A stretch of 43,071 nt of DNA from a virus (IMGVR_UViG_3300017613_002508:1-43071), one strand, 5' to 3'. Counted from the stretch's first letter, positions 1 through 43,071 are shown. Numbers and translations: made by a program. Notes: generated from the sequence alone by a model not told the origin.

Positions 1-12
1 AACCAAAACTTC

Positions 13-366
13 TTACCTTGAGTCGAGCCAGTTTGTGACTTCGCTATACTTGGAATCAACAGGAACAGAAATAATATCAAACATTTGCTTTTCATGCTTT
101 CTTTTCATTAAGGTTCTTTCTTTTATTAAATCATTTATGCTATCAGCATAAACAGGGATCTGATTTCTAAGGGAATCATTTTCATCTAAAAGAATATCCA
201 ATTCACCATGGAGTGAATCATTCCAGGAAGTGACCATTTCAATCTTATCATCACGTTCCTGAATCTTCTTATCATACTTGGAGATACGAACCAGATGAAC
301 TGCAACTATCGCTACCAGAGCGATGAACATCAACATACAAAACCAATAATCTTTTATAAATTTCAT
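13..366 (-). CDS. Membrane-anchored coiled-coil protein, i-spanin (Rz) candidate
   Basis: The 117-residue product has one N-terminal membrane segment (about residues 7-26) followed by a long charged helical stretch (about 33-95) of coiled-coil character and a short C-terminal tail. This is the topology of inner-membrane spanins (Rz), which fuse inner and outer membranes at the end of lysis. It is the last gene of a cluster of small membrane and exported proteins, and its ATG overlaps the TGA of the gene before it (ATGA). Rz-type spanins diverge strongly in sequence, so the call rests on topology and position. A structural membrane protein is the alternative. The partner outer-membrane spanin would be one of the two preceding genes. 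Confidence 0.55.
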   Translation of the reverse strand: MKFIKDYWFCMLMFIALVAIVAVHLVRISKYDKKIQERDDKIEMVTSWNDSLHGELDILLDENDSLRNQIPVYADSINDLIKERTLMKRKHEKQMFDIISVPVDSKYSEVTNWLDSR

Positions 367-596
367 TTCTTACTTTTTGTTTTTTCAATTCGTTCATCCA
401 ATTCCTTAAGCATTTTACGCTGCTCCATAGCAATAGAGTCTTTTACAGCTCTCTCGCTTCGTGTAACAGTTAGAGTGTCTATAAAAACCGCTGGTACAAT
501 CTCCTTAGTTTCCTTCTGTTTCTTCTTCGGTTCCGGATCCTGCGCCAGGAGCAATGAAATAATCATAAAGCATAAGCCACTTACCATTAATCTCAT
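363..596 (-). CDS. Small exported charged protein, o-spanin-like candidate
   Basis: The reading frame opens at 632 with two consecutive ATGs, but the ATG at 596 gives a clean signal peptide: a short basic start, a hydrophobic core and a probable cleavage at the LLLAQ-D region. The mature part is about 60 residues, Lys/Glu rich, with Pro near its start. Its first third is encoded out of frame inside the 3' end of the upstream gene, an overlap reminiscent of nested Rz/Rz1 pairs. No convincing lipobox is visible: the only Cys in the signal region is followed by hydrophobic residues. A lipoprotein o-spanin is therefore not proven, and the role is inferred from position in the lysis cluster. Confidence 0.5.
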   Translation of the reverse strand: MRLMVSGLCFMIISLLLAQDPEPKKKQKETKEIVPAVFIDTLTVTRSERAVKDSIAMEQRKMLKELDERIEKTKSKK

Positions 597-762
597 TTTG
601 CCTTTCGATATATTCATCCTGTGTTTCATCATTCTCTTTTATTTGTTCAACTGTGATATTCAAGGTTGTACGTAGCTGAACATTACTTGTAAGCAGATAG
701 ATAAGACTACTTAAAGCAATGATTCTTTCCACCCATCTCCATATATCTATCTTCTTTGTCAT
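505..762 (-). CDS. Small single-TM protein of the lysis cluster
   Basis: The 85-residue product has a short basic start, one membrane segment at about residues 12-26, then a polar Glu/Asn/Gln-rich helical region and a Gly/Glu-rich acidic tail. The start ATG overlaps the stop of the fibre-like gene upstream (ATGA), indicating translational coupling. Its 3' third overlaps the next gene out of frame. With one membrane anchor and a polar extramembrane part it could be a spanin subunit or a pinholin or antiholin-like protein. Sequence alone does not separate these options. Confidence 0.5.
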   Translation of the reverse strand: MTKKIDIWRWVERIIALSSLIYLLTSNVQLRTTLNITVEQIKENDETQDEYIERQNEINGKWLMLYDYFIAPGAGSGTEEETEGN

Positions 763-2012
763 AATGCCTCAGTTAATGCTTCATAAAACCAACTCGATCC
801 ATTTGATATAACCTTATAAACAAGAGTGGTTCCATCTGAGTCAAGTATTATATACGATGCTCCAACTCCTACATTAGCTGGTGTGTCACCTATTGCAGAA
901 TCCAACTCAGCATCCAAGGGCGCACCATCGGTAAGACTTGCAGATATTGTAGGTTGTTTGAATCTACCGGATACTATTTCAAAACCGTCAATTGTAATAT
1001 CAGCAATCTCAGTTCCCTCTGTAGTTGTATTGTTAGCGGCCACAAAAAAATCAACCTCTGTCATTGCATTAAAATTACTATTTCCTCCCCCTATATGAAG
1101 GGTATTCGTTGAAGTTAAATTCCCTACAGACAACAATGACACATTTTCTTCTGCAAGAGTATAATGAGGAGCATTAATATTTCCTAACTTCATAGTAGCA
1201 TCTGCCCGTTCTGTATACCCCGATGCTGGATTGGAACCAATGATAAGTTGTTCCCCGAACATATCAATCTCTCCCCCTCCACCAATAAACACATCACCGT
1301 ATTCTGAGTAAGCGAAATAGTTCCTCCCTGTTGCGGGAGATATACCATGATCATTATGGTAAATCCCATAATAAGCCCCCAAACTATCATTCGGAATACC
1401 ATTGTCAACGAATTCCATAGCTATCATTGTTAAAGAATCCATTTTTACATAGTCATCAAAAGAGGCATTTAAAGACAATGTTTTAGCCTCTTCTACATCA
1501 ACTCTTGAAGAATTTGGAGTCCAAGTCTGAATAGAAACTGATGCACCAACCGCTGTTTGAATAAGAATAGTATCATCTACTTCTGGCTCAAATCTAATAT
1601 AATGTGCATTTGAATTTACCTTGGCGCTTTCTGCCTTTAGATTAGAAATTTCTAAAGGTGTTTCATTTCCAGCTATGTAATTTCCTGTGTACGATTGATC
1701 CGTACTAATAAATTTCAAATCGCGATTTAAAACAAAGAGCTTCGAACTTGAATTTGTAATCTGAAAAGTATCTGCCTTCCACCAGAAATAATTATGCCTT
1801 ATATTCGATAATTCTAAATCTACACTTCCAAACCTAACATTCCATCCTATCCTATTTGTTAGAATAGGAATTTGATCAGCCATATTTATAGTGCCGTAGG
1901 GAAGTTCAAGTAATCTACCTTTAACTGTCAGATCACCTCTGATCGTTCTCTGTTGACCAAATAGAAGTAGGCAAGGTAATACGAATAACAGGATAAATAT
2001 AAATCGTTTCAT
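759..2012 (-). CDS. Exported modular fibre-like protein, copy 3
   Basis: The product is 417 residues. A classic Sec signal peptide (residues 1-20, Lys/Arg then a Leu/Ile/Phe-rich core) ends at Gly before Gln-Gln. Next comes the RTIRGDLTVKG module and a short PYGTINMAD segment that it shares almost exactly with the protein at 4112-5350. A variable Ser/Thr/Asn-rich beta region follows, containing a conserved YSEYGDVFIGGGGEID block. The last ~70 residues form a C-terminal module (TDGAPLDAELDS, then a DSDGTxLxYKxxSxG pattern) of a type I associate from memory with phage fibre C-termini. No catalytic motif is evident. A signal peptide on a fibre-like phage protein is odd, because virion proteins normally assemble in the cytoplasm. 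It may be released or displayed on the host envelope. Confidence 0.75.
   Translation of the reverse strand: MKRFIFILLFVLPCLLLFGQQRTIRGDLTVKGRLLELPYGTINMADQIPILTNRIGWNVRFGSVDLELSNIRHNYFWWKADTFQITNSSSKLFVLNRDLKFISTDQSYTGNYIAGNETPLEISNLKAESAKVNSNAHYIRFEPEVDDTILIQTAVGASVSIQTWTPNSSRVDVEEAKTLSLNASFDDYVKMDSLTMIAMEFVDNGIPNDSLGAYYGIYHNDHGISPATGRNYFAYSEYGDVFIGGGGEIDMFGEQLIIGSNPASGYTERADATMKLGNINAPHYTLAEENVSLLSVGNLTSTNTLHIGGGNSNFNAMTEVDFFVAANNTTTEGTEIADITIDGFEIVSGRFKQPTISASLTDGAPLDAELDSAIGDTPANVGVGASYIILDSDGTTLVYKVISNGSSWFYEALTEAL
1875..1934 (-). repeat. 60-bp identical module shared with 5216-5275 (copy A)
   Basis: These 60 bases are identical to 5216-5275, and similarity continues for about 20 bases further into the signal-peptide end (about 20 of the next 24 match). 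They encode the constant segment just after the signal peptide in two of the three exported fibre-like proteins. The flanking variable regions differ strongly, so the block looks like recent duplication or recombination at a module border. Confidence 0.95.
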
Positions 2013-2356
2013 TTCTTATGCATTAATGATTTAACCCAGGATCTAAGCCTATCCAATGACAGACCAATTAGTAGTGCACTCCACATAGTAAGTTCTACTG
2101 TAGATTCACTTTGAAAAAAGAACTCTGATAGATTAGGCCAGAACACTATACCTATAGCTATAAGCATAAGGTTAACAAGGATCCGCTTCCAGCCGCCCCA
2201 AAATGAAGGCCAACTCCATCCTGTCTTCTTTGCATTATTCCCCACTCCCATGAAGAATACAACGAGCATAGCAATCACACCCCATATATAGAAAGCAATG
2301 AAGTCATTAACCGGAACTCCATTCAGCATCTTCTCAAATATTATTCCATCGTCCAT
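2009..2356 (-). CDS. Three-TM small membrane protein, holin candidate
   Basis: The 115-residue protein has three predicted membrane segments (about 19-39, 59-75 and 88-104), a Trp/Gly-rich loop with Lys residues between the first two, and a basic C-terminal tail. Size, three-segment topology and placement beside an exported protein and downstream of the SHGC-motif protein fit a class I-like holin. The next gene's ATG overlaps its TGA. It lies directly after a strong intrinsic terminator, so it may be expressed by readthrough or from a local promoter. The sequence matches no holin family I can name with certainty. Confidence 0.5.
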   Translation of the reverse strand: MDDGIIFEKMLNGVPVNDFIAFYIWGVIAMLVVFFMGVGNNAKKTGWSWPSFWGGWKRILVNLMLIAIGIVFWPNLSEFFFQSESTVELTMWSALLIGLSLDRLRSWVKSLMHKK

Positions 2357-2380
2357 GATAATTGCTTTAGATGATTATGT

Positions 2381-2409
2381 AAAAGTAGGGAGTACCGAAG
2401 CACTCCCTA
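2381..2409 (-). terminator. Intrinsic terminator with UUCG tetraloop
   Basis: On the minus strand a 10-bp stem (including one G-U pair) is closed by C-G around a UUCG loop and followed by CTTTTA. The arms are 2386-2395 and 2400-2409, and the U-rich tract lies at 2381-2385. It sits between the membrane protein genes ending at 2416 and starting at 2356. It would separate, at least partly, the last lysis genes from those upstream. Confidence 0.85.
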
Positions 2410-2415
2410 TATTCC

Positions 2416-2841
2416 TTACCCGGTTGGTTCCTTCTTGATTATTAAATCAATTATGAAATCAACTACGCTTTTGATAAATAAAAGGTTTGCTGATCGTACT
2501 CCGGCTGCTGCTGCTGCTGCCGTTGCACCCCAAATAAGAGTTTGCCACCATATAGAATCTGCTAAATATCCTACATTGGCAAATTGTCCGAAGAAAGACA
2601 CTGCTATGGCAATAACCGACACAACTGCCACTTTCTGCCATTTCACCGTTAACTTCAGTAACCTGATTACCGGCTCACCTAAAAAGGTGGCAACACCAGC
2701 AATCCCCAAATAAGTTGCAAAAAATACTCCATAGTTGTCATAGAGATCCTGCCAATCGGTAGGGACTACAACATCCTGGGCAATCAACACTCCTGCTCCT
2801 ACGAGCAGAAACGCAAGCACTAAAAACAAAAACTTTTTCAT
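2416..2841 (-). CDS. Multi-TM membrane protein with N-terminal signal or anchor, possible holin
   Basis: The 141-residue product starts with a signal-peptide-like segment (residues 1-21, ending Ala-Gln-Asp). It then has hydrophobic segments at about 38-55, 70-90 and 98-115, the last with a run of alanines, and an amphipathic C-terminal helix ending in Lys/Glu. It lies between the SHGC-motif protein and a UUCG-loop terminator. Holin or holin partner is the best guess from topology and neighbours. If the leader is cleaved the N-terminus would lie in the periplasm. I do not recognise the family. Confidence 0.55.
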   Translation of the reverse strand: MKKFLFLVLAFLLVGAGVLIAQDVVVPTDWQDLYDNYGVFFATYLGIAGVATFLGEPVIRLLKLTVKWQKVAVVSVIAIAVSFFGQFANVGYLADSIWWQTLIWGATAAAAAAGVRSANLLFIKSVVDFIIDLIIKKEPTG

Positions 2842-2879
2842 AATAGATCTATTTAGTGAAACATAAGGTTCTGCACAAG

Positions 2880-3311
2880 TTACATAATTTCTATTGTAAT
2901 ATCTTCTCCACGAATAAGTGCAGCTAACATTTTCTCAATAAGCCGCATCTCATATTTTGTAGAATAGAGTATCTCTCCTTTAACTTTATTCTCTCCGGTG
3001 CCAATACATCCATGAGATTGTTTAGCATTTCTCAGCCTATGAAATCTTATACCAGTAAAATGTGGTACATCTAAAACAAGAGGAAGTAATCGAGTAAACT
3101 TTGGGCTCATGGTAAGAGCTATCTTATAGGTCCCATAAGGAATAGCTGTCTCTCCGAACACTTTAGTTTCGCCAGCATCGAGCAGATCACCATCCTTATT
3201 ATAATCCCGCACCTGATCCTCCATGGTATCTGAAAAGTATTTACCATCAATAAACAATGATCCTATGGTATATTCAGATCCTAAGTACCTTCTCTTCAAT
3301 AATAATTTCAT
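2880..3311 (-). CDS. DUF5675-like protein with SHGC motif, cell-wall/lysis candidate
   Basis: The 143-residue protein matches the pattern I associate with DUF5675 phage proteins: a short N-terminal beta meander, Ile-Pro-x-Gly-Thr-Tyr near residue 57, then a Phe-His at 90-91 and Ser-His-Gly-Cys-Ile at 99-103. The His/Ser-x-Gly-Cys arrangement resembles the active site of L,D-transpeptidase (YkuD) folds, which act on peptidoglycan. No signal peptide is present, so a holin would be needed for access to the wall. It sits among candidate holins, and no other endolysin is visible in the window, so it could be the endolysin. Function is inferred from motif and context. Confidence 0.6.
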   Translation of the reverse strand: MKLLLKRRYLGSEYTIGSLFIDGKYFSDTMEDQVRDYNKDGDLLDAGETKVFGETAIPYGTYKIALTMSPKFTRLLPLVLDVPHFTGIRFHRLRNAKQSHGCIGTGENKVKGEILYSTKYEMRLIEKMLAALIRGEDITIEIM

Positions 3312-3329
3312 AGTCGCATAAATTAATTA

Positions 3330-3683
3330 TTATAACTCTGGTGTTACTCCTCTTGTATTGTGTGGTACCATCTCTCTTATTAATCTATCCATTCGATCAT
3401 TTATCCTGGCAAACTCTTCTTTATCAAATGCCTCATGATTATCAAGACTTTCACGCATCAGAGAATTAGCCTCTCTTAACTGATTCAAATATATTGCCAT
3501 CATGGTATTCGATACATAACTTTTCTCAATAGCTTCAGTCTTATTCTCAATGGCTTTTATTCTAAACGGAGCAGCTACAGCAAAGGATCCAGCTGCAAGA
3601 ATAATTGCAACAGTTACTGGAATGAAAATACGCATGAGCGTCTTTCGCATCTCCTGTAAAAAAAGTTTTTCGGTTTCAGACAT
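3330..3683 (-). CDS. Single-TM protein with cytoplasmic start and long helical domain
   Basis: I chose the ATG at 3683 (117 residues), six bases past the upstream stop, over a TTG at 3713 that would overlap the upstream gene. The product has a charged amphipathic N-terminus (1-16), one membrane segment (about 17-37, Ala/Ile/Val rich) and then a charged helical region rich in Glu, Arg, Asn and Met to the C-terminus. This is another spanin-like or membrane-tethered coiled-coil topology inside the lysis cluster. Which of the two such proteins in the window is the true i-spanin cannot be settled from sequence. Confidence 0.6.
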   Translation of the reverse strand: MSETEKLFLQEMRKTLMRIFIPVTVAIILAAGSFAVAAPFRIKAIENKTEAIEKSYVSNTMMAIYLNQLREANSLMRESLDNHEAFDKEEFARINDRMDRLIREMVPHNTRGVTPEL

Positions 3684-3688
3684 GATTC

Positions 3689-4108
3689 CTATTGTTTTAA
3701 AGTTATTTTCCAATCTCGAAACTGTCTATTCGTCCAGAACCATGCAATCCACCAGGTAAGAGCCATAAACTTTGGCATACTTACCATCAATGCTATTGGC
3801 TGTTTTACAAGATCAGCAAACCATAACATACCACGACCATACAATGAACTCTCACCCACATACCACCAATAGTTCCCTGCAATAAGATTAAAGATCAAAT
3901 CAAAAGCGATAAACCTACCCAGTAGATACATTACTATATAGACCGGATTAAAGCGAAATAAAGCCCATACAGCGATCCATCCTATCACATGGACAGATTC
4001 CATTACATGATGTATAACCTGCCATCCACGAAGACGGAATGCATCCCCTGCAGCATCAAATGCCACAAGTAGTAACAGTATCAATAATATCCATTTAATC
4101 CTACTCAT
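3689..4108 (-). CDS. Four-TM membrane protein of unknown function
   Basis: The 139-residue protein is strongly hydrophobic and aromatic (many Trp and Phe), with membrane segments at about 6-22, 36-52, 56-78 and 105-124 and a short basic tail. It starts four bases before the stop of the exported fibre-like gene upstream. It is the only gene seen in the window that clearly ends in TAG. Trp-rich small membrane proteins in phages can be holins or superinfection-exclusion factors, but nothing in the sequence decides between these. The neighbourhood favours an envelope role. Confidence 0.6.
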   Translation of the reverse strand: MSRIKWILLILLLLVAFDAAGDAFRLRGWQVIHHVMESVHVIGWIAVWALFRFNPVYIVMYLLGRFIAFDLIFNLIAGNYWWYVGESSLYGRGMLWFADLVKQPIALMVSMPKFMALTWWIAWFWTNRQFRDWKITLKQ

Positions 4109-4111
4109 TGT

Positions 4112-5350
4112 TTATAGTGCTATTGTTGCTGTCCAATAAACCCAATTCGTTCCATCAGACATAATTTTGTATGTAAGTCCTGACCCGTCAGAGTCAATGA
4201 TAATGTATGAAGCTCCGGCTCCTGCTGCTGAAGGTGTAGTTCCTGTTGCTGAATCAAGTTCTGCATCCAAGGGTGCACCATCGGTTAAGCTGGCTGAGAT
4301 AGTTGGTTGTTTGAAATGGCCTGATAATATTTCAAGACCATCAGTTGTTATCTCAACAATATTTGTTCCTGTTGTGGTTGTAGTATTAGCTGCTGCATAA
4401 AAAGCATGTCTTGTTGCTGTATTTAAATCTGCTGACGCTCCACCATAAAAAACAACATTAGAAAGTTCTGTTGATGATCCTAATAGTAACGCAAAATCTT
4501 CTTCAGCATTTGTGTAATGAGGAACTATAACACCACCTGCCTTAACAGTAGCATCTGTTCTTGAAGTATATATACCTGCATCGCCTCCTACTTTGATGAA
4601 TGCTCCTACTTGATCAATCTCTCCCCCTCCACCAATGAATACATCTCCATATTCTGAGTAGAGGAAGTAGGTTTTGTCTGCTCCGCGAAGTCCGTCATCA
4701 AGGTTGTAGATTCCATAGACCGAGCCTATGCTATCAGGATCAATACCTCGATCTCTTAATCGTATTTTTACTGCAATAACAGAATCAACAACCATGTAAT
4801 CATCATAATATCCATATAGATTAAGAAGAATTTGCTCTCCTATTTCAACACGATCTGTTGCTGCTGAAGTATTTACATATGATGTAATACCCACCACTTC
4901 CTGAGATGTTATTCTTATAGTATCATTAGTGCTGGGAAGAAGTGCACTACCTAATAAATGTGAACTAAATTTATCTGTCTTTATATTATTTGTTCTATAT
5001 GATAAATATTGTCCAATGATATTATCCCACAATGTATCTACTTCTGAATTCACAAATTGCCATACATAATCCCATGTAAATGTTGACTTATTTCCGGATA
5101 AAATAACAGTATCAGACGTAAAAGAGAATGTATTAGCATACGGTGAACTTAATATAACATTAGAATTTCCCGTTTTATACTTCCAATCGAATCCGGGAGT
5201 TTCACTTCTATAATAATCAGCCATATTTATAGTGCCGTAGGGAAGTTCAAGTAATCTACCTTTAACTGTCAGATCTCCCCTGATAGTTCTCTGTTGCCCA
5301 ATCACCATGATTGGAATGAGCATCAATAATATAATAAGTAACTTTTTCAT
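4112..5350 (-). CDS. Exported modular fibre-like protein, copy 2
   Basis: The 412-residue product has a Sec signal peptide (residues 1-19, ending Ile-Gly before Gln-Gln). The RTIRGDLTVKG/PYGTINMAD module follows, with DNA identical to copy 3 over 60 bases. A variable beta-rich, Asn/Thr/Ser-rich middle contains YSEYGDVFIGGGGEID. The C-terminal module is KQPTISASLTDGAPLDAELDS plus a DSDGSGLTYK region. The middle shares little with copy 3 apart from that block, so variation is concentrated where a ligand-binding surface would be. Its ATG overlaps the stop of copy 1 upstream. No enzyme motif is visible. Receptor masking, a secreted decoy or host-surface binding are possible roles. Confidence 0.75.
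   Translation of the reverse strand: MKKLLIILLMLIPIMVIGQQRTIRGDLTVKGRLLELPYGTINMADYYRSETPGFDWKYKTGNSNVILSSPYANTFSFTSDTVILSGNKSTFTWDYVWQFVNSEVDTLWDNIIGQYLSYRTNNIKTDKFSSHLLGSALLPSTNDTIRITSQEVVGITSYVNTSAATDRVEIGEQILLNLYGYYDDYMVVDSVIAVKIRLRDRGIDPDSIGSVYGIYNLDDGLRGADKTYFLYSEYGDVFIGGGGEIDQVGAFIKVGGDAGIYTSRTDATVKAGGVIVPHYTNAEEDFALLLGSSTELSNVVFYGGASADLNTATRHAFYAAANTTTTTGTNIVEITTDGLEILSGHFKQPTISASLTDGAPLDAELDSATGTTPSAAGAGASYIIIDSDGSGLTYKIMSDGTNWVYWTATIAL
5216..5275 (-). repeat. 60-bp identical module shared with 1875-1934 (copy B)
   Basis: This is the partner of the identical block in the gene at 759-2012. It encodes the constant segment directly after the signal peptide. Identity over 60 bases without synonymous differences contrasts with the C-terminal modules of the same two genes, which carry many synonymous changes. 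Confidence 0.95.
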
Positions 5351-6891
5351 AGTGCGATTGTTAGTATTTGATATTGCCAGTTAGTACCATCTGATTCAAT
5401 ACGATATAGAAGCCCCGTTCCATCCGAATCGAGTATAGTGACGCTCCATCCTGCGCCGACAGTTGCCGGTGTAGTATCCGTCACTGTATCGATCTCTGCA
5501 TCTGTGGGTGCCCCGTCTGTTAGAGATCCTGTGAGTTGAGGTTGTTTCAAATAGTTAAACCCATCTGTACCTATTGTAATAGCAGTCATAGTACTCAAAT
5601 CAAATGTATTATTCATGAATTTTGTCTGTGTACTAAAGGTGCCATATCCACCTGCTTTCAGATGTGGTAAATAAATGTCACGACCGGCATCATATGTATC
5701 ATAGAGAAAAATAAATTCAGTCACATCTTCACAATGCAGCGAATCATATCCCGCTGTCCATGGTTCTCCATCTTCTGTAATGAATACCCTTGGTGGATTA
5801 TGAATATGAATTGCCTTATTAGAATTTCTGAATAACGTAGCACCGAGATAAAGAATACTCCCGCCATCAGCTTTTATTGCTTCATCAAATCCATCAAATA
5901 TATTTTGGTATGCTGCTACGCTTGCCCCTCGTCTAATCTCCAATCCCTGACTACCCAAAGCCCTTGAATTATCACTGTGGAAATAAGAATAAGTTACAGT
6001 TCCCCCATCATTATATCCAAACTCCAAAACATCTCCACTACCTGACGAAGAATTATGATCAAAGTAACATCGCGTGAAACTTCCTGAACCATCAATACCC
6101 ATCAAATCATACACAACCTCTGTCGATCTGAAAATACAACCACCGAATGATAAACCATGAATCGATGTTCCCCATGATGATGAAGAGCTATCAGTTGATA
6201 ATACAAAATCAATATTTGAAAAGATTAACCAGGAGTGTATATTCGGAGAATCAAAATCATCCTCTGCTGTAAATACAGTACCAAGTGTATAGAAAAAATT
6301 AGTATCCCCAACGATTAGTTCATCATTGGCTGGCATTATAATAGAATCCGAAGTATTTCCTGCAATAGGATATCCCACAACATTCCCAGTAAACGGATTC
6401 AAATTCCATCCTAAAAACTGCGCTTCACGATCTCCCACAATAGTAGAATCAGTCGCATAACGAAAATAGCTCTGTGTGCTACCTCCGGGATGTGTTATAT
6501 TAATGCTATCACCAATAATAGATTCTCCAGTTATCCATATAAGAGCATAAATTGAATTCACTCTTTCAAGATATGGAAGAATGTCTTTTAAATCATACGT
6601 TCCAGCACCATAACTCAAACCTAACCTTCCATTAAATCCATGTGGTAATTTACCCTCAAGAGAACTGACTGCCTTCTTGGTGGTTTTAAAAGGATTCGCT
6701 TCTGTGCCATCACCTATTAGATCATTTCCATTAACAGAAATATACAAATACTGAGCTGTATCTAAATATTCAAGCTCACCTGACTCATAGAAGACACCAT
6801 TAACATTTAAATCACCCCGAATAGTTCTTGTCTGAGATATAGCCAAAGATGTTGATAACAAGAATAACAATATGACTATTAACGCTCTCAT
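5347..6891 (-). CDS. Exported beta-helix-like fibre protein, copy 1
   Basis: I start the gene at the ATG at 6891, which gives a standard signal peptide (MRALIVILLFLL..., ending Ile-Ser-Gln); an upstream ATG at 6939 would add 16 basic residues. The product is then 514 residues. After RTIRGDLNVNG it enters a region typical of parallel beta-helix (pectin-lyase-like) proteins: ISVNGND...GTEANPFKTxxKAV at the start, then repeated short Asn/Phe/Gly strands. It ends with the same C-terminal module as its two neighbours (LTDGAPTDAEID, DSDGTGLLYR). Beta-helix folds in phages often bind or cleave polysaccharide, but I see no catalytic set. It is the founder-like, longest member of the exported trio. 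Confidence 0.75.
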   Translation of the reverse strand: MRALIVILLFLLSTSLAISQTRTIRGDLNVNGVFYESGELEYLDTAQYLYISVNGNDLIGDGTEANPFKTTKKAVSSLEGKLPHGFNGRLGLSYGAGTYDLKDILPYLERVNSIYALIWITGESIIGDSINITHPGGSTQSYFRYATDSTIVGDREAQFLGWNLNPFTGNVVGYPIAGNTSDSIIMPANDELIVGDTNFFYTLGTVFTAEDDFDSPNIHSWLIFSNIDFVLSTDSSSSSWGTSIHGLSFGGCIFRSTEVVYDLMGIDGSGSFTRCYFDHNSSSGSGDVLEFGYNDGGTVTYSYFHSDNSRALGSQGLEIRRGASVAAYQNIFDGFDEAIKADGGSILYLGATLFRNSNKAIHIHNPPRVFITEDGEPWTAGYDSLHCEDVTEFIFLYDTYDAGRDIYLPHLKAGGYGTFSTQTKFMNNTFDLSTMTAITIGTDGFNYLKQPQLTGSLTDGAPTDAEIDTVTDTTPATVGAGWSVTILDSDGTGLLYRIESDGTNWQYQILTIAL

Positions 6892-6967
6892 AATACTTTT
6901 CTTTTTCTTATTATCCAGTGTAACCATGCCGATAAACATCCTGGACGATCATCTTTTTTCACTCTCA

Positions 6968-7258
6968 TTATTCTGCTCTTAACAGATTAACACTACCTGT
7001 GCCAAGCTGTATAACCATGGGGCTATAGATCCACTGATCGGGAACTATCAACTTTGGATCCTTATCTGTAAGACTGGATCCTGAGATACCAAAATGTTTC
7101 TTAAGATCAATATCTGCTCCATCGACTGTCTTTGATGTCCATACAGATATAACAGTAGCCTCACGGATACATACACCGTAATGCTTTAGTGTTACTGCTC
7201 CTGTGCCATCTACAAGGAACCATCCCTTTGGTGCTAACAATTTATCATTTGTGTCCAT
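6968..7258 (-). CDS. Small hypothetical virion-associated protein
   Basis: The 96-residue product has no membrane segment. It contains Gly/Asp/Thr/Val-rich beta-type segments (GWFLVDGTGAVTLKHYGV near the start). The pattern resembles small proteins encoded among phage tail fibres, in which a short beta domain reports a value-like surface, but I do not recognise a family. It lies between the fibre run and the exported trio, with only short gaps on both sides. Expression with the fibre genes is likely, and its function is unknown. Confidence 0.6.
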   Translation of the reverse strand: MDTNDKLLAPKGWFLVDGTGAVTLKHYGVCIREATVISVWTSKTVDGADIDLKKHFGISGSSLTDKDPKLIVPDQWIYSPMVIQLGTGSVNLLRAE

Positions 7259-7265
7259 TTTGATT

Positions 7266-7778
7266 CTATTTTAAAGCCTGCCATAAGGCTTTAGTTAATA
7301 ATTTTTTATCTGTTGAGTTAAATATATCTTCTAACCGTTGTGATTCCTCGGGTGTTAATCCACTCACGCCCGATTCAATCAGTGTACCAGATGAGGATGC
7401 TGATCTATCAGCCGATACATAAGCTGTAGGCTTGCGTGGGTATAGAGGTGTTACCCTTGTGATATCCGTAAAAGCAACTATATTCCCTCCCTTCATATTA
7501 CAGACTACCCATGAGGGACCTGGGCGATCAGCGAAAGCATAAACAGCATTGAACAGTGATACTGTAATAGTATTTGATAGTCCTGCAGACACATCGATTA
7601 CCTCCTTACCCCCAGCATCTCCAAGGATAGGCTCATCGATCCCGTCTACCAGAACCTCATAATGCTTTATAGTATCATATAAATCCTGCACGTTGCCTTC
7701 TGTTTCTGATATATCGATCCATATAACCCTTGGACTCTCATCCCAGTCTACAGTATATATGTCAGTTCTTATTGCCAC
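7266..7778 (-). CDS. Fibre/tail-associated protein with C-terminal helical tail
   Basis: The frame is open from 7859, but its first ~27 residues are Arg/Ser/Leu rich and lie out of frame over another small gene. I therefore prefer the GTG at 7778, giving 170 residues that begin with VAIRTDIYTVDWDESP. The body is beta-rich and includes a VTxVTPLYPRKPT-like stretch. The end is an Ala/Ser/Gly linker followed by GLTPEESQRLEDIF and a Lys/Leu helix. Short C-terminal helices of this kind are common at the ends of phage tail and fibre proteins. It is likely a virion or fibre accessory protein. The start codon is the main uncertainty. Confidence 0.6.
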   Translation of the reverse strand: MAIRTDIYTVDWDESPRVIWIDISETEGNVQDLYDTIKHYEVLVDGIDEPILGDAGGKEVIDVSAGLSNTITVSLFNAVYAFADRPGPSWVVCNMKGGNIVAFTDITRVTPLYPRKPTAYVSADRSASSSGTLIESGVSGLTPEESQRLEDIFNSTDKKLLTKALWQALK

Positions 7779-7911
7779 CGTTTGCCTTCTTATACTCCTT
7801 CTCAATATTCTGAGCAAGGATCCTGAGCTCGGCAGAAGTGAACGAACCATGCAGTTCAATCCAGCCCTGTCCAGGATATACCTTACCTATTCTCTCTTTT
7901 GTCTCTGGCAT
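7762..7911 (-). CDS. Small 49-residue protein between fibre genes
   Basis: The frame opens at the ATG at 7911, a few bases after the stop of the large fibre gene upstream, and ends at TGA 7762. It encodes MPETKERIGKVYPGQGW... with a helical Glu/Lys/Asn tail. Its composition looks protein-like, whereas the overlapping frame of the downstream gene (7859-7779) does not, so this reading explains those bases better. It overlaps the preferred GTG start of the downstream gene by 17 bases, consistent with translational coupling. No function can be assigned. Confidence 0.5.
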   Translation of the reverse strand: MPETKERIGKVYPGQGWIELHGSFTSAELRILAQNIEKEYKKANGGNKN

Positions 7912-7916
7912 ATTTA

Positions 7917-9626
7917 TCAGGTTGCCTGTGGATCATCTGTAAGGATAGGACTAAACGATAGGCCGGTTACAGTGAATGTTGTATCCGCTGTATACGGCTT
8001 GGTCCCATACCTACGTACAACAGTTCGCACATCGATGTTTGAACTGTAAATTATGTTATCAGACTGAACGGTTAATGTTGTAACCTCTCCAGCCGTTAGA
8101 TCAAGCAGCGGGACATAAAATGCTCCCGTTGCACTTGAAGGATCAGGACTCACACCGCTAAAGGCTGTATCATTGAATCCCGTATAGCTATATCGCACAT
8201 CCCCAACTCGAAGCTTGCCCGTCTGTGGGGTTTTATTGATATCGATTGCTGTTGTAGCCACAAGGCTATCTGATGTAGCAGAAGCAACAGTGTACCTGTC
8301 TTTGTATACATTACCTGCAGTAAGTTCGGCTACAAAGATTGTAACTGATCCACCACTAAGGATTGCTCCTGTAAGGTCGGCATGTGATACAATAACTTTC
8401 TGATAGTTCGGTGGAGCTTGCTCATCACCGTCAGCATCAATAAGAACAAAGTCTGCTACTGAATAGTTCGTTACCCATACACCTCTTGCACCATAGAACG
8501 TAGTACCGGCAAGTGTTCCAAACGGTGTTGACTTAACATCAGTATATGTACCCTCATCGGCAGATCGGTACTCCTGTCCATTGTCTCCATTAACTGTATA
8601 TGTTCCACCAGTAGACCCATAGCGTACAAGATACTTAAGCCATTCGTAAGCCTGTGTCATAACCCTACCGGCACAGTTTATTTCTACATCATAGTTATTG
8701 AAACCATCACCATTATTCAAGTCCCTGGAAATAGTCCCGAATGTATCTGTGATATCAGAATAACCAGCAACAACATTTGTTGTAGAGGATATGGTAGCTG
8801 TTGCATCACCAGCTGATTGCAGCTCACGATCTGTATACTCAGTACACGCATTAGTACCAAGTGTGCCACCCCTGACAGCATTAAGGTATATATCATTACT
8901 ATCAACAGAAATAATTCTTCCTGTAGCTCCTGTTACATCATCACTTAGGAAGTTACCCACCGTCCATGTACCTGATGACCCCGTTACGGTTACATAAAGC
9001 TCACCGGATTTATTACCCGAGTCTGGAGCAGTGTTAATACCTATTGGGTTTCGACCCCCTCCTGATAGATCAGAGAAGTTATGGTCATAAAGATCCCCGA
9101 ACTCCCGGGCAAAGATCCACACACCACCATTTGTTGGTGTTCCGGATACATTATCTGATTGGACCCATACACCCGTATCCTTAACAAGAACAAGGATATC
9201 AATGTTTCCAGTTATCCACCAGGGAGTAACCTCAGCATCGTCCTGTATCAGGTACAGCTGAGTGCCTGTTTCCTGAGTACCAATGGAATATAGATTAGCC
9301 CATAGTGAATCAGCGGTCGCAGTACCTGAGCCTGATGGATCCACAATAGACCCACCTTCAAGATACTTAAAGTCATCCGCATGCCCGAAGGTCCAACCAT
9401 TGAGCCAACGATACACTGTCGGTGTATCGGATACAATAGCATAGTCGTCATCCATCTGCGCCGTAGCTGCAAACTCTGTAGCAAGCCATTGAAAGAATTC
9501 GAGAATCGGCCCAACATAAGTTTTATCCCCGTATACTGATGGGATATTGTTTCCTGTTCCGCTATCGTCATTTGTAACGGTTTTAGCGGAATAACTAATT
9601 GTCCAGTCTGAAGAAGTAAAGCTCAT
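7917..9626 (-). CDS. Large beta-rich fibre/baseplate-type structural protein
   Basis: The 569-residue product is rich in Gly, Thr, Ser, Asp and Tyr and low in Lys and Cys, the usual composition of phage fibre or host-recognition proteins. It starts MSFTSSDW, similar in opening to the two paralogues upstream (MSFxxPT). It ends with an RRYGTKPY...DPQAT motif close to the RKYGYKPY...DPQQT end of the preceding protein, so the two share a C-terminal domain. The middle contains repeated TVTGSSGTWTVG-like beta segments. No signal peptide or enzyme motif is visible. Its likely role is as a structural subunit of the adsorption apparatus. Confidence 0.7.
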   Translation of the reverse strand: MSFTSSDWTISYSAKTVTNDDSGTGNNIPSVYGDKTYVGPILEFFQWLATEFAATAQMDDDYAIVSDTPTVYRWLNGWTFGHADDFKYLEGGSIVDPSGSGTATADSLWANLYSIGTQETGTQLYLIQDDAEVTPWWITGNIDILVLVKDTGVWVQSDNVSGTPTNGGVWIFAREFGDLYDHNFSDLSGGGRNPIGINTAPDSGNKSGELYVTVTGSSGTWTVGNFLSDDVTGATGRIISVDSNDIYLNAVRGGTLGTNACTEYTDRELQSAGDATATISSTTNVVAGYSDITDTFGTISRDLNNGDGFNNYDVEINCAGRVMTQAYEWLKYLVRYGSTGGTYTVNGDNGQEYRSADEGTYTDVKSTPFGTLAGTTFYGARGVWVTNYSVADFVLIDADGDEQAPPNYQKVIVSHADLTGAILSGGSVTIFVAELTAGNVYKDRYTVASATSDSLVATTAIDINKTPQTGKLRVGDVRYSYTGFNDTAFSGVSPDPSSATGAFYVPLLDLTAGEVTTLTVQSDNIIYSSNIDVRTVVRRYGTKPYTADTTFTVTGLSFSPILTDDPQAT

Positions 9627-9649
9627 AATCGTATATTATTAAGTTGTGT

Positions 9650-10174
9650 TTATGTTTGTTGTGGATCTACAATAAGTGTAACGGGTATATCTTTCTCGCC
9701 CGTTGCTGGTATATCAGCAATAGCCTTATATGGTTTATATCCATATTTTCTCACTCTCCATGTTGCACCTGTTATAGCTCCGCCTGTCCACGATGCTTCT
9801 GCCACTCCATCGGGTGTTGATGTTGTCTCATTCATTATATAGGGTGATGTGTTATCCTTATCAATATATGCGTAAGCCCCAGTAACAGATACACCAAGTT
9901 CATCTGAAACGGTCATTGATACTATTGCAGTACTAAATATTGTTAAGCCTCCAGAACCATTATTATCAACATCAGAAGTCGTAAGAATTGTTGAACCATT
10001 GGTTAATATAATAGTAACATCTCCTGTAACAGCTGAATCAATCTCAATAGCATATGTTCCTGACATATCAAAATAACAATTATCAAATGTATACGTACCA
10101 GCTGAGGTTATTTCAACAGCATAAGCCCCTGAATAACCTTCAAATCTCATATCTGATAATGTCATTACCGCCAT
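9650..10174 (-). CDS. Beta-structured fibre accessory protein
   Basis: The 174-residue protein begins with a short repeat region of beta-helix type (YAVEITSAGTYTFDNCYF, then YAIEID). An Ig-like or carboxypeptidase-regulatory-like segment follows (VSDELGVSVTGAYAYID...GVAEASW), and the protein ends with RKYGYKPY...DPQQT, a motif shared with the next gene. Its ATG overlaps the TAA of the upstream paralogue (TAATG). The N-terminal strand repeats continue the style of the end of that paralogue (FSxxTFxGxGTFxVGSSI). The gene may therefore be a split-off domain of a longer fibre protein. Confidence 0.65.
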   Translation of the reverse strand: MAVMTLSDMRFEGYSGAYAVEITSAGTYTFDNCYFDMSGTYAIEIDSAVTGDVTIILTNGSTILTTSDVDNNGSGGLTIFSTAIVSMTVSDELGVSVTGAYAYIDKDNTSPYIMNETTSTPDGVAEASWTGGAITGATWRVRKYGYKPYKAIADIPATGEKDIPVTLIVDPQQT

Positions 10175-11298
10175 TAGCCTATACTTAAAAGATGTGTTCC
10201 ATGAGGATTCTTAAATATACTTCCATCCAAATCTGCACTTGCATTCATTGTTACTTTATCTACATCATCCCAGGTGGCATTTCCTGAGATACTTGATCCT
10301 ACTGAAAATGTACCCATCCCTGTAAAAGTTGCTTCACTGAATGTCACAACAGCACTATCGGATTGATTAAAATCCCACGCTGCCCTTGTCTGCCATATAT
10401 ATGTTCCAGAAAATGTTGCTGTATCTGCAACATTGTTTCGGAGATACAAGTAAACCCGAAATGCCTGAGTCGTAACTCTCACTCTTGGATCCGCCGTATC
10501 ATTACTCTTAGGACTAATAACCGTTTTCCCCTCATCATCAAAAGTAGTAATGGTTGAATTGTTCCCAATCTTAAAAGGCATATCAATAAAAATTACATCA
10601 CCAATCTTGCGGACCCAATTGCCATATTTATCTGTATAGTCAGTACCCTGTATTGTAGTCACTGCATCAATTATCTTACTACCCGATCCGCTAAATGTTG
10701 GAGTGCTAATAGATGTTTTTGTAGTGTCCAGCACATATAACTTACCTTGATAATTCCAATTTGAAGATGTTCCTGCCAAGTTCAACCTTGTAGTTAAGAT
10801 GGCAAAACTGGTAACACTTGTATTATCAAATGTGCCGCTTGATGCATCATTACTTGAATCATTCAAATCTATAACATAAGGATATTGACCTTTACAACAT
10901 TCGGCATTGGGTGTATCACTTCCACCAACATAAAATTCTCTGTATGTAGATGGAGGTGAACCTGTGCCTGAATAAATCCGTATTCTTACGCCACCATTTG
11001 CTACTGAATCAACCTGGATCCTGTTTGGTGCATTAAACTGGTTATGCCACAGCATAACCTTTGTATCTGTAGAAACATCGTAAACAGGAGATTGTCCATT
11101 CTCAAACTCTTTTGCATACCCCTTTGTCGCACCATTAGTATTTCCATCAAACTCAGTAGCAACATCCGTGATAGGGAGACTACCTTGAGCTTTAGTACCT
11201 GTATTAGTCGGAGAATTAATATTTGCCAACCACTTGGGGTCTGTCGCGCCCCGCGTGATATTACATAAATCCTTCACTGTAGGTAGTGCAAAACTCAT
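10174..11298 (-). CDS. Fibre-type structural protein, tandem paralogue B
   Basis: The 374-residue product has exactly the length of its upstream neighbour and aligns with it end to end. Both share MSFxxPT at the start, QFNAPNR near residue 90, an IGNNSTITTF block near residue 245, DPRVRVTxxAFRVYLxLRNN, and a DLDGSxFKNPHGTHL end. It is beta-rich, Asn/Thr/Ser/Asp rich, with no signal peptide. The IGNNSTITT...TFSG...FTGxG...VGSSI part looks like short beta-helix rungs. It is a likely subunit of the host-binding fibre complex. It starts four bases before the neighbour's stop. Confidence 0.7.
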   Translation of the reverse strand: MSFALPTVKDLCNITRGATDPKWLANINSPTNTGTKAQGSLPITDVATEFDGNTNGATKGYAKEFENGQSPVYDVSTDTKVMLWHNQFNAPNRIQVDSVANGGVRIRIYSGTGSPPSTYREFYVGGSDTPNAECCKGQYPYVIDLNDSSNDASSGTFDNTSVTSFAILTTRLNLAGTSSNWNYQGKLYVLDTTKTSISTPTFSGSGSKIIDAVTTIQGTDYTDKYGNWVRKIGDVIFIDMPFKIGNNSTITTFDDEGKTVISPKSNDTADPRVRVTTQAFRVYLYLRNNVADTATFSGTYIWQTRAAWDFNQSDSAVVTFSEATFTGMGTFSVGSSISGNATWDDVDKVTMNASADLDGSIFKNPHGTHLLSIG

Positions 11299-12419
11299 GG
11301 CAAACTAATTAAATGGGTTCCATGAGGATTCTTAAATGTTGATCCATCCAGATCAACGCTTGAATCCTGATAATGTACTATTCCGCAATCATTGAAAGTA
11401 GCAGGACCTGTAATACTTGATCCTACCCTGAATTCTCCTGTTCTATTAAACGTTGGATTGCTAAATGTTACTACTGCAGCATCATCCTGATCAAAGTCCC
11501 AAGGTGGATAACTATTACCACAATCATAATATCCTGAAAATGTAGCCGTGTCAGCTGCATTGTTTCGAAGATTGAGATATACCCTGAAAGCATTCTCCGT
11601 AACACGCACCCTCGGATCTGTTGAGTCATTGTGATTAGACCAAAAGACAGAAACGCCATTATCATTAAATGTGGTAATGGTCGAATTATTTCCGATCTCA
11701 ATTGGACAGGCTAATGAAAAGATAGTTCCCTCTCGCTTCAACCATTCGTCTGTGGTCTTGCTGTTATACCCCGTTCCCATCGCTGTAATCACATCATCCC
11801 AATCTGATCCTGATCCTGTAAAACGTGGAATATTAGTTGCCCCCTTTGTAGTATCAAAAATAAAGAGTCTGGCGAAGAACCATTGCATAGTAGTACCCCC
11901 AAGATGAGCCTGCACGCCTCCGCTCCCCCAACATTCAATATCAGTATTATCCCATGTACCAGATGACGAATCATACGAAGTGTCACTAAGGTCAATAACA
12001 AACATCTTTGGATTTTCTCTGGCTTGTCCCCCTACTGTATCATTACCGCTAACAACCCACCGTCTCCATACTATAGGTGGTGAAGCGGTTCCGCAACCAA
12101 GTTGAAAGAAAAATCCATCATTAGCCAGGGTATCATGCTCTACACGATTAGGAGCATTGAATTGCCAATTACCAACCATTAACTTTGTCTCGGAAGAAAC
12201 ATCGTATCCACCAGTAGCAAGAAACTCCCACCATACACCTCGTATGTTTCCATCACTTGCATGAACAAAGCCCGTTGCAGATGCCCCGGTTAATGGAAGG
12301 GAACCATTTACCTTTAAGTTCCGTGTTCCGGGCTGAGTAGTAATTACACCTCTGGCCCTTGCATCAACGTCCCAATCCGTCTGCATTAAAAGTACTGCTG
12401 TTGGTATGGTAAAACTCAT
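11295..12419 (-). CDS. Fibre-type structural protein, tandem paralogue A
   Basis: This 374-residue protein is the upstream member of a tandem pair with the gene at 10174-11298. Conserved blocks are spread over the whole length, with divergence concentrated in the first 170 residues. The start ATG overlaps the stop of the 122-residue gene upstream (ATGA). Composition is typical of fibre proteins, with no membrane or enzymatic signatures. The pair may form a heteromer, or may reflect duplication allowing alternative receptors. Confidence 0.7.
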   Translation of the reverse strand: MSFTIPTAVLLMQTDWDVDARARGVITTQPGTRNLKVNGSLPLTGASATGFVHASDGNIRGVWWEFLATGGYDVSSETKLMVGNWQFNAPNRVEHDTLANDGFFFQLGCGTASPPIVWRRWVVSGNDTVGGQARENPKMFVIDLSDTSYDSSSGTWDNTDIECWGSGGVQAHLGGTTMQWFFARLFIFDTTKGATNIPRFTGSGSDWDDVITAMGTGYNSKTTDEWLKREGTIFSLACPIEIGNNSTITTFNDNGVSVFWSNHNDSTDPRVRVTENAFRVYLNLRNNAADTATFSGYYDCGNSYPPWDFDQDDAAVVTFSNPTFNRTGEFRVGSSITGPATFNDCGIVHYQDSSVDLDGSTFKNPHGTHLISLP

Positions 12420-12784
12420 CTCTTAAAATCTTCTGGTTTTACACTTCTTCCTTCCTGTTTGGCTATCTCATAAGCGGCCACACTCCAATTCTCCTGAAAA
12501 TCTCTTTCATCCCATTGCTCATATTCCTCTTCAGTAGGGATGTATATATAACTTACCTTTTGTAAAATATCTTTTATGGCTTCAAACAACCGCTTGTTCT
12601 CATAACCGGGTGCATCGGTGTTTGCTGCATAAACGGTCATTCTCATAACAACTGTATCTCCGTCAAAATATTCACGGATACTGTTATCTCCGTCTTGACG
12701 GTTCATTTGAATGAATGAAGGGATATCTCCTCTACTCATTCCCTCCATACATTGCTTCCACTGTATAAGATCTATCTTAATCAT
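12416..12784 (-). CDS. Hypothetical 122-residue protein
   Basis: The product is soluble, acidic to neutral and predicted mixed alpha/beta. It has a central TVVMRMTVYAANTD strand region and a helical C-terminal half (EEEYEQWDERDFQENWSV). I do not recognise the family. The start lies one base into the stop of the gene upstream, and its own stop overlaps the next gene, so it belongs to a coupled run between the glycosyltransferase and the fibre pair. It could be a fibre chaperone or assembly factor by position only. Confidence 0.6.
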   Translation of the reverse strand: MIKIDLIQWKQCMEGMSRGDIPSFIQMNRQDGDNSIREYFDGDTVVMRMTVYAANTDAPGYENKRLFEAIKDILQKVSYIYIPTEEEYEQWDERDFQENWSVAAYEIAKQEGRSVKPEDFKR

Positions 12785-12993
12785 TATTTTCTTATCAATT
12801 TCTTCTTAGTAAGATTACCGTCTACATCGTATTCTATTTCGTGTATAAACTTCAAAGTACCAGAAAAATAATATTCAATTACCAAGGGATTAAAGTTAGC
12901 ATCGTATGATGTTATACGCATCTCATCAACATCAGTCGGATAATCCCAAAACTTCGCCTCAAGGCGATTTAATATTTCCTTATCAAACGACAT
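12784..12993 (-). CDS. Hypothetical 69-residue protein
   Basis: The small soluble protein has a helical start (FDKEILNRLEAKFW), a beta-hairpin-like body and a basic C-terminus (NLTKKKLIRK). Its ATG lies in the last codons of the preceding gene. The stop overlaps the start of the next gene. I assign no function. The coupled arrangement suggests expression together with the fibre genes. Confidence 0.6.
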   Translation of the reverse strand: MSFDKEILNRLEAKFWDYPTDVDEMRITSYDANFNPLVIEYYFSGTLKFIHEIEYDVDGNLTKKKLIRK

Positions 12994-13279
12994 TATACTT
13001 CTCTAACTGTCTATAACAATCATCAATAATACTCTCGATCTCTGCAATACTGAGTACATTATATGCGTCAGTAACCGTTGCATCTCCAACAATCTCGTAT
13101 AGATTGAGTATCTCAAGGTAGTTTCCTATCAAGATATTCTTAGTATTGAGGAACTCAACGAACCAAAAATTACCAGTATGGTAGGCCATGGCATTGGCAA
13201 GATCCAAGCCAAGCCTACCGTGTAGCAATTGAATGATCCCTATATCCTCATTCAGCTGTGTCGTGTCTAACAGTTTCAT
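12983..13279 (-). CDS. Hypothetical 98-residue helical protein
   Basis: The product is mainly helical and slightly acidic (NAMAYHTGNFWFVEFLNTKN in the middle, IAEIESIIDDCYRQLEKY at the end). It begins 32 bases inside the 3' end of the multidomain glycosyltransferase gene and ends inside the following gene. No membrane segment or motif is visible. Its family is unknown to me. Confidence 0.6.
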   Translation of the reverse strand: MKLLDTTQLNEDIGIIQLLHGRLGLDLANAMAYHTGNFWFVEFLNTKNILIGNYLEILNLYEIVGDATVTDAYNVLSIAEIESIIDDCYRQLEKYNVV

Positions 13280-15620
13280 CCTGGTATAAATTTTCTTTTA
13301 GCTTCTCATCCAGTACATATTCGATATCATCATTATCAATCCAATGACGAATAAGGTTCTTTTCAGCCACTGGATCATGGTGATTAGATGGATTAATCTT
13401 AATATCGGACCAATAATGAGACTTCTCTGACTGGAAGAATGTGAATCCAGTGAGTATAATACGCTTAAACCCGAGCTTTCTGGCCGTTGCAATACCCAGT
13501 ATACCCACAGTTGGAAACGCATTTATATGTGCTGCTACCTCAGAAAACAGCTTTGAATAATCATCCTTCTCATTATAGGTCCAAACCGTATTGCCCAAGG
13601 AAATCAACTTATCATAGTTATGGGCCCATGCATTATGCATCTGTTTGGCTTCTGTATACTTTTGATACAATGTCTCACTTATGGGAAGGACACCGAATAT
13701 CGGGTAGTCAACCCTCGTAGATGGTATAATCTCATGATAAAGTGAGGATATATTCAGATCAACACGATCACCTATCGGTTCATAATCCTCCCCTTTCTTA
13801 AAATTATTGCATCTCATCACAAAGGAGTTGTCTATCTCCCTGGATAGGTCTGAACTAAATGGACCATTACCAATAACAGAGCAGCTATCCTCACCATTGA
13901 TCCGATCATTAATGAATGAGAATATAAGGTTATCCGGATCAAGGCCAGTATTTACAATCTCCTTAAATCTTCTTGATGCCTGGTTATGCATGATAATAGG
14001 CTTAACACCTTTCATGTGTTCTGAATCAAAGATCCGTACATATTCTGCAGGCAGCTCAGTAACACCAATACCTTTTGCATCGTTCATAAGCATTTGGAAT
14101 GTTTCTCCATCGGGTTTATCAACCTGCTCATTGATAGATATCCACTTTCTCAGGAAATCCCTTACTTTATCATTATTCCTAAAATAAAGTGTTCCAACAA
14201 GTATCTCATGAAATTCATCTGGTGTTCCTTTTCGCCATGTAAGGGCGTGGAAGGCAAGATCGGTCTTAATAGTATCAAAGAAAACAGGCTTTTCCATTAC
14301 CTCAGCATCAGCATCGAGCCATACAACATCCTTATTATGCTTATCCATCTCCTGAAGGATCACCTGGGGCTTCATCTGAGTATTCTTTATCCAGGATCCT
14401 TGTGGACGTATACCCACGATCTCAAAGAATAGGTTATGTTTTCTCAATGATGCATCCAGAACCTTAACCTCCTGCTCATAGGGAGTGCCATGGGTATACA
14501 TACTTACGTATACGATATCATTCTTATTGGCTTTCTGAAGCGCCAGCTTCCCTTTTATGAACTTATAGTTCTGCAGGTTCTGCTTCTCTACATTAGGATC
14601 TATGCCCTTACGATTTAGCAACCTGCTGGCATGTTTTTCAGCATCTTTATATTGTCCAAGCCAATAGTTGCATATCCCAAGTTCAAAATCAGCAAGGTAA
14701 TCATACTGTGTACGGTGAATAAACAGGATATCATTCTTCGGATATGGCATCTTGAGGACCTTTTCGAAGAATATCTTTGCAACCGAATACTTTTTCTTCT
14801 CCCTGAACAGCTGACCCATCATGAATAATGCCTCAAAACGAATAGGTCTGGTGTTATAAGCCTCGGTAAACTGCAATATAGCACTATCAATATCCTTTGA
14901 TAGATACAAACAGATACCTACCTGATAAAGCGAATAGTAGATCTCCTCGGCCCATCCACCCATCTGGATCCTTTTCTGATAACTTTTGATAGCCTCATCG
15001 TAGTTCCCCATATTCTGATGCGTTTGCCCCAAATAAAAGTGTGGGCGGCTACGTCCAGGATGGTCAGCTATCTCTTGAGTACAAAGTTTAATATCCCTGT
15101 TATACTTATCCCCCCTGGATCCACCATCATAACCATGACTAACCCTTAAGAAGGGGTGTGTCTCCACTTTAAAGCTTCCTTTAGTGGTAAGATACTCATG
15201 AGTATATCCCTCATAGAACCAGTCTATATGACCAGAAACGAATAGTGGTTGTGAGAAGTCAATATTTCCCTCATATCTTATCTGGTACATATCTGCTGCC
15301 AGGTCCGATTTATTAAATCGTTTATCAGCAACGATCATCATATCAGCATCCATCAATAAGAGGTAATCGGCTTTTCCCTTAGCCTTTTGAACCAGCTCGG
15401 TTCTATTATGACCAAAATTTATAAAGGGACTCTCGTGGATCTCTCCGGGGATCCCTTCAAGCTGTTCCTTTACAATGGCTATTGTATTATCAGTAGATCC
15501 TGTATCTATGACAATCCAATAATCCAGGAGATGCTTACACGAGTTTATCAGTCTCGGAAAGATCTTCTCCTCATTTTTAACTATTGCACAAAGGCAAATT
15601 GTTTTCTCAACTTTCTCCAT
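13248..15620 (-). CDS. Multidomain glycosyltransferase: GT2 - TPR - GT-A - GT29-like
   Basis: The 790-residue protein has four recognisable parts. Residues 1-180 are a GT2 domain (CAIVKNEEKIFPRLI, DTGSTDNT, DxD as DAD at 91-93). Residues 190-335 are TPR-like helical repeats. Residues 368-560 form a second GT-A-like domain with DAD at 436-438. Residues 575-765 resemble the sialyltransferase family GT29: an L-motif-like CSVIGNGPFSS...EID...MRCN at about 580-605, and an S-motif-like PTVGILGIATARKLG...LTGF, then YW and HD, at about 703-749. It lies directly downstream of a Thr-rich collagen-like fibre gene, so that fibre is the most obvious acceptor. Modification of host glycans is the alternative. 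Domain calls are by motif. Confidence 0.8.
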   Translation of the reverse strand: MEKVEKTICLCAIVKNEEKIFPRLINSCKHLLDYWIVIDTGSTDNTIAIVKEQLEGIPGEIHESPFINFGHNRTELVQKAKGKADYLLLMDADMMIVADKRFNKSDLAADMYQIRYEGNIDFSQPLFVSGHIDWFYEGYTHEYLTTKGSFKVETHPFLRVSHGYDGGSRGDKYNRDIKLCTQEIADHPGRSRPHFYLGQTHQNMGNYDEAIKSYQKRIQMGGWAEEIYYSLYQVGICLYLSKDIDSAILQFTEAYNTRPIRFEALFMMGQLFREKKKYSVAKIFFEKVLKMPYPKNDILFIHRTQYDYLADFELGICNYWLGQYKDAEKHASRLLNRKGIDPNVEKQNLQNYKFIKGKLALQKANKNDIVYVSMYTHGTPYEQEVKVLDASLRKHNLFFEIVGIRPQGSWIKNTQMKPQVILQEMDKHNKDVVWLDADAEVMEKPVFFDTIKTDLAFHALTWRKGTPDEFHEILVGTLYFRNNDKVRDFLRKWISINEQVDKPDGETFQMLMNDAKGIGVTELPAEYVRIFDSEHMKGVKPIIMHNQASRRFKEIVNTGLDPDNLIFSFINDRINGEDSCSVIGNGPFSSDLSREIDNSFVMRCNNFKKGEDYEPIGDRVDLNISSLYHEIIPSTRVDYPIFGVLPISETLYQKYTEAKQMHNAWAHNYDKLISLGNTVWTYNEKDDYSKLFSEVAAHINAFPTVGILGIATARKLGFKRIILTGFTFFQSEKSHYWSDIKINPSNHHDPVAEKNLIRHWIDNDDIEYVLDEKLKENLYQDETVRHDTAE

Positions 15621-15668
15621 GTTGCGATTTATTAATTAATGTATATGTAAAATATTTTTTCATTGTTA

Positions 15669-18600
15669 TTAAGATGACAATTTCTTAAGTATAAAGGTAT
15701 GCTCTTCATCATTTATCTCACCAGATGAACTGCTTGAATTAGTGAACATTTCGTATTCACCCTCAGTGACTGTTACTTTAGTGCCTACTTCAACATAATC
15801 ATCAGTATCAAGTTGTATAATAGCAATTATAGCAGCAGATAGATTACCATAGCCAGAACCTCTACCATAGTTACGCAAACCACCCTTATGTTGAGTAGTA
15901 CCGCCATTTACTCTATGTATACCCATAATAGTAACCCTACCTGCACCAGCATTCTGTACCCCACCAACAAAGGAAACCTCGTACCAACCAGTCTCACTAA
16001 CTACTATCCGCTCAGGATTAGAGACACCACTATGTGAATAGATGGAGTCTACCTTATCCTGCTCATCCCAGGTCCACCAAACCTCTGTGCCAGCTGTACC
16101 ACCGATATCCTGACCTGCTGTATCACTCTTACCAAGTATACACATTGGAGTATCACTTGATGCTAATTCAGATAGAGTAACAGTTCCAACAACAGCATCT
16201 GTTAGAGCCATATTAGTACCTGTAAGACCTAAAGATGTATTGCTACCACCAATATAATAGGTATCAAAGTAACCAGAACCAAATCGTACAGTACTCGTGC
16301 CTATACTTCCATTGCCATTTGATACTGGTTTTAGAGGCATGTTATTTGGTATCGTTATCTCAATTGCTGGAGCCAAGGTCAGACATATTGTACCATCAAC
16401 ATAAAATCTTGTTCCAGCTGTAGGATGATCCTGTATATAACTGTTACCACCATGTCCATCAAGATAGAATAAACTCTCTTGTGGGATAGCTATATCACCA
16501 CCAACTATTAGATCAGAACCAGCGTACCTTAATCCGGATGAATATGAAAAACCTGTTGTACCTAAGTTGGTATATGGTATCTGTCCTGTATCACCAAAGG
16601 ATACTCCTGATCCTGCTGGTCCAGTGGGACCAGTAGCACCAGCATCTCCCGCTGATCCTGTTGGTCCGGTTGGTCCTGCTGAGCCAGTACCTCCAGCAAC
16701 ACTATCTACATAACCCTTGTCTGGTATCCAACGATCACCATAATTTGCGGGACCGCTAACAGAATAATCTTCAGCATAATAAGCACCTCTATTATCTATT
16801 TCATCATATATTCGAACACCACCTATAGTCACATTTATCTGTGCTGATCCTGTAACAGCCCCTGTATTCTGATTGAATTCCATTAAAGAACCACTAATGG
16901 TAGAGGCAACACGGGCATGTAAACCAGACCCTGTTGATGATAAAAGTGCAGATGATGATTCTACATAAACCCTTCCTTGATAACCGGTTACATCATTAAC
17001 CAATTCAATTCTATTCTGACTTACTTCTGATACTTCGGTATTTATATGTAAATATGTCTTACCACCTCCTCCATATAAATATATCTTATCAAAAGATGAT
17101 CCAGTCGTACCAATATACATTGAACCACTACCATCATTATTAATAATCTGTACACTTCCTGTAACATTTCCTCCAAGCCCAACATTTCCTCCCGATTCAG
17201 TTAGACCATTTTCAAACGTATAACTCGCTCCTGAACCAGTAGGACCGGTTGCACCTGTAGGACCAGAAACTCCTGTTGGCCCTGTTGGTCCTGCCGCGCC
17301 TGTCCCACCTGTAGCTGCATCTACATATGCTTTAACGGCTCCATAATCAGGAATCCAGCGATCATCTGTAGAACCCGTATTAGAATAATCTTCATTATAG
17401 ACGAGTCCTATCTTAGTAAGATCATCATATATCACCATATCTACAGAAGAGATGGCTATAGTTCTTGTTATACCATTCTCTATGTATTCAAGTTGTGAAT
17501 TAGAAGTACTTGCAAGTACACGACCACCAGTACCATCTACAAGAGCTTGAATAGATATATCACCATTCAGTATCTCGATCTCACTCTCAAATGTTAAGTA
17601 GTTATAATAAAGACCAACTCTATAATTATCACCTAAATTCTCATAAGTTTCTACTATTGCAGAACATCGTTCAGTATTTAAGTTAATTCCTCTATAATAA
17701 TCAGATCCTGTACCTAAATTAAAATATGCTGTTGCATCAGGAATTATACTAATATCCGTGTGTGCTGTTCCTCCAAGAACAACTGTTCCACCTGATTCAG
17801 TTAGACCATTATCAAACGTATAACTTGTTCCAGCGCCCGTTGGTCCTGTATCTCCAGGCGAACCTGTCGGACCAGTAGGACCAGGCACCGTAGAATCAGC
17901 CCCCGTAGGTCCAGCTGCCCCTGTTAAACCAATAGATCCAGTAGGTCCCGTAGAACCGGTAGCACCTGTAGCACCGGTAACTCCTGTGGGTCCAGTTGGC
18001 CCAGGTACTGTAGAGTCAGCTCCTGTCGCTCCTATAGGCCCAGTAGCCCCTGTTGCTCCTGTTGCTCCCGTAGATCCTGTTGGGCCAGTGGGTCCAGAAA
18101 CAGTCGAATCATTACCCGTTGGTCCAGCGGCTCCCGTTGGGCCATCGGCACCTGTGGGTCCAGCGGGGCCAGCAGCAGTTGAGGCTGCACCAGTGGCACC
18201 TGTAGCCCCAGTAGGGCCTGATAAACCGGGAGCGGTGGAGTCTGCACCTGTCGGTCCCTGTGCACCTGTCTCGCCTGCACCCGTTGGCCCCGTAGGACCG
18301 GTCGGACCTGTTGGGCCAGTAAATCCTGCTGTTGCTGCAGGGCCTGTTGCGCCATCAGCACCAGTGGGACCAGTAACGCCATCAGTACCTGTAATACCTC
18401 TTATACCAGTTGGACCCGTAGGACCTGTTACCCCAGCGCCTGTCGGACCAGTGGGCCCTGTGCTGTTCGGTCCTGTGGGACCAGGTGTATAGGCTCCTCC
18501 CTCAAGGTTTATATACCATTCTGAATATGTGCCAGTTCCTGTATTGTTGCTTGAGTTAATAGATAACTCTCCTGTAGATGCTGTATAATTAACAACTACT

Positions 18601-19289
18601 CCAGTAAATAATGTGTTAATAGTATTTGCAACTACAATATCCTGTCCAACAGTATAAGCACGATCAATCGATATGACCATATCAACTCCTGTTGGATGTG
18701 AGGTAGGAATAACTGTTGTAGATGAAGATGTAGCTGCATACCGATCAGCATATCCTGTAGCACCTTGCGGTCCTGTTGGCCCTGTACCCTGCGGTCCAGT
18801 GGGTCCAGCTGCTGTTGAGTCAGCACCTGTGGGGCCATAATCACCCGTTGGACCAGCTATACCTGTCGGTCCTTGTGCTCCTGTAGGGCCACTTGGACCG
18901 GTAGCTCCCGTAGGACCGACCGTTCCTGTTACGCCCGTTGCACCAAGAGCACCAGTAGATCCTATACTACCCGTAACACCTATTGCTCCGGTAGGCCCAG
19001 CGGGACCTGTAGCACCTATCGATCCTGTAGGACCTGATGCACCAGCAGGACCAACACTACCCGTTGGTCCAGCGGGGCCAGTAGATGCTGTACCAGATGC
19101 ACCTGTCGCTCCCTGGGGCCCGGTGGGACCGGCAGGACCGATTCCTCCAGTTGAACCCCTGGCAATGGAAGCTTGATCTTCATATCCAAGAAGGATAATA
19201 TTCTTATCATCCGGATGGGAAGGTTCTATGTATGTCTGTCCTCCCGTTAGAGAAGGAGAGGGACCAAGCATTTGTGCACCTGTTGGCAT
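15669..19289 (-). CDS. Collagen-like phage fibre with C1q-like C-terminal domain
   Basis: The 1206-residue protein has Gly-X-Y collagen repeats, mostly GPT, GAT and GPA triplets, at about residues 50-180, 269-488, 661-686 and 870-896. Globular inserts interrupt them. Two of these (about 488-685 and 688-884) are a tandem duplication: both begin with [14 protein letters not shown] and end with DRWIPD...[13 protein letters not shown]. The C-terminal part (about 1035-1206) has the GWYEVSF...VNGG...LDTDDYVEV pattern of C1q/TNF-like trimer-forming jelly rolls. The layout recalls the Bacillus exosporium protein BclA. It is expected to be a trimeric adsorption fibre or head fibre. The glycosyltransferase gene follows after 48 bases. 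Confidence 0.85.
16600..19150 (-). repeat. Collagen-type GGN-CCN-ACN triplet repeat tracts
   Basis: Four tracts of nine-base units encode Gly-X-Y triplets: roughly 18750-19142, 17826-18485, 17232-17309 and 16602-16680. The units vary at third positions, so the DNA is less repetitive than the protein. Such tracts are prone to length change by recombination or slippage. Confidence 0.85.
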
Positions 19290-19294
19290 AAGTA

Positions 19295-20056
19295 TTAAAT
19301 TTGAGGATCAACACTATTAATACTTAGTATCTGATTAATCTCAGCTAAGATAGCATCTAAAGCTGTGGTATTAGATGAAGTCATTGCACTCTTCAATGAA
19401 TTAAGCAATCCCTTAGCTGTCTCAGCATCTCTAAGATATTTATCTCTGTCTGCACCAGCAACCATCATTGATACATTTGCATGCATCTTATCTATTCCGG
19501 CCTCTGCTTCACAATATACATATGGATAGAAATAGTTAACATACATCGTTGTACCCGTGCTGGCACCATCGTCTGATACAAATGCCTTGGAGATATAATA
19601 GTTATTCGTATCAATCTTTGTAACATAATACTCTCCTTCGTAAATTTCTGATCCCGAGATACTGACATAGTTTCCCGTTACCATATCATGTGTACCCGAT
19701 GTAACTTTTGTAGTATTAGGAACAGTTGCATTATAATCAGCATAGGCTGAAATAGCCTTGTCTACAGTCTTAAGACGATATATAAGATTATGCAGGCCAT
19801 CTACACGAGTGCCTGTACAATCAGTGAATTTAATAGGACCGGTTACTGGATTTACAATCTGAGATAGTACATCAAAATCAAAATATACTGCTGATGGATT
19901 TACAACACGAATAATGGCACTTGTCAGAGTTGAGCTATCCAATCCGGATACGCCATCCCATTTATCGCCATCACCTGTATCAACACCAGTATTATCAATG
20001 ATCCGAAACTTGGTACATCTCGTTACAACTTGGAGATCAAGGTCTGGTGTAAACAT
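19295..20056 (-). CDS. Structural protein upstream of the collagen-like fibre
   Basis: The 253-residue product opens with a beta-type region ([14 protein letters not shown]...). It has a central Thr/Asn/Tyr-rich domain ([18 protein letters not shown]) and closes with a helical segment (about 195-250, including [15 protein letters not shown]). A beta domain plus terminal helix fits a tail or fibre-attachment protein. It is the first gene after an intrinsic terminator and is followed six bases after its stop by the collagen-like fibre gene. It may attach that fibre to the virion. Similar proteins occur, as I recall, next to connector genes in crAss-like phages. Confidence 0.6.
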
Positions 20057-20081
20057 ATCTTATCTTTTTGAATTAATTAAA

Positions 20082-20120
20082 CTTAAAAGAAGGGGAAGGA
20101 AAATGTTCCTTCCTCCCCCT
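20082..20120 (-). terminator. Intrinsic terminator between capsid-region and fibre genes
   Basis: On the minus strand a G-rich arm (20106-20119) pairs with TTCCTTCCCC (20092-20101), with one bulged base and a short loop, followed by TTCTTTTAAG. It lies in the 89-base gap between the genes ending at 20146 and starting at 20056. It would lower transcription of the fibre region relative to the capsid region. Confidence 0.8.
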
Positions 20121-20145
20121 CTGTATATATCAAAAAGAAAGGATC

Positions 20146-21450
20146 TTATACACCTACCCCTGAAGACTGAGTGCTATAAGCATCCAGAACATCAGCTACG
20201 ATATCCGGAGCTTCATCGTTTGCAAATCCAGTTGCCAGAGCAAGGATCAGTTGCTTGTGCCTACGCGGAGTAGCGCCAACGCCACTTGTTGGGCGATCCC
20301 CATAGTAGGTAATACCAATCTGATCATAGGTAGCTGTACTATCAGCATCCGTCTTGGGTGTCGGCTGCATAAAGTCACCCATATACTCTGATCCACGGTT
20401 TCCTTCCAGCTCCCACTCCAGCTCGGCAATTTGCTCATATGTCCCTGCACCAAGGCTCATGGGGGTATCGAGCGTGACAGGAGTATCTCCAAAGGACTCG
20501 GAGCTATCCAGGCCGATCTCAAACTCCACCTTGGAATATCTGAACTTGCCTGGAGTGAATGCCCTGGCTATACCAGTCATCCGGATTCCGAAGTCAGCAG
20601 CTGCAATCTTGGTAGTATTAAGTACTGTTGCTACTGCTTTGGCTGAGGTATACGATCCACTGGCCGCTTCGATTGGACGATCCACGTTGAACTGAGTGGC
20701 ACTCACCAGCTCCACTACCTTATAGATACCATCAGTCACAGCAGAACCAGTAACGGCTGGTGCAGCTGAGAACCTTACAAAGTCACCCACTGCCAATGTT
20801 CCGGCTGCAGAGTCATATTGCAGATTCGTTCCAACAGTAACCATCTTCTCACCATTAACAACAGTGGTGTCGTTATCAAAGGCTCCGGTAGCTGCATGGG
20901 CAGTATTGGCAATAAGCTCAATCTTCATAGGCTTGACTGCCTGACGATTTACTGCATTGGCAAGCGAAAGGGCAAGACCGTTAGCAATCTCGCTCTCGGT
21001 AGCGGAAGCTGTACTTTTCCATGGAGCATTGATGATCCACTCCTGACCCTGACCTGTCTGATCCTTTTCTTTAAGACCTAACCGTATTACATACAGTTTA
21101 GAGTTTACAACCTCAACAGCACCTGCGGTACCATTGTATCCAATGTAGCTGATCTGTTCAGCACCGGCTGCATCCAGAACACCCTTGTAGCTTACGATAT
21201 TATCTTGCTCGATCAGATCACTCTGGAGAAGATCTGTTCCACTTCTCTGAACCAGCTTAATACCACTCTCGGCCACAATGTCATCAGTTAGAACGGAAGA
21301 TGCGTCCAGCACAATGTTGTGTGAGTTAACAACCGCAACCTCTCCGTCTACAAGGGAAGAATAATCTACAACAGGGCTACCAGCCGCCACTGATGGAACT
21401 GCGCCGATGTCTTTCCCGATTAGTAATTGCATTACATCATTCTGTGTCAT
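20146..21450 (-). CDS. Abundant-type structural protein, possible auxiliary capsid or tail protein
   Basis: The 434-residue protein is Ala/Val/Thr/Gly/Ser rich with very few Cys. Predicted beta segments alternate with small helices, including a stretch typical of a beta-domain insert (NLQYDSAAGTLAVGDFVRFSAAP...VVELVSATQFNVDRP). It is followed immediately by a strong terminator, as expected for the last gene of a highly expressed virion block. In crAss-like phages an auxiliary capsid protein is encoded in this general region, and this is the best candidate by size and composition. A tail-tube-like protein is the alternative. Confidence 0.6.
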   Translation of the reverse strand: MTQNDVMQLLIGKDIGAVPSVAAGSPVVDYSSLVDGEVAVVNSHNIVLDASSVLTDDIVAESGIKLVQRSGTDLLQSDLIEQDNIVSYKGVLDAAGAEQISYIGYNGTAGAVEVVNSKLYVIRLGLKEKDQTGQGQEWIINAPWKSTASATESEIANGLALSLANAVNRQAVKPMKIELIANTAHAATGAFDNDTTVVNGEKMVTVGTNLQYDSAAGTLAVGDFVRFSAAPAVTGSAVTDGIYKVVELVSATQFNVDRPIEAASGSYTSAKAVATVLNTTKIAAADFGIRMTGIARAFTPGKFRYSKVEFEIGLDSSESFGDTPVTLDTPMSLGAGTYEQIAELEWELEGNRGSEYMGDFMQPTPKTDADSTATYDQIGITYYGDRPTSGVGATPRRHKQLILALATGFANDEAPDIVADVLDAYSTQSSGVGV

Positions 21451-21483
21451 GTCTTTTTGTTTTTAAATTAATATAAATGTAGG

Positions 21484-21732
21484 TTACTCTTTGACTTCCC
21501 AAAGATGACCCTTGTATTTGTTACCAGTCTTAAGAGAGCTTTTGACATTCGTTACTCTGAAATCAGCTGCCTCAACAGCTTCAAAATCATCAAATGTGTG
21601 TACTACATCACCAGTTTCAGGATCCTTAGCAAGAATCTGAACCTTTACTTCTGGCGCTTTAGCTTCCTTTTTAGGAGCTTTTTTCTTTTTATTCTTGGCA
21701 GCCATACGTGCCAGAATTGATCTGTTTTTCAT
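21484..21732 (-). CDS. Small basic protein with Lys/Ala-rich N-terminus
   Basis: The 82-residue product has a very basic Lys/Ala/Pro-rich N-terminal third (residues 8-30) and a small predicted beta domain (VQILAKDPETGDVVHTF...VTNVKSS). Its ATG overlaps the stop of the connector gene upstream. The Lys-rich, Pro-interrupted tail could contact DNA or an acidic capsid surface. Expression with virion genes suggests a minor capsid or DNA-associated protein. The family is not recognised. Confidence 0.6.
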   Translation of the reverse strand: MKNRSILARMAAKNKKKKAPKKEAKAPEVKVQILAKDPETGDVVHTFDDFEAVEAADFRVTNVKSSLKTGNKYKGHLWEVKE

Positions 21733-22409
21733 GTCTCTATGTTTTGTTTAACCTCTTCTGGTATACTTCTAATGGCAGCTCTTACTGCACGATCAACAAC
21801 CTCTTCATGTAATATCGGATTAAGCTCACAATCATCACCATCAATAATATTGATTGGACTTGGTATTCTGAGATACCTTAACCTGTATGAACTGATAGTG
21901 ATACCATCACCGTAGATCAACTCGTGCTTTTTTCTTCCTCCGGTGTCTCCGAAATCCATTCTCCATACAAGATCCCTCCAGGGTTTCTTATAGACATTAT
22001 CGATATTAATTACATATTCATCATGAGTAACAGGAAGAACTTTTGATTCCTTCGTTGTAGTTACAGAATCACAATCGGAATATGAAATCGAACACTGTTC
22101 CTTAAGTGCATAAAGAAAGTCTGCAGGTAGAGTAGCAAATACAGCATTTGGATGAAGAGCAGCATCATCATCGGTGAATGAGGTAATATATGCATTTTCA
22201 ATAAGTAAGGCAAGCATAGCCCTGGCTCTCTCGTCCATCTCAAAATACCTACTTTGTGGATTGATCCTGGCTGAATAGAAACCCTCAACCAGATCATCCT
22301 GGGCAGCATTTAAGAACATGGCCACATCAAAGCTTGAGAATTTCTTATCAAGTTGATCTTGTTGACCAAGCTTAAGCTCAAAATTATATTGCATCTGCTG
22401 TGCGGTCAA
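21729..22409 (-). CDS. Head-tail connector (ring) protein, paralogue 3
   Basis: The 226-residue protein starts with an N-terminal helix pair containing FSSFDVAMFLNAAQDDLVEGF, closely parallel to FTNDEILLFLNNAQDQFIKD in the connector at 23724-24452, and ends with LHEEVVDRAVRAAIRS. This is the layout of P22 gp4-like adaptor or ring proteins that sit under the portal. I keep the start at TTG 22409, which overlaps the upstream HNH gene's stop (TTGA) and restores an MTAQ opening. The alternative is the ATG at 22394, five codons in. The start region appears to have been rearranged by the HNH gene insertion. Confidence 0.7.
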   Translation of the reverse strand: MTAQQMQYNFELKLGQQDQLDKKFSSFDVAMFLNAAQDDLVEGFYSARINPQSRYFEMDERARAMLALLIENAYITSFTDDDAALHPNAVFATLPADFLYALKEQCSISYSDCDSVTTTKESKVLPVTHDEYVINIDNVYKKPWRDLVWRMDFGDTGGRKKHELIYGDGITISSYRLRYLRIPSPINIIDGDDCELNPILHEEVVDRAVRAAIRSIPEEVKQNIET

Positions 22410-22843
22410 AGCTCTAAATATTTAAAAATATATCCACCAGATGATTTTGATAATTCTGATAGATTATTTATGATTGCTGTTCTTAAAATTCCAGTTTCAT
22501 CCGAAGCTTTCTTGATACTTGTATAATCAGCAAAAAGAATCCCATCTTTAGTAAATTGTTGAATCTTCTTAATATTATTAGGGGTTCTACCTTTTTTCCA
22601 TTCATGAAATTTTCTTTTTTCCTCTTCAGTCAATATTTCATAATCATATATTCTATGGCATGATGGACAAAGCATCATAAAATTATTACGATTATATTCA
22701 TAAGTTTTGCCATGAATTAATGCCCACTCAAATCTCTTAGGTTGATCAATTCTACAATCACCTTTCTCACACATATGAGCTTTACCAAAGTTGTTTACCA
22801 ACCAATGATGTAATTTTCTATATCCTTCTCTTTGTGCTGTCAT
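22406..22843 (-). CDS. HNH homing-type endonuclease inserted between connector genes
   Basis: The 145-residue protein has an HNH zinc-finger nuclease core: paired Cys (CEKGDC) near residues 25-30, then FEWALIHGKTYEYNRNNFMMLCPSCHRIYD, with the catalytic His-Asn and a second Cys pair. A C-terminal NUMOD1-like DNA-binding segment follows (FADYTSIKKASDETGI...). It is the type of free-standing endonuclease that spreads by gene conversion between phages. It sits between two connector paralogues, overlapping both by four bases (ATGA upstream, TTGA downstream), and its first codons mimic those of the downstream gene. Expression would rely on the neighbours' transcript. Confidence 0.85.
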   Translation of the reverse strand: MTAQREGYRKLHHWLVNNFGKAHMCEKGDCRIDQPKRFEWALIHGKTYEYNRNNFMMLCPSCHRIYDYEILTEEEKRKFHEWKKGRTPNNIKKIQQFTKDGILFADYTSIKKASDETGILRTAIINNLSELSKSSGGYIFKYLEL

Positions 22844-23724
22844 CCTTCCTTGGGTAAAAGTTTCAACTTAGCCTCTTCTAAGAATAACTGAGTAGAGCGT
22901 TCCAAAATATCTTCATGCATATGTTCGGGGAAATCCGGTGTATCTGTATATCCCCATGGGTAACCAATCTGCACCGGTTCGTTATTCCTTGCTGTCATAT
23001 TATTATAACCACCCACTTTGATTACCTTATCTCCTGGTAAATAATTTGCCGGTGATCCTCCAGTATCTACATATGTCACTGGTGTAAGCATCCTCATATA
23101 TACACCAGTAGAAATGGATGTAATATCAAGGTTGGGGGTGCCTGTAAGCTCTGTATAATCATAACTAAGTTTATCAGGCTTACGCATGTATGTTAAGAAA
23201 TCTGCTGTAATAGCAGTAACAAATGCATCGCCAACAACTACAATATAGAATTCATCTTCAATAAATGTTATTGGCTTAATATGGATAACATGATCCTGGC
23301 TGTTTCTTACAAGCCTTTCGGCCTGTGCTCTGCTTCTAAACTCAGCAAAGACTTTCTGATCAGTATAAGGTTGCACCTCTGTACGGGTGACTGTGCAAGA
23401 GAGGCTTAATGGGATAAGCATATCATCTGGTAGCCTGTATCTCTTCCCTCGTGATCCCCAGTTCTGATTTGATGTTTCCCATGAATATTCTGGAACATCT
23501 TGTGTTTTTATCAGATAGCGTAAATCATCCTGAGCCTGATTAACTGCTATGAGCTGCTGCTCAAATGTTGAAAAGCTCATGAATTGCTTTTTCAGATAAT
23601 CACTTATCGAGCGATTCAAATAATTGATAATAGTATATGTATCCGGACGCTGCTCTTCATCAAAGATGGAATTCACATCCGTAATTTTCTGCTGAAACAA
23701 TATTTGTAGATCAAGTAAATTCAT
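22840..23724 (-). CDS. Head-tail connector (ring) protein, paralogue 2
   Basis: The 294-residue product has the same plan as its neighbours. It opens with a helical start (LLDLQILFQQKITD...YTIINYLNRSISDYLKKQF). The middle is a beta-rich domain (RYRLPDDMLIPLSLSCTVTRTEV) with an extra insertion around residues 190-250. The C-terminal helix is HEDILERSTQLFLEEAKLKL. The shared plan fits gp4-like ring proteins stacked below the portal in crAss-like podoviruses. The TAA of the gene upstream overlaps its ATG, and its own TGA overlaps the HNH gene start. Confidence 0.65.
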   Translation of the reverse strand: MNLLDLQILFQQKITDVNSIFDEEQRPDTYTIINYLNRSISDYLKKQFMSFSTFEQQLIAVNQAQDDLRYLIKTQDVPEYSWETSNQNWGSRGKRYRLPDDMLIPLSLSCTVTRTEVQPYTDQKVFAEFRSRAQAERLVRNSQDHVIHIKPITFIEDEFYIVVVGDAFVTAITADFLTYMRKPDKLSYDYTELTGTPNLDITSISTGVYMRMLTPVTYVDTGGSPANYLPGDKVIKVGGYNNMTARNNEPVQIGYPWGYTDTPDFPEHMHEDILERSTQLFLEEAKLKLLPKEG

Positions 23725-24452
23725 TAGTTGGTATTCATTTGACCCTCATTGACTTTTGTTTGATACCTTTTATCTGCAGATGTCTGAAGGGCAGCCTCCA
23801 CTGCCATATCAACGATCTCCTGATGAATAGAGGTATCCAGATTCATATGATTGCTATCATAAGTACCATCAAATTCGGCTGAAGCAGCTGTAATTGGATA
23901 TGGTCTTAATACAACCATTATGCGAACCTGGTCCAAAGAAGTGGTGTAATAATCATTAATGACATAATATTTATCATCCTCTTCCACTACTTTAGGATTA
24001 AGAAAATGCGTTCTGTTTATTGAACTTGCAACAAATCTCCCCAAATTCTTTGTCTTTATAGATTGACAGCGAACATATTCATCTGTCATCGTAGGATTTG
24101 TACGTGTTATCCTTGCTTCAAACTCTATAGTATAAAGACCTCTGTTACTAAACATTTCAGACTTGAGAACCGAATAAGCTGTTGCTCCGTATAAAGGTGC
24201 AGCTGTAATATGCCCCATAGCATCACTTAATGTTCCTCTCTTAACAATTGGGAGAATATCAACCACCCGCTTCTGATTATCTTCAAAAGCTGGTGGCTGG
24301 AAATTCTCTCCAAAAACCTTATCCTTGATAAATTGATCTTGGGCGTTATTCAGAAACAACAGGATCTCATCATTGGTAAATCCTTGAGCTGAAAAACTTG
24401 TCTTCAGATCGTAATGAATCAAAAACGATTCTATTGCTTCTGCGCCTGTCAT
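23724..24452 (-). CDS. Head-tail connector (ring) protein, paralogue 1
   Basis: The 242-residue protein opens with GAEAIESFLIHYDLK...FTNDEILLFLNNAQDQFIKDKVFG. It contains a central beta domain and ends with LDTSIHQEIVDMAVEAALQTS, matching the N- and C-terminal helices of the connector at 21729-22409. This architecture is that of P22 gp4-like tail adaptors. Three such paralogues in a row suggest a stack of distinct rings between portal and tail. Its start overlaps the stop of the 307-residue gene upstream. Confidence 0.7.
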   Translation of the reverse strand: MTGAEAIESFLIHYDLKTSFSAQGFTNDEILLFLNNAQDQFIKDKVFGENFQPPAFEDNQKRVVDILPIVKRGTLSDAMGHITAAPLYGATAYSVLKSEMFSNRGLYTIEFEARITRTNPTMTDEYVRCQSIKTKNLGRFVASSINRTHFLNPKVVEEDDKYYVINDYYTTSLDQVRIMVVLRPYPITAASAEFDGTYDSNHMNLDTSIHQEIVDMAVEAALQTSADKRYQTKVNEGQMNTN

Positions 24453-25372
24453 GTTGTAGCTATTTTTTCTTCCACATGCTTCATCAATTTCATCCTTTCA
24501 GTCTGGTTCTTCTCATCATCCAGATAGGCAATAAGCTGTTCCAGATTTCCCACTGCGCTATCAGCGCCGGGGAAGGTATACTTATGTCTGTCCTTCAATA
24601 AAGCACCAGAATCAACTGATCTTTGAATCAGAAGTTTCAGGTTGTAGTCCGGATCATCAAGAATACCAAGATAGATATTCAGATCATTCTCGATAATCTT
24701 TCCGATCTCAGCTTTCAGCCAATCCACCTTTCCATTGCGAGGTGGCTTCTTGGCTTCTTTCTTCGTTAGATAATAGACATATAAAAAGTCCGTCATCTTT
24801 TCGGCACTACTATCAATCTGATCAAGATAAGCATACGCTTTCTTTTTTTCCTCCAGGTTGGAAACCTTATCAATGATTTCCTCTCCATCCTCAACAAGGG
24901 CAAACATAAACTCACCATTGTCAAATCGTGTAGCCCAGGTAGGAGCTATCAGATGACTGTTTGACCTGAGAACAAGATATTCAATGAAATCTCGCGTGTC
25001 GTTTAGATTAAGGTACTTTCCCCTCTTATCTAATTTGACAGTCGATTCAGCTTCCCTCATCCAAAAACCTTTCGGGGTATTTGGATTCAAGTCTCTGATG
25101 CTTTCCAGGCCGAGCTCGTCAGCCAGTGCTTGCCAGTCATCGATCTTTTTATCTTTATCCTGAACAAAGTCAAAACAAGGATTTACAAGAACTCTCCCTC
25201 GTGCTTTTGAGGGAACGGTATAATCTCTAACCGCTCCATCGTTCAGGAACGCTGAGTCATGATTACTCGCAACCCAGCCTCCATCACGATGTATTGGTTT
25301 TACACTTACTTTTTTACTTCTCAGTTTAAGGATCTCCTTTGAGTATCCATAAACGCTTAAATCAATCTCCAT
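24449..25372 (-). CDS. Virion-region protein of unknown function, 307 residues
   Basis: The protein follows the capsid gene and has a good ribosome binding site (AAGGAGATT just upstream of its ATG). It begins with a mixed alpha/beta region (ILKLRSKKVSVKPIHRDGGW, VPSKARGRVLVNPCF). It continues with long charged helices, including EEIIDKVSNLEEKKKAYAYL, and a C-terminal Glu/Lys-rich helix. Its place between the major capsid protein and the connector stack suggests a head-completion, capsid-vertex or packaged protein. I do not recognise the family. Confidence 0.6.
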   Translation of the reverse strand: MEIDLSVYGYSKEILKLRSKKVSVKPIHRDGGWVASNHDSAFLNDGAVRDYTVPSKARGRVLVNPCFDFVQDKDKKIDDWQALADELGLESIRDLNPNTPKGFWMREAESTVKLDKRGKYLNLNDTRDFIEYLVLRSNSHLIAPTWATRFDNGEFMFALVEDGEEIIDKVSNLEEKKKAYAYLDQIDSSAEKMTDFLYVYYLTKKEAKKPPRNGKVDWLKAEIGKIIENDLNIYLGILDDPDYNLKLLIQRSVDSGALLKDRHKYTFPGADSAVGNLEQLIAYLDDEKNQTERMKLMKHVEEKIATT

Positions 25373-25399
25373 GTTTTAATCTCCTTTTAATCGGTTCAA

Positions 25400-26887
25400 T
25401 TAATTCGCAAGAATATTCGGGCGAATGGTTGCACAACGAGTAGGATCGTTAACCATGCATCCACCGGTAAACGCTTTGTGCATAGTGTATCCATCCTCGG
25501 GTGATCCCATGTACCTTCTTTCGTTCTGAACCTGATACGGATCTCTCAGACCTGGAACATATCCCATGTAGTCTTCCATCCCTTTTTCAAAAACCAGCTT
25601 GATATTGTCTTCACCACCGGTGCGACCAACATTCAAGATCTGGAATTCGTAGGACTTAGCTACACCCTTGCCTGATGGGTGAGGAATCTTATTCCTTTCC
25701 CTGTCATCAAAGGCGGGATCGACCATAACACCAAGGCGTGTTCCATCTGGCCCCCAGTACTCAACAAAATTCTCACGATATCCATAACCATCACCGGTCT
25801 TATAGATCGGATGGTCGGTATTCAATGGCTGATACAGAGTTGAGTAATTCTTGATTGCCTTATGGAAAAGGTATGCTCCCCACTTTCCGGTCCTCATGAG
25901 AACCTGGCGAGTTTGACCATAACCCCCTTGAGTGTCATCGGTCAGATCCATAATAGCCTCTGTAAGCCATTCGATATCGATATCGAAATCATTGTAGTAA
26001 AGGACATTGGTAGCTTCGATCTGTTGCTCCAGGCCAGCTCCCTGCTCGATCTTGAATCCGGAATATCCAATCTGTTTGAATGTTCCATCTGCTGCACGGT
26101 TGGTGGTTGCAAAGTTCAGAAGCTTATCCTTCATGTCCTGGAACTGCTGCTCAAACTCCCAGTCAGCATACTGCTGCCAGGTCGTCATCACATGTTCCTT
26201 CCCGTCAGAATCGGGAGCTTTCCAGGAGAAAGCAACCGGACGGGAGATCATATTACCTGGACGGGTATCCTGCATACGTACCATCGAGAAGGTGTTCTTC
26301 ATAGAGAACGGGCTGGTGTAGGTCGGTGTTCCACCTTTGATGGAAAGCGTCTTCTCTACGATCGACCATTCTTTTGAGAACCTCTTACCGGCGGTAAGCT
26401 CTGCATAAGGAATGTACAGGTTGGAATCACCAGTGAAAAGCTCACATTCGTAATCCCAGTTTGTTCCATTGGGAACCGGAATATTAACAATCCGGATCGG
26501 GTAAACTGAATTTCTCTCACCAACGATCAGGTTGGTATCTGAGAAATATTGCTCAGGGAATGTCAAGGTGAAACGTGCTCCGGATTTACCCACCTGTGAG
26601 GATGAGGAAATAGCGGATCCGTTCACGGTACAGGAGACAAGAGGAATATTCTTCTTGGCTGAACCTTGCAATCTCCAGCGAAAATCATCATCTGTATCAA
26701 GATACAGAGTGTTGAATTTCTTTAGGAATATGCCAAAGTTCATGCCACGGTTCGCTTTATAAAGCATCGAAACCAATTGACTTGTCTCTTGTGGCTTGAG
26801 TTGATAAATCGCGCCCAAATGATTCTTGGTCGTTAGACCAGCCCAATCTTTAGGTTCGTACTCTTGTAATGGTGATACTCTTTGCAT
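25400..26887 (-). CDS. Major capsid protein, crAss-like HK97-fold candidate
   Basis: The 495-residue product lies downstream of portal and scaffold-like genes, the standard place for the major capsid protein. It is balanced in composition, with Trp/Tyr/Phe-rich strands (WDYECELFTGDSNLYIP), a helical stretch (WQQYADWEFEQQFQDMKDKL) that could be the spine helix, and a conserved-looking end with GYVPGLRDPYQVQNERRYMGSPEDGYTM split by loops. The size matches crAss-like capsid proteins of about 490-510 residues. HK97 fold is inferred from the family, not visible directly. An AT-rich 34-base gap precedes the gene. Confidence 0.8.
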   Translation of the reverse strand: MQRVSPLQEYEPKDWAGLTTKNHLGAIYQLKPQETSQLVSMLYKANRGMNFGIFLKKFNTLYLDTDDDFRWRLQGSAKKNIPLVSCTVNGSAISSSSQVGKSGARFTLTFPEQYFSDTNLIVGERNSVYPIRIVNIPVPNGTNWDYECELFTGDSNLYIPYAELTAGKRFSKEWSIVEKTLSIKGGTPTYTSPFSMKNTFSMVRMQDTRPGNMISRPVAFSWKAPDSDGKEHVMTTWQQYADWEFEQQFQDMKDKLLNFATTNRAADGTFKQIGYSGFKIEQGAGLEQQIEATNVLYYNDFDIDIEWLTEAIMDLTDDTQGGYGQTRQVLMRTGKWGAYLFHKAIKNYSTLYQPLNTDHPIYKTGDGYGYRENFVEYWGPDGTRLGVMVDPAFDDRERNKIPHPSGKGVAKSYEFQILNVGRTGGEDNIKLVFEKGMEDYMGYVPGLRDPYQVQNERRYMGSPEDGYTMHKAFTGGCMVNDPTRCATIRPNILAN

Positions 26888-26921
26888 TGTGATTTAATTT
26901 AAATCGATTTGAATTATAGTT

Positions 26922-28196
26922 TTATATCTTAAATGGAAATACGAAATCTTGTTCTTCTTTTTCTTTTTTCTTCGTAACTGCTGCCTCCCCTTGTGCTTCT
27001 GACTTATCGCCACTCATCTTTTTAATAAACTCCTTTGAAGCACTTGTCTTAGCACTTTTAACCAGATCATCGAACTTCGGATCTTTATCAAAAAGCCCCT
27101 GAGATATGAAGTAGTTCAATCTCATCTCAAAAGCAATCGGATCTTTAGCACGAAGCTCCATGACGCGGCTTATAGGAATCTGACCACCCTGACCATTATC
27201 AGCATATCTTACAGGGACTGTCATATCCTTAATAAGCTGATCATGCTCTGCTTTGGTGAGCTCCTTGCCCGGGATTATCTCCTTAGTGCCAGAAACAGCG
27301 GTTTTGATCTTTTCCTGTGTCTCCGAATTCTTCTTATCCCTCTTCTCCTTCTCTACTTTAGCGGTATTTCTTAGATCATCACGCTCCTTGGTTATCTCTT
27401 TCTGTATCTCTTTGAGTCCTTCAGTAGCTTCTGTAAGAAGTGATTCGTTATCCTTTGCAACCTGTATAAGCTGCTTAACTTTTTTCTCGGATAATCCCTT
27501 CATATAAAGAGAATCGGAATAGATAGCCTCCTGGTTCTCCTCACTCTCCTCAAGTTCAGAAACTTTGATATTACCATATGTCTCTTCCAGAGAAAGGTTT
27601 TCCTGTAGAGATTGTGGATCTACTCCGGATTTGATATCGTCATAGATCTGTTTCGCCTCTCCAAGCTTTACTAATTCAGCATCAATACCTTCTTTGATAC
27701 TGGCATCGATGTTAGTTTGGATATGCTCATTGATCTTGACAGCCTGATCCTCGGTCTTAAGCTCCTTGATGGATTCAAGATCAAAGTCGGGTAAGAGGCC
27801 ATTTTCGTGAAGAGCCGCAGCATGGAGATACATCGGAGATAAATTCTCTTCGCCTTCCTTGGCCTCTGTACCCTCCTTTGGTTTTTCACCGCCTTTGGGT
27901 TGTTCTTTTTTTTCCTCCTTTGCTGCTGATGTTGCTTTATCTACGATGATTGTATCATCTATTTTTTCTGCTGGTTTACCTTCTTTCCCCTCATCATCAT
28001 CATCAGGGGGATCATCGGCATTAGTTCCTGACGGTTCTCCACCTCCGCCTTTGTCAACCTCCTCTTGAGCCTCCGCTGGTAATTCTTCCTCGGGGGCATC
28101 AACAGTGATCAAGTCATCCATCCCATCAAAGTTCATGTTGTCAAACAATTGCTCATCAGTAGATCGAGTGTCTTCTGCTGCTTTTGTGTCTGCCAT
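26922..28196 (-). CDS. Acidic coiled-coil protein, scaffold candidate
   Basis: The 424-residue protein is extremely acidic in its first 130 residues (Asp/Glu/Gly/Pro rich, apparently disordered). It then has long charged helices with coiled-coil character (about 210-330, many Lys/Glu and the segment ITKERDDLRNTAKVEKEKRD) and a Lys-rich C-terminus ending VFPFKI. Composition, length and location between portal and capsid gene are those of phage internal scaffolding proteins. A ribosome binding site GAAAGGAGATT is placed four bases before its ATG. Absence of a recognisable protease domain suggests it is expelled intact or cut by another enzyme. Confidence 0.75.
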   Translation of the reverse strand: MADTKAAEDTRSTDEQLFDNMNFDGMDDLITVDAPEEELPAEAQEEVDKGGGGEPSGTNADDPPDDDDEGKEGKPAEKIDDTIIVDKATSAAKEEKKEQPKGGEKPKEGTEAKEGEENLSPMYLHAAALHENGLLPDFDLESIKELKTEDQAVKINEHIQTNIDASIKEGIDAELVKLGEAKQIYDDIKSGVDPQSLQENLSLEETYGNIKVSELEESEENQEAIYSDSLYMKGLSEKKVKQLIQVAKDNESLLTEATEGLKEIQKEITKERDDLRNTAKVEKEKRDKKNSETQEKIKTAVSGTKEIIPGKELTKAEHDQLIKDMTVPVRYADNGQGGQIPISRVMELRAKDPIAFEMRLNYFISQGLFDKDPKFDDLVKSAKTSASKEFIKKMSGDKSEAQGEAAVTKKKEKEEQDFVFPFKI

Positions 28197-28316
28197 TTTA
28201 ATCTCCTTTCAATATTTACAATTTTAATTAATAAATAATACTATTTCAAGAGTATCACCACTCCTATATAAAACGATATATAGATAAAATATATAATTTT
28301 TTTATATATAATTAAA
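28197..28316 (-). promoter_or_regulatory. AT-rich promoter-bearing gap before the scaffold gene
   Basis: This 120-base gap is the largest in the capsid region. On the minus strand it has TTGAAA (28244-28249), a 17-base spacer and TAAAAT (28221-28226), a sigma70-like arrangement, and an AAAGGAG ribosome binding site close to the gene. Bacteroidota primary promoters use a different consensus, so the match may be fortuitous. An AT-only hairpin (arms 28290-28296 and 28302-28308) lies next to the portal stop; it is too weak for a confident terminator. Confidence 0.4.
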
Positions 28317-30740
28317 TTATACACTTTGCTTCGCAGGACGCATTCTCGCTATCTTTTCACTGCTTTTTATTTGCATGCCCGTTCTCTTCTCTTGCGATTT
28401 TAGAGCCGCATAGAACTGCTCTGAACGTGCTAACATCTCCTTACGTTTCTGCTCCAGATTCTTATTCAATTTAGTAAGCTCAAGTTGTAACTTTTCAGTA
28501 TCCTCACCCTTATCCTGCTTGATACGTGCTTCCTCAAGCTTACCAAGAATCTCCATCTCTGTCTGCATAATATCAGCCTCTATACGGCCAAACTCGATTC
28601 TCTCTTTCTGCTCCATCTCCATTTGCTTCAACTGATTGATAGCTTGCTGAACTCTCTCCTGGCTCTCAATGGCTTCTTTACGTGCATCATCCTCACGCTC
28701 GTTAGCCTGCTGTTCGCTGGCTTCGAGTTTCTTTATCATACTGGCAACGGATGTATCACGATAGATTGAGAATATATCTTTAAAGGTAGCCTTGTCATTC
28801 TGCAGAGCAGCTTGTGCCAGGGTTTTAATTGCACTTATCAACTCAGCATCATTCCGACCATCAGATACATAATATCCATATTCTGATTCAGCGAAGCGCC
28901 TACCATCAACGGTAATCGTTTGTGTTATTAAACCATCATCAACATACTGCAGTTTCTTTGCAGCATCGCCCTCTGCATATCTCCAGGCATGCTTGGCTGT
29001 CTCAACAAGAAGTTCAATTACACGAAGCTTTGTATTATCATGAAGGGAGAACCACTCTTCGGTAACGTGGGAACTATTGGTAATGGCAAGCTCCGCTCCA
29101 CCCTTTGTCTCACGGTTGCCAATATCTCCCTCACGTTGTGGGGAGACACCGGCTACCTCAGCAAGTTCAGATTTAACATATCTGGCAAGCTCCAGGTTGG
29201 CTCTTATCACATCAGCTGAATCCAGCTGTAGGACATCGGATCCACGCTGTTTAACAGTTCCAACAAGTTTGCCGGTAGCATTTCCTTTCTTCCCTTCTTT
29301 AAATGAATCCTTGATCATATAACCATTAGCCTCGGCATACATCATTACCAGTTCTTCATCCCAACCATCAGGGATCTCTGCCAGGTCCAGTTCAGCAATA
29401 CGGCCCTTGTTTCGTGCTGAAGCAAGCTCGGTGCGCCTCATATAAACATTATATAGATATTTATAAGGCTTCACACGGTCCATCAGTGAGATACCCGTTC
29501 CACCGATTCGATAAACAGTTCCTGCATATGGGGGAAGGCAGATAGAAGGATTGCTCATCTTGGTTCCTATCCTTGGCAGGGGCTCTATCCTCTTGTACAT
29601 ATCATGACCAATACGATAACCCTGCCACCACTCATTGATCCAGTGCCAGTCGATAGTCCACCCCTGACCCTCAAAGTTCTTAATTGGAAAATTCTCATCA
29701 ACGATTGTTGATTGCTCCGTACCCTCCTCATCAAAATAGGTAAGCATTCCTATCTTTCTACGCGATTTCCGAACGACACGTATAACGCGGATATTACCAT
29801 CAGCATCAAAATTGCCTGTATATGAGTAAAGATCTGATCCATCTACAGTTATCAACTGTGAGTTACTCATATTCAATGATTCATCAGCAGCATTCCATGG
29901 ACCTGCAGGGACAGCCTCGCCGCCCCATCGATTCCTTCTTGAGCCCTCTTCGAGCTCATCGATCTCCTTATCCGAAAGTTCCTTCCAGAACTCATCGATC
30001 ACCTTGCCGGTAGAGACAAACTGATCACTGACGATAATATCTGAATCCTCGATCTTATGGCTATTGCCCATTCCAAAGGTTGATATACCCAGGATATTCT
30101 CTTTTTCGATCATCGGCTCACCATGGGAGATACCGGCACCATAGATCTCTTCTGCACCTACAAGCACATCATAAAAGGCAGAAGAAAATATCTCTTTAAG
30201 TTTCTGAGTATACCAGAAATACTCAATAATCCTGGATCCCATAACCTCACCAAAATCCTGATAGTCATAATGCTGATAGTGTTGCAACTGACGTAGCCTA
30301 CGTCCTGCCTGCTCTTCATTATAATTGGGATCCTGTATAGACTCAGCTATCAGAGCTTTGATCTGGTTACCCATATCAAATTCTTTCTTACTGATAGCAT
30401 CTTCATTCACTGATCGTAATCGCCAATCGAATCTACGTTTAGCCTCTTCGCCCTTAAGGACATTGAACTTTGCTATCTCGATAGGATAGTTCTGTATCTT
30501 GGCTGGAAACTTAACACCACGAATACCCATGGGATTAAATGCCTGTTCAATATCTTTTTCATCAATAATCCCATCTATAAGATCAAAATTGATCTTTTTT
30601 GCCGCCCTGCTTTTTCTTACCCTGCTGCTATCACCGGTTGTAATTGTGACACCAGCCTCGACACATTCAATCCCCCACTTCTTATTTTTATCTGCAAGGG
30701 CTTTTTTCTGTGCGGGAAACTGTGTGATTCTCATTGCCAT
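28317..30740 (-). CDS. Portal protein, crAss-like
   Basis: The 807-residue product directly follows the large terminase, as portal genes do. The central part is mixed alpha/beta with many Tyr/Trp. The last ~170 residues (about 630-800) are a long Glu/Lys/Gln-rich helical barrel or coiled-coil region, ending in a basic tail. A large, helix-ended portal of about 800 residues is typical of crAss-like podoviruses. The protein would form the twelve-subunit ring through which the terminase packages DNA and to which the connector paralogues bind. The ATG lies 17 bases after the terminase stop. Confidence 0.8.
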   Translation of the reverse strand: MAMRITQFPAQKKALADKNKKWGIECVEAGVTITTGDSSRVRKSRAAKKINFDLIDGIIDEKDIEQAFNPMGIRGVKFPAKIQNYPIEIAKFNVLKGEEAKRRFDWRLRSVNEDAISKKEFDMGNQIKALIAESIQDPNYNEEQAGRRLRQLQHYQHYDYQDFGEVMGSRIIEYFWYTQKLKEIFSSAFYDVLVGAEEIYGAGISHGEPMIEKENILGISTFGMGNSHKIEDSDIIVSDQFVSTGKVIDEFWKELSDKEIDELEEGSRRNRWGGEAVPAGPWNAADESLNMSNSQLITVDGSDLYSYTGNFDADGNIRVIRVVRKSRRKIGMLTYFDEEGTEQSTIVDENFPIKNFEGQGWTIDWHWINEWWQGYRIGHDMYKRIEPLPRIGTKMSNPSICLPPYAGTVYRIGGTGISLMDRVKPYKYLYNVYMRRTELASARNKGRIAELDLAEIPDGWDEELVMMYAEANGYMIKDSFKEGKKGNATGKLVGTVKQRGSDVLQLDSADVIRANLELARYVKSELAEVAGVSPQREGDIGNRETKGGAELAITNSSHVTEEWFSLHDNTKLRVIELLVETAKHAWRYAEGDAAKKLQYVDDGLITQTITVDGRRFAESEYGYYVSDGRNDAELISAIKTLAQAALQNDKATFKDIFSIYRDTSVASMIKKLEASEQQANEREDDARKEAIESQERVQQAINQLKQMEMEQKERIEFGRIEADIMQTEMEILGKLEEARIKQDKGEDTEKLQLELTKLNKNLEQKRKEMLARSEQFYAALKSQEKRTGMQIKSSEKIARMRPAKQSV

Positions 30741-30757
30741 GGTTACTAATTTTATGT

Positions 30758-33700
30758 TTATCGTCTTTCAATCTGCATCCTTCTGTCTATAACTGCAAAA
30801 GGATCACTCTTTTCAGTCATTTTCTCCTGAAACATCTCCATGCGCGAGAAGAATTCGGGAACGGCTGCTCGTTGCTGCTCCTCTTCGGGTATGATATTTT
30901 GAACATCTTCCTTAAGAATCATTAGCATCTGTAATGCATCTACACGGTCAAAGTTACCGTCTTTGTACCAGTAAATCAATTCCTGTAATAATGGTATGCT
31001 GCGTATAGTGTGTAAATTCAGTCGCTCACTCCCTGGAGCAACGGGCGATGTAAGCCATATTAGAATGAGCTCCCTGCCCCATTTTTTGATCGGCAATGTG
31101 GCTGGTGTTCCAGCGCCACGGTTTAGTAAGGACTTATCAAAGATCTTATCATGAACGATCTTAGGAGTATCACATAAAAGGTGAGCATGATGCTTACCAT
31201 TAAAGTATGTGAACAATCCCTTCCAGTTATTCTCATAGTTGCACTTCGCATTATAGTATAATAATAACCGGCGCACATTCTCATAGTAGTTATTGGCTGT
31301 ATTTGGTCTTCCGGTATATTCAGCTACAATGCGCTCGGTAAGCTTATTCATTATAAAAGTGCTTCCCAATGAATCGGTTGTTGATTCATCATGATCATAA
31401 GTATCATTACCGGCCAGGTATATCCCATGAGGAATAATACCTTCAGAATTTGCCACCGGATGTTCATAAATCACAATGGCACCTTCGATATTCTTCTTAT
31501 CGGTCTGCGGGTAAACGCGAATAGGTTTTGCTGTTGGATCCAGTTTCCATTCATACTTCTCAGTCTCCAGGTTAAGCGAAAGCTTTCCAACATATTCAAG
31601 ATCCTCAAAATCTTCAGGGCTGGAGCGAAGATGGTTCAGATGCTCCTTAAGATCATTGATCGGGAAGATCGTTCCTCCCAGGCGCATGATAGCCTCCTGT
31701 GGCTTGCGTGGCTCTTCAGCAATAAACCTTGTTATAGTCTCAGGATTCTTTGTCGCCTTTATCACATGGTCCCGGGATGCATCTGTAAGCTGACGAGCGA
31801 TATCATTGATGCTATTACCATCTTTATCCATAGCACCTTCAAGGTTTTGCTCTACGGATACAAAATGTCCACACTTGCCATTAGATGCTGCATCGTCCCA
31901 TATGTTGGGAACAAGATGAACATTGTAAGCTCCACCTTCATAAAACAACTGTTCAAGGCCCATGATATCTACATCCTCTGTACCTCCAGTACCAAAGGCG
32001 CACTGCAACCCAAAGGTCAAGCGTCCCTGCTGCATACTCTTCAAGGATATATTCCAGGCTTTGATAAGATGAGGATTCTTCCCTGATTCTTCATACAATA
32101 TCAATTTACCCCTTTTACCACGAGCCTTGTTCCAGTTGTTCTTAAGAGTAACTCCGATGATCTCACTCTTGAATCCTCTTTCTATTCTTAATCCTCCAGT
32201 CTCATAATAGTAGGAAGATCTTTTATGCATTATTGAATCATGACGCTGCCTACGCTTTCCCCATGGAGTGTATTGCTCCACATGGTCCATCATCTCCCAG
32301 GCTTTAGTAAGAAGCCCGTCACTAACCAGATATTCTTTTTCATCTGCAAATACATAGGACTTGGATCCGGGGATAAGATAATAGTTCCTATTACACATCC
32401 CTCCACCTTTGAATGAATTATGTGTTGGAATAAAATTAGTTGTCAAATAAAGATGATCCTTACTGTTTATATAGATGCAGGTTGATTCTTCTTTATAATT
32501 AAGTTTTTTAATTGCTTTAATACCTATTCTATCCTGATGCTGTTGTTTTCTGTTAGCAATAGCATTCTCAAGTGTTTTTGCTTTTCGTTGTAGTTTAAAT
32601 ATTTGGTAATAAGTTGTAATAGATAAAACCCAAGTATCTCTAACTATTGATTTATTACCATTTCCAAAATCAGTTAATTTCCCGCCAAGATTTGTTTTTG
32701 ATTTCTTACATCGAATTCCAAGGCTTCTTAAAATCCAAGCAAGATCATCAATGAGAGTTTCAGAACTACTTGTGAATCGTGCATTTCCAGCTTTGCTAAC
32801 AGTTCCATCAGTATCCATAAGTCCCTTGACAAGCTCTGTACGTTGTTCTGTGGACCCGTATTTATATTCATCTGGAATGAACTTATTATAGGATTTAACA
32901 TTAAGTTTCAACTTTTTAATATCACGCATTAACTTATGATACCCCTGAATCTTTGATTTAATAATATATCCATAATCGGTCCACTTATCTTTTGCAAGAT
33001 TATAATTAGAACCAAGCAAAAAGTTCATGTAAAATAATATCTCGGTATCTGCAGTCGAAAATTTAATTTGACTTCCAGAGATTCCTCCATCACCTATTAA
33101 TAGACCAAGAAGATATGGATCTATATTATATTCTTTCTCATCAAATTTGACGGGAAAAATAGATGGTACTTTATACGAGTAAGATGACTTGCTTGTATCT
33201 TTGTGCTGTTTAAGATTCTGACTTAATAAATATTCTGTAGTAACAACATTATACTTACCTTTCGTATTGTAGACTCCCCATAGATGCTCAAGACCACAAC
33301 GCACCTTTCTCCCATCATGAAACTCAACTTCATAAACATCACATTTACCTTGAGGTATCACTTCGAGTATCTTAACTGGCACTCCTAACTTTCCTATTAC
33401 ATAATCACCTTCTCTTAAATCTCCCATAGACACAAAGCCTATAGGAGTTAGAACAGGTTCACTATTTGGTTCTTGATACCCACGACCACGAGTTTTAATG
33501 ATTGCTGCATGTTGACCATATTTTTCAGCTTGCTCCAGATAATGATAATACTGATAATCGCCGTCCCAAAAATCAGGGAAGTCCCACTCACGATCTGCCT
33601 GGGCCTGCTGTAATAGAGCCTCCATATTAACAACAACTCCATCTTCCTCTTTAATCTCAACAGCTTTATAAATGGGAGAATAGTTCAGATACCAATAAAA

Positions 33701-33928
33701 ATAGCCGGGTATCCAATCCCGGCCTATATTATATCCATATACTGATCTTCTGGCTTCCTCTTCCCAAAACTTGTAGTACTTGCTTGAGGAGTGTGAGTTT
33801 GGTGGATAATTCGTATAGCGACCAAACTCCTTGAAGTGTAGTGCTGACTCACAGAACTCTTCAGTGTTATAATGGGGCGTACTCTTAAAATACCCATTCT
33901 CTATTATATCCGGTGCAACCTCTTCCAT
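30758..33928 (-). CDS. terL: Terminase large subunit precursor containing an intein
   Basis: The 1056-residue precursor is a DNA-packaging ATPase/nuclease interrupted at residues 152-504 by an intein. After splicing the Walker A-like segment reads KTRGRGY joined to SFKGGG, giving a 703-residue protein. The Walker B-like segment is KLILYEE at 608-614, with the acidic pair in place. The RNase H-like nuclease starts near IYLAGNDTYDHDE at 836-848, with Asp842 as a likely metal ligand. The N-terminal 150 residues are aromatic-rich, as in crAss-like terminases. The gene abuts the gene upstream and is followed by portal. Without splicing the P-loop would be broken, so activity should depend on intein excision. 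Confidence 0.9.
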   Translation of the reverse strand: MEEVAPDIIENGYFKSTPHYNTEEFCESALHFKEFGRYTNYPPNSHSSSKYYKFWEEEARRSVYGYNIGRDWIPGYFYWYLNYSPIYKAVEIKEEDGVVVNMEALLQQAQADREWDFPDFWDGDYQYYHYLEQAEKYGQHAAIIKTRGRGYQEPNSEPVLTPIGFVSMGDLREGDYVIGKLGVPVKILEVIPQGKCDVYEVEFHDGRKVRCGLEHLWGVYNTKGKYNVVTTEYLLSQNLKQHKDTSKSSYSYKVPSIFPVKFDEKEYNIDPYLLGLLIGDGGISGSQIKFSTADTEILFYMNFLLGSNYNLAKDKWTDYGYIIKSKIQGYHKLMRDIKKLKLNVKSYNKFIPDEYKYGSTEQRTELVKGLMDTDGTVSKAGNARFTSSSETLIDDLAWILRSLGIRCKKSKTNLGGKLTDFGNGNKSIVRDTWVLSITTYYQIFKLQRKAKTLENAIANRKQQHQDRIGIKAIKKLNYKEESTCIYINSKDHLYLTTNFIPTHNSFKGGGMCNRNYYLIPGSKSYVFADEKEYLVSDGLLTKAWEMMDHVEQYTPWGKRRQRHDSIMHKRSSYYYETGGLRIERGFKSEIIGVTLKNNWNKARGKRGKLILYEESGKNPHLIKAWNISLKSMQQGRLTFGLQCAFGTGGTEDVDIMGLEQLFYEGGAYNVHLVPNIWDDAASNGKCGHFVSVEQNLEGAMDKDGNSINDIARQLTDASRDHVIKATKNPETITRFIAEEPRKPQEAIMRLGGTIFPINDLKEHLNHLRSSPEDFEDLEYVGKLSLNLETEKYEWKLDPTAKPIRVYPQTDKKNIEGAIVIYEHPVANSEGIIPHGIYLAGNDTYDHDESTTDSLGSTFIMNKLTERIVAEYTGRPNTANNYYENVRRLLLYYNAKCNYENNWKGLFTYFNGKHHAHLLCDTPKIVHDKIFDKSLLNRGAGTPATLPIKKWGRELILIWLTSPVAPGSERLNLHTIRSIPLLQELIYWYKDGNFDRVDALQMLMILKEDVQNIIPEEEQQRAAVPEFFSRMEMFQEKMTEKSDPFAVIDRRMQIERR
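32417..33475 (-). mobile_element. LAGLIDADG intein in the terminase P-loop
   Basis: The 353-residue element starts at Gln152 (EPNSEPVLT...MGDLREGDYVIG, block A) and ends with THN before Ser505. A block-B-like segment with GLEH lies near residue 215. Two LAGLIDADG motifs are visible: YLLGLLIGDG at 272-281 and LVKGLMDTDG at 366-375, each with the acidic residue for metal binding, so the homing endonuclease looks intact. Gln at position 1 replaces the usual Cys or Ser nucleophile. The His-Asn end and Ser+1 are normal. Insertion in the ATP-binding loop is a classic intein site. Confidence 0.93.
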
Positions 33929-34485
33929 TAATTATCCTTATTCTTTAACCATGTTGCCTTCTGTGGATCTTCAAATATACCAACATGTCCACCACCACGG
34001 ATCTGCATATCATCATCCTCACCACGCACTTTCTTCTCCCATTTCTCAATTTTCTCAACGATTGCTTCTACATCCTTGAGTGCTGTTGTCAGCGCCTTGG
34101 GATTATATTTATTGGCATCATCACCTTTCTTGAATGATAGTTCGCCATAGAACTCCATAAGCGAGTCAACCGTTTCCCGAACGTTCTTCAGATAGCGCAT
34201 GGAGTAGGTTTCCTGCATCGCTTCATACTTTACAATAGCTTCTTGGATAAATTCATCGGGCTCGTATTTATCATCCTTCATGATCTCACGACCAACCATT
34301 GCTGCTTTCTCTTCTCCATATATATTATATTCGGAAAGATAATCTGCCATAAAATAAACATAGGCAAGCTCCATTATGGCTCTTGCCTTATCCCTGGACT
34401 TGTCGCTGTCCCATATTCGTTTAAACTCTGGCACAAACAGTGCCTTTGCTTCAATTGTTGGATTCCCTTCTTTTAGCTCGAACAT
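33928..34485 (-). CDS. Terminase-adjacent helical protein, possible small terminase subunit
   Basis: The 185-residue protein is mostly helical (FVPEFKRIWDSDKSRDKARAIM, then a Tyr/Met-rich region and a Lys/Glu-rich helix at about 135-160) with a Gly/Asp-rich linker and a short C-terminal tail. It lies directly upstream of the large terminase gene, sharing a base with it, which is the usual place for the small terminase subunit. No helix-turn-helix is obvious, so the call is by position, and a packaging or head protein is possible. Confidence 0.5.
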   Translation of the reverse strand: MFELKEGNPTIEAKALFVPEFKRIWDSDKSRDKARAIMELAYVYFMADYLSEYNIYGEEKAAMVGREIMKDDKYEPDEFIQEAIVKYEAMQETYSMRYLKNVRETVDSLMEFYGELSFKKGDDANKYNPKALTTALKDVEAIVEKIEKWEKKVRGEDDDMQIRGGGHVGIFEDPQKATWLKNKDN

Positions 34486-34729
34486 CCTTTAATTGATTTT
34501 TCAGTTTATTAATATAATACTTTTTCTTCTTGGGCAATATCTTAAATGTAAAAAGATAAGGTAGTAGTATGTATGGAAAGTACTCATCTTTTACATTTGC
34601 CTTTTTCATATATGACCGGGCACATTCGAACTGAGATATAATTACATTACGAACTATGTCCGGATCAGTCTGGTTTCTACGAGCAATATCCTTAACCAGA
34701 TGTGTAAACTTCTTACTCCTTATGTCCAT
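34451..34729 (-). CDS. Small basic protein upstream of the terminase pair
   Basis: The 92-residue product is very basic (Lys/Arg about a quarter of residues) and helical, opening MDIRSKKFTHLVKDIARRN and closing with KKKKYYINKLKNQLKDVRAKRRE. It overlaps both neighbours: by 17 bases at its start and 35 bases at its end. The charge suggests nucleic acid binding. It could act with the winged-helix-like protein upstream or in packaging. No family is recognised. Confidence 0.55.
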   Translation of the reverse strand: MDIRSKKFTHLVKDIARRNQTDPDIVRNVIISQFECARSYMKKANVKDEYFPYILLPYLFTFKILPKKKKYYINKLKNQLKDVRAKRRESNN

Positions 34730-35117
34730 TCAACTGAAATTTGAAACTCAACTCCCTCCCGTCATTTGGATAGACAATAAATACGCTCCTTATCTTTTTT
34801 CCATCCAGAACCTTAATCGCTCTGAGTTGTGAAAGATAATTGTTAAGATGGTGCTCTTTCAAACCAAGCTTACTGGCAATTTTCAACTTCACATCTCTGG
34901 AGAATACTATCTCCCATTTTATCTCTTCTGTTTCATCCTTGTATTGATCATTATAGTAAAGCAACTCAGCGAGTATCTGTAGCGGTATATCACTCAAGCT
35001 GGTTTTTTTTCTATTGATCTTCCATAGGATACTTTCAATTATCGGTTTTTTAAGAATCAAATACTCCCTAAAAAACTTCTCTTTCGTGGTGACGATCTCA
35101 ACTGATTCAGTTTGCAT
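34713..35117 (-). CDS. Winged-helix-like DNA-binding protein at the head of the late block
   Basis: I start at the ATG at 35117 (134 residues), which has an AGGAGCA ribosome binding site. A TTG at 35195 would extend the frame through a terminator hairpin. The C-terminal half contains a helix-turn-helix-like segment (KLKIASKLGLKEHHLNNYLSQLRA, split as helix-turn-helix) followed by a two-stranded wing (VLDGKKIRSVFIVYP). The first half is helical and basic. Its position just after a terminator and before the terminase genes suggests a regulator of late transcription or replication/packaging control. This is inference from the fold-like pattern. Confidence 0.55.
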   Translation of the reverse strand: MQTESVEIVTTKEKFFREYLILKKPIIESILWKINRKKTSLSDIPLQILAELLYYNDQYKDETEEIKWEIVFSRDVKLKIASKLGLKEHHLNNYLSQLRAIKVLDGKKIRSVFIVYPNDGRELSFKFQLNGHKE

Positions 35118-35149
35118 TGCTCCTGAATAATATTGTTTAAAATTTGTGA

Positions 35150-35182
35150 CAAAGAAAAGCCAGATCTGATTAAGACCTGGCT
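35150..35182 (-). terminator. Intrinsic terminator separating early/middle and late blocks
   Basis: On the minus strand AGCCAGGTCT and AGATCTGGCT (arms 35173-35182 and 35158-35167) form a 10-bp stem with one G-U pair and a five-base loop, followed by TTTTCTTT (35151-35158). It ends the transcript from the glycan and GroES-like region, 33 bases ahead of the start of the first late gene. Confidence 0.88.
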
Positions 35183-35257
35183 CTCTTAATTTCAAAGACG
35201 ATGACTAAAACTACTCCACACTGCAATCGAGCTTGGACAAATATATAATTAATTTTA

Positions 35258-35325
35258 TATACAAGTCAAATTATATACAAATTAAAATATATATAATTCA
35301 ATCTGTATACAAATGAAATTATATA
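35258..35325 (-). repeat. Three copies of an AT-rich 20-bp motif
   Basis: Read on the plus strand, near-identical units of pattern TATACAAxTxAAATTATATA lie at 35258-35277, 35274-35293 and 35306-35325. Related units occur at 35773-35791 and twice at 36232-36274. The copies share the minus-strand core TATATAATTTxATTTG. They sit only in gaps between genes of the early/middle block, suggesting a phage promoter or operator element. Confidence 0.7.
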
Positions 35326-35753
35326 TCGTGTTCGTTCTTTGGTGCCGATCCAAAGATCTCATGTGGTTTCATCATCCAGTAAAGCCTTTTGTTATGAATC
35401 ATCGGCTCACCGGTATTACCCCGATAATATACTTTCTGACCAACTTTAATCCCAATGCCATCGGGAACAAGCGGTCCGACAGCTTTGACTATCCCCTGCC
35501 ATCCATGCTTGCTATCATAGACATCCAGGGCATTCTTAGTATAATCAACATAGGTCATATACTCACTTGCTGCCTTCTTCTCAGCTTCCAGAATATTCTT
35601 AGGATCGGGCGCACCAACAATATTAAGGTTTGCCCTTTTAGCTGCCTTATCCATTTTAGATAGAATATCAATCTTATCGATCACTATCCAGTCTGCGATT
35701 GGAATGAATTTGAATTCCCCGGGTTTCATTTTTGATTCTTTCGTTGCTGACAT
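35319..35753 (-). CDS. GroES-like co-chaperonin
   Basis: The 144-residue protein ends with a GroES/Cpn10-type barrel: WIVIDKIDI near the start and GIVKAVGPLVPDGIGIKVGQ, then KVYYRGNTGEPMIHNKRLYWMMKPHEIFG, closely following the GroES order of VGxG, KVGDxV, Y/F and the final strand. An insertion of ~50 residues (about 38-88, Ala/Lys rich, helical) occupies the region where GroES has its mobile loop and roof. T4 gp31 and related phage proteins replace GroES to fold the capsid protein, so this may help fold the crAss-like capsid protein. It is flanked by AT-rich repeat gaps. Confidence 0.65.
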   Translation of the reverse strand: MSATKESKMKPGEFKFIPIADWIVIDKIDILSKMDKAAKRANLNIVGAPDPKNILEAEKKAASEYMTYVDYTKNALDVYDSKHGWQGIVKAVGPLVPDGIGIKVGQKVYYRGNTGEPMIHNKRLYWMMKPHEIFGSAPKNEHDI

Positions 35754-35772
35754 AATATATAATTATTTTATG

Positions 35773-35791
35773 TATAATTAAAATATATATA
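35773..35791 (-). promoter_or_regulatory. AT-rich motif copy between DUF3127-like and GroES-like genes
   Basis: The 40-base gap contains a unit TATAATTAAAATATATATA on the plus strand that resembles the motif repeated at 35258-35325 and 36232-36274. It precedes the GroES-like gene, so it may be the promoter or operator of that gene. Confidence 0.45.
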
Positions 35792-35793
35792 AT

Positions 35794-36231
35794 TTAAAAT
35801 GGAAGATCGTCAGTACCATCATCAGCTGGTCCAGTGTTATCTGGTATCGAGTCATCGGGTAAGGCGAAGGGATCATCTTTCCCAAGCGGTAATTGATCCT
35901 CTATTGAATCCTCCGAGCCCGTTCCATCCACTCGTGAGACTACAGTGATATCAACTGCTTCAAGGTTTGTGAAATATGCCCATTCATTATTTTTATCCTT
36001 CCATCTACGCCCTGATACTTTCCATTCGACAGAAACAAGATCTCCTTTATTTATTCCATCCAGAAGATCACAATTGTCCTGTACCATCTGTAACTTAATG
36101 TAATCAATGAATGATCCACGCTCGTTACTCTCATTGACCTCGACAACAAATTCCCTCTTGCGGAACTTATCGCTTTTTTGATCTGTATCCCACACTATAC
36201 AGATCTTACCTCTTAATCTTAGTTTCTCCAT
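35794..36231 (-). CDS. DUF3127-like OB-fold (ssDNA-binding-type) protein
   Basis: The 145-residue protein follows the DUF3127 pattern: an N-terminal strand (LRLRGKICIVWDT), then FRKREFVVEVNE, KLQMVQDNCDLLDGINKGDLVSVEWKVSGR and FTNLEAVDI, with a 35-residue acidic tail (DDSIPDNTGPADDGTDDLPF). An OB-like domain with an acidic tail ending in Asp-Leu-Pro-Phe is the layout of single-stranded DNA-binding proteins, whose acidic tip recruits replication partners. It lies in an isolated early/middle position between AT-rich repeat gaps, and is the only replication-type gene seen in the window. Confidence 0.7.
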   Translation of the reverse strand: MEKLRLRGKICIVWDTDQKSDKFRKREFVVEVNESNERGSFIDYIKLQMVQDNCDLLDGINKGDLVSVEWKVSGRRWKDKNNEWAYFTNLEAVDITVVSRVDGTGSEDSIEDQLPLGKDDPFALPDDSIPDNTGPADDGTDDLPF

Positions 36232-36274
36232 TTATCCAAATCAAATTATATGTTTTATCCAAATCAAATTATAT
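36232..36274 (-). repeat. Two identical 20-bp direct repeats upstream of the DUF3127-like gene
   Basis: TTATCCAAATCAAATTATAT occurs at 36232-36251 and again, identical, at 36255-36274 (23-base period). A partial third unit (TATACAAATTATCC) lies at 36285-36298. On the minus strand each unit reads ATATAATTTGATTTGGATAA. The first copy directly abuts the ATG, so a bound protein could block translation or transcription of that gene. The pattern resembles the units at 35258-35325. Confidence 0.85.
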
Positions 36275-36298
36275 ATAATTTAAATATACAAATTATCC

Positions 36299-36478
36299 TT
36301 AAACATTTTGGATATTAGGTTCAGGTAAACAAGGATGATCTTCCATAAACTTATTAAGCTCTTTAAAAAATGCTACTTGGTTTGTATGTGGAAGATAGGT
36401 GCAGATCAGGTTTCTTTTACCCGTAGCATGCTTTTCCCATATCTTCTCGATTTCCTTTAATCGCTGTTCTCTTGTCAT
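36299..36478 (-). CDS. Small 59-residue hypothetical protein
   Basis: The frame opens at an ATG overlapping the stop of the 111-residue gene upstream (TAATG) and ends with TAA at 36299. The product is MTREQRLKEIEKIWEKHA followed by a basic middle with TYLPHTNQ and FFKELNKFMED, and a Pro-rich end. It is helical, basic and soluble. Coupling to the upstream gene supports expression. No function is assigned. Confidence 0.6.
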   Translation of the reverse strand: MTREQRLKEIEKIWEKHATGKRNLICTYLPHTNQVAFFKELNKFMEDHPCLPEPNIQNV

Positions 36479-36813
36479 TAGTTTGGTCCTGTTATGAATT
36501 TAGTATCACTATCCGGATTAATAGCTGCCTTCACATGCATAGCCGGATGAATCACTTCATTAATGATCTTTTGAGTAAAGGGTGTTCTATATGAATTTCC
36601 ACCCACATAGAATACAATATCTTTTGTCTTTGTTTCACTATTAACGTGAGGATCGATCCAGTAGCAATCTATATACAGAGTATACAGAGGGGCCTGTTTT
36701 ATTTCTACCTGTTCATCTTTATCAATGCCAAGATTTTTTTCCCATTCGATCTTATCCTCTTCATTCGAATCGAAGATATAGATAGGAATTATGAACATTA
36801 GTTTTTCAGCCAT
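36478..36813 (-). CDS. Hypothetical 111-residue protein
   Basis: The product is soluble and mildly acidic, with beta-type segments (KLMFIIPIYIFD at the start, LYTLYIDCYWIDP in the middle) and a closing region with TPFTQKIINEVIHPAMHVKA. Its ATG lies inside the 3' end of the dehydrogenase-like gene (eight-base overlap), so it is coupled to the glycan cassette. I do not recognise a family. By context it may be a small accessory of the cassette or a regulator. Confidence 0.6.
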   Translation of the reverse strand: MAEKLMFIIPIYIFDSNEEDKIEWEKNLGIDKDEQVEIKQAPLYTLYIDCYWIDPHVNSETKTKDIVFYVGGNSYRTPFTQKIINEVIHPAMHVKAAINPDSDTKFITGPN

Positions 36814-38107
36814 CTTTTTTTGCTTCTCCGATTCGAATTACCTCTATCCCTTCCTGATCGGGAATATATCTCCAGGGATCGATAACGATACTCTTCTCAG
36901 GAAATTCTTCCTTGGGGTATCTTTTGAAACATTCATGCTTGGTCCCAATAAAGAATATAGTTGGGGTACCCCAGGTGACTACCCCACCATCAACATGCGG
37001 ATCCCAAATATCGATACAATCAGAATGAACAAGACTTTCCTGCAGTATATTATATAGGAGTATAGATGGGCTTCCTATGGTAAGGTTAGTCTCGGGTTTG
37101 AAAGCCTTACCCAAGATAACAACTGGAAATGCTGTTAGCTTGTGTACACTCATTATAATCTCTACTAAAAAGTCTGTTTGCTTCTCCCGGGCAATCATAA
37201 GGTTCCCCCACCAGTCATAGCTCATGTTATTCTGTCTTGCTATGGCGCTCAGGGCAATATTATCTCTTGGGTGACACCCACCACCATCTCCCATGCCACC
37301 GCGCATATACATGGGTGATGTGATCCTTTTGGTACCCAGCGAAAGCGCATCGATCAGATCATCAACATCAGCGCCTGTTTTATGACATAGCTCCATAGCT
37401 GCATTGGCAAATATGATCTTCTGTGTGATATAGGTGTTATAGAGCACCTTTATAGCCTCAGCTGTCTTGATTGAGCATTCAAAGATCTCTGGTTTAAGAT
37501 GAAATTCTCCGGACCAGTCAAGAATTAGTTTATAGAAGTCCCTTACGACCTTAATAGCTTCAGGATCATCCATACCAAGTAGAACGAACTCAGGATATAA
37601 GAAGTCTTCAATAGTAGTGCCCATGGCGATAAAAAACGGGTTATAAGCCAACTTAATACGATCTTTGCTGCCACGTATGATTGGAATAATCTCACGGTCC
37701 ATGGTGCCAGGAAGGACGGTAGATACAACCGATACTATCTGATCCGTGTTTTTCTTCTCACAAGCGCGAGATAGGGTTATAATAGCATCCTTGAGGTAGT
37801 GGTAGTTGAAGTCCACCCTATCATCGGGCAGGCGTGTGATACCTTCGAAGTGCTCATTGTGTGGTGTCTGAACGGTCACAAAGATAATATCGCACTCACC
37901 AACCATCTCATATGGGTCTACCATCTCGATCTTGGTTGTAGGAAGATATTTATCTACATCCTTCTCTTTGTAGGGAATCGTCTTCTGATCGATATACTTT
38001 TTAATTTTAGGATCATAGTCATAACCGACCACTTTATGTCCTTTACCTTCAATTGCAAGGGCGCATGGGAGCCCGAGCTTGCCCAGTCCCATAAATCCAA
38101 TTTTCAT
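36806..38107 (-). CDS. UDP-glucose/GDP-mannose dehydrogenase-like enzyme
   Basis: The 433-residue protein has the hallmarks of the NAD-dependent sugar-nucleotide 6-dehydrogenase family. The Rossmann loop is GLGKLG at 7-12. The central domain has KTAEAIKVLYNTYITQ with Lys214 and Asn224-type residues. The catalytic Cys is Cys278 in GGGCHPRD, and a C-terminal nucleotide domain (VVILGKAFKPETN, GSPSILL) follows. Such enzymes oxidise a UDP- or GDP-sugar to a uronic acid. The active-site flank differs from the commonest GxGCFGKD form, so the substrate is open. It would supply an acidic sugar for the transferases upstream in the cassette. Confidence 0.85.
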   Translation of the reverse strand: MKIGFMGLGKLGLPCALAIEGKGHKVVGYDYDPKIKKYIDQKTIPYKEKDVDKYLPTTKIEMVDPYEMVGECDIIFVTVQTPHNEHFEGITRLPDDRVDFNYHYLKDAIITLSRACEKKNTDQIVSVVSTVLPGTMDREIIPIIRGSKDRIKLAYNPFFIAMGTTIEDFLYPEFVLLGMDDPEAIKVVRDFYKLILDWSGEFHLKPEIFECSIKTAEAIKVLYNTYITQKIIFANAAMELCHKTGADVDDLIDALSLGTKRITSPMYMRGGMGDGGGCHPRDNIALSAIARQNNMSYDWWGNLMIAREKQTDFLVEIIMSVHKLTAFPVVILGKAFKPETNLTIGSPSILLYNILQESLVHSDCIDIWDPHVDGGVVTWGTPTIFFIGTKHECFKRYPKEEFPEKSIVIDPWRYIPDQEGIEVIRIGEAKKDG

Positions 38108-38112
38108 ATCAT

Positions 38113-38152
38113 TTAGCTTTTAGTTTAAAAAATTAGCTTTTAGTTTAAAAAA
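38113..38152 (-). repeat. Perfect 20-bp tandem duplication at a gene junction
   Basis: TTAGCTTTTAGTTTAAAAAA is present twice in tandem (38113-38132 and 38133-38152) across the stop codon of the methyltransferase gene. Because 20 is not a multiple of three, the second copy changes the last residues and the stop position: with a single copy the gene would end at a TGA next to the dehydrogenase start. Confidence 0.95.
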
Positions 38153-38764
38153 TCCGTGTGCATTAGGTATTTCCTTATAAGCTTCTTTTATATATGGAAT
38201 CTTATTGTCAACACTTACTACCTTGAAACCAACATCATTGAATAGATCACACCACCATTGAAAATCCTCACATATCACATGCGAAGGATCCAGATTGTTT
38301 GTTCCTGCATAATACCGACCATCCTTCCCAAGTGGTACTATAACAAATATATTTTTTGTCATTGTTGTGAACTTGGGAAGTAATTGAATCAAGTTTTTAT
38401 GTTTAATATGTTCTAAGACATCTTTGATAATTATCCAATCATAGCGAGAAGGTACTGATGTTGACCAGTCTGCTTTAATCCAATTAAAAACATAATCTTT
38501 CACATCTGTTGGAACATTATCAAGCGCATATTCACTTATATCTGTACCCCATGCATTGTAATGGAGTAGCCGAAAAGCTTTTACAAGATACCCCTTAGCG
38601 CAACCAAAATCAAGAATGGTGTGCTTTCTTTCTATTTCAAGATAATTTATTATCTCATGTGCCAAGGGTATAGTCATCTCTGGCATCCATCGATAATTCT
38701 CATACATGCTTTTCCCGGTCTGCAGACCACGCTCAAAATAATCTCTATCATAAATCATAGCCAA
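38120..38764 (-). CDS. Class I SAM-dependent methyltransferase (Methyltransf_23-like)
   Basis: The 214-residue protein has SAM-binding motif I at 49-58 (TILDFGCAKG), the acidic residue after strand beta-2 near GTDIS (73-77), and a post-I motif with DVLEHI at 115-120, the pattern of small-molecule or glycan O-/C-methyltransferases. Its start overlaps the stop of the sulfotransferase gene upstream. The C-terminus was altered by the 20-bp tandem duplication at 38113. Substrate is unknown; a sugar or capsule glycan is likely from the neighbours. Confidence 0.8.
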   Translation of the reverse strand: MAMIYDRDYFERGLQTGKSMYENYRWMPEMTIPLAHEIINYLEIERKHTILDFGCAKGYLVKAFRLLHYNAWGTDISEYALDNVPTDVKDYVFNWIKADWSTSVPSRYDWIIIKDVLEHIKHKNLIQLLPKFTTMTKNIFVIVPLGKDGRYYAGTNNLDPSHVICEDFQWWCDLFNDVGFKVVSVDNKIPYIKEAYKEIPNAHGFFKLKANFLN

Positions 38765-39356
38765 AACGTTTTAATGATCTTCTGTGAACCTTTTTTATAA
38801 ACTCAATCATCTCAGGGGTGTAGATATTCTTATCAAATTTATTCTTATTATCCTCTGGATTGTTTATACCATGTCGGGGCATCTTTGAAAAATCTTCTCC
38901 AATGATCTTCCCCAATTTCTTAAGCTCACTCTTAAGATTCTCAAAGCGGATAACATGATCAACAATAATATGACCTCTGTTATCTGTAAACCATTCGAGC
39001 TGGCTGGTGCGCTGTGATTGTGTTCTCCATCTATTACGAGCATCCCAGTTGCGATGTATATCACGCGGCTTTGCCGGATGTCTTAACAACCAGGTTGGAA
39101 AGTCTACCTCTACAGATTTATGCAGGAAGCGCCTATTAAACCACCAGCTGTGTAGCCGTGTATAATCATTGCGTACAATAACAAATTTATAGAATGATTT
39201 GAATTCTTCCGGATGCATTTCTTTTATACGCCGGGCAAACACATGCCCCATACCACTCTCGTCATACTTATCTCCAGATAGACAACTATAAAGGTTGGTA
39301 CCACTGGTACGTGGAATATGAATAAATATATATTTCTTCTCTCTGTTTATGATCAT
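38748..39356 (-). CDS. PAPS-dependent sulfotransferase-like protein
   Basis: The 202-residue protein shows the two sulfotransferase signatures: the 5'-phosphosulfate loop FIHIPRTSGTNL at 11-22, and the 3'-phosphate motif FVIVRNDYTRLHSWW at 58-72 with the conserved Arg-Asn-x-Tyr-x-Arg. The rest has the Arg/His-rich surface expected for carbohydrate acceptors. Family members transfer sulfate from PAPS to sugars. This is unusual in a phage. Host PAPS would be needed, since no sulfate-activation genes are seen. The ATG overlaps the stop of the methyltransferase gene upstream. Confidence 0.8.
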   Translation of the reverse strand: MIINREKKYIFIHIPRTSGTNLYSCLSGDKYDESGMGHVFARRIKEMHPEEFKSFYKFVIVRNDYTRLHSWWFNRRFLHKSVEVDFPTWLLRHPAKPRDIHRNWDARNRWRTQSQRTSQLEWFTDNRGHIIVDHVIRFENLKSELKKLGKIIGEDFSKMPRHGINNPEDNKNKFDKNIYTPEMIEFIKKVHRRSLKRFGYDL

Positions 39357-39928
39357 AGCTTCTGCATTATAAACAACATGCTCTTACGAATCCATTTATA
39401 GTTCTCTTCGATCATTGAAATACCCTTCATAACTCCCTTGTTACGCTCATATCGATCTGTCAGATCATGACCGGCCAGGATACCACCTGAAGGAATCAAC
39501 TTATCTATTTCGATAAATTCTTCATGGCTATCGTGTGATGAATCTATAAAAGCGAAATCTATTGGTGGACTAAGTTTAAAGAAATCATCCGGATAAAATA
39601 TATTAACCTCACCTAAGAAACCAATAAGCTCTTCTGCCTCTTCAATATTCCTTAAGAGCTTATATCGAAAGTTGCCGGATCCGCCAGTAAGGTTATGAAT
39701 TGTTTTCTTCATCTTTTCATCTCCATTGCTACCAATAAAATTATCTACAGCATAAACTACTATATCGAACTCTAAGGCTACACGTATAGCAAGGTGTCCA
39801 AGGTGACATCCAAAATCCAGGAATGTCTGTGGCTTGAACCTGCTGATAGCAGAAATAATAATATTCGCCTCACCTTCAGTAATCGAATGTATTGTCTTCG
39901 CCTGATTGATATTAAACGAATTCTTCAT
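39353..39928 (-). CDS. SAM-dependent methyltransferase (Methyltransf_24-like)
   Basis: I start at the ATG at 39928 (191 residues) rather than an out-of-context TTG at 39934. Motif I is FLDFGCHLGHLA (about 36-46 from this start), and a Methyltransf_24 signature FAFIDSSHDSHEE with a central Asp follows near 125-137. GGILAGHDL comes later. Members act on glycans, lipids or antibiotic precursors. Its start lies within the last codons of the radical SAM gene, and its stop overlaps the sulfotransferase start, so these three genes are translationally coupled. Confidence 0.8.
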   Translation of the reverse strand: MKNSFNINQAKTIHSITEGEANIIISAISRFKPQTFLDFGCHLGHLAIRVALEFDIVVYAVDNFIGSNGDEKMKKTIHNLTGGSGNFRYKLLRNIEEAEELIGFLGEVNIFYPDDFFKLSPPIDFAFIDSSHDSHEEFIEIDKLIPSGGILAGHDLTDRYERNKGVMKGISMIEENYKWIRKSMLFIMQKL

Positions 39929-40922
39929 GGTCAATAGGTCTTGGATATATATGAAATTGATGATGTCCCATATTCCAATGATGTAACATATTTATATTTT
40001 CTGTAAAGACACAACCATGGCAATCTTTGCTTGGATTAAACTTTTGTTTTATTTTACCATCCAGAAAATCACCAATCTCTTCTGCCTTACAGATAGCGTA
40101 TTTCTTTTCAAACTTTCCCTTGGGATTATTCAACACAACGCTATCACATGGAAAGACGGTCCCTCCATCGATCTCACTCAGATAGGGACGGAAGTATGCC
40201 TGGGGGCAATAATCTGTAAATGGTAGCCCATGATATTTCTGCTGATGTAAGAATAGTCTTGTATCATACTGAGGATTATCATTTATCCACTTATCAATCT
40301 CCTTATGGGCATCATTAAGTTTTTCTGGCAGGCAATCAGGAAGCACACGAATGTACTGAGCGTTATATTTCTGAGCCATATAAATCAGCTCAGAGATTGT
40401 AAATTTCTTATTCTGACCGGTATAGATAAGACTTAATCCTATTGTACAATTTTGTTTTAAAGCATATTGTTGTTGATGGAAAGTATTCTCCATTAACTTA
40501 TTATATGCAGGATAATTCACGCTGATTCGTATCCAATCGAATATCTCAATATTGCGTTTCCATAGATCTATACCATTTGTTATGAGTCCAAATTTAAGAT
40601 GGTATAAGGGATGTTTGAGTCGTGAGATAAGTTCATTCCACTCAGGATGAATAGTCGGCTCACCACCACCGGTAAATATAACAGCCTTGAGCCCTCTTGG
40701 AATAAGTTTCTTGATATAATCCTCAATTGTATCTACACTCAGCTGCTCATGTTTTTTTCGCTTTGAAACGCTGCAATACTCACAGTTAAGATTGCAGTTC
40801 CCTGTAGGGCTTATATGAGTCGATATAACACTCTTTCCCGTTCCATGAAGGAACGATATCATTTGTTCCGGATGTCGCCAGAATTTTGCTCCTGTGCTTG
40901 TATAAATATGTCTTGGTTCCAT
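39912..40922 (-). CDS. Radical SAM enzyme with SPASM-like auxiliary cluster
   Basis: The 336-residue protein has the radical SAM cluster motif CNLNCEYC (Cys43, 47, 50) and the SAM-binding GGGEPT at 85-90. A C-terminal set of Cys at 239, 259, 278, 301 and 304 could hold one auxiliary iron-sulfur cluster as in SPASM/Twitch enzymes. The reaction cannot be told from sequence. Known relatives act on peptides, sugars or cofactor precursors. In this cassette a sugar or peptide modification is likely. The start lies 64 bases inside the upstream gene's 3' end. Confidence 0.85.
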   Translation of the reverse strand: MEPRHIYTSTGAKFWRHPEQMISFLHGTGKSVISTHISPTGNCNLNCEYCSVSKRKKHEQLSVDTIEDYIKKLIPRGLKAVIFTGGGEPTIHPEWNELISRLKHPLYHLKFGLITNGIDLWKRNIEIFDWIRISVNYPAYNKLMENTFHQQQYALKQNCTIGLSLIYTGQNKKFTISELIYMAQKYNAQYIRVLPDCLPEKLNDAHKEIDKWINDNPQYDTRLFLHQQKYHGLPFTDYCPQAYFRPYLSEIDGGTVFPCDSVVLNNPKGKFEKKYAICKAEEIGDFLDGKIKQKFNPSKDCHGCVFTENINMLHHWNMGHHQFHIYPRPIDHEEFV

Positions 40923-41728
40923 TGATGATCTTTTAGTGATTCAGGTAGTATACGATTATAACTTTGCTTATTCTTGGATGCATGTGGTATAAAATGTTCA
41001 TAGCCCTTACTTATCTCCAGGTTTTTATTATTATGTACCGGATGCCACGTAAGCCATTTGTTCTGATACCAGTCAGGGTTAGGTCTGGAATCTTTTATAA
41101 AGTTAGAATATTTAATCCCAAGGTCACACTTAATCTTCATATTCTCGGGGCTCATGCAGAATCCAAAGTTGTACACCTTCCTGGCTGATGTGATAATACC
41201 CCTTCTGGTTGTTGTAGGATATCCGGAATGATCTGTATCGGGCATACGACCACCGCCATCAAGTATATGTGTTAAAAGCGTCTTGCGGTAGCGCCAGGGC
41301 AGTACCCAATTAAAGTTATGCCATAACTCAATCTGATGGGCTTCCAGATAACTACCCTTATCAAGGGTGCCCAAGGTAATAAGATAGGCTGTAATCTCAT
41401 CACTATGCCATACCATATCATGCTCAATACACATTATAGCATCCGGATTTGGGAATGTCATGTATATATGTGTATTGTATAGATCGGTGAATTGATTGAT
41501 AGGTGTTGAACAGAATCTTTTATTTGGAATAGCTATGATCTTTCTGTCTGGATCCTGAATATCCATTACTACATCCAAACTATTATCCACTCTCCCTTGA
41601 TGAACATCTCCAAAGGCATTCTCTAATACAAATACAAAGATCTTGTCTACATGGTCATAGATAGATAGTATGCTTGCTTTAATGAAGTCCTCACCGTAGT
41701 ACATACGGTATATTGCATATATCTTCAT
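40859..41728 (-). CDS. GT-A-type glycosyltransferase-like protein
   Basis: The 289-residue protein opens with a GT-A-like strand and helix (KIYAIYRMYYGEDFIKASILS), typical of family 2 or related transferases. It has a CIEHDMVW segment at about 100-107 where a DxD metal site is usual (here EHD), and aromatic acceptor-site residues (WHNFNWVLPWRYRK). The atypical DxD makes activity uncertain, and a lectin or inactive homologue is possible. Its ATG overlaps the stop of the glycosyltransferase gene upstream. Confidence 0.7.
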   Translation of the reverse strand: MKIYAIYRMYYGEDFIKASILSIYDHVDKIFVFVLENAFGDVHQGRVDNSLDVVMDIQDPDRKIIAIPNKRFCSTPINQFTDLYNTHIYMTFPNPDAIMCIEHDMVWHSDEITAYLITLGTLDKGSYLEAHQIELWHNFNWVLPWRYRKTLLTHILDGGGRMPDTDHSGYPTTTRRGIITSARKVYNFGFCMSPENMKIKCDLGIKYSNFIKDSRPNPDWYQNKWLTWHPVHNNKNLEISKGYEHFIPHASKNKQSYNRILPESLKDHQWNQDIFIQAQEQNSGDIRNK

Positions 41729-42417
41729 CAGAGCATGTATTTGCTAAGTTTGGCAGCATCCTCTACCCTTATATGATCTTTCTTATCATATAGCAATAGA
41801 TCGCGCTGTATGCGTCCATCACGCCTGTTACGCATGGTGGTTTCATCCGCTTGCGTCTTGCCGGTAGAGAAGTGCTGATGTTCAGCATATACATCTTTAA
41901 TATATATCAACCGGTCAAGCTTGCGTCCGATATCAAATATCCAGGTATCATTGGCTATGAATTCAAATATCCCCGGAGTGAAATATCCAATGATATCGTA
42001 CCATCTGCGCGAGACAGCTGGAAAGGCGCAATGCTTCTCTCCATTGATACCATCATTGAACCATGCTACATATATCTGATCCTTGAACCTGGCTACCTCC
42101 ATCTTAAGTACCTCGTCCCATCTCTCACTTCGGTAGACCAGATCATCATTGCCCATGATAAGGATATCTCCATTACATAGAGCGGCTATTGTGTTCCAGG
42201 ACTTACTTACACTTATCGGTGGTCCGATATGTATCCTAACCTGCGATGGTGACTCAAGGTGCCAGTTGGAATACTGAGTGAGTTGTGGATCATCATCATC
42301 CACATAGAAGAACAATTCGACATTATCCGGCTCAGAGGCCGTATTTAGCACACTGGAAGCAAACCGTTGTGCTTTTTCACATCTTTCCCGCGTTGGGGTA
42401 AGTATGGATATGATCAT
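41728..42417 (-). CDS. GT2-like glycosyltransferase
   Basis: The 229-residue protein has the GT2 opening ISILTPTRERCEKAQRFASS, an acidic cluster VDDDDPQ near residue 39-45, and LIMGNDDLVYRSERW at about 87-100, which supplies the metal-binding Asp pair. A later block with HQHFSTGKTQADET resembles the acceptor loop seen in small GT2 proteins. It is the first gene after the terminator at 42431-42464 and is coupled to the next transferase gene. The sugar donor is unknown. Confidence 0.75.
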   Translation of the reverse strand: MIISILTPTRERCEKAQRFASSVLNTASEPDNVELFFYVDDDDPQLTQYSNWHLESPSQVRIHIGPPISVSKSWNTIAALCNGDILIMGNDDLVYRSERWDEVLKMEVARFKDQIYVAWFNDGINGEKHCAFPAVSRRWYDIIGYFTPGIFEFIANDTWIFDIGRKLDRLIYIKDVYAEHQHFSTGKTQADETTMRNRRDGRIQRDLLLYDKKDHIRVEDAAKLSKYML

Positions 42418-42430
42418 GATGATAAAGTAC

Positions 42431-42464
42431 GAAAAATGGGGAAGGGGTATGAGATCCCCTCCCC
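42431..42464 (-). terminator. Intrinsic terminator upstream of the glycan cassette
   Basis: On the minus strand GGGGAGGGGAT (arm 42454-42464) pairs with ATACCCCTTCCCC (42438-42450) around a short loop, followed by ATTTTTC. It ends the transcript of the acidic gene at 42472-42954, so the glycan cassette needs its own promoter or readthrough. Confidence 0.85.
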
Positions 42465-42471
42465 TGGTTGG

Positions 42472-42954
42472 TTAGGCATCCTCCTTTATGTTATCGGTAG
42501 GTGCTTTATCGAACAGATCTGAATCTTCTGGCTCTGTGACTGGTGGTTCGCCATCAAAGTTATCGATCTGTCTTTCCTCGGGAACCGCTTCTCCCGCCGG
42601 ATCCTTACCTGCCATCTCCTGCTCCTGTTCTGCATTAACTGGAAAGTCCTCCAATGTGCCCTGTGATGTTTTGGCGTTGAAGATGAATTCAAAGAGCTCC
42701 ATGATCAGAGTATTGATCTTTACCTGCAGGTCTTTTGAATCTTCATCCAGAGGAATCTTTCCGGATACATCGGTTAGGTACTCATGGGCATTGAGCATGT
42801 TACCTTTTATCTCCATGGTTTTGATACTATCCTTCTCGGTAATCTCAAAACCTGTAACGTTGAACTTCTCCTTGATATCCTCATCATCGGCATGGTATAA
42901 TGGTTTGACTTCTGTTTTTTCCAAGTAATAATCTGGATATGGATCTCCTGCCAT
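42472..42954 (-). CDS. Acidic hypothetical protein with disordered C-terminus
   Basis: The 160-residue product has an N-terminal folded-looking region (to about 95, with VTGFEITEKDSIKTMEIKG and LQVKINTLIMELFEFIFN). A strongly acidic Asp/Glu/Pro-rich tail with no aromatic core follows. The ATG overlaps the TAA of the partial gene upstream (TAATG). No family is recognised. Acidic-tailed small phage proteins can be scaffolding-like, DNA-mimic or packaged internal proteins; nothing here decides. Confidence 0.6.
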   Translation of the reverse strand: MAGDPYPDYYLEKTEVKPLYHADDEDIKEKFNVTGFEITEKDSIKTMEIKGNMLNAHEYLTDVSGKIPLDEDSKDLQVKINTLIMELFEFIFNAKTSQGTLEDFPVNAEQEQEMAGKDPAGEAVPEERQIDNFDGEPPVTEPEDSDLFDKAPTDNIKEDA

Positions 42955-43071
42955 TATTGAAATACTTTATCTACTCCACGGAAATGATCTCTCTCTCCAT
43001 CCATGGTGTTCATACGTGTACATAGGGCCAGAAGACAGATGCATGCCAGGACAAATAGTGCCCAGCGAATA
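42954..43071 (-). CDS. C-terminal end of a small membrane protein (partial, runs off the window)
   Basis: Only the last 38 residues are in the window. They begin with a hydrophobic stretch (RWALFVLACICLLALCTRM) that is likely one membrane segment. A short charged tail with DGERDHFRGVDKVFQ follows, ending in TAA at 42954, which overlaps the start of the next gene. The missing 5' part lies to the right of the window. Function is unknown. Confidence 0.6.
   Translation of the reverse strand, partial: IRWALFVLACICLLALCTRMNTMDGERDHFRGVDKVFQ

Follow-up and report, generated by a model that had tools for sequence, protein, structure and literature searches.

Phage tail fibres and beta-helix tailspikes, among them gp22-gp26 of the crAss-like phage crAss001, combine constant ends with a variable body, and the fibre genes of crAss001 adjoin its lysis genes; gp22 docks through residues 1-26 (PMC10172136). 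Three genes of an uncultured phage, here P1, P2 and P3, share the modular build and the place next to lysis genes and also sequence, through fibre-repeat homology in P1 and P2 and a tail-protein match in P3, but they differ from the virion fibres of crAss001 and phi14:2 in carrying predicted signal peptides and in lacking the presumed virion dock of their own clade. Phage proteins of unknown function with predicted signal peptidase I (SPI) cleavage that exposes a glutamine are known from the Porphyromonas gingivalis phages (Nixviridae; PMC10367356). P1-P3 resemble these in being phage-encoded with the same predicted cleavage, whereas the P. gingivalis cases are prophages of one oral species that were not described as fibre-like, and in the crAss-like case several large fibre- or lyase-like proteins are arrayed in a single fixed slot. 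The bacterial WceF is an exported glycanase with a tailspike fold (PMC7949094); as described, it combines a tailspike-like beta-helix with an export signal and an extracellular glycan target, much as is proposed for P1-P3, but it uses Tat, not Sec, and is encoded in a bacterial EPS operon rather than by a phage. Pectate lyases of family PL9 (PelN, Pel9A) are matched by a slot protein of one relative and not by P1-P3. Searches of an open-access library for signal peptides and tail fibres in crAss-like phages turned up no description of this arrangement.

The window, the whole 43,071-nucleotide stretch of contig IMGVR_UViG_3300017613_002508, has nearly all of its genes on the minus strand. Its major capsid protein (phrog_11589, E = 2e-96), portal (phrog_6547, E = 7e-100) and terminase (phrog_6681, E = 2e-114) are of crAss type, and the capsid protein is 35-38% identical to those of phi14:2, crAss001, DAC15 and cr85_1; by these sequence matches the phage is therefore crAss-like (Crassvirales) and far from every cultured member. 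The relatives found with 80-93% capsid identity are all uncultured contigs. The terminase large subunit (30758-33928) contains an intein-like insert of ~350 residues with a LAGLIDADG homing-endonuclease domain, whose N-terminal splice residue looks non-canonical by eye, and a surface-sugar-type cluster at 36806-42417 encodes UDP-glucose/GDP-mannose dehydrogenase, methyltransferase, sulfotransferase, radical SAM and glycosyltransferase-like genes. The features of P1-P3 are as follows, with a slash marking the predicted cut.

759-2012, minus strand: P1, open reading frame for a predicted exported fibre-like protein of 417 aa, 46% identical to P2
1956-2012, minus strand: predicted P1 signal peptide, 19 codons, score 6.27, MKRFIFILLFVLPCLLLFG/QQRTIRGD, Q at +1
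1875-1955, minus strand: P1 mature N-module QQRTIRGDLTVKGRLLELPYGTINMAD, 78 of 81 nucleotides as in P2, with three synonymous differences
762-962, minus strand: P1 C-module (SLTDGAPLDAELD...), 55% identical to an L011 protein
4112-5350, minus strand: P2, open reading frame for a predicted exported fibre-like protein of 412 aa
5297-5350, minus strand: predicted P2 signal peptide, 18 codons, score 6.62, MKKLLIILLMLIPIMVIG/QQ
5216-5296, minus strand: P2 mature N-module, from the nucleotide comparison with P1
4115-4318, minus strand: P2 C-module, matching the C-terminal block of P1 and P3
5347-6891, minus strand: P3, predicted exported protein of 514 aa with a tailspike-like middle (YISVNGNDLIGDGTEANPF...), 42% identical over its full length to an L011 homolog
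6835-6891, minus strand: predicted P3 signal peptide, 19 codons, score 6.58, MRALIVILLFLLSTSLAIS/QTRTIRGD
6796-6834, minus strand: P3 N-module QTRTIRGDLNVNG, the shared N-terminal block
5350-5553, minus strand: P3 C-module, the shared C-terminal block

Signal peptides were called with a home-made scoring script that looks for a positive n-region, a hydrophobic core, small residues at -3 and -1 and no later membrane segment. The initial annotation had assigned a Sec signal peptide to all three proteins, and the script agrees, picking exactly P1, P2 and P3 among the 27 window proteins of at least 180 aa. About 1 in 1,000 proteins pass in the background (1,049 proteins of at least 150 aa around related glycosyltransferase genes at 75 other phage loci), where the sole match outside the clade is one weak case; the chance of 3 in 27 is p ~3e-6 at a background of 0.1% and 0.002 at 1%. 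The predicted sites (LLLFG/QQRTIRGD in P1, IMVIG/QQRTIRGD in P2, LAIS/QTRTIRGD in P3) follow the Q-rule, a Bacteroidota-specific preference that applies, on average, to 71% of SPI substrates (PMC5837995). When the scan was run without a bias towards Q, the P3 cut fell two residues earlier, and Q stood exactly at +1 in 8 of 12 signal-peptide proteins of the clade (p ~1e-9, given a measured Q frequency of 3.5%). The P1-P3 sequences thus combine the n-region, core and -3/-1 residues of Sec/SPase-I precursors with the Q at +1 that marks those of Bacteroidota. No type IX secretion (T9SS) C-terminal sorting domain was found among ten proteins scanned with NCBIfam, and no outer-membrane route is evident.

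The genes are tightly packed and overlapping, with MK or MR starts. P3 most plausibly begins at 6891 (MRALIV..., after an A-rich leader); an in-frame ATG lies upstream at 6939, and the signal peptide stays intact from there too. At the nucleotide level P1 and P2 differ only synonymously in the mature N-module and share 29 of 57 positions in the signal peptide, and the near-identity begins at the predicted cleavage site and stops after residue 46. The mature module has therefore undergone a recent exchange or homogenisation, with both divergent signal peptides retained.

All three proteins share an architecture of signal peptide, constant RTIRGDL module, body and constant C-module of ~70 residues. 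The constant ends described in the initial annotation are present throughout (N-terminal block, 53% identity over 36 aa between P1 and P3 and 50% between P2 and P3; C-terminal block, 48-58%, E down to 1e-25), but its variable middle holds fully for P3 alone, because P1 and P2 are full-length paralogs, homologous from end to end (46%, E = 8e-117). The likeness of P3 to them is confined to its first 36 and last ~90 residues, with an unrelated middle. A segment of P1 and P2 (residues ~242-346; ~242-341 in P2) matches phage tail-fibre repeats in L005-L010, best for P2 in a 2947-aa fibre of L006 (69% over 98 aa). Residues 65-94 of P3 weakly match the tail protein phrog_4577 (E = 6.5e-5) at a YISVNGND...ANPF motif typical of beta-helix tailspikes. 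By sequence homology P1-P3 thus belong with tail fibres and tailspikes, P3 through these 30 residues only. No Pfam family was matched by P1-P3, nor any enzyme, lectin, polysaccharide lyase or carbohydrate-binding (CBM) family among the curated Pfam and NCBIfam sets; a PDB profile search with P3 gave a single chance match (E = 0.93), and AlphaFold models of P3 and P2 were of very low confidence (pLDDT 32 and 29).

The surroundings of the three genes define a slot, which runs from two conserved upstream genes to the lysis genes.

2416-2841, minus strand: holin-like membrane protein with a Q-rule signal peptide (VLIA/QDVV, score 6.46), 53% identical to a G396 and 28% to a G408 protein
2880-3311, minus strand: DUF5675 lysis enzyme (76.8 bits), 42% identical to crAss001 gp30, annotated as L,D-carboxypeptidase/transpeptidase
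3330-3713, minus strand: holin-like protein, a weak call (phrog_13712, E = 0.016)
12983-13279, minus strand: 98-aa marker gene at the upstream slot edge, 54-76% identical in four clade phages
13248-15620, minus strand: glycosyltransferase/TPR protein (Glycos_transf_2 and TPR) at the upstream slot edge, 51-61% identical in clade phages
15669-19289, minus strand: collagen-like tail fibre without signal peptide (tail fibre phrog_6320, E = 1e-64)

P2 and P3 lie ahead of the lysis genes and P1 just past them, and the DUF5675 enzyme bears out the earlier placement of the three genes in a lysis cluster. Small overlapping genes at 363-762 (363-632 in another frame of 505-762) are spanin-like in look, and the 363-632 gene has, by eye, an apparent LLLA/Q site.

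The small clade sample comprised four inner-clade phages in which the slot is covered (the window, G408, G411 and G417; G408 equals G419, and G411 equals G412 and L175) and one outer phage, G396. G408, G411 and G417 show the same order of glycosyltransferase (51-53% identical to that of the window), 98-aa gene (54-60%), variable genes, large signal-peptide proteins and small membrane, lysis and holin-like genes. Two or three large signal-peptide proteins occupy the slot in 4 of 4 sampled inner-clade phages, with lengths of 663, 495 and 610 aa in G408, 698, 241 and 187 aa in G411, and 638 and 267 aa in G417. All 11 such inner-clade proteins fall within the interval from glycosyltransferase to lysis enzyme or, for P1, adjoin the lysis genes (product of hypergeometric terms ~8e-12, for a zone defined post hoc). 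The mature parts in these three relatives are unrelated to each other and to P1-P3, except for a repeat domain of ~85 residues shared by the 663-aa and 698-aa proteins. The 698-aa protein matches PelN (NCBIfam, E = 2.8e-38; 132 bits, far below the equivalog cut-off of 740) and the Pel9A beta-helix (Pfam, 63 bits), and other slot bodies include a weak CBM_4_9 match and the fibre-type C-termini phrog_8780 and phrog_24754. The proposed action of P1-P3 on host polysaccharide is thus favoured by the lyase-like and CBM-like relatives, while P1-P3 themselves match no such family.

G396 (IMGVR_UViG_3300042991_000159, 99.8 kb, capsid 47% identical) is an outer relative whose full-length P3 homolog (42%) keeps the signal peptide and reads QTRVIRGDL. 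This gene sits within a tail-fibre cluster, overlapping one cluster gene by 4 nt, and the holin-like gene is ~70 kb away, so that lysis linkage is not universal; this placement weakens the argument for lysis timing and keeps a virion role alive. A G396 gene close to the homolog (L051 9855-10364) has a product of 169 aa that starts with a strong Q-rule signal peptide (VNG/QDYRQL) and matches no Pfam family; it may be an outer-membrane protein. The Q-rule sites, the retention of signal peptides at the slot while bodies change, and the signal-peptide P3 homolog in a distant phage together make export of P1-P3 well supported by sequence.

Searches of GenBank phages by tblastn with P1, P3, the P3 homolog and the C-module matched nothing, an alignment scan for the N-module gave no confirmed case, and the exact motif QxRxIRGDLxVxG was confined, within IMG/VR, to the G396 contig, its GTDB occurrences all being in chance frames. 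Real IMG/VR matches to the C-module pattern were confined to L012/L040 and L013/L043, with unrelated proteins in 18 other contigs, and the C-module profile was absent from 395 genomes of the Chitinophaga phylum. As to whether signal peptides always accompany the modules, as the initial annotation asked, they do in the G396 homolog and L013/L043, but L012/L040 carry the C-module without one. The L013 gene (371-2110) lies in an unrelated phage contig rich in G+C. Its fibre-like product has the C-module, starts with a signal-like segment and is flanked by two more proteins with hydrophobic N-termini, perhaps as an independent case. Domesticated host proteins were rejected as an origin, as neither module was present in the sampled host genomes.

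Virion fibres served as controls. The best of these, the phi14:2 virion proteins with MS/MS annotation, bear out the premise that such fibres are free of signal peptides, as none of them has one; the crAss001 fibres gp21-gp26 have none either, and no signal-peptide fibre was found in six reference crAss-like genomes (phi14:2, crAss001, DAC15, cr85_1, Fpv3, which is crAss-like by capsid, and ProJPt-Bp1, read with table 11 only), which rules out a feature general to Crassvirales. The collagen-like fibre of the window (1206 aa, GPTG repeats) has a first 60 aa that is 44-68% identical in clade phages, and by analogy with residues 1-26 of crAss001 gp22 this N-terminus is likely the virion dock of the clade. 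P1-P3 do not have this conserved N-terminus, whose docking role is presumed.

We consider it somewhat probable that P1-P3 form a swappable cassette of secreted, fibre-like proteins that bind or cleave glycans, with export or lysis as the means of release. They might instead be virion fibres after all, exported, folded in the periplasm and joined to particles at lysis as an exchangeable outer fibre. The tail-fibre cluster and 4-nt overlap of the G396 homolog, the virion-type repeats in P2 (69% over 98 aa) and the equivalence of the slot to the fibre-plus-lysis block of crAss001 all speak for such a role, which we nevertheless judge unlikely given the signal-free virion proteins of phi14:2 and fibres of crAss001 and the missing dock. 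Phage exclusion factors are often small proteins of the membrane or periplasm, and the strongly hydrophobic first segments of P1, P2 and P3 could be uncleaved anchors that hold fibres in the inner membrane, reaching into the periplasm to exclude superinfecting phages. Cleaved Bacteroidota precursors are, however, typified by a short core, permissive residues at -3 and -1 and a Q at +1, as seen here, and the break in P1/P2 similarity falls at the cleavage site, which makes anchoring quite unlikely.

Small membrane, lysis-enzyme and holin-like genes adjoin the slot in 4 of 4 inner-clade phages and the holin-like neighbour too has a Q-rule signal peptide, as might be expected if P1-P3 were periplasmic binders of glycan or peptidoglycan that aid envelope disruption. 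Yet the bodies differ completely among phages, a variability not expected of lysis functions, the lyase-like member looks like a pectate lyase and not a muralytic enzyme, and G396 lacks the lysis linkage; an accessory role in lysis is accordingly very unlikely. That the hydrophobic N-termini arose by chance or from wrongly called starts, and serve no function, would be a concern in that the scoring is a home-made heuristic only, but the rate of 3 in 27 against ~0.1%, its recurrence across five distinct phages and the MK/MR starts of overlapping, tightly packed genes leave this explanation scarcely credible.

Under the favoured reading, that of a secreted cassette, P1-P3 would be made together with structural and lysis proteins and would cross the inner membrane through the host Sec translocase. 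Bacteroidota signal peptidase I would cut just ahead of the glutamine, which would probably be capped as pyroglutamate, so that the mature chain would open at the fibre-type module. As this chain lacks the N-terminus of the clade's collagen-like fibre, it is probably a free and likely trimeric fibre rather than part of the virion. Judging by the lyase-, CBM- and fibre-like slot relatives, the bodies may bind or cut host surface glycans. The proteins would build up in the periplasm or arrive at the surface, to be released by export or lysis, and could then clear or cover capsule and exopolysaccharide, which would keep progeny from being caught on debris or on cells already infected. The constant ends would serve folding and secretion, and the bodies would be swapped to suit the local glycan.

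More tentatively, and with rather less than even confidence, we propose for the clade a secretome slot beside the lysis genes, in which export signal and position are kept while fibre-, lectin- and lyase-like proteins replace one another as cargo, such that the phage secretes surface-remodelling enzymes and adhesins to control adsorption, superinfection or release at the population level. Tail fibres are usually regarded as parts of the virion, and a conserved slot for exported fibre-like and glycan-acting proteins, if true, would add a secreted arm to the biology of crAss-like phages. It would be relevant to how these phages and capsule-switching Bacteroidota coexist and, should it hold for cultured members, to the slow or carrier-state lysis of the phages. 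The Q-rule, as a Bacteroidota-specific export code, can expose both phage-secreted proteins and host phylum from sequence alone.
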